Shown: piece after piece, positions 1 through 64,000 of the stretch
Numbering within the stretch: the stretch's first letter is position 1
How the letters are laid out: each line of letters begins with the position of its first letter
From: Buxus sempervirens
Taxonomy: Eukaryota > Streptophyta > Magnoliopsida > Buxales > Buxaceae
NCBI GenBank assembly: GCA_947561395.2
Contig: OX387184.1
Span: 14,364,205 to 14,428,204, forward strand
Direction of reading: 5' to 3'
DNA: 64,000 nt
Program-made: the position numbers and the translations under genes
The notes under the pieces: model-generated
Told to the model about the DNA's origin: nothing
Databases searched by the model: none
What the model saw: only the letters and a program-made list of their open reading frames with translations

Positions 1-60
1 GAGAAACCTAGAAGATCTTTCCCTCTTCTTCAAAGGGGATTGGTGTTTTATATAGTGGAT

Positions 61-869
61 TAGAGCCGGCAATTTTTTAACCAACCCATCAACCCGCCCG
101 AACCCAACCCGTAATAACAGGTTCGGGTTGCCCATTTATTAGTTTGGTTGGTTTTGGGTTGAGGTTTTCCCAACCCATCCAAAAAAGGTTCAACCCGAAC
201 CGAACCTGATAATATACCATTGTTTTTTTGTATAGGCCTTCCAAACCACTAATCAAAGTATCAAACTAACCCGCATGTGCTGTCATGAATAGAAAACTAA
301 AAAAACAAGAAGACCTTGGAAACCTAAAAAAAGAAAAAACATATAAGTCAAAGAAACCTAAAAGAATATGACTTATGGACCTTAGAGCTATTATTGGTGA
401 CTTAATGTTTAGTTTATTTTAGTGTTCTTTATAGAATTTAATTGTTATCATGTCACCAGTTTTTTTTTAAATTCCTTAATATTTATTTTTTAATTTTTTT
501 TCTTTTGGACTTTCTATTAGGTATTCGTTTTATTAAAAACATATGACTAATGCATGATTAGTTTTAGTGATAGTGTTAATATCACCTATAATATTTATTA
601 TTAATATCACCTATAAAAACAATTGTCCATGCCTCCATGATTTCAAATTTCTCTATAAACATTAATTTAAAAAGAATTTTTTTTAAATAAAATTTAAGTT
701 AAAATTAAACGGGTTGGATCAGGTTCAACCCGCTTATTTGCGGTTTGGGTTCAGTTCCATGATTTTCCAACCCGTTGGTAAACAGGTTGAACCTGACCCA
801 ACCCATTTAAGGCTCAACTGGTTTACAACCCGCCCAAACCCAACCCAATCCGATCCATTTCCACCTCTA
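61..869. mobile_element. Non-autonomous hAT element with 8-bp target duplication
   Basis: The element begins TAGAGCCGGCAA and ends with the inverted counterpart (reverse complement TAGAGGTGGAAA). It is flanked by a perfect 8-bp duplication TAGTGGAT at 53-60 and 870-877. TAGAG-type ends with an 8-bp duplication are hallmarks of the hAT superfamily. The subterminal ~120 bp at each side are packed with GGGTTGGGTT-like repeats, the usual transposase-binding arrangement in hATs. The ~810-bp element has no open frame of note, so it would need a transposase from elsewhere. The perfect duplication suggests a fairly recent insertion. Confidence 0.85.
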
Positions 870-1204
870 TAGTGGATTGATTTTTTAGGGGTGGTCACCT
901 TAAGAGACTCGAGGTTTTACCTAGTTGGATTACTAGGGTTTCTTCGTTACATTGTTATGTCTTGTGCTCCTTTATTTTTTTTAATTTTATTTTTATTGTT
1001 AAAACCCATAGAGATCCGAGACCTTAGCTTATTAGTAGGTGATTTTTCATAAGTCAAGAGTTTAAATTACAGTTGTCATGGAAAGTTTATTATGTGGTGG
1101 AAAGGTTGAGGAATGATAAGAGGGAAAATAGAGTTCTCTTACTATTATATTGTTAATCTTCAATATAGGTCGTTAATTTCATAAAATATGAACAATTGAG
1201 ATAA
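870..1204. other. Intergenic, AT-rich, no gene seen
   Basis: Right flank of the hAT element. I see no coding frame, RNA gene or clear repeat here. Confidence 0.5.
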
Positions 1205-1339
1205 TGTATGGCCTTTATCTACAATCTTATTTGCAACCTGCATTGGGATCATGTCATGTGTACAGTGAATGGTATAAATGGAAATTTTTAAGCAATCCTA
1301 TGAAAATCTGCAAATAAGGTTATAGATAAAGGCCCTACA
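1205..1339. repeat. Short MITE-like inverted repeat
   Basis: Ends match as inverted repeats of about 30 bp: GGCCTTTATCTACAATCTTA on the left against GGCCTTTATCTATAACCTTA read inward from the right, both preceded by TGTA. A related single end (about 30 bp, starting CTGTAGGGCATTTATCTATA) lies at 15748-15780, so this is a dispersed family. No target duplication could be defined. A DNA-transposon-derived MITE is the likely identity. Confidence 0.55.
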
Positions 1340-1797
1340 GGATGTAAACCTGTAGACACCCAAAAATTGCACGATTTTTGATAAGTCTTGAAGGAGAGAA
1401 ATATTTTATTGGGAATTTCAATTCTTAGCATTGGGTTTGAGATCCCTTACCCATTTGAATCAAAAGCCGCAGAGGAAAATGCCCGAATTCAATCTTTTAT
1501 GCAAAGTCAAACTTTTTTGGGTTGAATTTTGTTGCCTTTTGACCCCAGAAAATGAAATATTTTTTAAAGCAAGATTTGAAGATAATTTTTCCCGGTAATT
1601 AGGTTTTTAGCAATGTTATTGCATAAATGAATTTTTGAGATTTTTAATCTTGATAAATACATTTGTATCAACATGTTGAATCTTTTTACCAGACCTGAAA
1701 AATCGGAATTTAGCCTGGAACTGGAAAGTTGACTTTTTATTCACTTGGAATTTGGGTCTGGAAATATTTTTAATGGATTCAAATGGGGGGGTGTTTG

Positions 1798-1879
1798 CTT
1801 ATTTACATGTAATATCTTAAGTAAATGGAGATTAAAAAATACGAGGACATTTACTTAAACGATATTACATGTAAATAAG
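1798..1879. repeat. Perfect-stem hairpin inside the LTR
   Basis: An inverted repeat of about 30 bp (arm CTTATTTACATGTAATATC plus TTAAGTAAATG) surrounds a ~20-bp loop. The right arm carries a 2-bp insertion (GT) relative to the left. It could be a tiny foldback element nested in the LTR. Confidence 0.6.
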
Positions 1880-2390
1880 TCTGGCCTGTGCAGCTAAGGC
1901 TCAAAACCAACCAAAAAGGTGCTGACCGTGGTATATGTGCGGTTTTGGTTAATTTTGTCTCAACCGCCCTGTATGTGCGGTTGCAACCGCACACATAGCA
2001 CGGTTGATATTCATGCTTGTTGCGTGAGCTGCCACGTGGCTTCCGGAAGCTCTGGCCGTTGAGCCACGTCGACAGCAATCATGACGAGCATAACTGAATT
2101 GGAATCACCCTATATGTGCAGTTGAGATGAATTTGCATAGAAACCGCACATATAGGACGGTTCTGTAGAAACCGCACTGAGTACACGGTTTTGGCTGTTT
2201 CGAGGATTTGCGAAATGGCTCGATCTCTGAGCCTTATTTACGCATATTACCTCTCTCTCAGGGACTTGAACTCCCTATTTCACCCTCCGAAACTTCTAGT
2301 ATTACTCCAATTCAAGCCTTGGAGGAGAATTGGAATAATCTAGAAGGCTTTTTAGGCCTACCCTTGGGACTCTTCTACCCTTGGCTTGGC

Positions 2391-2400
2391 CTATAAATAG
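2391..2400 (+). promoter_or_regulatory. TATA box of the LTR
   Basis: CTATAAATAG sits in a GC-richer stretch in the left-centre of the putative LTR, which would place the transcription start near 2425-2430. Confidence 0.5.
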
Positions 2401-4138
2401 AGGGGTCCTCCTCTTGCAAATGGTTGATAATTTGAAGCTTGGAAGCTCTGCAAGAAGAAGGGAAACTTTGCTGGATTGCTGCCTCAAGTGCTCAAGTCAT
2501 CAAAGGTAAAGCTCCATTTGGTTTTATTGCCTCCTCTTTACATTTCCAACTCCCAACTTCTACCTTTCTGTAGTGTAAGGCCTTGGGTGTTGTTTTGTAG
2601 CCCCAAACTTCTTCCAAAGTACCTGGGAATCCTCTCTAGCCGTAAAACGTGAAGAGAGAGCCTTGGGAAAAGGAAGATGGAATGGATCCTGTAAGCTAGA
2701 ACCTACCTTGAATGATTTGCATGTTATTTTTATATGCTGATTATTTGTGCTATTTGAATCTGGAGAAATCAACATGATGCATGCTCTCAATAGCAATGGA
2801 TTTTAATTTTCTCCTAGATATGTGTTTTCACCAATATTACACACTTTTTCACTGTTTTGCATCAAATAGGCTAGATCTTGGATTCTCCATGCTCAACATG
2901 GAAAATCTGAGATCATTGGCCTTAGAATGAGTTTTTAGAACTTCATGAGTCATTTTTCATGATTTCCAGTTGTTTTGGTCGAATCCACATGCACACATGC
3001 ACTGGTTTCCACCTTCTATTCAAAAATCTTCAAAACAGGGCAGCATCTGTACCATGTCTTAGAATGCTCATAACTTCTTCCTCCGGATGAATTTTTGAGT
3101 GATTCCAAAGACATGTGATGGATGAGTTGGCCTATTTCATATCTGGAAATTTTCGTCCATTTTTATGAAGCCAATTTTTGACACCATCTGTTCAAAGTTT
3201 GTAAGTCAGTTCAGCCCAGATTGCTGAACTTGCCGCTTTGATGGTGCACCGTTTGCTCAATTTTAATCCGTTTTGAGTGATTTTAATTCCTGAGTTTTCC
3301 TTGAGAAGTCTATTTTCATTTCCAACTGATTTCAGCAGATTTTGATCTGTTTTGTGCCTTGGGCGCTTAATGGACTCAGAGGTGCTCTCTGGCATAGTCC
3401 AGGGCTAATCTGTGGTCTTCTAGGCCTATTCAAGAGAGCACACAAGTCACATCCAGATAGATTTTGGGGTGAGGCTTATTTCTTTGGAAAGATGGCACAA
3501 CATACTTCTTCTATGCAAATTTTCATGGATTTTTATTGAGCCAAACTCCACGAATAAGACTTTTAAAATGTCTACTCGCCACTTTTTCCGAGTTATAGCA
3601 GCAGATTTCAGATGTGGATTTCTCTCTCGTTTTAAATCGGATTGAGCTGAATTTTTTACTGTATACTCTACTATATACCAGTTTTCAAATGGATTTGGTT
3701 TCATTGGATTTGGATTTAAATTGAGTGAGTTATGGTTAATCGAAGCTTTCAAGTTCTCATAATCTGATTTTTCCAGATTTGCCTTGAATTGGTCTTGCTT
3801 CAAATTTTACTTGGATTTTCTTTCACTCAAGAAGTTCTAAAGTGATATATCCATGAAGAGAGTCTAAACCCATTGGACTACTCATGTGGAATAATCACTT
3901 ACATTTTGCTTACTTTTAAGCAACCTTTGTCTATTTTGATTAGCAAACAATCCTTAGCATGAGCAAGCATGTGGCAACCGTCTTAAACGGATAAGTGAGG
4001 GTGCCTAACACCTTCCCCCGCTCAAAACTAATTCCCCTTACCTGATCTCTGGATTTTTTTCCTTGTATTAAAGCTACTTTGGCTCTATTTGGCTTTTATG
4101 TTCCCTTTGGTGTCCATTCCACACCTTAACATGAATGG

Positions 4139-4158
4139 TGGCGACTCTTACTTTTATC
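4139..4158 (+). other. Primer-binding-site-like sequence
   Basis: TGGCGACTC immediately follows the ...TTAACATGAATGG end of the LTR. The first nine bases match the primer-binding sites I recall for Tat/Ogre elements; the remainder (TTACTTTTATC) diverges. Confidence 0.45.
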
Positions 4159-4449
4159 AATCCCCGTGTGATGATATCGGAAGTCATCCAAGATGACATT
4201 TCCATGTCTCATAAAACCCAAACATGAAATTCTAGAGTTGTCGCTACTAGTTGAAATTGATAGATCTTGTTGTGCGAAATCCTTGGACATCGGATATAGT
4301 TGGGCTGAATTTGTGAGTAAGGATATAGTTGAAATTGATAGATCATGTCATGTCCAAATTATAGCCATTGCTCATTGATCAGGTGTTCCAATCTACTGTG
4401 GTGTTTGGAATTTCACACTTGAGATTTGAGTCCTAAAATGAAAGGAAGA

Positions 4450-5778
4450 TAGTTAGGGGTTGTTAGACCCTGTGGATTGAAATACCCTAAACCCATGACA
4501 TACACACGGTTAAAGTACTCCAGGTTTTACACGATTTAGTTACTGTGAATTAATAATGTTTTGTGTTAATCAGTTGCCTTAATACTGTCCATTGCTTCAC
4601 TAGTATAACTTATTGCGCATTGCAGAGATTGGGGCGCCGTTACAACTTGCTAGCCTATCCCAAGGTGATTCTTTTATAATTTATAGTAATCCACCTCCTT
4701 CGGATTCCATCGCTGAAACCCTTCACGCATGGTAAACTAAAACCTTCTTTAGATTTTCGTACTTTAATGACTAAGATTCAAATGGTCAGATGTCGTCACG
4801 TCTTTAGGTATGTGAACGTAGTTGCAGATTATAAGGCTAAATATTTTAATTAACAATCAGTTTTCCCGTATTTAACTGGTTTGAGAATCCTCCTTTCCTC
4901 TCGAATGTACAAGATTATAGTCGTCTGGGTTGTGCTGGGGTTATTTACCCTTGAAGCTGTGCTCACTTCATTTGCTTGGGAAGTTCAGAATGATGATGAT
5001 GACACAATTCGTTCTTCAAGGCTGAAGCCTGCTAGATTCCATTACTTTAAACAAATTTAATATTTAAATGCTAATTTGCAATTCGGAGCCATCGTTGGAA
5101 TGATTAGTTGCAACCTGTATATGTTCTGAATCCCTCTTTTTGGGGAAATTGATGATTCCTGACACATGCAACGATTGATTAAGGGGAACTGCATTTACGT
5201 AGCCTCCATGGAAATACATAACCATCTAGTGTAAAAGTTCTGTTTACAGAGAATAAAAACAGCTACAAGAACAAGGACAGCAATCACAAGACTAAACATC
5301 AAACGAAAAAAAATAACATAAAATGAACCTTAATTGTGGTTAATCAACTGTAGTCCTCCATGTTGATCAAATGCTTGGGAAAGATCGGGTCGCCCTGAAG
5401 TTCAACATTTTAATTAGATCCAAAATTAGTTCTCACAGTCATAAATATTTGTACAGCATGCTTTATCCACAGAGATTCACCATTAATTCAAGCACAAAGC
5501 TCTAGTTAATCATCACCTTAGGACACCCTTCTTAAAGGAGACTGAGTGTTTATATTATTTTTATGTTGGACTCAAATTTTTGTTTAGAACCAGGACAACC
5601 ACATCATCAGCTGGATGTGTCTTGTGGTCCTTTTTTTCTTTAGAAAAAAAAAACAAAAGAACAGAGACAAAGAAGAGATTTTACTGAACTACAGCTGCAG
5701 CAGAGAATTTGAACTATATATTTTTTCTTTTTCTTTTTTTAAAATGGCTACATACCGTGGAGGGGTTGCTTCTTGCCT
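4450..5778. other. Intergenic region, includes 3' flank of the mini-exon gene
   Basis: AT-rich sequence with no supported coding frame. The right end (about 5300-5778) would be the 3' UTR and downstream flank of the minus-strand gene that stops at 5779. Confidence 0.5.
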
Positions 5779-8700
5779 TCATTCCCACATTCTGTTGTGC
5801 TCTTCCAAAGTGGTAGCCTGCCATTGCTCGCTGGCATTATATACCATAAATATCTCAGATTGAAGAAGAAGAATAACTTCAGTGAGAAAATATCTTAGCC
5901 GGTCCATAGACACTCGGCTGCTATCTACCTGAGATTGAACGTAGGTTTGTGCAGCATTGGGTACTGAACGCAACTGATGATTGTTTCCCCATTGATTTGA
6001 AGAAGGAGAGCACTTCATTGTCAAGATCTCAGCTGGACCGCTCGTGAAGTAACTAAAGCCATTAGGAGTACTGGGAATGTTCCGATACACAGGTTTCTGT
6101 ATTGCAGCATAAGGAGAGGGATTGTGTGATCTTAAATTTTGCGAGTGCGCGCTTGGCTGTTGCGATACTCCTGCAGTGAAGGCAATTGGCTGCTGTGGTA
6201 CTGTTGGAGTGAGGGAAATCGGCTGCTGCGGTATTGGAGGGACAGCAATCGGAATTTGGTAACTTTTGCTGTTAGCAAAGGCATTTCTGCTAGAGGTATT
6301 GGGAGCATCTTGATTCCTCGGTATCTCTAGTATGAAACTTGAGAATTTTGTTCTGTTCAAGATTACAGTGGCTTCAACTCATACAGACACTTGATTTGTT
6401 ATTAGAAATACATATGAATCTCTATCTGAATTACAAATAACACGTCATAACCACTACTGTTACTATGCATTCAAGCCAGGGTTAAATTTATTTTGTAAGA
6501 ACAAAAGGATGTAAGGACTAAAAGATCATGATAGGAAACGAACCGATGAGGACAGGGACGTAGTGTGGACCAATTCACTTTGTCAATATCAATTTTATAA
6601 GAAGGCAGATCTTGATTAGGTTGCTCCATCCTTGGCTGCTCATGATAAACATTTCAAGCTAGTTAATAGTTGATACAAAAAGAACTAGAAGCACTTCATA
6701 ATTCAGTATCTTCTTATGCTTCTCTCTGTGGGTAAGTTTACACCTGAACGTTGTATTGCTGATACGAGGAATGTGGGTTATTAGAATGTTCAAGTTCCTA
6801 TTTAACACAAATGCATGTAAAATCAGGCTATGATTGTCAATAAAATAACTAAGAGAGATCAAGTACTATACGAAAATATTTCTTTTCCTCTCTCGACCCT
6901 TTACCTGAAGACTGGATTGCCGGTGCGAGAGAGAGGGGGTATAACGGGGTATCACTTCCTGGAGCTGAAACAATGAAAATTAAAAGGCTAAAATTAATTA
7001 TATTGTGATGAAAAAGGAAATGAGAAATTCCAGTAACAATGAATGTTTTTAAAATTTCAAAGGGACTTTGAAGCAGTTAAAGAAAGTGTCCCTTCAAACG
7101 ATCAGCCATTCCGTTCTTTTCATTAGCTCATAATGTTTTCTCTTCTTCTTTTTCAATTACCTCAGCATTCGACTGCCGGAACGATAGAGATGGCTCCTGA
7201 CGTGGTAACCCATACTGGTAATTAGGAGAAAGAAACAACGACAAGAGAAAGGTGGTTAATGTGATTGAGATAAAGCAAGCGTTACAAAAGAAAGAATCAT
7301 TTAAGTTCAATAAATAAGTCCATATTTTCTCTTTTTCATTTTTTTTTTCAATTTTCTCCTCTTGTTCTTACCTGTGCATTAAATGGCTGGTGGGACGATG
7401 AGGCAGCATTGCGAGGTGCAATATTCTATCAAATGAACAAATCAATAAAGGTGAGATGGTCCATCTAATAGAGTACTCAAGCAATATTTGAAGATGATGA
7501 CATGCAATATACTAAAAGAAAGTTCATATCCTTGTTTCATTCCCTTTTTCTTCAATTACCTGAACGCTGGACTCTAAGGAGGAAGAAGGCAGACCGTGAG
7601 CATGAGGTGCTACTTCCTGCTACATAAACAAATTTACAACCAAAAAGATGATACATTAGTCGATTTCTAAATAGATAAACTCGACATGAATTTTATATCT
7701 CATATTCCTTTTTCTCCTTTTTGCCTTTACCTTGGGTTGCCAGTACGCATAGGAATTGTTACCCTGCGTCATATTCTGGGTAAAGATAAATAAATTATTC
7801 ATTAAGCAGAGTGTTAGTTAAGCGTATTACATTACAAATTTAATCAAGAAATTCTTTTGTTTAGAATCTCTCTTTTTTTTTCCTTTCCTCTTCTTACTCC
7901 TTTTTCTTTTTACAGTTTCACCTGAGCATTTGGATGCCGATATACAGGAGAGGGGACAGCACGCGGTGTAAATTCCTGATAAATAAACAAACCCATTAAG
8001 AGTACGTAAGATGCTAATTGAAATATTGCTAAATCATTAAAAAGAGAATGAAAGAAATTAAGGAAAAAAGAAAGAATGTCGTTGTATTAAAGAAGCACAT
8101 TGTGACAAGGTAAAAGAAGAGCAACTCGATGCACGCAATAGCCATTGAACGATTTTTAGAAAATAGAATACAAACATTTGGAGAAGATATTGAAGCCTTC
8201 ACTCGTTGATCTTGCCTTTTTTCTTCTTTTTTTTTTCTTATTCTTGGGAATTTTAAAAATTCTTACAAGGTTTTCCTTTTCACCTGAAAGTTGGATTGCC
8301 CGTATGCGAAAGGGGGACTTTCACGACCTGAAACATCCTGATGCACGAAAAGATCCTGTAATTAATGTGCAAATGACCATTGCAGAGGCACCAGAAAAAT
8401 CAGTATAGAAGTTGCATCATTTTGTTGGACAAGTGCATCTTAATTAGTAATGTGTAAGTGTATGACTGTATCATGTGTTTGTGCAAATGCTGATACTCGG
8501 ATTGCAACGGCAATAGATTTATTGTTAATTTTCAGGTATTGCACCTCTTTCAGTGCCCTAAGAGCACTCGAAAAGAAGGTAAACGAGCTGCAGGCTCGTA
8601 CTTCATTCAAGATGTTTTAAGTTATGGGACTCACCATTCTTCCCTCCATATGGAACGTGGTATTTTTCTTTGTTGAGAGAACTTTCTTCCTATAGAACCC

Positions 8701-10430
8701 CAAAGTACAACACAATTATTGAGCTTTTTCCGCAAATCCACTCTTCTTTTTTGCCCTAATCTTTTAGCCTCGAAATATTGAATATCTGGAAAAAAAAAAT
8801 AAGAGATAGAAATTACATGAGGAACATATATAGAAGAATATCAACAAAAAAAAAAATTTGTGTACATAAAATTCGGGAAAAAAAAAAAGTCCATCTTTCT
8901 TTATAATGGGAAAAATATAGAAAATACAAATTTGGCAATTTTTATATGAATGATACATGCATACATAAATGCGCTTCAATTTGTGAATATTAAGCATACA
9001 GTTAAAAGCAAAAAATAAACCAGATTTTCGGCTTAACAACCCATTTTTGACAAGAATCGGGGACACCATCTAGTGGGTGGGTCCCCATTGCATCAAATAT
9101 ATAAGAATATCAACATTGATCAAACAATTTTGGCCATTTGATTTTTCTATTCAGTTTTTGTAAGTTAATTTCCTGCAGCACCAGCCAGATGGTGCCATAG
9201 ACGCGCACGAAACCAATCACTTATAATTACTATTAAACCAAAACCAGCTTCAACCCTCACCGGAAGAATAGGTTATAAGTTTAGTGCATGCCCCTGGCGA
9301 TGACTGGTGCCGCAAGAGGCAGTTTGTGCAATTATCGAAGACGATTCTCTCCGTCTCGGGCGAAGTTCCGGCTCATGAGCGTCCCTCTCAAAACCGTTGA
9401 GCTCAGACAGCGGTCCTACAAATTCATGAGAATATTTGACTGACAGATTGACGTCGTATGACTTTGTTCCCGTCAGTAGGTCACTGCACGGAGACGATAA
9501 GACAGGTATGGCCGGAGGATAGCAAGACCAGACCAGAAACGAAGCAAAACAAACGCGGGTTCGTCGCATGTACCCTTACACATTTCCATTAAAGGAGGAC
9601 TGGGCACTCGACTCATGTCAGGTGCCATCTACATCACATGTCCTTTTCTGGTTCGTGTCAGTACATGCGAAATTCCCCCTCCAAGCATACAAGAAAATTT
9701 TCCCAGGCGAGATGCTGAATGGGTGCTTCTTCCGTTTAAGTTTCTTAAACAGACAAAGCCAAATTAATATGGTCTCAGATAAGAACAGATAACAGGAGGA
9801 CCAACAATTACCTGTAGATTCCGCAACGCCTGTTCAAACATTACAAAGAAGGAAGAAGTGAAGTAAAGCTAGTTCCAATATCCCACAAATCAAAGCGAAG
9901 AAAAACTAAATCAAATCACTACCAACAACTAAAACAGACCTCCAAAATAAAAAATAAATAAAAATACAGGTGATCATCTCATGCATACTAAATCTTTTTT
10001 CTTTTTCATTTAATCGTCAAGAAACCAAGAATAATTTCAAACCCGGAAAACTAAAAAATAATTTAAGTCTGGGAAAAGATCAGAAAGAAAGGGGGAATGA
10101 CAATAGTTGAGTAGAAGGGAAACGGGTTTCTTTTCCCCTCTTCAATTGCCTATTTTATCTGCCAGCAGGCAGATCCTGAAAGGGACAGATCAAAGCGATA
10201 TCCACATCATGCACAAGAGGACTAATATATTGTTTTTTCATAGTAACTTTCAAGGGCCACTCATCTTTCTTATTGAGATGCAAGCAGAAGTGGTGGTAGT
10301 AAAGAAAAAATTCAACAGGAATTGGAAAAGGAGAGACTAGAGGGAAGTACCTGAGCTCTGGAAAAGGGAGACTTATCCAACCTGGAAATTCAGAAGAGAA
10401 GAAGAAACAAAACCAGTTGTGTTCTGGGCC
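5779..10430 (-). CDS. Unrecognised Pro/Ser/Gln-rich protein gene built from a tandem array of mini-exons
   Basis: I do not recognise this family. The terminal exon, 6324 down to 5779, encodes 181 residues. These include three ~11-residue PQQPI-type repeats and a more ordered C-terminus rich in Leu/Glu (near LRYFLTEVILLLQSEIF). Upstream on the same strand lie seven small exons, all phase 0: 8337-8284, 7975-7922, 7775-7731, 7616-7560, 7425-7372, 7214-7161 and 6958-6905. Each is 45-57 nt, mostly exactly 54, bounded by CAG/ and /GT consensus. Peptides such as EFTPRAVPSPVYRHPNAQ and EVIPRYTPSLSHRQSSLQ are clearly related. A further 18-nt exon (9829-9812) and a non-coding first exon ending at 10351 are plausible. 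No ATG is found in the exons seen upstream of 7775, so the start exon is missing from this model; it should lie between 9811 and 8338. Function unknown. Confidence 0.55.
6905..8337 (-). repeat. Array of seven duplicated exon-intron modules
   Basis: The seven mini-exons are spaced about 170-360 bp apart, and the flanking intron sequence is also similar. Before the acceptors one finds TTTGTTTATTTATCAG, TTTGTTTATGTAGCAG and TTTGTTCATTTGATAG. Just after two of the donors (7560 and 7161) the sense strand continues GTAATTGAA. Shared intron flanks mean whole modules were duplicated, not just coding repeats. A decayed module may exist at about 10137-10185. Confidence 0.65.
9273..9569 (-). CDS. Candidate missing start exon of the mini-exon gene (weak)
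   Basis: A 98-codon open frame beginning with ATG in a stretch of higher GC than its surroundings. It lies between the 18-nt exon (9829-9812) and the first mini-exon (8337), exactly where a start codon is needed. I see no family motif and no decisive splice site, so it may be chance. Confidence 0.2.
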   Translation of the reverse strand: MRRTRVCFASFLVWSCYPPAIPVLSSPCSDLLTGTKSYDVNLSVKYSHEFVGPLSELNGFERDAHEPELRPRRRESSSIIAQTASCGTSHRQGHALNL

Positions 10431-10450
10431 AGAATGGTGAAGAGGAGAAG

Positions 10451-10462
10451 GCTATTTATAGG
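10451..10462 (-). promoter_or_regulatory. TATA box of the mini-exon gene
   Basis: On the minus strand this reads CCTATAAATAGC. It would start transcription near 10425-10430, about 75 nt upstream of a good donor (GAGCTCAG/GTACTT at 10351), giving a short non-coding first exon. Confidence 0.5.
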
Positions 10463-12104
10463 CCAAGAGGGTAGCACAGGAGTTAATGAGGGTACCTTGC
10501 CACAAGAATAATGAGGTAAGAAAGTATGACATGGCACCATTGCCTTGTTAAGGAATCTTGTTCAATTTTTACTTCTTACTACTTTTAGTGCAAGACCCGG
10601 GCATCAATTGAACTATAATTACATAAAAAAATTTGTTAAAAAACCCTAAGTACATTTAGTTGACGACAAAGCTCTAAATTATTTCTTTTGTAGCTCTCAT
10701 TTTGCAACTATTCCCCTATATATTACTTAAAAGGATGCTCTTCAGCCTCTTATTCTCATTGCATCAATGGTGATCCATTGTGATTTTTCACCACCAATTC
10801 ATAATTTCAAAATTGATTAATATATCATTGAGTTTTATCTATTATCTCGTCATATGGGCACGTGGAGAAGACCGTTGGGATAGAAAATGATTGGTAATTA
10901 TGTGCGCGCGAGTATTGAGCATCGACAGATATTCCGTTACAATGATACAATGTATAAAGTCGAATTTTGTCGCGTAGCCATTTTTGGATATTCTTTTACT
11001 AAATCGAATCTCGTATATGATTTTTAGAATGCATTAGGCAATTTCTTAATTTGAAAACCAATATTCAATTGAATTACTTTTATATAGCAACCAATTTGAT
11101 TCTTTTAGCTAATGTAGATGTTAACCTTCTTAATATCTAATTGTGAACTTGATAATTTATAATACTCCCCACAAAAGTTTTTAAAAAAAATTTGTATTAG
11201 TACATAGCTTTTTAAAGCTCATTTTTGTTATATTTTGTAGTAATGAAATGTAAACATAAGGTGAAATACTAAGTTGCTCCTATATACATTTGACAAATTT
11301 ATCTTAAATCCTAACATAATCATTAATCACTGTCATTTTCCTTTTTTATCATCTCTTTATAGAGAGGCTGCAAAGCCAAGAAGATAGCTATAACAAAAGA
11401 TTTGGTTCTATTTTCCAATTAGGAGGGGAAAAGGGTGAAGACTGGTTAAAGTTTTTTTTTTTGGTAATGAAAGACTAGTTAAAGTTAGTTTGGAGTCTAC
11501 ATACTTAATCAATTTATTGTAACTAAACAATAATTAGTATTATTCTAAATATAAATGGAGATTATGTGAGATGAGTAAGGAGCCTCATATGCTTCCGTTC
11601 AAAAGCATGATGTTGATATGGCGTCTGATGATACACGGTGTATGAATTTGTCGGAAGCCGACTGACAGCAACGTTTGCAGGTTGTTCGCGATGCGTGGAA
11701 TCCATGCACATTTGCGGTTACGCCTCGAAGAGAGAGGGAGTGTGTCTATACGCGTGTGAATGCACGGATAAGGTTGACGCGTTTGACTCGGAAGAATATC
11801 TGCACAGCAAGATTTTGTTCCCTTCACTTTAGGGTTGGTAAGATGCGGAGAGAGATGCCTGAAAATGAGAAAGATGTTGACGAAGAAGCTTCTTTGAGTA
11901 CGTGTCCATGGACTCCCTTCAGCTCTTCAGCTCTCCCTTCTGATAAGAGTTACAGCAGAAACTGAAACCACAGCAAGGCCCCTCTCTAACTTTCTTCTCC
12001 TCTTTTACGTTAAATTCTTAAAGTCGCGAAGGCCACTATTTGAGATAACAGTAAAAAACGCTCACCCTCTCTCTCTCCTGCCCTCCTCTTTTCCAATCTC
12101 ATTG

Positions 12105-12106
<2 letters not shown>
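10463..12106. other. Intergenic, no gene supported
   Basis: AT-rich sequence. The stretch 11580-11960 has overlapping open frames on both strands and higher GC but no recognisable product. No RNA gene was seen. Confidence 0.45.

Positions 12107-12170
<64 letters not shown>
12107..12170. repeat. (CT)n microsatellite
   Basis: An uninterrupted run of about 32 CT units follows a looser pyrimidine-rich tract beginning at 12060 and precedes CATCATCATC. Confidence 0.95.
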
Positions 12171-12176
<6 letters not shown>

Positions 12177-13106
12177 CATCGTCTCTATTGTGAACGTATT
12201 AGTTGAAGTATGCCAAGATTATTTTTTTGTTTTCCCACGATCCAAATGGGTATAAATTGTGTAAAGAATAGAAAATTTCAGTAAAAAACTTTCTGGATTT
12301 TATTTAATTTCTTTGTTTTCCTTTGAGACAGAAACCCTTCCGTCCTACATCTTCTAAATTAATATCTTTTGAAATATCCTTCCTATACATTCAGGATGTA
12401 TCATCACTTACGTCGTTCAAATTCTTCCATCCCTCCATGTACCATGGGCATCCGAAACCTACCATTGAGTCCAAATTTCATTTCATCTTTCATATTTTAA
12501 GTATCTTATATCAGTGCTAGAAAATAAGTAAAAAAGAACCTATTTTAAGATTAAAATCAGATCTCGTGAAACCCTTTCTCGGAGAGGATCTAGCTCCCTG
12601 AATCGATCGAAACAATGATACCCTAGCTATAAAAACTTGAATAATGTGTGCATGTATACTTGTACATATATTCCTGAGTTGCATGTTTCTAGTGTTTACA
12701 TGATTTGGCTTTTCAATCAACTTTTACAGTGTATTTTACGACTATTAATTATGACATGATCACCTAATGACTCAAATGCTGCACAAATCCTACTAAGTTA
12801 GGACTTGATGCTGCAGTTATGGCTTCTCAGGTGTGGCGTAGGCGTTAAAAGCTATGAGTTTAGAACACAAATTCCTTGCTACAGTAGTTGTGGGTGTGGC
12901 ATCATTAAGGCGTCATTAATCCATGTTAAGCTGTGCGACGTTGCTCACGTAAGTTGCACCTTCGTGGCTAGGAGGCAGATGAGAGCAGCTGTTGGTGGTC
13001 TCCACCTGCTCACGTGGCATCATCGAAGGCATATCTGGGCCCCCCATTCCATGCTGTCATGAACGTCAAGATTCATGGTCGTCAATTAATTTTTCAATTG
13101 AGAAAA

Positions 13107-15109
13107 TTATGAGTCAGGATTAAGAGAAAGAATTGGAACCTGAATCAAAGGGAATGAGGGTGGAGGCATGAGAGCAGTGAGCAGCTCAGTTGAGGTGTAG
13201 GCTTGATGCCACGTTGGAATGCTCCCGTCACTTGGATTGCTGACATGGCATTCACCACCCATGCTGCGTGGGTCCACGTTTAAGCTTGTTCCATGCGACA
13301 TTGGATCATACATCGAGTGATCCCTGAATATATATTTATATGACAACAAAGATTTGTATTATAATTAAAACAAAATGAACACAACATAATAAATTCCTAT
13401 CCCCATATATGATTTCATTATCAAATGAACATTACTATTACTAGCATAATTCTTTACACAGTTCTATATAAAAGTGAAAAATAAAATAAAATAATACGTA
13501 TACCTCAGAGGGATCAAAGGGTCGGATCCAACGAAGATTTGGGATGGATTGTTATGTGCATTATCAGGTAGCCAATTTACAACATCATTTTCAAATGAAG
13601 AAGATGTCATTCCCTCATGCGAATCCAAATACATCTGCGTTTAATCATCTTTAATTTCAGCTAATTAATTAATAATTATCTCCAGTTATATCTTCTACAT
13701 TAATTTATTAAATTGATTACCTGTATGCTGGATGGATCATAAGAGGATAAATGGTTGCTCAGCAAATACTTCTGCAAGAAGGAAAGTTAGGGCTCTAGTC
13801 TTGAAACTCTGATACTATATAAATACGAAATTCAGTGCATCAAGGTGTATAGATCACCAACCTTTCTCTGGGTGACACGAGACAAGGCCTCCATCAGGTG
13901 TTTCTCACATGATTCGAATTCTCCCATTGACGTGAACTTAAGTGGGTCCGGCTCAAATATCCTGTTGGATGTTTTAAAACACAGGTGATTAAGTTGTAAC
14001 AACAAATTGAAGTTCCAAAATATATCTGTTCTTAATTAGGTTGTATTTCACCGAGACATGTTTGTAGAAAACCCTAAAATCTTAAGAAATAATATTAAGA
14101 CAGAGATGTGAATAATAATAAGAGAGAGTTCTCTATAATTAACCTTAATTGTTCCTCAGCTATCTGAAGTTGATGTTGAAATCTACCGATCTCTTGCTGA
14201 AGTTCCTATATGGGAAATAAATAAATCCAAATATATCAGAAAACCCGTTAGTGAATTAGTGGAAGACTATATATATAGACATGAAATGAAATAACCATAA
14301 GATCTTCCAACTTTAGAATTTATTTACCTCCACGTTAGAGTTAACAGCCGCTGGACTGGTTCAAAGCATCATTAACAGACCATTAGAGGTAAAGAGAAAG
14401 GGGGAAAAAAAAAAAGGTAATCCTTATTAGAATAATAAAATAAGAATCAATTGGCAAAAAATGAGAGAGAGGGAGAGAAGGGAAATACTTGGCTAGTTGA
14501 AGTGCAATATCGTTCTCACTTTTCAGTTTCTTTAGGGTTCTGATCATGTACTGCATGGTTGGTCACGAGACGGTAAATGCAGAAATTGAATTGTATAACT
14601 AAAAATGAAACAGATATAAGCTAAAATATACCCTTTTACCTCTCTATTCTGAATAACCCTGCAAAACCAGAAGCCAAAATCCCTATAAATGAATATGATC
14701 GAACGCAAAGCACAGACAATAAAGTGGAAATTTTGAGTAATAAGAATGTACGTACCCTCCTCTATCATGATCAGGAAGATTAATAAAACGGGCAAGCACG
14801 TCTTCGATCCTATAATTGAGGGGAAAAAGAAAAAAAAGAACCATGAATCGCAACACAGAGAAATTAATGAAGCAGAAAGAAGAAAGGTTGGTGCATGTAA
14901 TGAAAAATGAAATGGGGGGTGCACCTTCGCTTGCCGGAAAAGTGACTAAGACGACCGGAGGGAGAGAACATGATAAGAGCGATGTCAATATCACAAAGGA
15001 TGGAGAGCTCATAGGCCTTCTTAATGAGTCCATTCCTACGCTTAGAGAAGGTAACCTGTCGATTTGTGTTGTTCTCTATTCTCTTAATCTGGAGTTTCAC
15101 TCGACCCAT
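13107..15109 (-). CDS. MIKC*-type MADS-box transcription factor, AGL66/AGL104-like
   Basis: Ten exons join to a 302-residue protein: 15109-14925, 14809-14756, 14658-14640, 14550-14489, 14355-14328, 14205-14144, 13961-13862, 13771-13721, 13634-13504 and 13323-13107. All splice sites are GT-AG and phases agree. Residues 1-60 are the MADS domain, starting [20 protein letters not shown]. The I region is split over several small exons, followed by a keratin-like region with [19 protein letters not shown]. The C-terminus contains EVVxWL-like VVNWLP and the RDHSMYDPM motif. Many small exons between MADS and K regions, and the ARFINLP segment, mark the MIKC* S-clade. Arabidopsis relatives act in late pollen development as heterodimers with P-clade MIKC* proteins on MEF2-type CArG boxes. 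Length is slightly below the ~330 residues of the Arabidopsis proteins. No lesion is visible. Confidence 0.93.
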
Positions 15110-15480
15110 TTTGGCTCTAAGAAAAGATAATTTTGTTGGAGAAACAACAATGACGAGGAAAAACGAATACAGTTTTTTTTTTCCTTTTTTTTTTCAAAAA
15201 ACGAAAAATGCAACAATTCAACAAGGGCTATAAATAAGGAGCTAAAAATGGAGGAGAGAGAAGAATGGGGGTCTTGGAAGGAGCAGACAAGAGATGCGAG
15301 GAAAGAGGAGATATTGAAGGAGATAAAGCGAGACTGGATCGAGGTTTGAGAGAAGGATTTAATGGTAATAAAACTAACTCGTAGTTCGGTTTGAAAATGG
15401 CGATGGAACGAATTTCCCTCTCTGGCTGTCTCTGTCTCTCTCTGTCTCTCTCTCTTCCCCCGAGAGACACCGATCTTAAA
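15110..15480 (-). promoter_or_regulatory. Leader/proximal promoter region of the MADS gene
   Basis: Directly upstream of the MADS start codon. It is rich in poly-T, GA and CTCTCTGTCTC tracts (15415-15455), which is common for plant 5' UTRs. No certain TATA box could be assigned. Confidence 0.35.
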
Positions 15481-17361
15481 GTTGGTTAGGTTGTATGGAT
15501 CAAGTTCCGGGTTGCGTTCGTTGGTTTGAAGAGGGTCTTTTGGAGCGATTCAAGGCCCTTGGTTCGGTCCCACCACCACCACCAGGACAACCAAGCGCCT
15601 CACCCTAAAGGGGATCTCTGCTGATCATTCTACAACTAAGCGTCATCGTACAATCTCAGACGGGTCCCGGTTCAATCAGTTCGTAGTCGTTGCCAATTTT
15701 CATTTGAAAAATTATGAAAAATGGTCATTTTTTGCAATTGAAATCCTGTAGGGCATTTATCTATAATCTTATTTGCTACAAAAACGCTCAATCAAAATTT
15801 TCATTTTTTAAAAAAAATTAAAAATAGCGCCACTTTATTGTAGGAATAAAACGCTTGTATCTATGTATGATGCGCTCATATCCCACATAGAATGTGCTTG
15901 TGTTCCACATAATAATTGAAGCCGCACAGGTGTCTCAAGTAAATAGATCCTGTAATTTAATTATTTTTGACAAGTGATCCTGTAATTTAATTATTTATAG
16001 AAAGTAACATTTTGTTGGAAATAAGTTTTTTGATGGGGGGTTTTTATAAATACTGACTAAAAATGACCCCTTTTTCATTATTTTCCCAATTTCATTTAAG
16101 CAAACCTGCGGATAGAATCACCTTCTATCGCCATAATACCATCAGTCATATCTTTGCAGCAGGCAAAGGAAGGCCGTAAATATATGTATATATACAGACA
16201 CAAATAATATCCTTATCTCTATCAAAGATAAAGATTCAATCCTTGTATTCCCAATTTACTTTAGACTTCCGTCTGTCTGTTTGTCGTGAAGGAGGCTTAG
16301 GCTCATCTGGTCCAACAAAATGTTACTGGGCTGGACTGAGCGTTTAAGGAGGCAAAATAAGACCCAAAGGGCCAAAAACGTTAATGACCCTTACCCAATC
16401 TCTACAGTCTACAGGATCTACGAATTTGTTTCGTCGCTTACAAAATTGGCCCAAATGGGCTGGTTTTCCAGCCTGAGGGCCTGACTTACATGGAAATGAA
16501 ACCTGAACTGCGTGAGTACTTTCTCTTAAGCCCTTGTTACCCAACAGTCAACACTACACTGCCCCTTAAATGTCAGCTTCTAGTTTTTAACATCTTTAGG
16601 CTGCTTTGAGTTATTCTCTCCCTAATTTGGATCACACAGGATTGCAAATTAGATGGTTATGGCATTTTAAATATGTCTGGTTGCTTAATTAAGCCATTAA
16701 TCAGCAAATTGCAAGCCAATGCTCACACCTTGCCTGAATAATGTCAAATATTAATGCATAGAAAGCTAAATATCGGAGACCCAACACCAAGCAAGTGGAT
16801 GGAAACCAGGATTCAATGTGACATGAAACTAGCAATCCAGCAAATGCACTCTCAGAATCCTCTCTTTGTTTACTTGAATCCACTTTCAATTCAATCATAT
16901 TATTCGCACACATCATGTTACGTGCTTTCATCTGAGAGCGCGTAACAGGTTTGTGTACAGGTAAAACACCAGGAGTAATCTTGCATGCTTTACCTATATT
17001 TGCAAAATGAAAGATCTAGGATACTTCGAGGGATCCTTGTCCTCCTTTAATGGCTCATTCGAGGTGAACCAGACCTCCTTGATAACAACTTCACGTTGAG
17101 AGAAGATTAAATGATGCTTTGTTCATGCTTATGGCTTTTAAATTGAAAATGGATAAGAGTTGGAATCAAAATGGAAACATACCTTGCAGCTCCCTATTAC
17201 CAAATCTATAGCAAGAATGAAATAAGTACCTGACTATTCTAAACAACCACACAATTAAGAAAAGGATAAACTTTCTAATGGCAACCTACCTACAATAATT
17301 AAAGAAAGAATATCACATTGATTCTTCTCCCTAAAGACACAACACTAAGGCATCTACATGT
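15481..17361. other. Intergenic with repeat remnants
   Basis: No supported gene. 15748-15780 matches one end of the short MITE at 1205-1339. 15860-16065 resembles 41545-41685: both carry GCGCTC/GCGATCGC-CATATCCCA-type sequence and then AATAAGTTTTTTGA followed by TTTTTATAAATACTGAC. They are therefore two copies of one degraded repeat. Confidence 0.45.
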
Positions 17362-17370
17362 GTATGCTTC

Positions 17371-17504
17371 GAGCATTCATCCTCTACAGCGGGGGCTGTA
17401 AACAGCCCCTTACATTCTGTGGGGGCCCCACCATTCATTTGGGGGGCCCCACACCATACATGTGAGGGGCTGTTTACAGCCCCCGCTGTAGACGATGCCC
17501 ACTC
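17371..17504. mobile_element. 134-bp MITE with 9-bp target duplication
   Basis: Inverted ends (left GAGCATTCATCCTCTACAGC, right read inward GAGTGGGCATCGTCTACAGC) continue into a near-perfect stem of GGGGGCTGTAAACAGCCCC. Flanks carry GTATGCTTC at 17362-17370 and 17505-17513, a perfect 9-bp duplication. A 9-bp duplication suggests a Mutator-like origin. Confidence 0.8.
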
Positions 17505-17538
17505 GTATGCTTCTGTGTTGCACGCTTCTGTGTTGCAC

Positions 17539-18115
17539 TTTTTTTTTTTGCTAAACAAAAGCCAATATATTAATGAACCTTCCGAAGGTAAGTGATCCCC
17601 CTCGCTTCATCAAACAGCATTGATGAAAGAAAGAGGGGGATGGACAGCCAAATACAAGAAAAACGATCCTGAGCATGATTAGCCAATAAGTCAGCAGCTT
17701 GGTTGGCCTCACGAACCACATGGGAAAAAGAAATAGAGGAGAAGCTATTACATAACCCTTTAATCTGAACCAAGGTACTCCTAATCCGCCATGGGAGAAC
17801 TGCCGAGGCCGAAGTGAGCAAATCAATGATGAGTTTTGAATCTCCTTCAACAATCAGATGGGACACACCAGTAGAGATGGCCAACTGAACAGTCTCCAAA
17901 GCGGCTGAGGCTTCCGCTTGGGCACTAGAAGATGCTTCGGACAAGGAGGCTACAGCTGCTATAAAATTCCCAGAACTATCCCTAAGAACACCTCCAATCG
18001 ATGCTTGACGAGTGGAGCTCCGAAAAGACCCATCGAAATTCGCCTTGACCCATGAAGAAGGTGGTCTTTCCCAGCGAATAACAAAGCCTGTATGCACCCC
18101 AGGAGACATACTCTT
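17539..18115 (-). mobile_element. 5'-truncated LINE, RNase H end only
   Basis: On the minus strand an open frame (18109 to 17570, up to 179 residues) encodes the plant L1-type RNase H domain. Visible motifs include VKANFDGSF (catalytic Asp), AEASAALETV (Glu), VEGDSKLII (Asp) and VREANQAADLLANHA. The frame is followed by a 3' tail and an 11-nt poly-A (poly-T at 17539-17549 on the plus strand). Endonuclease and reverse transcriptase are missing, the usual 5' truncation of LINEs. No target duplication was found with confidence. It is diverged from the full LINE at 49227. Confidence 0.8.
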
Positions 18116-18119
18116 GGCT

Positions 18120-19155
18120 CCTTATCACATCAACCATCTAGCCTAATAATAAAAGCGAAAGTGCAAGATTCTAACCAGAACTCAATCTGAATCCTAAAAC
18201 ACACATTTAAGATTTGAATTTGGAAAAAACCATGTAATCGTACTCCAGGAGCTACCTGTGAATAGATTGTCCAAGTCTATTGAGTGTTTATTAAGGATAG
18301 CAATGGAAAGGGTTAATTGGGAAAGCCCCCTCCCCTGTGCCATGCCTGGCTGTTTATCCAGAAGCCAAATTGAAAACTACTCAGTTTCAACATCACTGGT
18401 ACGAGAACAGATGGACTAATCGGTAACTTAACTCCTCATCGTCTCCCCTGTTTTTAAAATATGCTTTTAATCTTTGGATCGTTCATCATAACCAGCTTTG
18501 ATGCTCTAATACAGCTACCCTTATTGCTCAAAAATTTTCTTTTGGTAATAGTAATCTACTGCCTTTTGAGAATCCGAATCAAACTCAGAATATTCCTTCC
18601 TGCCTGGGGCCACCACGTCGAAGCAGAAGATTTTAACCGTGGTGTACTCTGCTCTGAAGCGACCCAGTGCGTAATTTCATTCGTCATGGGAGATTATGCT
18701 GATATTACGAGATTACATGGAAGATCAGGAGACTACCAAAAAAAAATACATGGAAGATCAGGTACAGGTAATGATCAAACAAGCCAAATCCATCTCAGAC
18801 CTAAAGCAGGAACCGTATATGACACCATGAATCACAGCACAAAGGACAACAAATTAAAGAAAGTCCAGACTCCAGAGTCCAGAGAGATCTTTCATTTAAA
18901 CTGTTGTCTCTTTGGAACAAGATAGCGCAGAAACTGGAAGTAACAAAAACAAAAATAAAAAAAAGTAGTGCTCACCCAACAAAGAAAAGGATTGAACCCA
19001 TGAATCTTATCAACACCTTTCATTCAGAATCAAGTTGGGAAGAACCGGGGGGGTGGGGGATGATAAGGATTGGGATTTTACAGTGGTCGGTGAGGAAATT
19101 TATGAGATTATGGATAGCAACGGAAAAAAAACACACACAAAACTGCCTTCTTGAT
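18120..19155. other. Intergenic, 3' flank of the HIPP gene
   Basis: A 154-codon open frame on the plus strand (18461-18925) has no recognisable motif and is not called. The right part, about 18960-19155, should be the HIPP 3' UTR. Confidence 0.4.
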
Positions 19156-19723
19156 CTACATAACAGAGCACGCGTTCGGATTTTCATCACTGAACATGGT
19201 GTATTGCTCTTCTTGTTTGCTGTCATGAGCGGAGTTACTGCTAACTTTCCTAACATAACCAGCCGGTGCCTTCTTGTCATAGGCGTGTGCAGTGTAGGGT
19301 TCAGCCACAAGATTGTAGGGAACATAGGGCCAGATCTCAGCCTTTTTCCCCGTTTGTTTAGCCTTCTTCAAGACTTTCTTTGCATCGACATACCCAGTCA
19401 CAGTCACCTTCTGCTGCTTCCTGTTAATGTCCACAGATTTCACTCCTGCAAGGCACAAGAATATTGTTCTCAAATCCAGCACCATCATCACAGTTAAGGG
19501 GGTCACCTAGAAGAAAATAAAATTAAAAAAAAGGGAACAAAGTGAAGAGGGAAATACCATGGAGCGAAGAGAGGTATTTTTGGACTTTGTGCTCGCACCC
19601 CTCGCAATCCATCCTGACTTTGAGTTCCACAGTCTGCAGGGGCTTCTGAATCTTGTGTCTGTGATGGTCACCACTGCTGCTGCACAAGTTAGAGAAAAAT
19701 TCCATGGTGTTGCCGAGGCCCAT
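19156..19723 (-). CDS. Heavy-metal-associated isoprenylated plant protein (HIPP)
   Basis: Two exons, 19723-19558 and 19445-19156, give 151 residues; the intron is GT-AG in phase 1. I chose the ATG at 19723 because it gives the usual family start (MGLGNTMEFF), while an upstream in-frame ATG at 19774 would add a Lys run encoded by poly-T. The HMA domain spans about residues 30-93, with the metal-binding MDCEGC at 38-43. The typical VTVTGYVDAKKVLKKAK and WPYVPYNLVAEPYTAHAYDK segments follow. The protein ends NPNACSVM, a CaaX box for prenylation. HIPPs bind soft metals and act in metal homeostasis and stress responses, usually at membranes or in the nucleus. The HMA domain split by this intron is the common HIPP arrangement. 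Confidence 0.93.
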
Positions 19724-20549
19724 CTTGTGCTTTTTTTTTTTTTTTTTTGATAGAGGATCTGGTAGAGACTTCAATAGAGAAATGAAACCAGGGCAGAAGC
19801 TTTGTGTTACAGATTTGACGGATTTGGGTTAAAAGATAGAACAAGGAGGAGGAGAATTATGTGTAGCTGGAATGGCAGAATAGGAGTGATGGAAGATAAC
19901 AAACCACAACAGATTTGTTCTTCCTGTAAGTAGAGTAAACTTGCTAATCGAAATTGTTGATATCTGCCTTGCCTTGGAAGAGAAGAGGCTCTAAAGGTTT
20001 TTTCTTCTGAAACTCCTTTACTGCCTCCGAGCTCGCCTTTTACAACACAAAGACCTCCTCTTTTTTTTTTCTTTTTCCTGACGAGACCTCCTCTTAAATA
20101 GGTAATTTTTCACGTTTCAAAGAGAAAGGAAAAGGATGGGGCACCCCCACAGGCTCCACCTCCTCCAAAAGCAGTCAAGAAAGATAAGCAAAACCTTATT
20201 GTCCAGCCTTGAGTTGCTGTCAAAAATCAAAAACTCGTAGAAATATCTTCACAGAGAGAGAAACAGAGTTAACGGCTGAAGAGTCAAGAAAGCTGTCTCA
20301 ACACTCTTTCGAGAAATGCTCGGGCCAGAGGACTTAACCGAAAGTTGAAAAAGAAGTCGAGCCGAGATCCAGCGCTTCCAAACAAAAGGCAAATCACACA
20401 GGATGGTGTCAGGTCCGCGTCTAATGAGGAATCCAAGGGCTGATATGGATGCCACGTCGGTCAGCAATCCGGCCAAATTAAACAGAGACTTTGACGCAAA
20501 TGCTGCTTGTTATCCATATATTGCTCTAGGAAGTCAAGGTAATCTACGT
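19724..20549. other. HIPP promoter side and intergenic
   Basis: Starts with a poly-T run (19731-19748) directly before the start codon on the minus strand, so the leader is A-rich. No gene was seen. Confidence 0.4.
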
Positions 20550-20557
20550 GTTTCATT

Positions 20558-20844
20558 CAAGGTTTGTAATTTCGGTGCCGGTGGACGTGTTGCCCATTAG
20601 CCAAAACGAAATTTCGGCGGCACGCCGCTCCGTTTCGTCGGCACGCTGGTCCGATTCGTCAATAAAAAATACATTTTTTCCCATTTCGCCCATTTCGTTT
20701 CGTTTCGCTCGGCACGCCACTCCGTTTCGGTGATAAATCGTTAAAATTTCGATCAAGTCACCAACGATGCGCCCAGAGCGATTTCCCCTGACGAAACGCA
20801 TCACCAGAGTCCAAAAATCGAAATTTCAACGTCACGCAACCTTG
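20558..20844. mobile_element. 287-bp hAT-like MITE with perfect 8-bp duplication
   Basis: The ends are CAAGGTT and, read inward, CAAGGTTGCG. Both continue into GAAATTTCG-like sequence, and several CGGCACGCC copies lie inside. Flanks show GTTTCATT at 20550-20557 and 20845-20852. The 8-bp duplication favours hAT. No coding capacity. Confidence 0.75.
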
Positions 20845-20852
20845 GTTTCATT

Positions 20853-21933
20853 GTCTGTCACCCCGTTAGAACGTGTTTAACGGCTAATAGGGTCGTGAAC
20901 ATCAATGTTTTCAACCGTGTGAATGCCCCTCAAAGATGACAAAAACTGTTAATCTCAGAGTTTACCAGCACTGCACGTCTCCATGGAAAGTTGCAACTTG
21001 CAAAACTGAATGCTACTTCTTAGAAAATTTGAGGCATTTTTATTATTTTTATCCCCATATTAATTAAATTTGGAGTTGCTTTGTAAGGGCACGGATGAAA
21101 TAGGTGCACACTTTTATTGGCACGATTCCCAAGAAAGCGCTTGGCGTTAAATGTAGTATGGATTACGGTGACTATGCGATGAATAAAAGTGGCTCATTAC
21201 TGAGATGTGGAAAATCCCACTCTATGTCATGAGCTTTGCCTCAAAATTTCCATTCACATGATCGTATGTTACCGAGGCCCGAGCCATTCTTCACCTATAT
21301 ATGAATTTATTCAGACCGACACTGTCACACTGGGGTCCGGTCCTTTTCCTTTTAGAGTACCAAAAAAAAAAAAAAGAGAAGAAAAAAGAAAAAAAGAGAA
21401 AATCTCAACAACTCGATCCAGCTGTTAACCGACACGCCCTAATTTCGGGGTTTTTTTTTTTTTTATGTGCACACAAGTAACATAAGGAGGTTATTACCAA
21501 AAACAAAAAAAGGATATTATATTACCAAAAAAAAAAAAGTAACATGAGGAGGCTAAATCTCAGATGGAGCATTGCCTAGCTAAAATGCTTCCACATGTCC
21601 CCAAAGTGCCAATGGAAACATTAAGGGCATAAAATCGATTAAATTAAAATCCAAGTTTCTGCCGACTCTAGCAAACCATATATATACGACAAGAATGTCT
21701 TGTCTTAGTGGTGGCAATGGTCGCAGGGTCTCCTCATGTCTCCGTCTTTGCTTTTCATAAGATCTTTTGTTGAAGCAAAACTGTTTAATAAACTTTTACT
21801 TTGTTGCTAAAAAGCCAAAAAACATGTTTGATAACTACAGTAGTATATAAATTGTTTTTATGCTATCATATAAAACTACTGTAAATAATTGATGCATTCT
21901 ACTTAAAATATACTTGACATATATTCTAACAGA
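20853..21933. other. Intergenic, no gene seen
   Basis: AT-rich with several poly-A/poly-T runs (for example 21361-21373 and 21451-21464). Nothing is supported as a gene. Confidence 0.45.
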
Positions 21934-22557
21934 TAGAGCAATAATCGGGGGGTCGGTTCGAGTTAAATTTGTTTATTGGTGGGTTGGGAAAACCCAAAAC
22001 CAAACCCAACTCACCAATAATCAAGTTCAACCCACCAACCCGATTAATACTTTTTATTTTTTAATTATAAACAAATACATCAATAAAAAATAACGTGAAT
22101 TAGTGATACAATTTAGGGTTAAACGAGTCGTTATCAGGCTAAACGGGTCATTATCGAGTTAAACGGACCATTATCAAGTTAAATGGGTCATTTTCGGGTT
22201 AACGGATCATTATGGGGTTAAGTGGGTCATTATCGGGTTAAACGAGTTATTATAAGGTTAAACAAGCCATTATTGTGTTAAACAAGTCATTATTGGGATT
22301 AAACGGGTCATTTATCGTATTAAATAGGTCATTATTGGGGTTAAACAGATCATTATCGAGTTAAGCAGGTCATTATCGGGTTAAATGGATCATTATCGAG
22401 TTAAACGGATCATTATTAAGTTAGATTCAAGTTGATCCGAATACGAATGAGTTACTGAGTCCCTAACCCGAATTCGACCCAACTATTACACGAGTCAACC
22501 CGAACCCGTTTATTCTTGTTGGATTCGAACAGGTTGGGTTGATTTTTTCCATGTCTA
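21934..22557. mobile_element. Degraded hAT-like element of the GGGTTGGG family
   Basis: The left end reads TAGAGCAATAATCGG and the right end, read inward, TAGACATGGAAAAAATC. Subterminal GGGTTGGGTT repeats are like those in the elements at 61 and 60236. No 8-bp duplication was found, so it is older or an end is misplaced. Confidence 0.5.
22119..22420 (+). repeat. 20-bp minisatellite, about 15 units
   Basis: Degenerate tandem copies of TTAAACGGGTCATTATCGGG fill the middle of the hAT-like element. Units vary at two to five positions, and some carry one extra base. Confidence 0.9.
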
Positions 22558-22924
22558 GTTTTGTGTTGAGGGTTTTAGAAGCAAGAAAGTAAATTTTTGG
22601 TTAAAGTGAGAAGCAAAATTTCTATGCTTCTCTCGAAAAGCAATTTCATTGTTTTTTATAAATTGCTTCATATGTGCATAAACAAACAACACTTTTGCTT
22701 TCGAAAGCAATTTTTTACCTTCAAAAGCAAAAAAAAAACACTTCTGAAAAACGTTACCAAATGGTACCTAAAACAACTGTGGTGAAAGAGAAACTAAACA
22801 TTTACCTAAAACATCACTATTTGTTAATTGGCTTCTCGCTAGCCTGCCTTTTCCGGCTCTGGTCCATCACAAACGCACCAAACCTTTAACAAAAGCTCAT
22901 AACAGCCGCTACACCCACGTATAA

Positions 22925-23284
22925 GGGGAAATTGGTTTTTAGTGATACTTTTTCAAAATGATTTAGATTCAGTCAACCAATTCTTGTTTATTGGTTTTTA
23001 ATATTACTTTTTTTAACATTATTAAGATTCGGTATTATTTTACTGTTCATTAAAAGTTTCTTCCTAAAATGCCCTCAAAAGACTTTGAAAACCTTTTCAC
23101 TCGTTTGGTTACAAGTGAAGTTTGCAAGTCTTTTTGAAGGCATTCTCAAAAGAAACTCTTAATGAAGAGTACAATGACACTGACTATCAACTATGTTAAA
23201 AAAGTATTGTTAAAAACAAATTACCAAGAATTAGTTGGCTGAATTGAATTATGTTGAAAAAAACCACTAAAAACCAATTTTCCC
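22925..23284. mobile_element. Long-stem foldback MITE
   Basis: The two halves are inverted copies of each other over about 170 bp. The left starts GGGGAAATTGGTTTTTAGTG; the right, read inward, starts GGGAAAATTGGTTTTTAGTG. Both include ACTCGTTTGGTTACAAGTGA near the centre. GGG-starting ends suggest a Mutator-like element; no target duplication was clear. Confidence 0.75.
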
Positions 23285-24725
23285 AAAAACAAGAAAAGAA
23301 AAAATCAAAGGGAAGGATGAAAAGAGATCAGGCACTTCACGTCAGTGACTCCCGCGAGTGAGCAGCAGGTGGTGGACCCTTTTATATTATGAACCAGTTG
23401 AATAATAAGCGTGAATGGTTAGTGGAAAGCGACGCGCACTCCTACCCATTCCATTGCATAGGAGGAGGATAGGACCAGGCACCAACAAGACCGGCCAAAC
23501 CACAATCCACAAATATCTTCCCGCATAAGCAAGCCCGACTGCCCGACCGATGTAAATATCTGAAGTCTGAACACCACCTCTTCAAATTACTCGATGGGTC
23601 TCTCTCTCCAATTACTTTCGACCTTGAGAATATTACACTACCGCAAATCCTGCACAAGAAGACGTGGTGGGTGAGACAAATCTGTCCTAATCAAAGAACC
23701 ACAAACAAGACTTGACAATATGTGGCCCGCTTCCCCTTCCCAAGTTCCCAACTCAAATACGAACCACAAACAATGCAGATGATGGATCAAGGGAGAGAAA
23801 CAAACCTGTCCTAATCAAGGAATTAGGTCGGTCGCAAATGAAATATACAGAACACCAATCCTCCTGTCAAACGAGCCTTGGTAATGAGTTGAGGAAAACG
23901 TAAAACCAACGAAGACATGGTATCTAGGTAACACCTAGGCAAACGAGGCTTGGTAATTATGATGCCCAGGTGCAAAGGAACTGGTTAGTTTTTCTCGGAG
24001 ATGAAATTTACAGACTTATTTTACTAGAAATGCCTGTACAAATTATAATGAAAAAAAGAACAAAAAACCAGGACTGAGGAACCCCAATAGCCAGAAACCA
24101 AAACCGAGGAACCCCATAACCCCAATAAGCACAAAGAACCAAGAAGGGATAACTGTGGGAAAGTAGCAGAGTGCGACCCTCAGGCCAAGATGGTCATAAC
24201 CTTCTCAACCCTGTTCATCATGGCAAGATGATTCCAAAAGAAAACTGGGCTCACGAAGGCCTGTTACAATGAATTCGGACAAGTCATTATGGGCCAACAC
24301 AGTGTCTTGACAACCCCGGACAGATACCCAAAACAGCCGCAAATACCAAGAGAGCAAACTAATGAAAATCAGGAAAAAATTTGTGCTTATCTTGATTTTT
24401 CCTTGGCCCAGACAAACATGAGGGTGTGCCCATTCAGGCTCAATTCATGGAATGTCCCCACATGAGCCCAATGGATTGGACAACCCCATCCACCTTTCCA
24501 ATCTGACAACGTAGTTCACCCCCATGCTTTACGGGTTCAAACCGTTGCCATGCGACAGACACTGCTGCGGCGTGTCTCATGGCCATTGTTTTCTCAACGT
24601 AAATATGTCTTTTCACATTGAGAAATGTGAAAAACAAGGACCGTGAGATGCTCCATGTGGATGCATCTCACGGTTGCAACAGTGTCCGCCGCAGACGATT
24701 TCATCCCATGCTTTACTAATTGGTT
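23285..24725. other. Intergenic, no gene; one weak inverted repeat
   Basis: 24556-24701 has loosely inverted ends around CTGCGGCG. It shares ACCGTGAGATGCTCC with 36169-36183, so both are probably remnants of one repeat family. No coding frame is supported. Confidence 0.4.
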
Positions 24726-24741
24726 ATTTCGTATAAATTTC

Positions 24742-25777
24742 TTTTTTTTTTTGTAAACCAACATGACACTATATTGAAATAAAACGAACAAACGGAACCT
24801 CTCTACCATCATTGGAGAGCAGGTTCCAAATACAACAAGGAGGAGAGTGAACCCAAAGGCAAGGGAACCTGTCAAGAGCAAAATTTGCCAAGCAATCCGC
24901 TGCCTGGTTACCCTCCCGGAAGACATGACAAAAATCAATACTTAGAAAATTACATATTAAGGATCTGATAATAGAAAGAGCAGCAGAAATCTTCCATGGA
25001 CCAAGGGATGAAGAGTCTATGATCAGATTAATGACAACCTTAGAATCACCTTCGAAAATGACGAATTTTAAGTCTAGAGCAACAGCTAACCTGATGGCTT
25101 CTAAAGCGGCAAAAGCTTCCGCTTGAATGCTAGATGTGGCCTCCACAAATGATGCAAATGCAGCAATGAATCTTCCTTGACTATCTCTTGCAATCCCACC
25201 GATGGAAGCTGTATTTGAAAACCGTCTATAGGCACCGTCAAAATTGATCTTTACGTATGGGTGAGGAGGTCTTCTCCATGACACTTGCACTACTTGTTTC
25301 TGTCTACTGCTCCCCTCTTGGAAATTCTGCAATGACCGAGTATCATTGTGGAGCTTTGCAATGTATTGGCACACTCGTAGAAGAGAAGGCAGGTTGCCTT
25401 CAAATAACACCCCGTTCCTTTCCTTCCAGATTGCCCAAATGAAGTTAGCAATCTGTGACAGGAAAAAGCATCTGTTAAAACTTGATGAGTTGTTTTTTGA
25501 AGCCGGAAGATGAGCAATCCAAGAGAACCACTGTGGGAATGAGGAAGAAGGGCCAAGTGACTGAGTGGCACCTCCAATTGCCTTTAGCCATACCGCCCGA
25601 GAAAAAGGGCACTTCAAGATCAGATGCTCAAGGCTTTCCTCAGCCTCTTGGCACAACGGGCAGCTAGGTTCATATCCCCCAATCCTGGAGTTCAGCAAAT
25701 CACAAGTAGGGACAGCGTGAGACAAGCATTTCCATAGAAATAGCTTGATCCTTTTGGGACAATCGAGGTTACTTGTG
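24742..25777 (-). mobile_element. 5'-truncated LINE with 16-bp target duplication
   Basis: The insert is flanked by a perfect 16-bp direct repeat, ATTTCGTATAAATTTC, at 24726-24741 and 25778-25793. Its minus-strand 3' end is a poly-A (poly-T at 24742-24752). The minus-strand frame, open from about 25760 to 24769, encodes the zinc-binding reverse-transcriptase tail (CPLCQEAEESLEHLILKCPF) and the RNase H domain (VKINFDGAY, AEAFAALEAI, FEGDSKVVI). It begins inside ORF2 at the CPKRIKLFLWKCL segment. It is of the same family as the LINE at 49227. The undamaged frame and perfect duplication suggest a young insertion. Confidence 0.92.
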
Positions 25778-25793
25778 ATTTCGTATAAATTTC

Positions 25794-27028
25794 GAAGTTA
25801 CTTTTCAAAGCAAAAAAGTTAAAGAAATTTTATTTTGAAAGGTCAAAAAGTAACTTTGAAAAATTATACCAAATAACCTTTAAGTTAATCGGTCTAGTCC
25901 TTAATCAATGAGAACTAGCCACTTGGAAAATGATCTATGGCATTTACTAAGTCATATAAGGGTCACTTTTCATACATATCAACTCATACCCGAAAAGGCC
26001 GAAATTGAGTTTAGATGTGCATACTCTCATACATATATTTAAGTGAGTATCTATTATGTATATACTCTATTGTTTTCTTTTCTTTTACATTATCTTTATA
26101 ATTATAAAATCAACTATAAAACATAAAATTAGTAAAATGTGATAACAGATTTATGAATTTATTCACAAATAAATAATTTTATACAAACAAAACACATATA
26201 CGCTACAATAATTTATATTTGGGTGAATCTTTGACAAAAAAGATTGTGCGACTACAAATACAACGAGCATTTAATTGTCTTGTTATGTTAAAAATAATTT
26301 TTTAAGAGATAAATTAATTAAGATTTTTTCCAAATTCAATAGACCAATTAAGAGGTCATTATACATTAATAGATGCTTTCAATTAATGATATTCAAAACA
26401 TTTGCATTCATGTAAAAAAACAAAATAAATATTAAAATTTTATATTTTGTTTGGGCCAACCCGAACTCAAATGATAATGTTTGGGTTGGGTTTGGTTTTA
26501 ATGAATTTTGGTTAGGGCGGACTAATGACGAGTTTGGGCTAGTGAATTTTAGACTGGGTTGAGCCCGAACTTACATAACCCAATCTACTTACAACTCTAA
26601 TTGGTATCCAAAGAGAGAGAGATATGTTTCAACCCCATTTGACAACTAAGGATAAAGATTTGTCACACGAACGCACCTTAATTAGATATTAGATATTAGC
26701 TCTCAATCATCCAAGTTATATATAAAGCCCAAATATCGTCAAATTATATAGAGTTCCACCTTAGATCTCCCAATACGACAAGGCCAGCACTTGAACAAAC
26801 CCCGAGAACAGAGAGCGAAAATGAGATAATTTTCCGAATACCCGTAGCTTAAACAAGTGAAAAACCAAATTCCAATAGTTTCATAAGAGAATAAACATAG
26901 AATTGTGTGAGGCATTGATTTTTTGCAGAGTGATTTACATTTAGAAGCTTACAACATTCATGAAAGAGCAACGATGAGAAAAAGAGATTACTTTTGTAGC
27001 TATCCAAAATACAACCTAGGTTTTCTCC
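25794..27028. other. Intergenic, AT-rich
   Basis: No gene. 25795-25870 forms a short hairpin around GAAGTTAC...GTAACTTT. 26450-26600 contains GGGTTGGGTT-type sequence like the hAT elements but without definable ends. Confidence 0.45.
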
Positions 27029-27036
27029 AATGCAAG

Positions 27037-27837
27037 TAGGGTTACTTAACGGACCGGCCTGGCACGGCACGGACACGATTAGTTTGTGCCTAACGGGCCG
27101 CGGGCCGGGCACAGCACGGCCCGCCTGGCAAACGGGTTGTGCCGTGCCTGTCCCATCACCGAAAACCCAGGCACGGCCTAGCCCGTGACATGTCTAAGGC
27201 TGAACCGTGTCAGGCCTAGCAGACTTTACTCCTTTTTTTGCAAAAAAAATTAGAGAAAATGGAAAAAATAGTAAAAAAAAACCATACAAAAATTCTAAAA
27301 AATATATTTATTATTCACAAAAATGTTTTATACATACTGGGATAGAATTTGCTCAAAAAAATTAATTATTATAAGTACAAGTGCAACTTTGCAAATACAA
27401 CAATACATAATACACTTACACAAAATAATACTGCATCACTCTAGTATGAGCACATCCCAACTAAGTTGGCACCCACTCATTATTCTTTCATTTTCAGTTT
27501 AACTATTACTTGATAGCTACTGAGATGAAGAGAGTAAGAGAGGTTGTAGAAAAAGTGTGGTTTGAAGTGGTAAGGGTTAGGCTTATTTATAAAAAACCAA
27601 AAGTGGTTTTTTTACCACCTTTACTTTCAAATATGGCTATTATTTCATAGTTGGAATGGTAGAAATGATCATTTATAGTCAATTATAAACATACCCTCCT
27701 AATACAGCTTTTTGGGGGGGTGTGTAAAATTATAAGAAAGGGTAAAACCACTTTTTTGTGCTTGGCGGGCACAAGCACACTTATAGCGTGCTGAGCCGTG
27801 CTATGTATGTGCCAACCTAGCCCGATAAGCAACCCTA
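27037..27837. mobile_element. Non-autonomous hAT element (TAGGGTTGCTT family)
   Basis: The ends are TAGGGTTACTTAACGGACCG and, read inward from the right, TAGGGTTGCTTATCGGGCTA. The 8-bp duplication is AATGCAAG (27029-27036) against AATGTAAG (27838-27845), one mismatch. GC-rich subterminal sequence with repeated GGCACGGC/GCCGTGC flanks an AT-rich middle. No transposase frame. Confidence 0.82.
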
Positions 27838-27845
27838 AATGTAAG

Positions 27846-28282
27846 AAGCCACACACCAGTTTTTTTACCCCTCATCGGAGAAAAAATAATAATAATAGAG
27901 TAGTCGTTAAATTGATGTGCTGCTGCGCAAACATAAGGGGCACAAAATGCATTATTTATATCGTCAATCATGACCGTCCAAACTTGTAGGACCGTTACAA
28001 AGTAAGACTGTAGTATCGGCTGGAGCCACTCATAACACACTTTAGACTCCTCATTGACCTGTGGCCCACTGAAGGAGTTGAACGGACTAAAACATTGTGG
28101 ATGATCGACGTGGCCAGCAACTGTCCTCAATGTCTCTCTTGGACCAATTATATTCTGCCGCGTGGATAGATTGGACCCCGATCAGGCGGTGCGCATGCCT
28201 TTGATAACTACTCCTATGAACTTCCCCAGCGTCCCGAAACACTACTAAAAACCCTCTGCAGCTCGCGCACGCTCTTCTCTGC
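27846..28282. other. Upstream region of the CTD-binding protein gene
   Basis: Intergenic then promoter sequence. I could not assign a convincing TATA box. Confidence 0.4.
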
Positions 28283-28366
28283 ATGTCCTACGTTTCAAGA
28301 TCTGTTCATCCTTCGTTCTTCCCTTTGAAAAAGAGGAATTAGGGTTTCGAAAATCCTCTCTCTGTA

Positions 28367-28799
28367 ATGTTGGAGCGGAAATTCAGGTACTTTAATGTCA
28401 TTTCTTCTAGTCTTTCCTTGATTTTGCCCTTCGTCCTCTTTGAATCTCGTTTGCCTACAACCTCTTTGGTACTTTTCCCGCCCTTTTTTTTTTATAGATT
28501 TACCTTGTACTTGTGTCTCCTTCTTGAATTTTATTTTTTATGGTTCTATTGTCCGGTATGTTTGTTTAATTGGGGCTGTATTTTGTTATTTGGTTGTAAT
28601 TAAGCTCATTTTTCATTGGAGTTAGGGCTCCAAGAAGTTCAAGTCGTGGCTTATTTTCGAACAAGCAAAATCTTTTCAGGAAGTTTTAGCAGAAATTTCA
28701 GCTATGATTCTTTTTTGTTTTAGGTGTTCTGTGACTTCTGTGATGAGGCTTCTGCATGGATCAAATTTAGGGTGCTTTTACGAGGTTACAGTACTTTAG
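28367..28799 (+). CDS. Upstream ORF of 31 codons, split by a leader intron
   Basis: ATG at 28367 opens a frame that crosses a predicted leader intron (donor AAATTCAG/GTAC at 28386; acceptor TTTTGTTTTAG/GTGTTC before 28724). It ends at TAG 28797-28799, 44 nt before the main ATG. Once spliced it has 31 codons, beginning MLERKFRCSV. Another, shorter uORF (28283-28342, 19 codons) could lie further upstream if the transcript starts early enough. Such uORFs commonly lower translation of the main frame. Confidence 0.4.
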
Positions 28800-28843
28800 G
28801 TTTTGCCCGGGGGAGCAGGAGAAAGGGACGTTATTGTGGTGGG

Positions 28844-31800
28844 ATGAATAGTGTCTTCTCCGAGCAGATACTGGCGGACAAGCTCTCCAAGCTCAATAGC
28901 ACCCAGCAGTGTATTGAAAGTATCCTAATTTTCTCCTTTGAATAAATATCTTTTTCATAATTACTTTTCAGATATATATTCAGTACTGGAATTCTTTACC
29001 AATTTGTTCCTCAAGTGATGAATTGCTGTTACGCCGTTAACGTTCTGGTTAGTGTTCCTCAGACACTATCTTTTTCTTTGAATAAATATCTTTCTCATAA
29101 TGGACTAATTATCGACTTATCATCTAAAATATGGTAGGGGATATTTTTTTGTGCTATGATTCTTCAGTTGTTATGGTGTTCGATCATATCTGAGTTAAGA
29201 GGAGGATTTGGTTGTGTTAAGGACCAATAAGGCTGTAAAGTTTATCAAATAAAAGTTTATCAATAAGGATTTGGTTGTGTTAAGGACCAATAAGCCTCAA
29301 TGACTGTAAATCACCAGCATTCATTCTCTGTTTTGTCATGTGTTGGAAGAGAGTGAGTTTAAAGGTGTTAAGCAGGTGAACTCTGACTAGAACGAGGATA
29401 ACAGAAACCTTTGGATCAAAGATGACCAGAACCTTAAAGGAATCAAACACCAGTGTTGGAACATCGAAACATTGGGATGGTGCTGACCTTGTGGTGTTCC
29501 GGCGTTCCAAGTTTTCTGGAGTGATGTTGGATTGGTAGTTCTTCCCACGAAGTCATGGTCTCTTGAGGGTTCTATTATTGACAGTCAAGTGGTAAAGGTT
29601 TGGTGCTCATGCTGGAAGATAAATCATATATATGGGACGAGGTTTTTTGGCATATTGGCACCTGACTTGATGGACAGTCGGTCAAGGTTGTCTAAAGTTG
29701 TCTAAAGCCCATCAATACCTGAACGCTTAGCATCATTAAGTGGTAGGTCAGCAGGCAACTTTCGACGAGCCTTTCTTATCAGAACCTAGGCAGGTGAGCT
29801 TGGTTAGAATACTGTTGCTGCATCTTGCCTCATGCGCAACTAATCCCCCATTAATTCCTGTCTTAGGGAAACACATGCTGCTGTTATAGGGGCCTCATTA
29901 ACTATTCCTCTATACTTTATTGACTCAAGCATTGGCAAGAAACATACACTGCCTGTATAGGGGTCTGGTAAAATATTCCTATATACTTGATAGTCTTCAG
30001 CTGTAGGCAAGCTATTATAGGAAGTTTTGTCACTTAGTTATCCTTTCATGACCATGATCTAAGTCTACTGAGCTTGAGGTAGCTCGCCAAGTTGTGGAAG
30101 GTTGCTGTGTTTGGGGAACTCTTTAGGTCAGCATCAGTCAATTGTTGCCCTGCTGTGTTACCACCCTAGCAGGTGCCACCTTGGCTTTTTTAATTCGGAA
30201 AGGTGTCACTGAATCAAAATTGAAAACAAACCTGATACCAACATAATGAATTTAAGTCCTTTCTTGTATGTAATTCTCATTTTTCAACACATTCATCATT
30301 TTTCAACCCACAAGATATATGCATCTCTCAGACATTTTGTTATACTAATGAATCACCAACTTATCATCTACTTGCATTATGAGCAATTGCAGTGGTCTTT
30401 TTATGTCAAATAAGTTATCTTAACTTCCTTGTTTAGCATTGTCGCATTGGTGTATCTTCCACCGGAGCAAGGCAGAACTTGTTGTTGCAACATGGGATAA
30501 GCAGTTTCACAGTTCACAAATGGTGCAGAAAGTTCCATTTTTGTATCTTGCAAATGACATCCTACAGAACAGCAAACGTAAAGGAAATGAATTTGTTAGT
30601 GAATTTTGGAAGGTATTACCTGCAGCACTGAAGGATGTCGTTGAGATTGGAGATGAGCATGGAAAGAATGTGGTTTCTAGACTGGTAACCTTTCTTACAT
30701 TTTGCATGGAATAATTGTTTTCTGAACACTGTTCACACGTTATTGAATTTTTGTACTATTTGTAAAATTTTAAGCACTACTTGCATGCAATTTGCTTTGT
30801 TTTTTGTTACTTGAGCAGATTCACTGGCTTGTTATTTTAGTCTTTTTTATGGAAGCAGATTGCTCCAGTCATGTTTTTTTTTTTGATAGAGCTATTGTTC
30901 CAGTCATGTTGCTTGAGGATAATTCCTTCTTTTCTTATGTGTGTCCTTTATCTAGTACCTTATGGGAACTTTTGGCCCCTGGTCAAGCTAAATCTCTTTG
31001 ATTCTTTTAACTTCATGAAATAGAAGACTCCACAGATATGTTGTGATTCATGTGACATAACCTATGAGACCAGTATGTTGAGAACTGATACTATGTATAT
31101 GGTATGAGATTTGACTGAAGAATGCTTAGTGAACTATTTCATTAATAAATTGTAGGTTGATATCTGGGAGGAAAGGAGAGTGTTTGGGTCTCGTCCACGG
31201 AGCCTTAAAGATGTCATGCTTGGAATAGAATCACCCCCACCGTTGGATTTTGGGAAAAAACGTGCACGTTCCGTTAAAATTGTAAGAAGGGATTCACGAT
31301 CTATCAGAACAGTAAGAACCAGAGCCTTGTTTTGTCTGTTTTCCATTTTTTTTATTTTATATTATTTTCTTAATGTTGGAGACATATATCAGTTTATGAA
31401 TTTTTTTTTCCTCCTCCTCCAGTTTGACTTGTATTTTTATTCCTATTTTTGCAACAAGCTTAAGACAGCACTAACTATGTGACTTTTAACAATCAGAAAT
31501 TGGCTATTGGAGGCACTGCAGAGAAAATAGTGTCAGCATTTCACTTAGTTCTTTGCGAACATGCCAATGAAGACTCGGAAATGAGTAAATGCAAATCTTC
31601 CGCCCACCGAGTGAGGAAAATGGAGAAAGATGTTGATGTGGCCTGTAGTACCACTAAAGGTAATTGAAAATAACATGAGATTGACACAAAGTGATACCTC
31701 ATTATGGTGGATCATATATTTATATTTTTGTACAAAGTTGCTCAGTCAATTCGAAAAGGTAGAATTAACTCCTTTCACTTCTGGCTTCATTGTCTCAATA

Positions 31801-32606
31801 TGAGATTCATGATGCTGTCAGCTTAGGGTTGATGTTGCTTGTAGTGTAACAGAACTGAAAGAGCCCCTTATATTTAACTCACGCATATTTTAATGAACAT
31901 CTTCCTTCTCTTTAGCTGTTGCTTGGGTGTAACCCTTGCGCATACATTCTGTCTTTCTCATCATATTATTAAGTTTCTGTATTCATTAAAATAAATAAAT
32001 AGGGATTTGGGATGGCATTTGGTTGTCTAAGGTTTACCTTTTTTCTTCAGTGGGGGACCCAAAGCGAACCACATTGGCAAATGAATTAGTAGAAGAAGAA
32101 ACTGTTTTAAAACAGTGCATTGAAAAACTTAAATCACTGGAAGAAAACAGGGTTGCCCTGGTGTCTCAGTTAAGAGATGCTTTACATGAACAGGTATTTG
32201 ATTGTATCATTGCTTGTCCCATAGATGTTTTAAATTTCCATAACGCTGTCCAATTATGAAGTTCCATTTACTTATTTTGATTGCCTCTTTAGGAATCAGA
32301 ACTGGAGAATGTCCGCACTCAGTTGCAGGTGCATATCCTGATAACTTTATTATCATCTTGAGAGCATTTTGTTTTTCAAGTTTTAGAATCCTTCTTTATT
32401 GGACGTATATGTGGTTTGTTTTCTCTGCGTTGTATGATGATACAACTTTATTCTAAAATATTGCATATGAAGTTCATTGTTGTATTTTTGTTCTTTTCTC
32501 TCCCGTCTTCTTTCAGATATTTTTTAGCAGATTTGATCTTTATTTCCTTCTTTCTATAGTCAAGATAGGTGCACGTAATGACAGATATGGCTCTATATAT
32601 ATACAG

Positions 32607-32638
<32 letters not shown>

Positions 32639-35218
32639 CTATTTGTGTGAAGATAAATATCTTCTAGGTCAAGGTACTGAATTCTTTATGAGTTGATTTA
32701 GACCCCAGTTGGGTGTTAAAACTAATGGCATTCAGATGAGCCTTAATGTCAGAACAGGTCATTAAAAGGTCAAGTTGTTTTTGATTGATTAGCAACTAAA
32801 GCTATTTTTGTCATCGAAACGTTCATCCATAAAATTGACAACTTCTTGTCTTTTTATTTTTTGGTTTTATTTTTTTATTTATTTTTTTATTTTTTCATCT
32901 CAAAAGCATCCTTATAATTTCCTCAAAAAGATTGTGAATTATGTGCAACTTGACTCTGAACTATGTGAAGGGAAATAATTGTTCGCATGGAACTGACCCG
33001 GAGTATGGCCTGAACTCTCTTGTCCCACTCCAACGAGTAAAAGTTAAAGCAATTGAATAAATTGAAATCATTTTATTGATGGTTTCTCATAGAGAAGCAA
33101 TGATTTTCATGCACATAACCAGCCAGGGGCAATGATATATGAAGTATTTGGACACATCATCACCATCTTCTTCTATGCCTGATTGCTTCCCTGCCGTCCT
33201 GATTAATCTGGGTTGGTTGCAAAAGTTCTTTTTCACCAATTTTTTTTTTTTGGCCATACTTTGTTAGCTTGCGGGTGATCCTTGGACAAACATGAAATCT
33301 GAGAACGATATTCAAGGATGGATTTTAACCAAAGTTGCTTGCTGGTTGCCAAACTGACACAATCCTTGTTTTCTGTCTGGGCCTTGAGACAGTAGTTGAG
33401 AAGCCAAGAGCTTGACATTATCGGATCGAGATGTCAACCTAACACAATCCTTCCATCTGGGCATTAGACCAGATTTGTGCATCATACTTCATGTTTTAGT
33501 AAGAAACATGATAAAAACCTGGACAGGGATCCTTTTTTTTTTTTGGAAGGTACCTGGGCAGGAATCCTTTTTCACAAATCTATGATTCTTACATTCGTGG
33601 GTGTTGTTTGTTTCAAGGTTTGCATCTGTCACAGATCATCAGATTATGCTACCCTTCATATAGAAAAACTTATATTTCTACAGCACTATTTTGTTATTTT
33701 GCTGCTAGGTATTTGGTGCCAGGCCTGTGCAATCATACAGAATTCTTAGTATTGAAAATTTTTTAGTTAGCATCTGAGATATATTAGGAATTGGTGGACA
33801 ATAGTCAGAAATAGCTGAAGCTTGTTTTTTCAGTTGCTTGCCTATTCTGAGATCCTTGGAGTTTTTTACGTTCTTGTTTTCTATGGGTTTTGTATTGTTT
33901 TTACTTTTGCTTTTCTGTACTTAAGAGTGATCCTATGACTTGTGGGGTTTTTTCTCCCTTTGATATTAATGAAGCTTCATTACTTATCCAAAAAAAAAAC
34001 ATTTTTAGTTAGGACATTGCAATAATTTAATGAAGCATAAGAAACATATATGTTGGTAAGTAATAGTTATTGTTATTAAAACCGACTTACCTTGTTCATG
34101 GCAAGTAGAGTCTGAGACCAATGTGTACGTAAATGAATGAAGGGAACAAAAAATCTATGTGATTACTCCAAGCTGTGGTTTTATTAGGCAGCTTATGCAA
34201 TACCAGTTCTCTCGGTGGGGATCCCAGGCCGCTCTTATTGTAGATTTGATGTTGAAACTTGAATCTGCCTTAGCATAAACACCCTGAAAATAAAGGTACC
34301 ATAGAAAATTCAAATGGGATAATGATCTTGCTATAAGACCACTTAACCCGAATTGTTACTTGAATATAGGCGTTTGGTTATTTTTATTATAAAAATTACA
34401 TTTTGTTCATTATCAAACAAATGCTTTTGCATTACCGTCTTATGTTATTTAGGTAATTTTAATAACCATGTATGTGCTTTATTGTTCAGGTAGCAGAGGC
34501 ACAGACAGCGGAAGCCAGTAACATGCAGAAGCAGCTCAATGGAGAAGATTATGACGCAGTTAGTAATCCATCACCAGTGAATGCAGAAGCGGAGGAAATA
34601 TCCAAAAGAACAGCTGCAGCACTTGCAGACAAGCTGGCTGCTTCTAGCTCATCTCAACTGATCATGACCTCTGTGCTATCCACATTTGCAGCAGAGGCAG
34701 CAAAAAATGCTGGCATGACAACGTCATCCGCGTCATCCAGTTCATTCTCTTCCACCCCAACCAATTCGGCAGGTGATTTAAGGCCAAAGCTAGAGAAGCC
34801 AATGCCAGTATCAGATCCTAACTTCTTCGTTGCATCACAGCCTCATGCTGGTACAACCCATCCTTATCAAACAATCTTGGTGCCCCAACCTAGCATACAG
34901 GGGCAAGCCCTGATGTCCCAATCCCAATATCATTCACTTCCAAACCCACAATCGCAGCAATACCTGCAGCCATCTGGAGGGATTGTAGGAATGTCATATG
35001 GTTATAATGTCAATGGTTATGGTGCCAATGGTTATGGTGGTGTTCCACCATTGCCTCCAGGTCCGCCACCACCCCCAGCACACATGGTATCTCCAGTGAC
35101 GCCAACACCTCAGCAGCAGTCAATGCTGTTAAGTCAGCATCCCCCAGCACCACCTAGTTTCCGGCCACTTCAACCTCCTGGAATGGTGTACTATGCACAC
35201 CATAATCATTCTCAGTAA
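28844..35218 (+). CDS. RPRD1/Rtt103-like CTD-interacting (CID) protein
   Basis: Seven coding exons, 28844-28919, 30437-30684, 31156-31311, 31497-31659, 32051-32193, 32293-32328 and 34490-35218, give 516 residues with consistent phases and GT-AG borders. The N-terminus (about 1-135) is the CID/RPR fold, formerly annotated as ENTH/VHS. It has LSKLNSTQQCIE, LSHWCIFHRSKAELVVATW, FLYLANDILQNSKRKGNEFV and IWEERRVFGSR. A charged, coiled-coil-like segment follows (VEEETVLKQCIEKLKSLEEN, then ALHEQESELENVRTQLQVAE). The tail is Ser-rich, then Pro/Gln/Gly-rich, and ends in YYAHHNHSQ. Yeast Rtt103 and human RPRD1 bind the Ser2-phosphorylated C-terminal tail of RNA polymerase II and act in termination and CTD dephosphorylation; a nuclear role here is inferred. 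Intron 1 (1.5 kb) and intron 6 (2.2 kb) are large; the latter carries a LINE fragment and a CA repeat. The gene lies tail to tail with the dehydrogenase at 37033. Confidence 0.92.
32608..32634. repeat. (CA)n microsatellite in intron 6
   Basis: About 13 CA units, preceded by a short TA run, within the intron between exons 6 and 7 of the CTD-binding protein gene. Confidence 0.9.
33771..34000 (+). mobile_element. Short 3' LINE fragment in intron 6
   Basis: About 230 bp of T-rich sequence ends TTGATATTAATGAAGCTTCA, then TTACTTATCC and a 9-nt poly-A. It is flanked by TTTTTAGTTAG at 33760-33770 and 34002-34012. That is the shape of a severely 5'-truncated LINE insertion. Only non-coding 3' sequence is present. 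Confidence 0.6.
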
Positions 35219-35688
35219 CACCAAGTTTTATAACAGGGTAGTCCATCTTAGTCGATGTAATTGCCTTCTGCACAGAGAAATTTTCCCTATGATTATGAAA
35301 AGCTTAGAAGAAATAGCTTTTGTCAAAGAGAATTGAATCTTGATGTTTGTCAATGGTTATGGTGCCAATGGTTATGGTGGTGTTCCACCATTGCCTCCAG
35401 GTCTGCCACCACCTCCAGCACACATGGTATCTCCAGTGTCACCAACACCTCAGCAGCAGTCAATGCTGTTAAGTCAGCATCCCCCAGCACCACCTAGTTT
35501 CCGGCCACTTCAACCTCCTGGAATGGTGTACTATGCACACCATAATCATTCTCAGTAACACCAAGTTTTATAACAGAGTAGTCCATCTTGGTCAATGTAA
35601 TTGCCTTATGCACAGAGAATTTTCCCTATGATTATGAAAAGCTTAGAAGAAATAGCTTTTGTCAAAGAGAATTGAATCTTGATGTTTG
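35009..35688 (+). repeat. 340-bp tandem duplication of the end of exon 7 and 3' UTR
   Basis: 35009-35348 and 35349-35688 are near-identical copies, differing by only a few substitutions and one single-base indel. The repeat unit starts at TGTCAATGGTTATGG and contains the last ~70 codons, the stop codon and about 120 bp of 3' UTR. The junction shares TGTCAATGG/TGTCA microhomology. Translation stops at 35216-35218 in copy one, so copy two lies in the 3' UTR although its frame (to 35558) is still open. Confidence 0.92.
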
Positions 35689-35689
35689 T

Positions 35690-36290
35690 CATCCGATTTT
35701 GTTTTTTGTTTTTTCCTGTAATGATTATGTTAAAGATCAAACAGGTAAAGGGCAGCAACATTTCCCATCCTAGTTTAGCCTTGTCCACGGGGATCTGTGT
35801 CTATTTTTGTCGTGACTGTTGCCTTCATAATCATCTTCGCCTTCTCTCTCATCAGGAATTATACCTCGAAGGTGATGTTTAAAAACCAGATCGACCACAC
35901 ATTGTAAAGTGAAGAGGTAAAAGTCGATAACCGTATTTCTTTATGAGTAAGCCTCTTTCTATTTTTGGAAATCATCGTTTGCGTATAAGATTCTGACATT
36001 CGATGAGAACAGCAAAAGCACACCCGCCCCGGAATTTCGGAATGACATGGTTTGCAGACTGCTATGGCCGTTATGATCAGTGCGTTTTTTCAGTGGGCCT
36101 CACCTCACATATTTACCCAAATGAAAAAACACTTGCATGACATATTTACACAAATTGGAAAAACACTGACCGTGAGATGCTCCGATCATTGCAGTCTACA
36201 ATACATTGTAGTTGATTTCTTTTCTGAGAGTTTAGATTGAAAGGTGGGGATCGGACGTCCAATATGCTGAACCAATGCTGTGATTGTTGC
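35690..36290. other. 3' UTR and intergenic
   Basis: No gene. 36169-36183 shares ACCGTGAGATGCTCC with 24643-24657. Confidence 0.4.
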
Positions 36291-36299
36291 ATTCACTAA

Positions 36300-36725
36300 A
36301 AAAAGAAAGTGTAATTCCACTTGAATCCTTGATGTTTGTTACTTATGCACATAGACCTTTGATGTTTGTTACTCATGCACATAGACCTTCTAATATTTTG
36401 GAAAGGACAGAAATCTCCCTTAATATTTGCACAAATAGTCGTAAAACACCCTTCCAAATATTTTGTATCTAAAATACCCTTTAAGTTTGAAAAAAATGCT
36501 TTACCTTAGAGACAAGATTTGTTTAGATACAAAATATCAAAATATTTGGACGGGTGCTTTTAATTTCAAGAGGCTTTGATCTTTTTTCTTGATATTGAAC
36601 AAACAAAAGGGATCTTTGTGACCATTTGTGCAAATGTGAATGAAGGTTTTTGTCATTTTTCAATTGTCAAGGGTCTATGTGCATAATTAACAAACCTTAG
36701 AGAGTGTAAGTATAATTATCGCAAA
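36300..36725. repeat. Imperfect foldback repeat
   Basis: Left and right halves are inverted relatives. TTACTTATGCACATAGACCT (left) faces TTAATTATGCACATAGACCC (right, read inward), and an inner pair CCAAATATTTTG also matches. Within the left half, a ~31-bp unit containing GATGTTTGTTAC and GCACATAGACCTT is tandemly repeated. Probably an old MITE. Confidence 0.55.
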
Positions 36726-37032
36726 AATCATTTTATCAAAAGAAATTTTGATTTTTTTAAAACTAAATGCACCAATCACTACGTCCATTCAGGGGATGTG
36801 AAGGAATTGACATTTCCAGGCTTTGCTTAGACATCGCCCATCTAGCTAAGCAAATTTTCTAAGCAAAGGGAACTGAAGTCAGTAATCCAATTTCCAACTA
36901 CAAACAGAATATAAACTTATTCCAACCGTTCCATAGATTGACCAAAACTTAAAAGAAATGCATTCAAGCGAGACTTTAAAGTTAAATGCATCTGAGAAAC
37001 AGTGTATGTGGCAGATATGGAGGAAGAAGACT

Positions 37033-40000
37033 TTAACATTTCATGGCCTTCCTAAGAAGGAAATCTTTGACAAAAATTGGCAGGTGATAAACAATGCCCA
37101 TTACAGTCGAATACTTCCCGCAGGAAAACCATGGTGGAGGATTCTCTTTCAGCACGGCAGCCACAGTCTTCTTCGCAAACTCCTCTGTTGGAGTTGCATT
37201 GGATCCCTGTGAAAAATGGGCTCTCGCTCTAATTGCGCTCTCAAACGGTTTGTATAACTTCCACTCAGGCATTCGGTTGTAGTTTGCAACAGCAGCTTCA
37301 CCTAGGTTCGACTTGATTGCCCCTGGAACCACGTTAATAACATCGATACCAAGAGGCCTTAGTTCCATTCTGCATATAGAGACGGACAGGGCATAGGTCA
37401 TACTCTCACAATTCCTCCATGGAACATAAACAGTAGTACTCACTATATAACTTCATGCCATAAAAAACATAGCTATACAAGCCCAATAAATTGAGGGAGT
37501 ATGAACAGAAATATCGTGTAGGAGAAAGCCATTTCATCAAAAAATATTTCTTCTGAAAGTTAGAGAGAGAGAGAGAGCTTCAATCATCCAACCCAAATAA
37601 GCCTGAAAATGCATGTTCGGGTCTAACTATAGCCATTTAGAGAAAAATTGTTGCAAGTCCATTACTCTTAGGATCCTGCTCCGGTCAAAACTAAACTGCG
37701 TGCCATCGCTCTTCTATCATTCAACAAGACAACTTCAAAAATGAGATCTTCCATCTGAGACTATAAAAATGGTGCCACATCATTGGTTGCTTTTGCCTCA
37801 CATGTAAATTTAAATGCATTCGAAATACACACGCACACACACAAAGAGAGTAAATATCTGAGTACAGTTATACACTAAAATTAATTTTCATGGTGATCCC
37901 AGCCTCCCTACATTCCACCAGGTTGGTGTGATCATATCCAAGCAAGAACCTGTTTACTCCAATTATAAACATAAGCAACAGGAATTCACATACCTCAAGG
38001 TATCATTCAGAGCATGAAGAGCAGCCTTAGACGCAGAATAAACACCTGCCCATGGTCCAGGAGCCAATGCAATAACACTTCCAACATTTACTATCTTTCC
38101 CTTTCTCCTAGATGCCATATGAGGGACCACAGCTTGAATCAACCTCATGGGACCTATTATGTAATAGAAGTTCATTAGCAGAGTTTGTCTTCCATTATCT
38201 AAGCCACGTTATGTAAAGCATGCTAAAATTAGTTGCCATACAGTTTTATGGAATAAAATACCGTTTTAAAGGTTCAAGTGCAGCATAAAAAAGGCAGAAA
38301 ATGAATGTAAAATATGCTATTATGTACAATGTCTTTCATGGCAATTTGATCATAGTATAACAAATTCTCCAGTGATTTTATATGTAAGCATTTAGAACTT
38401 TTATTATGTAGAAACACATAAATTTGACTCCATGACTGAAATGGTTTTCTTATAAAATGAGTGCAAAGTTCAAGTGTGAGTGGTTTTTTATGTGCAGGAT
38501 TGAAGTCAAACCAAATAAAGTTTTTACCCCAGGAAGATGGCTGACCCCAGAGCAATGGATGCCTGATCATTGACTGAATTTCCAATTATTCTTGATTTTG
38601 GAGCAGCGTGACACAGTGTGTAGCCAGGTGTTGCAGTAAACAAAGGAAACCTGAAGAAGATAGTTGGTCCAAAAGCTAAAGAGTCTAGGTCATTGGCTGC
38701 ATTTCCAATGTTATTATGTTAGTCATGATAACACAAGGAGCAGTATGATGCAATTCCTAGTTGGATTTGATTTCACACTCGATAGATATTTCTCAAAGAT
38801 TATAATTCTTCCAAAATTTATGGAGCATGATAATTAGCTGAATATTCAAGAACATAGCTCAGGAGGGTTGCAAACTTGCAATGGCTACAATCAAGGGGAA
38901 ATAGGAGCTCCATCCAAGTTTTAGGATTTGAAGTCAACTTGATTCCTTAAACATATGGTTAAACATCCTCTCTCTTAGGCGTCCAGAGAAGTAAAGGTCC
39001 ATGGAGGCTAGCAAACTCAAAGAACATGTCCATGAGCCGTTATGAAGCCAAAACCTTTCTCGTTTCCATTCTCAAAATATCAAAGCATGGAAACAATGAT
39101 CTTGATTCATAGACCAAAATTACAGTACATCAGCCACAAACTCATCCATTGGATGCTTTTAATCCAAATTTGTTTTTTTCATTCTGAATCTAATTTCAAT
39201 AACCATCAAACACTAAATATATGATCTTTGCAGAGCAGGTCAAATGATCTAAATAGCTATGTTTGCAAATACCAGAAGTGAAACATCAATCTAGATAACA
39301 ACATAAAAACATCGGCTGCTGGCAAATAATATTAAGGACCTGAATCTTCCAGAATAAGAATTGAAAGCATCATAATTAGTTGTATGCAAAACAACCATCC
39401 TTAGTGGCATGATGGTGTATGTGTTCATTTGCTGTGGTTGTGTTACTAGATCAGTCCCAAAAGGTGCTTGCTTTGGTTGGGAGATGACACTGAAAAGGCA
39501 GCTTCATGGGCTAGGACATATCCTTACCATTAACTGTAAATGCTTACGGGATAGGTTGGATTAAAGAGATAAAAAAATTAAAATTAAAATTATTTAACAA
39601 AAAAAAAAAAAGCGAAGCAGAGACATTCTAAAGAGCTAGAAAAACAAAAACTACATATCAACAAATTGTCCGATCCCAAATAGTTGCCATTGGCAACACA
39701 GATCCTGTTCTAACATCCTAATCATTCAGACTTGAGGCACTAAAAATGCTTATGATGTTATCTCAGACCAAATAAGAGCTTTTTCACTGCATTCTTGCCC
39801 ATTTCAAACAAGGAGCTGAAAAGTTAAAATAAGAATCTCACTCGGGTCCCAATGCTTACAACACTCGACATTCATTTGGCATTTTATATCATCAAGACTT
39901 TGAGACTTGGGAACTTACGCTCAAGCACCCAGCAGTATATGAATTTAATTTATTTGAGTTGTGTCCTAGTACAACTTGTCAAACATAATTTTCAACTATT

Positions 40001-40948
40001 TAATTATAGAAATATTATGTGTGAAATTTCCACATTTATGCCAAAGAGGAGATCTCCATAACAATGGAAAGCTCATTTTATGGGTTTTTTATGATCCTTA
40101 AGGTTTAGAACCCACAAGCATGGGTGCCGCTGTCTGGATTCTAGAATACCAGCATAAGGTTTGGGAAATATCAGACAAATTGATGGATTGGAGACTGCCA
40201 CCTCTTTTCTTATTGTGGTTCATGATTTAAAGAGATTGTAAACAAAGATCTTTAGATGAAAATGTCACCCATCCTATCTAAGGACCTAGATACTACTATA
40301 TATAAAAAATCAAAATGTTTTGCATTATGCAAATATAAGGTCTTCTGTCAGGTTCATTGATCCCCAAACCTTTTCTTATGAAAACAATCAAATAATACCA
40401 ACCAAAACCATCACTCGCATCAAGTCAAATAATTTCATAAATCAATACGGGCTACTGGTTAATCATTCAGTCAAGGCTCATGTAGACCGAGAAAGTCATG
40501 AGAGGGTTACAGCAGAGTCGCCGAAGTCTATGAAATTTCTCACAAGGGGCACGCGGATATCAGGGACAAAGAGAAGAAAAATTAATAATCTTGGCGCGTT
40601 CAGAGAATTACCATAGACATTGGTATTGAATGCATTCTCAAGAGAAGATAAAGGGATTTCGGCAAGAGGCCCTATGCAGTTAACCCCGGCATTATTAACA
40701 ACCACATCGATCCGACCGAATTTGGCGAGAACTTTCATGTTAACCTTTTGGATGCTTTCTTCGGACAGGACATCCAATTCCTGACAAAAGAAACGATTAT
40801 CAGGCTCTAGGTCCGCCATGGAAGACAGAGACCTGCTCGTCGGAACGACCAGACATCCCTCGGAAGCAAAAGCTCTGGCAAGCGAGTGGCCGATACCCCC
40901 CGCACTGCAGCCCGTAATCAAAACCACAGGTTTCTCTTGAACGTTCAT
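37033..40948 (-). CDS. Short-chain dehydrogenase/reductase, AYR1-like
   Basis: Three exons, 40948-40612, 38153-37994 and 37369-37033, encode 277 residues with phase-consistent GT-AG introns of 2.46 kb and 0.62 kb. The start is the ATG giving [13 protein letters not shown]; the open frame upstream contains only non-ATG triplets. Classical SDR motifs are present: TGCSAGGIG (residues 12-20, cofactor binding), NNAG (85-88), catalytic Ser138 in NVGS, and YSASK with Tyr151 and Lys155. The substrate-binding C-terminus includes [18 protein letters not shown]. Similarity in layout to NADPH-dependent 1-acyldihydroxyacetone-phosphate reductase makes a lipid or sterol substrate likely, but specificity cannot be read from the sequence. 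It is transcribed toward the CTD-binding protein gene, with 1.8 kb between stop codons. Confidence 0.92.
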
Positions 40949-41884
40949 CGAATCTGAATGTTCCGAGTAACCCCTTTGCTCTTCAGTTGGAAAACAGAAT
41001 TTAAGGAAAGAGATCAATTAGAGGATTCACAAAGAACCAGGAAATCGGCTTTGATATGGGTGGTTTCAAATACAATTCCACTGCATTTAATGTGGCCGGT
41101 AAGGCGGTAACTTCCAAGATTTTTGAAGAAGAGGAATGAAGATGAAAGTAAATTCTGGTTTGGAAATGGAACAGTCAAGTCTGGTGAAAACCCATGATGC
41201 ATGACAAAGGATTGCAATCTAGTGGTAGAGCTTTCCATCTAGCCCAGCCCACCCGAATTCCCCCAACTCCACCCAAACCAGAGCCCAATCATAAATCTAC
41301 TACTACCAACACATTGATCTATCAGGTGTGCGTATCTAGGGTTCTCTATGCACAAACAAGTTAAAAAAAAACACAAAATTCTAAGTTCAAAAAATCATTT
41401 CAAGTCGTGAAACGAGTCACTTTTCAAAATAAAATTTGAATTGCAGGATCACTTTTAAAAAAAAATTGAATTGAATTACGAGATCACATTTTACAAAGAA
41501 TTAAAAAGTAGTTTCACTTTACTATACCTAAGAAATGCATGTTTGTAATGCCTGCGTAGGATGCGATCGCATCCCATGTACAATACGTTCATGTACTAAG
41601 TAGGTTTTTCTTCATTTTAGAAGTAACGTTTTTCTAAAAATAAGTTTTTTGAGATATTGTTTTTATAAATACTGACCGTTAACTACATATATACGTGTGT
41701 GTATATATATTATGTATGTATGCATATATATATATATATATATATATGTAAAAGCTTTATCTATGTTTACCGGTTTCATCATCACCATTGACTGCATGCT
41801 TCTGGCTTCTTCTGAGCAACTAATCATGCCACGCATCTATGAGAGCTGTAAACATGTTGATGACAAGCTCTCTGCTCTCCTCGC
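40949..41884. other. Dehydrogenase promoter side and repeat remnants
   Basis: No gene. 41545-41685 resembles the repeat at 15860-16065. A TA microsatellite occupies 41722-41747. Confidence 0.45.
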
Positions 41885-42517
41885 AAATATAGCAAAAACT
41901 GAGGAAGTGATGGATTATGATCATTGTCGTCGTGGTTAGTAGAGTGGAAGGAAGTCTGAGAAGATGACAGGGACAAGAGAATTTCCACCTCCGTTGCCTT
42001 CATTGGTAAGAACAGAGAATTTGTCATGTCGCATGCCATGGGTGATGAAGAGAATCTATAAGAGCGATGGACGACTCATCATTTAGGAGAAGATGTTGAA
42101 GCGTCACGAGTTCTTCCGGGTCCATAGGGGGGCGATGGTCGTCTCAGGTTACAGCTTGTAGAGATGGGTTGTAACTCTTTAATCTGTAGAGAATTAGGAT
42201 CATGTGAACGAGGAGAAGAAGGGGTTGGAGACATAGAAAGAAGATGAAGGAGATGGTGAAACTATACAGCAAAATGGAGTAGAAGAGAAAGGAAGAGAAT
42301 GCTAATTCTATAGAGATTGGTGGTAGTGAGGAGACATGGGACGAAGACAGCGATGGAATTGATGATGAAAAGGGTAGCATAAGAGGAAGCAAGAGTGGAT
42401 GAAGGAGCTTTTCAGGAAAGAAAGTTCAGTGATGCATGATTCGGGCTTCATCCTCGATGCCTGAATCATGTCATGGAATTGGAAATATAAGAGCGGGGAG
42501 ATGAGAATGAATCCCAA
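41885..42517 (+). pseudogene. FANTASTIC FOUR pseudogene
   Basis: This is an inverted, decayed copy of the intact gene at 43263-44198. The conserved core is readable: GAATTTCCACCTCCGTTGCC (for EFPPPLP), then CGCATGCCATGGGTGATGAA (RMPWVMK) and AAGAGCGATGGACGACTCAT (KSDGRLI). Disabling changes are visible. A CAG codon of the intact gene is TAG in ATCATTTAG (about 42082), and the run before CGATGG has two extra G (about 42131), shifting the frame. Further indels follow through the acidic tail. The N-terminal third is missing or unrecognisable. The copy cannot make a full protein. Confidence 0.88.
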
Positions 42518-42905
42518 ACTAAATATAACACCGTCATATCAACAGTTAAATGATTAACCAGTACACAGTATTAGTCCAGGAACCATGTCTGCTCTATCTT
42601 CGCTTTGTCACACGCTTGTGGGGATGGATCGCTTTTCCATTCTATTACCCACCCATTTAGCCTTCTATGTTTTTTTTGGAAAAGATAATATCTATCCACA
42701 GGTGAGAGAGAGAGATTATGGGAGGTACTCCCTTGGACAACGTGCCAAAAGCAATTTTTTTCCAAAATAACTTTATAATCAATATATATCATTTTACCTT
42801 ATATTTCTATGTGCATATTTTTTATTTTTTCACTTTCCAAGAAATGTCCTTTAACCATTTTTCAGCCTTTCGATGTCCTAACATTTTTTTGTAAAGCGAA
42901 AAATG

Positions 42906-42907
<2 letters not shown>

Positions 42908-42943
<36 letters not shown>
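42908..42943. repeat. (TA)n microsatellite
   Basis: About 18 TA units in the spacer between the FAF pseudogene and the intact FAF gene. Confidence 0.9.
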
Positions 42944-42945
<2 letters not shown>

Positions 42946-43262
42946 GCACGCTTCCCAAGGGGCTGTTTTCTATATATGCATATATAAATTGATAAAAAAC
43001 ATAAAAAGCTAAACGGGTGGGTAACAAATAGTCATTTTTGTTTCTTTTGTTCTTCCTTTTGCTTTTGTTTTTCGTTTTTCCTGTTCTACTTGCTACTGAG
43101 ACTGACCAACATTTGATTATAGGATCCAGAAAAAAAAAGGAAGAGAAAAAAAGGACTAACCAACGTTTGAAGTACCTAATCAAGCTATTACATAAATAGA
43201 AAAGCGAGCCATCCCTACAAAGTCCGTGACAAGCGACAATGAAACAGACATGATCTCGGTGA

Positions 43263-44198
43263 CTAACTGTGTACGGGTCTAACTGTTGATAGCATGGTGT
43301 GGAGAATCTCAGAATTCAATCTCATCTCCCCACTGTTATTCATATTTCCAATTCCATGACATGATTCGGGCATCGAGGATGAACCCATACTCATCACTGA
43401 ACTTTCTTTCCTAAAAGCTTCTTCTTCATCTACGCTTCCTCTTATGCTACCCTTCTCATCAATTCCATCACCGTCTTCATCCCACCTCTCCTCACTACCA
43501 CTATCAATCTCTGTATTAGCATTCTCTTCCTTCTCTTCTACTTCATCTTGCTGCATAGTTTCACCTACTCCTTTATCTTCTTTCTCTGTCTCCAACCCCT
43601 TCTTCTCCTCGTTCGCATGATCCAACCCTCTACAGTTTAAAGAGTTACAGTCCATCTCTACAAGCTGTAACCTGAGACGACCATCGCCCCTATGGACCAG
43701 GAAGAACTCGTGACGCTTCACCATCTCCTCCTGAATGATCAGCCGTCCGTCGCTCTTATAAATTCTCTTCATCACCCACGGCATGCGACATGACAGATTC
43801 TCTGTTCTTGCCAATGAAGGCAACGGTGGTGGAAACTCTCTTTTCCCCATCGTCTTCTCCCACTTCCTGCCCCTCCACTGACCACGATCACGACAACGAT
43901 CACAATCCTTCACGTCCTCGGTCTTTGCTCTTTTTACGTCTTCGTCATCTCCCACATTAAGACCACACATTGCCCCATTAAGATCACAGATTTCCGAAGT
44001 CGACGAGGCTGTTGAAGAAGGCGACGAGGATGGTGAGAACAACATTTCTGAGCGGATAATGCCAAAACGAAGACAGTCGAGTCGCTCTGTATTGGAACAG
44101 GCTGTTAGGGACCTGAGACCAAGTTCGTGATTCTCTGCAGTCGGAGATTTTTTAGGGGTACGCGATGATCTTGATAATGATAACGACGACCACAACAT
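43263..44198 (-). CDS. FANTASTIC FOUR (FAF) family protein
   Basis: An intronless frame of 311 residues. The FAF domain is at about 122-181: FPPPLPSLARTENLSCRMPW, then VMKRIYKSDGRLIIQEE, ending HRGDGRLRLQL. It is preceded by a Ser-rich segment and followed by a long acidic Glu/Asp-rich region and a short tail ending STVRPVHS. In Arabidopsis, FAF proteins limit shoot meristem size by repressing WUSCHEL; related FAF-like proteins modulate ABA signalling. The frame stays open upstream to about 44390 without any ATG, so I start at the first in-frame ATG, 44198. A TATA box at 44255-44264 supports that start. A three-codon uORF (ATG-TAC-AGC-TAA at about 44230) may precede it. Confidence 0.88.
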   Translation of the reverse strand: MLWSSLSLSRSSRTPKKSPTAENHELGLRSLTACSNTERLDCLRFGIIRSEMLFSPSSSPSSTASSTSEICDLNGAMCGLNVGDDEDVKRAKTEDVKDCDRCRDRGQWRGRKWEKTMGKREFPPPLPSLARTENLSCRMPWVMKRIYKSDGRLIIQEEMVKRHEFFLVHRGDGRLRLQLVEMDCNSLNCRGLDHANEEKKGLETEKEDKGVGETMQQDEVEEKEENANTEIDSGSEERWDEDGDGIDEKGSIRGSVDEEEAFRKESSVMSMGSSSMPESCHGIGNMNNSGEMRLNSEILHTMLSTVRPVHS

Positions 44199-44254
44199 AT
44201 CTCCAGGTGGGGTTCTTTTAGCTGTACATGGAAGAAGATTCTCTGGCCATTTAT

Positions 44255-44264
44255 AGACAATGTG
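44255..44264 (-). promoter_or_regulatory. TATA box of the FAF gene
   Basis: CTATAAATGG on the minus strand predicts transcription from about 44228, just upstream of the chosen start codon at 44198. Confidence 0.5.
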
Positions 44265-44289
44265 TAACAACGCCCCCACAGAGAAACGA

Positions 44290-46674
44290 ACAGATGGTTC
44301 TCCGTTTTCGAGGGCGGCAGTAATGCACTCGAGGGGAGGAAATGTGATCTCTGAACTGCAGAGCCAGCTAAGAAGCCATTGTTATATTAATCAACCTGCA
44401 AGAAACGATTCGATCGAAAAGTGGATGTCAATCCATAATCAGTAGCCAGCTAGCTAGCTCACAATTAAATGCAGATCAAAACGTTCGACGCATTAATTGT
44501 CATCCTATGCATATAACCAAAAATGATCAGGCAATAACGGGAACCGTGTCATATTGACGATTCTTTATCTGGGTCTGTTGGCTGCCATTACTATTTTCAA
44601 TTCAAGAAAGATGGAAGCAGAAAAGAGAAATGGATTTGGCAATGTAGAACAGCTTCCCTTTATTAAATTTTTCACGCGTGAAAGTTTTTATAACCTCGCC
44701 CTAATCAGTCCTAGCTGCGGCAGGATATTGCCGTTAATGCCTCCGGTAGTTATGATTAGTAATAACCACCACCAAAGCATCGAAAGATCCTTGTATTGAA
44801 ATGAACCACTGATTTCGACTTCTTGCTGCTCAAATGACTGAAATAGCCTTAACGGGCTCTAGTCCTCGCGTCGATTTTTGGCCGTGAGTATCTTGCAGAG
44901 ATCTTGAGGATCCTTTGATGATATCGATGTAAAATATCAATGTCTCAAGAATAGCTTTTCCCAATTATATTTATTCAAAGATTAGAACAATCCTGGGTTC
45001 TTGAGGATGAAAAAACACAGGCGCTTGCAAACAGCTTCCTACCTACCTATATACCTTCCAAGAACAAAATATTTCCAACTATTTTTAAAAGTAACAGAAG
45101 AGAAAACAAGAGTCCACATAGTCATTTTATTAATTAAAAAGAATCACACAAAGTCATTCTAAAGAATCAAGTAGTCATTGATCTTGCTGTTTAGACTCCG
45201 GGCAAGAGAGAGATACAAGATAACGAGGGCTTTAATTCGTTTGCTTCGAACATTAAGATCGAACTCAAACAGGATGCAAGTTTCTTTGATGAAACAATCG
45301 AAACAAGAGAATAAAAACATATTTTTTCAGAAAACGAATGAATGAAAGAGCAACGGACCGAAGATTCGCACAAAAAAGAAAATCAAAGAAAAAAAACATT
45401 GCAAAAGAAGGGAAAAAGATCGCGAACTCCAGAAAATCTCCATTGCAAAAGCAAGAAAACAAAGGAAAACTTACCCCTGAAAGGCGGAACGAGGGATAAC
45501 TCTCTTCAACCATATTCATACCGGTTCGCCAGAACAGCAGCGATATGACAACTCAATGCAAGAAAGATAGACACTGGGCTCCCCCTTTATAATCGAAAAT
45601 TTCCTTTTTTTTCGCTCCATTTATGTTTTTTATCCTTTCAGATAAGTTTGTCATTTTATTTCTTTTAACATTGCTCTTTTTGCCTTATCCTAATAATCTC
45701 CCCTTTTCTCTCTAAACCGTTCCGAAAAATGAGATTTTAGGATAAACAGAGGACTGGTTAGTGCCACTAGCAATATTGCACGTGGGTAATGGAATTGTGT
45801 CATTCGCCGTTCAGGACGATGATATCATATTGGAAAAAGGTGGGCATGTCAAACGGACAGGTGGCCCACATACCTGCTTGGCTCTGAGATTTAGCACGAC
45901 ACAACCCAAAGCAAATGACTTAGAGGTCTAAAGATATTATAAATATCCTAAGTTTCTAATCTTTTTTGTAAAGGAAAATTATTGAAAGTATCCTTTTTTT
46001 CTAAGTATTTACAAAAACATGTTTTGAAAAAGTCAAATGTTAAAAAAACGTATAATTTTGTTTTCGTATAACTACGTTTCAATCTGAAATCACTGTAACA
46101 CTTTTCAAAATTCAAAAATTGTCATTCGATTAATCGCAAAACAACGATTTAAGATTTTGGTTAATCGAAATTTCAAATCATCGAAGGATACATGTTAGAT
46201 CTTCAAGAATATCAGACGAATCATCAACAGATACAAGTATGATCTTCATGAGATACATATAATATTAGGTTAACCATTATGGAAACAAGCATGATCATCA
46301 TGTTAGTTCATTGTGAATCTTCAATAATTGTTGCGATTTTTCGATTAATCGAAAATACCACTTGATTAATTGACAAATCTCACTGTTGATTGTTTGATTA
46401 GTGTAATTAAATATTGTGTCAATTAATCGAGCTACAGTAATTTCAGACTGAAATGCAATCACACGAGAAAAGTTGTATGTTTTTTAACATTTGACTTTTC
46501 TAAAAATGTTTCTGGAAATACATAGGAAAAGGCGGTCCTTTCCTTAATTTTCCCATCATTCCAATAGATAATAATATCACTTTATGTTTCTTGCATATAC
46601 ATATATTTACTGACAAAGCATGACACAACTTATATATACATATACATAAGCTAACAAAGCATGACACAACTTAT
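44290..46674. other. FAF upstream region and intergenic
   Basis: No gene is certain. On the minus strand, TTATAAAGGGG (45582-45592) is followed by an ATG at 45519 and, 45 nt later, a strong donor GGG/GTAAGT. This could be a first exon, but I could not find a matching second exon or join it in frame to FAF. Confidence 0.35.
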
Positions 46675-47083
46675 ATCTTGGTCGGCAGAACCACATTGGG
46701 AAAAGCTATTCCCACTAAAAATTTTATTTGCCCCAACCCCACCTAAATTTGGTTCTCTCTCGACTTTCACGCACCCCAACTCTCGCCCTAAACTAAGCCC
46801 CTATCTCTCTCGCGGCTCTCGCCCTATCTCTTTCGTCTCTATCGCGGCTCTGGTCTTGTCTCTCTGGCTCTCACCCTGTCTCTCTCATCTCTCTCACGGC
46901 TCTCGCCCTGTCTCTCCGTCTCTCTCGCCCCAACTCTTGGTCTCTCTCTATCACCCTAACTCTCCGTCTCCATCTCTCTCGCCCTCTCTCAACGACCCAA
47001 TGGAACCCTAACTCTCTCAATCTCTTGCCTGCCCCCCCCCCCCCCCCCCCGGGGAATTTGGAGTCCTGGTTCCGCCACTGTCT
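46675..47083. repeat. CT/CCC-rich repeat element, possibly a transposon
   Basis: Ends resemble inverted repeats: GTCGGCAGAACCAC on the left and GTGGCGGAACCAG read inward from the right. Flanks TATCTTG and TGTCTTG differ at one base. The interior is a degenerate CTCTCTCGCCC minisatellite (about 46760-47030) and a run of 19 C at 47032-47050. Confidence 0.4.
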
Positions 47084-47954
47084 TGGTCATTACTTGTGTC
47101 AAGCCAGCATGACATTGTAGGGTAAACAGGCCAGTACGCCATAGCTAACATGGCTCAATCGACATTGGGTGGCAATGCCCAACTCGTAGAAATAATATAA
47201 TTAACAATTTAAGAAATAAACACAAAAAACTTGGCAAATGTAGAGCCAAAAATATGGTCATTTTATAGCTAATGTTCAATTTAAACGTACCGCACAAAAA
47301 ATTGGCAAAATGTATGCTTAGTGAAGCTCATAAATTCAAATTTTTTTGTGCAGCTTAGTTGGAAATATTTAAACAAGTTGGGTAGAACGAACCACAATTT
47401 ATCTTAGGTGTCCCACAGCATATCCCTGTGGAAACTCGCTTTTGAGATCAAACTAGTAGGGCTGGCTCGTGAAATATTACATATGTAGGATATGTGTTAA
47501 AAAAATTTTTAAAATTTGTTTTATTCTTAAAAAGAAATTCAAAAGGGACACAATAGGATATATTTAACAATCTTATTTAGCTACATCGATCATTTTTGGA
47601 GCAATTGATATAACGCATAAATGGGTGCAAGAGTTTGACCGTAAAAAACAAGTAGAAATAAAGAGTGACTCGAGATTTATTTGCAAATTGATGGAAATCT
47701 AAGCCAGGAGCCCACCATGTCAAATAGCATATTTGATTCGAAAGGCTGAAAACCTTTTCCAAGAATTTGATCTTATGGTCTTGGTCAAAGACTCAAAGCT
47801 AATGGAGCTGTAGATCGAGTTGCAAACTTTACGTACTCTAGATAATTGATTATCCTTGCTGCTGGATGAAGAGAGCTTCTATGTTTCTTAATATCATCTT
47901 GCATCTTTCTTACCCAACAAAATTAAGGATTAATAGAGGGGAAAAAAAACCACT
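47084..47954. other. Intergenic, no gene seen
   Basis: AT-rich. A few short chance frames only. Confidence 0.45.
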
Positions 47955-47963
47955 TATAGTCTT

Positions 47964-48435
47964 GGGAAAATTATGGGAAAGGCCTCCTTTTTGGGAGGTC
48001 TTTCCCAAAAGGCCTGTACATCAAACTCATGATGCTGCAGGCCTCCTTTTTCCTTAAATTTATCAAAAGGGCCTCACATGAGGGATGCAAGCATTTTCAT
48101 AGGAGGATACAAGTCCTGTCATAGGGGGATACAATTATTTTCATAGTAGGATACAATCACATTCATAGGGGGAAACAAGTATAGGGATACAAGAATTTTC
48201 ATAGGAGGATACACGTATAATCATAGAGGGATACAAGCATTTTCATAGGAGGATACAAGTCATTTTATACGGGGATACAAACATTTTCATAAGAAGATAC
48301 AAGTCCTGTCATAAAGGGCATGTAAAGCCCTTTTGATAAATTTAAGGGGAAAGGGGGCCTGCAGCATCGTAAGTTTGATGTACAGGCCTTTTGGGAAAGA
48401 CCTCCCAAAAAGGAGGCCTTTCCCATAATTTTCCC
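47964..48435. mobile_element. Mutator-like MITE with 9-bp target duplication
   Basis: Terminal inverted repeats exceed 100 bp and are nearly perfect, starting GGGAAAATTATGGGAAAGGC on both sides. The 9-bp duplication TATAGTCTT is at 47955-47963 and 48436-48444. These are Mutator-type features. There is no coding capacity; the middle is a minisatellite (separate entry). Confidence 0.9.
48074..48318 (+). repeat. 22-bp minisatellite inside the Mutator-like MITE
   Basis: About eleven degenerate copies of CATAGGAGGATACAAGTCTTTT-like units, alternating between AGGAGG and GGGGG forms, fill the space between the inverted repeats. Confidence 0.85.
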
Positions 48436-48444
48436 TATAGTCTT

Positions 48445-49050
48445 TGTACTAGTATATTATATATCTAGCTCATTTTTTAGGCGATTATTGGATGCTTATT
48501 CAAATTTGAGTTATGTAATGATAGACATGTCTTTAAAAAAATGTGTCATGTGTTTCAACTACTAATAATGGGATCACTTTGTAAAGAACTAGGGGAATGC
48601 ATGCGCTAAGCACATAACAAAAGATTTAGAAACAAAGACCGTTTACAAGGACACTTAGTGGCTTAATAAACCTAGGTGTTGGAGTAAATTTGAAAAAATA
48701 TAGAGGGCATTTTGGGTATACAATATCACGCAGAAAAGGGCTAGTTATAGATTATTCTTCAAGCTAGTTATAGATTATTCTTCAAGTCAAAGCTATTTGG
48801 AATTATCAATTGTTCAAAGATTTGCTAATATATAATTTTGATTCAAAATAAAAGTATATATAATTACTAACTGATGTCAGTATTACCAAGGAAAAAGAGT
48901 ACACCTGATAAATTCCCTTCTTCTTTTTTTCCCCTAAAAACTATACTTACATTAAATAATTATTTTTTGTTAATATATCAGTTCTTTTGAATTATTTTAT
49001 TTATTATTCATGAAGATTAAAAGACATTATACTTCTAACGGTTAAAAAAA
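48445..49050. other. Intergenic, no gene seen
   Basis: AT-rich, with a directly repeated CTAGTTATAGATTATTCTTC at 48741-48783. Confidence 0.45.
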
Positions 49051-49200
49051 AGGATTCAGATCATCCGCTAGGCACCCAGTAGCCAATGGGTGTTGGCCAC
49101 ATCACCGCCAGCCCCTGACACAAGCACATAATTTTTAATGTGGCAGTGATGTGGCCGGCACCCATTGGCTGTTGGGTGCCCAGCAGAGGATGTGAATCCT
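49051..49200. mobile_element. 150-bp foldback MITE
   Basis: Ends are about 60-bp inverted repeats (left AGGATTCAGATCATCCGCTA, right read inward AGGATTCACATCCTCTGCTG) that both contain GGCCACATCAC. Both sides are A-runs, so a target duplication is plausible but not provable. Confidence 0.8.
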
Positions 49201-49518
49201 AAAAAAAAATCAGTACACTAAAAACAACTTCTTCTTTTTTTGGTGAGAGCTGTCTTGCTGAGAGCTGTTTTGCTCGAGTTTTAGGGTGGTTTCCTTTCTG
49301 GTTTCTAGCTATCGCCTGGTATTGTGTTATTTTCATCTGGCTCTGTGATTTTCATCCTCTTCTCCGGCTTGCGGATTATCCCCCGCTCTTCCCATCTTGT
49401 GCTGTCTCCCCTGCCTTCCTGTTGGTGTTCCTTACTTTCCAGTTCGTTGCCCCCTAGATGAACTCAGCGTAGTGCTCTTTGGGTTTTCTGCTGATCGTTC
49501 TTCTTCCCTCAAGGTCAG

Positions 49519-51000
49519 ATGGAGGATATTGAAAATAAACTTCAAAATCTTCTCATCCCTTCTCGTCCGACTAAAGCTTTCTCTTTGCTGGAAAATGAGA
49601 AGACCCGCCTTCGGGAAAAATGGCAGTTTCTGGCTATTGTCGATTGTGTTAAGGTGGTCCCTTCTTTCAATGCAATGAAAAATTTTGTCGAAAGGGCTTG
49701 GAAACCATTTCGAGTGATGTCGTTTTCCCCGGTGACTGTTTCGAGATTCCTGGTCATTTTTGGAACTCAGAAGGATCTTCATAATATGTTGGCAGCTCGA
49801 CCGTGGTTCATTAATGGGTCCTTATGCATCATTGAAGAAATTTCCAACCCAGAAATAGCTGATACGCTGATTTTATCTGAATTCATCATATGGTCCCAAC
49901 TTATTGATCTTCCGCGTGCGTTGCACGATTCTCAAATCATTTCTCGCCTTGGTAATGAATTTGGAAGGACTCTTCTTGTGGAGCTCCCTATGTTGCCTGA
50001 GAGTCCTTATGTTTGCATCAAGTGGTCGCTGCCTATTTCAGAAGCCATCCCTGCTGGCTCTTTCGTTGAAGATCTGCAGGGAGAAAAGATCTGGGTCATA
50101 TTTGCACACGAGGGTATACCGGAGTTTTGCTTTTTTTGTGGTCTGTTAGGGCATAACCTAAACAGCTGCTCCAAGTTGAATCCGGGTGACCAACTTAGTG
50201 TCCCTCCTAAGGACAATTCATCGTTGTACTCAGATCGTAATCGGGTGTCATCCCGCAGGCGACGGTATTTTCAGACTCCGGCAACGGAAATCGATGCGGG
50301 TCGAGGCGATGCGAATAGGGAGTTCTCGGGTCGTCCAGCGTCTTTGCAGGGTTTCTCGGGTATCCATTCTCATGGTCAATCGGGCTCCAACCTGGAATCT
50401 ATTTCAGAGAGGGCTTCAACATTTGATGGGCTTGTAGTGCCAAGTTTGGCCCAAGAGAAATCAGTTTCTGAGATGGCCTGGAATCAGCTATCACCCAATG
50501 AGAACCATGGTGGCCTAGCCCATATCCTAGATGGGTGTTTGGGCACTGCAAGTGGGGCCTCATCTTTTGAACCATCCTGGTCTTCTAAGCCTAGCCCCCT
50601 GCGCCAGGGCCTCTCCTCCCCTCCGTTATCCTCCTTTATTTTTACTTCAGCTTGCCACCCTGGCCCGTCAAAGGAGAAGAAAGTTGTGAATCTCCTATTA
50701 TCTGATTTTTTCCCTTCTGAATCTCAGGTTCCTTGGAGTCCGAGTAAGTTAAGTCTTTCAGTTTCACCACACCTTTCCTTATCAGAGATTCCAGAGGTAC
50801 CTAAGTCGAAGACTAGAAGAAAGCCTCACATGCTCAGGCGGCCAACCCAAGGAAAAAAAAATGAGAGCTTTGAGATGGAGACAGACCAGCAGTTACCCAA
50901 AGACAACCATTTAAACCAGAAGAAAAAACGAAAGCTCTCGCCTGAACTGAATCACCTTTGTTTCTCCCCTTCACCTGAGTTGGAGGGAGGCTCTGTTTAG
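49519..51000 (+). CDS. LINE ORF1: RNA-binding protein (DUF4283 plus zinc knuckle)
   Basis: 493 residues. The first ~200 resemble the DUF4283 domain of plant LINE ORF1 proteins (for example RFLVIFGTQKDLHNMLAARP followed by WFING). A zinc knuckle, CFFCGLLGHNLNSC (CX2CX4HX4C), lies near residue 205-220. The remainder is a low-complexity Ser/Pro- and Lys-rich tail (KTRRKPHML, KKKRKLSPEL) likely to bind nucleic acid. Such proteins coat LINE RNA. Its TAG stop touches the ATG of ORF2. Confidence 0.9.
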   Translation: MEDIENKLQNLLIPSRPTKAFSLLENEKTRLREKWQFLAIVDCVKVVPSFNAMKNFVERAWKPFRVMSFSPVTVSRFLVIFGTQKDLHNMLAARPWFINGSLCIIEEISNPEIADTLILSEFIIWSQLIDLPRALHDSQIISRLGNEFGRTLLVELPMLPESPYVCIKWSLPISEAIPAGSFVEDLQGEKIWVIFAHEGIPEFCFFCGLLGHNLNSCSKLNPGDQLSVPPKDNSSLYSDRNRVSSRRRRYFQTPATEIDAGRGDANREFSGRPASLQGFSGIHSHGQSGSNLESISERASTFDGLVVPSLAQEKSVSEMAWNQLSPNENHGGLAHILDGCLGTASGASSFEPSWSSKPSPLRQGLSSPPLSSFIFTSACHPGPSKEKKVVNLLLSDFFPSESQVPWSPSKLSLSVSPHLSLSEIPEVPKSKTRRKPHMLRRPTQGKKNESFEMETDQQLPKDNHLNQKKKRKLSPELNHLCFSPSPELEGGSV

Positions 51001-54000
51001 ATGAAATTCCTTATCTGGAACTGTCATGGCATTGGTCAAGCCGTGACACAACGTCACTTACAAGACCAATTTTTGAAACACCGTCCAGACATTGTTTTTT
51101 TGTCTGAAACTTTTGCATCTCAAGTGCAGGCTGATAAAGTCATTCGTAAATTGCTTTTTAGACACTCCTTTGTGTTACCTGTTGCCGATCAAAAAGAGGG
51201 TTTTATAATTCTATGGAACATGGATATTTCTGTGGATGTGGTCTCCACTCTTGAATGGGCGGTTTTGTTGCAGATTTCTTTCAAGGGATTAACCTGGCTT
51301 GTCTTCTTTATCCATGCAAGCTCCAAAATTCAAATCCAAGTTGATCAATGGCGTTCCATTGAAGAACTTTCTCGAACTTTTTCAGAACCTTGGATTCTTA
51401 TGGGGGATTTCAATGCATTGCTGCATGTCAATGAAAAACGTGGTGGGCTTCCTCCAAATAGAGGTCAAATGGAAAAGTTCAGAGATTTAGTTGAAGATTG
51501 TAATTTAACTGAAATTCAGATGAAGGGGCCTCGTTTTACGTGGTGCAATGGCCAACAGGGAAATCGAAGAATATCTGAAAAAATAGATAGAGTCTTTGGT
51601 TCGATTGATTTGTTTCATTTGTTCCCCAATCCAATTGTTTTTTCTCAACCAATTATAGCTTCAGACCACTGTCCACTGGTACTTGAATTGATGCCTTCAA
51701 ACAAAGCTCGGGGTAGGCCTTTCAGATTCGAAGCCTTTTGGGTAGAAGAATCCAGCTGTTATGGTACCATCAAGGATTCTTGGGAACAGGGTGCAAATTC
51801 AGACAATACCAGAAACATTAGATCCAAGCTTTCGGCCTTATCAAGGGATCTGCGAATATGGAACAGGGACATAGTGGGTGATCTCTTTAAGAGGAAGGAG
51901 GTGTTATTTGGAAAGATTCAGAAAATCCAGAACAGAATCCAGGGACATGCTGATGATTTCCTCATCCGGTTAGAATTGAAGCTTCAAAGGGATTATGCTA
52001 ATGTGTTAAAACAGATTGAAATCTTATGGTTCCAGAAATCTCGAGTGTCATGGTTACGATTTGGAGATGGAAACACCAAATTTTTCCATCAGTCTACAAT
52101 TTTCAGAAGACAGAAGAATGTCATTTTCTCTTTGCTAGACTCTGATAACCGAGAGGTGTCGACAAAGCCTGAATTGGAGAGATTGGTCGAATCCCACTTT
52201 CGTCAAGCCTATTCTCAACCGTTACAATGGTGTGAAATGGATATGCCCGGCCTCATCTCTCATCAAATCACAATCGAGCAGAACAACTCCCTTTGTCACA
52301 TTCCCCTACCTGCAGAAATATGGGCTACGGTACAAGACATGGGCCTGTACAAGAGCCCTGGGCCGGATGGCTTCCAGGGAATATTCTACCACACTTTCTG
52401 GGATATCGTGGCTGATGATGTCATTCATACGGTCCAAAGTTTTTTCTGAGATGGTTTGATGCCTGCTGAGCTGAATCACACATATATTTATCTTATACCC
52501 AAGGTAAATCATCCAAGGAAGATACAAGATTTCCGACCGATTGGCTTATGCAATTTCATCTACAAAATCATTTCTAAGATCTTGGTCAACCGTTTAAGAC
52601 CGGCTCTGTCCAACTTGATTGCCCCTGTGCAAGCAGCTTTTGTGCCTGGAAGGTCCATTAGAGAAAATATTATGATCCATCATGAAGTCCTACATTGTTT
52701 CCAGAGAAAGAAGAAGAAGGCTGCAAAATCCAGATCGAACAGGAAAATGGACAAAGGAATGTATGCCTTAAATATTGACTTTTCTAAAGCATATGACAGA
52801 CTAAATTGGAACTTTCTTCAGAAAGTGATGCAGGCCTTCGGATTCAGTCCCACTTTCATAAATTTGATCATGGTATGTGTCAAATCTGTTTCATATAGTG
52901 TGTTACTAAATGGGATCCCGTTGCGTAGGTTCGATGCTGAAAGAGGGTTGCGTCAGGGCGACCCCCTTTCCCCGTACCTATTCATTCTCTGTCAGCAAGT
53001 CTTATCAAGTGCTATCAATCGGGCGGAGACTGATGGTCGGTATAACGGTATCAGATTAAGAAGTGGAGGTATGCAAATCTCACACCTAATGTATGCTGAT
53101 GATAAAAATTTCTATGGCTACACTTCTGAAAGAGAGGCAAATGCACTTGCTCGGCTTGTCCAACGGTATTGTGTGGAATCGGGACAAGAAATTAACCAAG
53201 AGAAATCTTCACTTCAGTTCAGCAACAATACCTCCCGGATCAGAAGAGCTCAAATTCGTAGAATCTTCACAGTTCCTCGGTCTCAAGGTTTTCACAAATA
53301 CCTGGGTATGCCAGCATTGGGACGAAAGATAAGGGCTGGAGATTGTGCAGAACTCATCATGAAAATGAAGTCTCGGCTTGCAGGATGGAAGGCGTTAACT
53401 CTCTCCCAAATGGGTAAACTAACCCTGATTAATTCAGGTTTAAGTGCTCAGCCAATTCATTATATGAGCTGTTTTTTCCTCCCGTCTGAGATTACTAACA
53501 AGTTGGATCAAATGGCAAGAGAATTTTTTTGGAGGAAAAATTCGACTCAATCAAGTATCCATACTATATGTTGGGAGAGGATGACGCTTCCTTGGAGGAA
53601 CGGTGGCCTGAACATCAAGAGATCCAAGGCAATGAATCAAGCTCTTCTCCTCAAATCTGCCTGGCATCTAACGGTTAATAGGGACAACTACTGGGGGAAG
53701 CTTATGAAAAACACTTACTTTCCACAATCTCAGTTTCTGCATGCCTTGTGCAGATCTAACCATTCGTTTGGATGGAGACAAATGCATGCTTTGAAGAAGT
53801 GGATCATCCAAGGAAGTACATGGACTATCTCCACAGGTGTAGATGTTAGCATCATCCATGATAAGTGGGTTCAAGCGTGCTCAGAAAATATTCAGATACA
53901 AAAGAATCATGATCACTTTATTCTATTAACAGTCAGCCAGTTAATTGAACAACATGCAGGCACATGGAATGTCCAACTTGTCAACTTCTTCTGGGAGCCG

Positions 54001-55161
54001 GACATGGCAAGGAAGATTCTGAGCACCCCTATCGATCTGGCTCGTGGACAAGATTGCCGTTTCTGGGCAAATACCGCTTCCGGTAAATTCACTGTTGCCT
54101 CCGCTTATCGATTTCTCACGGATATATCTGCAAGCCCATCAAACCCAATCTGGTTATCAATGTGGCATCTTTTCTGTCCTAACAGACTAAAACTTTTCAT
54201 GTGGAAGTGTCTCTCAAAGGCTGCACCTACTGTGGATTTACTAAACTCGAGGATTGGAGGGTTCGATGCTACTTGTATCCTATGCCAAGAACAGCCAGAG
54301 TCCATTGAACATTTGTTTCTTCATTGTCCCTTCTCAAGGGCTGTTTGGATTAAAGGGATTGGAGGCAGCACCCTGAGCTACGGTCCATCCTCTTCCTTCC
54401 TTTTGTGGTTCTCCAATTTACTTACTATGCCATCTCCATCTTCAAGTCCACATCAGTTCAGCAAAAGTTTGTTCTTCTCCTCTGTGATAAATTTTGTATG
54501 GGCCATTTGGAAAGCAAGAAATGAAGGAATTTTTGAAAGACTTCGACCATCAGTGGATAGAACGTGTATCTTTCTTCAAAAACTTCAAGATGATTCCTGT
54601 GTTTTGGAAAACATGAAACACCTTACTGCTGAAGTTGGAGTTTCTCTACAGGTTTCTTGGAGGAAGCCATCTGCCAACTCCATAAAGATCAACTTTGATG
54701 GTGCTTTTAGACGAAGCTTGTCTCTTGCATCTGCTGGTGGTATTGCTCGCGATGAACATGGCAATTTCCTTGCTTGTTTTGCTACACAAGTGGATGCTGT
54801 TTCAAGCCTTCAGGCGGAGGCTATTGCTGCCCTGGAAGCTGTCCGGATGGCCATTGCTTTAAGTTTCTCTTCGGTGGTTTTTGAAGGAGATTCCCAAGTG
54901 CTGATAAGGATCCTTTCTTCTGAAATCAAGTCCATTCCTTGGAGTATAAGCGCTGCAGTCGGTACCATTCGGAGTCTTTGCTCTCAACTTCTCTCCGTTT
55001 CGTTTTCCCATACTTTTAGGGAAGCAAACAAACCATCAGATTCGTTAGCTAATTATGCTCTTGATAATTTTAGCTGTGTTTGGAGAAGGTCTCCTCCTCT
55101 GTTTCTTCTGAATCTTCTTTTTGATGAGAGGAGAGACGCTGTGTATGTCCGTTCTCGTTAA
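51001..55161 (+). pseudogene. LINE ORF2: endonuclease / reverse transcriptase / RNase H, with one in-frame stop
   Basis: The frame spans 1387 codons with one TGA at 52447-52449 near codon 483. Before the stop is the APE-type endonuclease (IWNCHGIG, SETFA, MGDFNALL, KIDRVFG, ASDHCPLVLEL). After it comes reverse transcriptase (PVQAAFVPGRSIREN, DFSKAYDRLNW, RGLRQGDPLSPYLF, MYADD). The C-terminal part has the zinc-binding motif CILCQEQPESIEHLFLHCPF, then the plant-type RNase H (KINFDGAF, AEAIAALEAV, FEGDSQVLI). It targets and copies LINE RNA at a nicked site. The stop falls just before the NHTYIYLIPK entry to the RT domain, so unless read through it separates endonuclease from RT. All other motifs look intact. 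Confidence 0.93.
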
Positions 55162-55205
55162 TACAATTCACTTTTGGTTACCAAAAAAAAAGTACACTTA
55201 AAACA

Positions 55206-58200
55206 TTTAATGTACTAATTTTTCCTTTCAAATTTTAAATCAGTCGCACGGTCATCTTTTAACGGTTATACAATCCTGCCTCTAGATACATGTCCGTTGC
55301 AAGCAAATCCTAGTACGCTATTTGCAGTAGGAGAAATCCTCTGAGCTGTCACCGTCTCCTGCGATGTGAGAAATGGTAGGACCGGTGATCCGATTCTCCG
55401 GTCACCGGCAACTCTTGTGTTGGCAGGGGGCGACCATGTGACCAGAAAAACGGGTCACCGGTCCTGCGATGTCTACCGTTACAGGAGACCTCGTAGGCTC
55501 GCATCGGAGAGGATGTAAACTCTACGTGCAGTGATGGACGCACTGGTTACTTTTTAACTTGAACCCTAGTTTTAGGTGTTTAGGGTTTGTCACGTATAGC
55601 ACTGGGAGTGAGAGAGAGAGAAGAAGAGGGTTAATGTGCGGCAAAACTGAAGCAATGTTGGAAGACACAAATGCGGGATCACATCACAGTCGATTTCTTC
55701 CCAAAATATGCATGATAATAGGCGGTGACCCTGCGTTCAAGAACCCCAGTTGTATCTTCGAAGATCATATTGATAATTTTCTAGTCAATTCATCTTACAT
55801 CAACTATAGAGGCAACGTGATAGTAGAAATTTCAGTTTCTGATTGTATCTATACAAGCTTTTGTTGTATGTCCTTGGAGTCTTCGTGTTTAATCTCCTAC
55901 AATTTCCTTGCTGATCAGGAAAAAAAATCTCTTACAATTTCTTTCTTGTACACGTTTTTGAATTTTTCTTTTGAGGAATGGGGAAATGGAGACGAGTTTT
56001 TTAGATTGTGTACATGTGTTGCGTTCCTAAATGTTAAGGGTTTAACCAAATAAGTCTTCTTAAGTCCTAGGGCTTTTGGAACATCAGTGAAGACCAGAAC
56101 AGATGGTATCATAGCAGGCACCATACCGGATTTAGGTCATGGAGCAGATGACCTATAGGCTGGATTGAAATGCCTTGGTATTTATGGGTAGACATGGTGC
56201 TAAGTCATTGAATACTGGTGAGTGGAGCTGCTTCATGCCATCAGATCAGTGTCAATAGAGTGGGCCGTCATGGATGCTAGCTACAGAAAGTGTGTGAAAT
56301 GTTACGATCCTAAATGTTAAGGACTTAACCAAGTAAGTCTTTATAAGTGCTAAGGCTTTTGGAACAATGGTTAGGCACGTAACAAAGTGTAAGCATTGTG
56401 GATTTCTATTTATTGCATTTCCATTTTTCTTATTGTATTTGGGGTTAGGATTTCTGTTTTTGTTGATTTTTCATTGTTTTCACTCTTTTTGTACTGGAGA
56501 AGTGATTGATTCTTTTCTGTTTGGCTCAATTACTGTGTTGTCTGGTAATCCATTTTTTCATTAGTTCTGGGTGATTGTTATCACTCTGACCAACTTCTTT
56601 GATGAACAATTGGGAGATGATTCTGTTGGAAACATAAAACTTCTAAAGTTTTGCTTTTCTGTTTTTTGTTTTATAAGGACATTCTGGGAGTTCAATATAG
56701 TTGTGACCCGAAACTATGATAGTTATGATGTGAACCAGTGGTTTTCATTAGTGTTTTATGGTGGGTAGTTTTTTATGCTTAAAGGAAGTTTTTACTTGGT
56801 AGGGTTATGCTGTCGGTAGTCATCAGCAATTTAAAAATTCCCTATTGCATATGGTTGGACATTGAAGCTTTGTTTATTATTATTTACACTGCTGATAGGC
56901 ATTTGAAATGGAAAACAAAAAGCTCTGTTGCATATGGTTGATTTTTGAAGCTTTGTTTATTATTGTGGTTGAATAAAGTTCTCGTATACCTGACTTTTTT
57001 TTTCTTCTCCTTTCTCTCTTTCTTGCTTCCTCTCAATTATTTGTAACCTTAAGGTTGTTTGGTGGAAATTTGTGACATTTATGATTTTTTTTTGGGTCAC
57101 ATTGTATCTAGTTTAATAGATTATCAAGATTAATGCTAATCGCAATGTTTTTTTTTTGCATTGCTTTATTTCTTTGCTGCGTTCAGACTTTTGTGCTATT
57201 GAATATAATCATGATGGGGAGGTCTGATGTTCTCCTGTTTGGTGGGAACTTTATTGAGCTTTCCTTGTACCAAGGCTAAGAAAAGTAAGTTCAATGAGGC
57301 TTTACCGGGTGAAACATGCAAGGGGCAGAGGATGATACTAACCTTTAATGAAGGGAATCCTAGATTGGTTCCTACTCCCCCGATTAGATATCACTTCACA
57401 TTCGCCCTGGAGATCCCGGTATTTTTCTGTTTGGATGTGACATTGGTCTTTCAGAGCTGGAAAACTGCTGTCAGTAGTCCGATGAACGAACTTGGAACCA
57501 CAATGAATGATTCAACATATTGAGCAATATTGTAGATGATAAGCTTATATGACACAATTTGAATTGCCTAGTTAGAAAATGGCAAAATTGCTTCCAATTC
57601 TCAATGTTACTTATGAAAAATAACCTAGGAGGGCTTGTCTGTACTACGGATGTGGAATCTGGTGGGTTAAAAAAAGTTCTACATGGGACTGGCTAGAGGA
57701 AGGATTCATTTGATATCCTGTTTAATGGCTGTGCTATTGGGGCTGTTGACTACCTCTATGTGCTTGGGGATTTTTGAGATCTTTCACAATGAGACATTCT
57801 TGGCAATAGGATCCTGTTCTAATTATGTGGGATGAAGTTATGCCAACTTCCATTGGTAGGGCCTACTGTAAAATTGGCACTTTAACAATAAGCTTTATGT
57901 TTTTTTTCCTCTTTTGTCTGTCTCTGTGTATGTGTGCATGTGTGTTTTGGTGGGAAGTGGTTAGGTTAGTAGGGGACAGGCCAGACAAGCTAGATTGGTT
58001 CCTCTTCAACTTGCTGAAATATTTGATTTCCATAGGGTTCTACAGTCCTAAGTTACCATGAACTGCATTCTCAAGAGCCTTTAGGACTTTTGTGTCTGCT
58101 GAATTGGTTAGCTGTCAGGTGTTCTATGTCTAACATTATATCAAATCAGAGGATATGATGCTAGTTCCTTTGAAATTCTTACTTGAATTTTGTTTGTATA

Positions 58201-60227
58201 GTGATAAGGTTTCTGTTACCTGTTTCTGATCAGAAATCTGATTTACCCATCTGCCAGCACATCAAAGAAAATTTTTTTAATCCTTTTTACTTTCGCTACA
58301 AGGGGATTCATTTTGATGTAGAAGGTTTTTTTATGGAGCAGAGGCTAGGTTTGTGGAAAATTAATGATGTTGTATATTGAGAAATATTGGCAAGTTCATC
58401 CATTGATGCATCTTGTGGACCTTGTGACATATTTTAATAGACTGATGATCTTTCCTATGATTTAAAGCTATATTGTCCATTCACATTTGGTGTCATGTAA
58501 GTTAAGTTTATATGATTTTTAAATAAGTCCCATGTAGCTGTTTTCACGCCTTGATGGAGACAGGATTATATTGGTTTTATTTTGTCACGGTTTAGTTTAT
58601 CTGTGCAATGTACTAATGTTGGTATATGAGGAAGAGGAGGTGGAGGACCATTCTTTAGGATAGAGGATGCTGTGTTACAGTGATAAAATGTTCTGCTCTT
58701 ATATAGTTTTGTATATATTTCTTCCATGTCTGACACATATTATGTGAATGGCAGTTTGTGGTCTGTAGTTTCTTTATGTTGTGGACTTGATAGTTTGGTT
58801 TCTTTCTGCTACAAATGGTTAAACCTCTATTCTATGGAAAAGAAACTCTTATGACATGATAACCAACGTAAGCTTCTTTTTTGCCGCTTCCTTTTTTTTC
58901 TATTTTTACCAACTGAACTAATATCTTTGGAGATATCTGACTGTGGTTGTATTTAATTGTATGCATTCCTTTTTTAACTGTGGTTGCATCAGTAATAGTT
59001 CTGCTTTTGTAGTGCAGTCTACATAACAAGCTTATTCTCACTTTTTCTTAGTGGTATTATTTACATATGGTTCTTCATGGATTTTTTCTTTATTTTATTT
59101 TTTGTGTAGGTTTCTTTGCAATCATTATATCTGTTTTGAGTTGAGGTTGGCTAAAGAGAAAGGGCAAAAAAAAAAAAGAACTTTTCAATGCAGTAAAATT
59201 TCTTGTTCAAAGTAATGTACTCATGTTCCTGTCATATATTTTTATGTTCATCTTTGATGGATATATAGTATATGTCATTATTTAGCTGTTAAAGCGTAGT
59301 GCCTTATACAAGGTATAAGTTTTAATGAAATCTGATATTTTGATTGTTAAAGCGAGGAGTGTGTGCAACAGGTTTCTAATGCAGATGTCTTAAACTCTTC
59401 CGGCCTGCATATGTCAGTGACCTGTGGAAGCTATGTGCCTTGGCAGTTACTATACTGTGGGTAATTCAATGATCCAATTCAGTATATAGTTCACCCATTT
59501 GAATGGCTTTACATGAATAACACCTTAAACAGGGCTCAGGTGTTAAGTCAGAATGATATATGGTTTTTTTTTTGTGGCTAGAGCAGGGATGGTATATGGT
59601 TTTTTTTTGTGCGGCTGGAATGTATGATATATGGTTCACCCATTTACTAGCAAAGAGCAGGGATGATATGTGGCTTTTTTTTGTGGCTAGAAGATATAAT
59701 ATTTAGGGGCATTGAGTATAAATAAGAAGCCAAAAAGGTTGCATGTTGGGCTGAATTATAAGGTGTATGAGAGAGCTTATAGCAATAGGCCTGTGTACAA
59801 ACTTCTGAAGAAATTATGATAGTCTGATCAGCTAGTTGTGTTACAAGTGCTGATGGGAGCATCTCCTGGTGAATGACTGGATGTGTCAACTGGAGACAAG
59901 GAATGGTCATTTGGGCTGATATGTTTTTTGATATTTTCATCTTAATGTTTTCATCCTGTGTTCTTATATGTTTTTTGATATTTTTCATTTTACTTGTAAT
60001 GTTTTCTCTTTTACTTAATCTCCATGATTTAACCTTTTTCTTGAATCACTGAGATCATTTTCCTTTAATTTTTCATTGTATTGGGTTTTATCTACAGTGA
60101 AGAACTTAACAAGTATATTTGTTGTTAATCTTGTTTTATATCTTTTTATTCAATTGTAGTGTATGATTTGAGCTTTTTCTTCAATTATAGAATATTAAGA
60201 TCCTATTTTGTAATTTAACATTTTTAT
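55206..60227. other. Long AT-rich region without an identifiable gene
   Basis: No recognisable protein. 55328-55515 is an imperfect GC-rich inverted repeat (ACCGGTGATCCG facing ACCGGTGACCCG). A 164-codon frame at 55559-56053, with an internal ATG at 55634, lacks known motifs. 57227-57523 has another open stretch of 98 codons without recognisable family features. An unrecognised gene with long introns, or a non-coding transcript, is possible. Confidence 0.4.
56024..56366 (+). repeat. Direct repeats with a primer-binding-like motif, possible LTR debris
   Basis: 56024-56084 and 56307-56366 are about 85% alike (TCCTAAATGTTAAGG... GCTTTTGGAACA), 283 bp apart. Between them TGGTATCATAGCAGG (56104-56118) is one base from the common TGGTATCAGAGC primer-binding site. 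Possibly a Copia/Gypsy remnant. Confidence 0.3.
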
Positions 60228-60235
60228 TTCTTCAC

Positions 60236-60681
60236 TAGAGCTAGCAAAATGTGACCCGACCCGGCGGGTCAACCAGAACCGACCCGATTTAAACGGGTTT
60301 GGGTTAACCCGTATATTAATTGGGTTGGGGTTTCCTCAACCCGCCAGTAATCGGGTCAACCCGATTATGACCCGACAACCCGACGGGGTAACCCGATTAA
60401 GAAAAAAGCGGCAAAAGTGTCCCGTCCCAACCTAATTAACCCCCAACCCAACCAAAACCCAGTACAACCCGACCCAATTAACCCCCAACCCTATTCTAAT
60501 CATATTTTTTGAAAAATTAAAAAATAATAATAATAAACAGGTTGGCGGGTTGAGCCCGTTTATTGGCGGGTTGGGTTTGGGTTGGGGGGTTTTCCAACCT
60601 GCCATAATCAAGTCCGACCAAAACTCAACCCGATTATGACCTGACTCGAACCCGACCCGACCCGACAAGTTGCCAACTCTA
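60236..60681. mobile_element. 446-bp non-autonomous hAT element
   Basis: The ends are TAGAGCTAGCAAAA and, read inward, TAGAGTTGGCAACT. The target duplication is TTCTTCAC (60228-60235) against GTCTTCAC (60682-60689), one mismatch. The sequence is dominated by CGGGTTGGG / CCCGACCC repeats and belongs to the same family as the element at 61-869. Confidence 0.8.
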
Positions 60682-60689
60682 GTCTTCAC

Positions 60690-63600
60690 TTTCTGTATTT
60701 GAATTTTATTATTTTCATTGAATCGGTTTTTGATCTTTAATATCTTATAATTTTGATTTTTTTGCATATTTTAAGTAATAATTTATATGATTCTTTTGTC
60801 TCTTTCCTCTAATTTTTTTTTCATTAAAGTTTTTTCCTTATGGGAAATATTTGAAGATGTATTTTTATTCTTTTATGTTGTTTTATGATGCTCTTCAATT
60901 TTAATGTGCTTTATCATGTTCTTTCATGCTCTTTGATTTTCCATCATTTGGCATCTTTTATTTCTCAATTCTAGTGTCTTCCTTTCCAGTTTTTTTCTCA
61001 TGATTTAAGGTTTTCTTCTCATTATAGAAAACTGGGGTGCTTTTTATGTGATTTCACATATTTGTATTTGATGACTTTTTTTTTTATTTCATTAAATCAA
61101 CTTGCTGCTATTTATTTGTATTTATGGCTAAGAAGTCGTTTGTAATTTGAGCAGTAATTGGTTTCTTATGTTTACTTGTTTATTGTGTTTTGCGATTTTT
61201 TTTAATGTTTCAAAAGTTATGTAGGAAAATTTGGTTTTTTTTTTTGGTATGAAATTTAAGCTTTTCACTTTTTTGTCCTTTTCTTTTGTTACTTTTATTG
61301 ATTTATTTATTTTTATTTGATTTTTATCAACTTTGTGCTCTAATTTTTCTTTCTATGAGGTACTTTATTTATAATGACGAGTTTAGCAACTGTTTCTTAA
61401 ATGATCTTTGCTTTTGGTTATCATTATGTTTTAGCATCTTTTTCCCCCATCTCTTTTCTATAGGTTTTTGTAATGATTAGATTTTTTATTGTATCGTGGG
61501 AAACTAATCAATAAGTAGTTTTTCTTTGGGGTTCTTGCTTTGTTTTTTTTTAACCCCTCTTCCATTTATGTGATTTTTCCTACCTTTTTTTTTGGGTTTA
61601 GAATTTCCAATCACATTCCTCATTTGGTTTTTATTGACATAAAATTTATTAACAAATGTGGGGAATTCACCAAAAGGATAATAACATTGAGGTCTAGTAG
61701 GGTAAGTTGTTTGGATGTGTTTGAACATTGAATTGTTTGTTTCCCCATCCTTTGGATTGCCTACCCACCAAGCCTTGGCTGATTGGGAATCACATATGAA
61801 TGAGAAAGTCTTGTCACTTCTGAAACCAACAAGATGGACCAAGGTTGGTAGGTTCCATGAAACAACTCGAGGAGCTTGCATGGGATGATGAGAAGCAAAT
61901 AATTGACTGAACTTCATGGTTACCTTGAAGCAGAAGCAATTGAGCAGCTGGTAAGAGAGATATATGGGGAAGAAAAAGAAAAACTAGTGGCTTTTGAGAA
62001 AAGTTCGTGGAGATCACTGGTGATCAGATAGATGTTGCTGCCAACATCTATCTGATCACAAATGGACTTGCTTAATTCTGCACATTAACCTTGCAGACAA
62101 TGATTTTTACTAGAGCCCAAATACATGCAGCTTTTTTATCACATGTTTCTAGTAGGGTAAGTTGTATGACACCAATAATGGGTAAAGATCCCCAACTTTA
62201 TGTAAGGCATAAACTTGGCATTCTGTCCAGGTGTCTGAAATGGTTCAAATGCTCCCCACTTATTCTCTTTTAGTACAGGTTTTACATATGTTAGATTTAT
62301 TTTTTGAATATTTGAGAATTTAAAATTTTATCATGTAGTTTAGGAATTAGATTTATCATATGGTTATTTAGTCGAGAGATTTTACTGCCCTTATGTTTCT
62401 TAACTTAGAAGGTCTTATTGAGTGTAATTTGGTGCTTGAAAAACATTGTGTATGCCCTTATTGGGTTAGGAATATTTTGAGTTTTGAGATGTTTATGGTT
62501 GATAAACAATCCTATATGAAGCCTTCAATAATGGTGTAAAACGTAATGAAGGAAATTGAAGAAAGAGCTTGATTTCTCATTTGAAATTTTATATTGTTTT
62601 GATCCACTTTATTCATGGTATTATATTGTTCTTACAATAGGGTGATCTGGATAGTTAATGTTGAGCTACCTTGCATCAATTTTGATAAGAAAGCAAGTTT
62701 TGATCCTTAATGTAAATCTTGAGAATTGAGATTTAGGCCTAGTTTATAATTTTAGAAAAAAATTGTTAACTTCAAAATTGTTGTGGAAAGCGCCAATGTA
62801 TTCCCTTCCAAGGCAAGGAATTTGTTAAGAAGATATAGCTTTGGATGAGAGGGGCTGTTTAGTAAGTTCTGAGATTTTTGGTGCTCCTTTTATCGTAGGG
62901 AATTTTTCGCTTTTGCTTGATTAAAGTACAAAGTTGCTGTATATCTCTCATGAAACTGTGGTCAGCAAATCATGGAATCATCTAGAACCTAGGGAAGGTT
63001 TCCTTCTATATTAGACAGATGGTTTGAAGTTATAAGTTTATTGGTTTGCTATTTTATCAAAGCCTGAAGAAAACCAAGTGATAGTGGATTAAACACAGAA
63101 GCCCATGTTTGAAATTCCAACTCTTTTTATGTTATGTATGAGCATAAGAGTACATTTGGATTCAAATCATCCTTGGCGGATCTTGTGTAAGATCAGAGTG
63201 ATTATATCATTCACAAGTAGCGTTCACCTTATTGATCTACTTTATAAATAATGGATTGATATTCTTATGGCTAAAGAGCTATGATACTAAGATTTTTCAT
63301 TGGAGTTAATCATATCACTCATAATCTTGCAGTTCGTACAAATACTGGTCATTCATTTCAAATACTCTACCAGACAGAGAGGATGATTGTGGAAGCAGCA
63401 TAAAACTCAAGGTTAAGTTTTCAACTAGGAGGAATCAGGAACATTTTGCCTCCATAGCCCTATTATACATGCAAATGTTGGAAGAAGTAAAAATATTTGT
63501 TCGTTATCTGTTGTGGATTTACTGTGTGATTCTTAATCATTTACGACATATTCTCTCTAGGGGGTTGGCACTGATGAGGTTACATCTGTCCTTTACATTA

Positions 63601-64000
63601 GTATGTTTAGTGCACAGCTTCTTTTTATGAACACACCTAGTACTCTGCAAATGCAATTAGGACTTCAATAGGATTCAAAGTTCAAATCGAAATGGTCATG
63701 CTTCTAAAATTATATTATTAAGTTATATTTGCTATTAAACTGATAAATGGTCTCATCTTACTAATCAGGAGTTGTTGGTTCATTTTCACTCAATTTTTTG
63801 AGTTTGATTGAAGTGGGCATGTATATCAATGTGTTTATTTATTTGTGTTTGATGAAACGTTTTGGTAGTTTCATGTATTGACCTAGGCATCCATACCACC
63901 TTCATAAGCAGAACATTGTGAGAGGGGGGATGATAGCACTGGTAATTTATCCTGTTCAAAATACCCTTAATATATCCAGCTGCAGGACTGGTCCCATTTT
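60690..64000. other. AT-rich region without an identifiable gene
   Basis: T-rich sequence consistent with large introns or intergenic DNA. A possible exon at 63332-63411 has TTGCAG/ and AAG/GTTAAG borders and an open frame of 26 codons, but no family could be recognised and no partners were found. Confidence 0.35.

Follow-up and report, generated by a model that had tools for sequence, protein, structure and literature searches.

A gene on the minus strand of the analysed DNA is likely to be a plant coding gene whose N-terminal segment grew by old tandem duplication of a phase-0 exon of ~54 nt. Eight consecutive phase-0 mini-exons, each bordered by an AG acceptor and a GT donor, follow one another from 8337 to 6744. 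Growth of a gene by the serial copying of a small exon is best known from animal collagens, and automatic annotation tends to overlook short exons of this sort. If transcribed as predicted, the gene would be a clear plant case of a segment built by serially copying a small in-frame exon, and it could serve as a natural test case for splicing in plants, showing if all copies are included or if the repeat number varies.

The window, which is the whole stretch of 64,000 nucleotides that was analysed, reads as plant nuclear DNA by its content. It contains an intact MADS-box gene (Pfam SRF-TF, E 7e-28) on the minus strand at 15109-12916, with 337 residues in eleven predicted exons, and the mini-exon gene lies downstream of it on the same strand. 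Other open frames in the window carry FAF, HMA and short-chain dehydrogenase domains, LINE-like elements are present, and ARAGORN reported no tRNA in the window. A scan for bacterial-type promoters was set aside as inapplicable to plants. A tblastn search of the window with a 358-residue form of the predicted protein gave no convincing second copy of the mini-exon gene; the best match outside the gene (E 0.44) fell inside the MADS gene and was taken as chance.

An array of related mini-exons

The exons were laid out by eye as GT-AG exons from the sequence of the region and then checked by script. The first unit, m1, was placed at 8337-8284 (54 nt, DVSGRESPPFAYGQSNFQ), followed on the minus strand by m2 at 7975-7922 (54 nt, EFTPRAVPSPVYRHPNAQ), m3 at 7775-7731 (45 nt, NMTQGNNSYAYWQPK), m4 at 7616-7560 (57 nt, EVAPHAHGLPSSSLESSVQ), m5 at 7425-7372 (54 nt, NIAPRNAASSSHQPFNAQ), m6 at 7214-7161 (54 nt, YGLPRQEPSLSFRQSNAE), m7 at 6964-6905 (60 nt, (LQ)EVIPRYTPSLSHRQSSLQ) and m8 at 6797-6744 (54 nt, ELEHSNNPHSSYQQYNVQ). 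Two acceptor AGs lie 6 nt apart at m7, and use of the second would start the unit at 6958 and give it a length of 54 nt. The introns between the units are 107-308 nt long. The original prediction had counted seven phase-0 mini-exons, five of 54 nt, one of 57 nt and one of 45 nt; the array, its phase and these lengths were found again, and the count was corrected to eight by the addition of a unit of 60 (or 54) nt. The translations align roughly on the pattern that had been given for them, xxxPRxxPSxxxRQxNxQ, with m3 as the poorest fit of all units. All eight lengths are divisible by three and the units share one frame, with the same intron phase on both sides. The units are symmetric, as predicted, and therefore the loss of any one of them by skipping would leave the frame intact.

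To compare the units, a sum-of-pairs score was calculated from their peptides. The score was 451.5, compared to 120.6 ± 25.6 for shuffles within each peptide (reached by 0/2000), 98.0 ± 27.4 for shuffles of the pooled residues (0/5000) and -12.1 ± 33.3 for simulated fragments with the same splice borders (0/5000). Slices from the rest of the same protein scored 31.3 ± 25.9, with a maximum of 106.5 in 2000 draws. At the nucleotide level, the six 54-nt units compared in register had an identity of 0.547, whereas 5000 codon shuffles gave 0.279 ± 0.015 with a maximum of 0.349. Trimming 6 nt from each end left an identity of 0.530 against 0.285 ± 0.017 after codon shuffling, and at eight other offsets the identity was 0.236-0.281. 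When the units were aligned together with 60-nt flanks, z was above 3 in 19 of the 28 pairs; in these alignments m3 reached z 3.1-5.3 against m1, m2, m6 and m7 and did not exceed 3 against m4, m5 and m8.

Open fragments of the form AG, 45-63 nt, GT are not rare, with 57 of them on the minus strand between 5000 and 11000. Among these 57, the top scorers against a profile of six modules were the modules themselves, with leave-one-out scores of 19.2-29.2; m4, which was outside the profile, scored 12.3, compared to 5.7 for the highest-scoring unrelated fragment. Padded for the scan, the 45-nt m3 was absent from the best 14 of the 57 fragments. From exon 9 through the C-terminus the same profile gave no additional module, as the best window scored 5.7 and the shuffle mean was 7.3. 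With 57 such fragments in 6 kb, single ones are cheap, and the array might be imagined as AG and GT sites falling by chance around P/S/Q-rich coding-like stretches. One null did reach the observed score, in 141/5000 sets, or in 203/5000 when the last residue was left out. In this null, the 9-11 fragments available per length were sampled with replacement; it was set aside as faulty because the same fragment was drawn several times over. The sounder nulls never reached the score (0/2000, 0/5000 and 0/5000 as above), the codon shuffles never came near the in-register identity, and we consider the probability of a chance array to be negligible.

The location of the similarity also bears on whether the gene is coding. 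A non-coding host gene, in which short exons merely separate introns that carry small RNAs, would account for the many short exons and for the 107-308-nt introns between them. However, the strong similarity sits in the exons and in register, and a search of 5000-11000 up to E 1 gave no credible Rfam match, which makes a host gene very improbable. The lone Rfam match, to a bacterial sRNA, had 17.7 bits compared to a gathering score of 167 and was rejected.

The array is absent from the output of Tandem Repeats Finder, as would be expected because the units are very different and are separated by introns. The in-register identity, 54.7% compared to 27.9% after shuffling, argues for descent of the six 54-nt units from one exon. 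We conclude that the eight units are copies of one exon, with a weaker case for m3; the serial duplication of a symmetric exon of ~54 nt proposed in the original prediction is well supported by the peptide shuffles, the nucleotide shuffles and the profile scan alike.

Age of the array and its intron flanks

Between any two of the six 54-nt units, 25-34 of 54 bases match and 20-29 (37-54%) differ. Pooled over the 15 pairs, the NG86 method gave a dS of 0.86, a dN of 0.65 and a dN/dS of 0.75, a value close to neutral. Values for single pairs are weak because dN was larger than dS in 7 of the 15 pairs and dS was undefined for one. When the eight units were compared together with 50-nt flanks, the longest word common to any pair was 11 nt. 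Because the units are so different, the array is probably old, not recent, and unequal recombination between them today is unlikely. The idea that the repeat number varies by present copy-number change is accordingly made unlikely by base differences of 37-54% and the lack of any common word above 11 nt. A divergence of ~0.65-0.86 substitutions per site suggests an old array that would be expected in other plants, and such an age makes a narrowly lineage-specific gene, which the original prediction had considered, less likely. Identity among the units at the three codon positions was 0.53, 0.60 and 0.51. The higher value at second positions, together with the dN/dS of 0.75, weakly suggests that the predicted protein is under constraint.

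The introns that follow the eight units start unusually purine-rich. The mean purine fraction from +7 to +46 was 0.74 (0.60-0.90), compared to 0.50 ± 0.12 for the strand. The same interval had 0.15-0.65 in the ten introns of the MADS gene, and 0.53, 0.23, 0.50 and 0.70 in the four introns that follow other exons of the mini-exon gene. Local alignments on the donor side from +7 to +66 scored 300, compared to 250.1 ± 9.6 for dinucleotide shuffles (0/500 reached the value). For the intervals +7 to +36, +7 to +46 and +11 to +40, the observed value was reached by 1, 4 and 3 of 500 dinucleotide shuffles and by 0, 5 and 65 of 500 half-wise shuffles, respectively. The donor-side signal is partly a matter of composition, since half-wise shuffles at +11 to +40 reach the value in 65 of 500 cases. 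Similarity on the acceptor side was not above that of shuffles (231 compared to 232.1 ± 8.5, with 277/500 as high). Three short repeats with two copies each (71-79% alike) overlap with the borders of units or the beginnings of introns, and m2 and m4 have in common a 34-nt stretch, 79% alike, that spans the acceptor. The flanking introns had been predicted to be similar; the donor sides, taken as a set, were above shuffles but in part through composition, and the acceptor sides as a whole were like shuffles. The start of the following intron was perhaps copied along with the ~54-nt exon. The purine-rich intron starts may be a legacy of the copied unit or may have been retained because they help such short exons to be spliced.

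Purine-rich intron starts might also suggest that the array works as a splicing switch in the same gene, in which units are skipped or combined to give isoforms that differ in repeat number. The symmetry of all eight units and the two acceptors of m7, 6 nt apart, would fit such a switch. However, the symmetry already follows from the duplication of one symmetric exon, and the 712 nt from m4 to m7 fold ordinarily (z 0.47, with 13 of 20 shuffles at least as stable). For plant microexons (<=15 nt) intron retention is moreover described as commoner than skipping, unlike in animals (PMC8831610). A splicing switch is therefore unlikely in our estimation. A more elaborate form, a plant protein family new to description whose number of disordered, exon-encoded elements of ~18 residues is tuned by regulated skipping of the symmetric mini-exons that needs the purine-rich intron starts, would be more doubtful still. 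In the preferred reading of an old duplication in a coding gene, the message would be made and spliced as in the model below, normally with all eight units included.

The predicted message and protein

The predicted message consists of exons A, B and C, m1-m8 and exons 9-12, all on the minus strand, and thirteen of these are predicted to be coding (C, m1-m8, 9-12). Exon A (10351..10430), predicted to be non-coding, has its start placed from a TATA box alone, as TATAAAT is found at 10460-10454, ~30 nt upstream of the assumed start. Exon B (9812..9829, 18 nt), also predicted to be non-coding, is uncertain and was drawn from its AG/GT borders only; sequence context alone supports both A and B. 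Exon C (8635..8785) contains the 5' UTR and the first AUG (MEGRM...), and its last codon, at the donor ATG/GTGAGT, is another AUG in the same frame. The two ATGs are at message positions 235 and 247, in frame 0 and in frame with the array. After m8 follow exon 9 (6544..6635, 92 nt), which has no module and whose donor, GTTCGT, is off consensus; the P/Q/S/N-rich exon 10 (5929..6352, 424 nt), with the donor CAG/GTAGAT; exon 11 (5756..5830, 75 nt), predicted from GT/AG context and frame; and exon 12, whose coding part (5344..5394) ends in the stop codon TGA at 5346-5344.

From the first AUG to the TGA the message would have a frame of 362 residues, and the longest open runs in the other two frames are 64 and 79. 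The original prediction had no start codon in the upstream exons, a gap that is closed by exon C, where the AUG nearest the 5' end of the predicted message opens the 362-residue frame. The second AUG was dropped as the start (358-residue form) when an in-frame ATG was found 12 nt earlier. The last exon had been drawn to 5779. That frame is also open, and the alternative ending via 5929 is equally so; our preferred model puts a donor at 5929, followed by the exons at 5830-5756 and from 5394 onward, and exon 10 probably ends at 5929. The open frame is partly a product of exon choice, because the borders were picked by eye from GT/AG and frame.

The residues P, Q, S, N and T make up 47% of the predicted protein, which looks disordered. 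The charge-hydropathy result is marginal, as the hydropathy of 0.405 lies narrowly on the disordered side of the boundary at 0.421. The product would be an intrinsically disordered protein, and its eight P/S/Q/N-rich elements of ~15-20 residues may form a multivalent or spacer stretch in which the loss or gain of a unit is tolerated. We propose such a disordered multivalent or spacer role tentatively, from composition, and with less confidence than the duplication itself.

No match up to E 10 was found for the 358-residue form, which starts at the second AUG, among PDB sequences or in Pfam-A, where HMMER filters drop most weak matches. The 199-residue open frame of the original prediction had no Pfam match either. 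A Pfam match to a 50-residue reading of exon C (E 0.24, 11.6 bits compared to a cut-off of 26) was rejected; the frame of that reading misses the array. The 141-residue peptide of exon 10 gave 44 pattern matches in bacterial and archaeal genomes and 10 in viral contigs, and tblastn confirmed 0 of either, which says little because these sets hold no plants by design. The lack of a known family in Pfam or PDB, together with a dN/dS near 0.75 between the units, would suit a pseudogene or a gene in decay, with exons that were copied in the distant past and are drifting now. A stop-free frame of 362 residues over thirteen predicted coding exons, with GT/AG borders throughout, would be unexpected in a gene long dead, and we regard decay as quite improbable. 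The stop-free frame itself depends on borders chosen by eye.

Comparison with known systems

Like the units, plant microexons are short, internal and coding, and annotation frequently overlooks them. They differ in size, being 1-15 nt in the clusters described in PMC8831610, and the 51-nt limit used in PMC12409088 and PMC6600660 would admit m3 alone. A serial array of copies is not described in the available text of PMC8831610. Among the literature matches listed, covering titles and the starts of abstracts, there was no plant gene of this build; the gene is nameless and hence hard to search for.

For a possible use of the array, the closest system is the micro-exon genes (MEGs) of schistosomes, which have tandem symmetric short exons in multiples of three that are thought to vary the protein by splicing (PMC3961193). 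Their exons are 6-36 bp long, and a MEG-4 member is found on the worm surface and gut lining (PMC3961193). In contrast, the exons here are 45-60 nt, and the two were compared by build alone, as far as the available text of that source describes it. The regulated-skipping family, which we hold to be improbable, would be the equivalent in plants of this schistosome design.

The closest system in build is the fibrillar collagen genes, with arrays of 54-bp exons that have intact codons at both ends and 45-bp variants, an arrangement attributed to repeated duplication of a 54-bp unit and to unequal crossing-over (PMC2852846). The 54-nt exon array here likewise has a 45-nt variant. Unlike in the collagens, Gly-Xaa-Yaa repeats are absent from the translations of the units, and there are eight units only, in a plant gene. 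The likeness would be one of build and origin, not of kinship. The gene lacks a defining feature of fibrillar collagens and one of schistosome MEGs.

Tandem exon duplication in general, reportedly treated by Kondrashov and Koonin in 2001 (cited in PMC2674458), is of the same mutational kind. It is already known as a kind of event, and the present case would be a plant gene without a family match that has eight copies, all in phase 0 and widely different in sequence. Since the adjacent exons are related beyond chance and share a phase, the gene would belong, as far as the DNA can tell, among the genes that grew by tandem duplication of an exon.

Repeats within and outside the mini-exon gene

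Exon 10 of the mini-exon gene, the P/Q/S/N-rich exon predicted downstream of the array, contained a repeat with a period of 33 nt at 6153-6252 on the minus strand (approximately 2.5 copies, 79% matches), which translated into an 11-residue unit around PQQPI. This is a second repeat of the gene and is unrelated to the mini-exon units. On the plus strand, a P/Q-rich stretch was present twice within 34990-35534 with a spacing of 340 bases. The tblastn matches there, at 35051-35194 and 35391-35534, were both weak and closely resembled each other, and the pair was apparently a local duplication in another gene. Elsewhere in the window, a 20-nt tandem repeat, GGGTTAAACGGGTCATTATC, was found in about 15 copies at 22116-22416, and a tandem array with a unit of about 22 nt (GGATACAAGCATTTTCATAGGA) and higher periods of 44 and 102 nt occupied 48081-48318.

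LINE-type retroelements

A LINE-type retroelement at 49495-55161 on the plus strand consisted of three long, consecutive open frames in one reading frame, with a stop between the second and third. The first encoded DUF4283 and a zinc knuckle, and the other two, judged by eye, resembled an endonuclease and a reverse transcriptase with RNase H. An RVT_3 (reverse transcriptase-like) fragment at 17570-18121 on the minus strand (E 2e-29) was probably another LINE remnant, and a fragment at 24769-25797, also on the minus strand, seemed by eye to be similar to it.

Other genes and open frames

For an open frame at 43263-44381 on the minus strand, Pfam gave a match to FAF (E 3.1e-18), the domain of the Fantastic Four meristem regulators. 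Upstream of the mini-exon gene and on the same strand, an intact MADS-box gene (12916-15109, minus strand) encoded 337 residues in eleven predicted exons, and its sequence may be of the MIKC* type (AGL66/AGL104-like).
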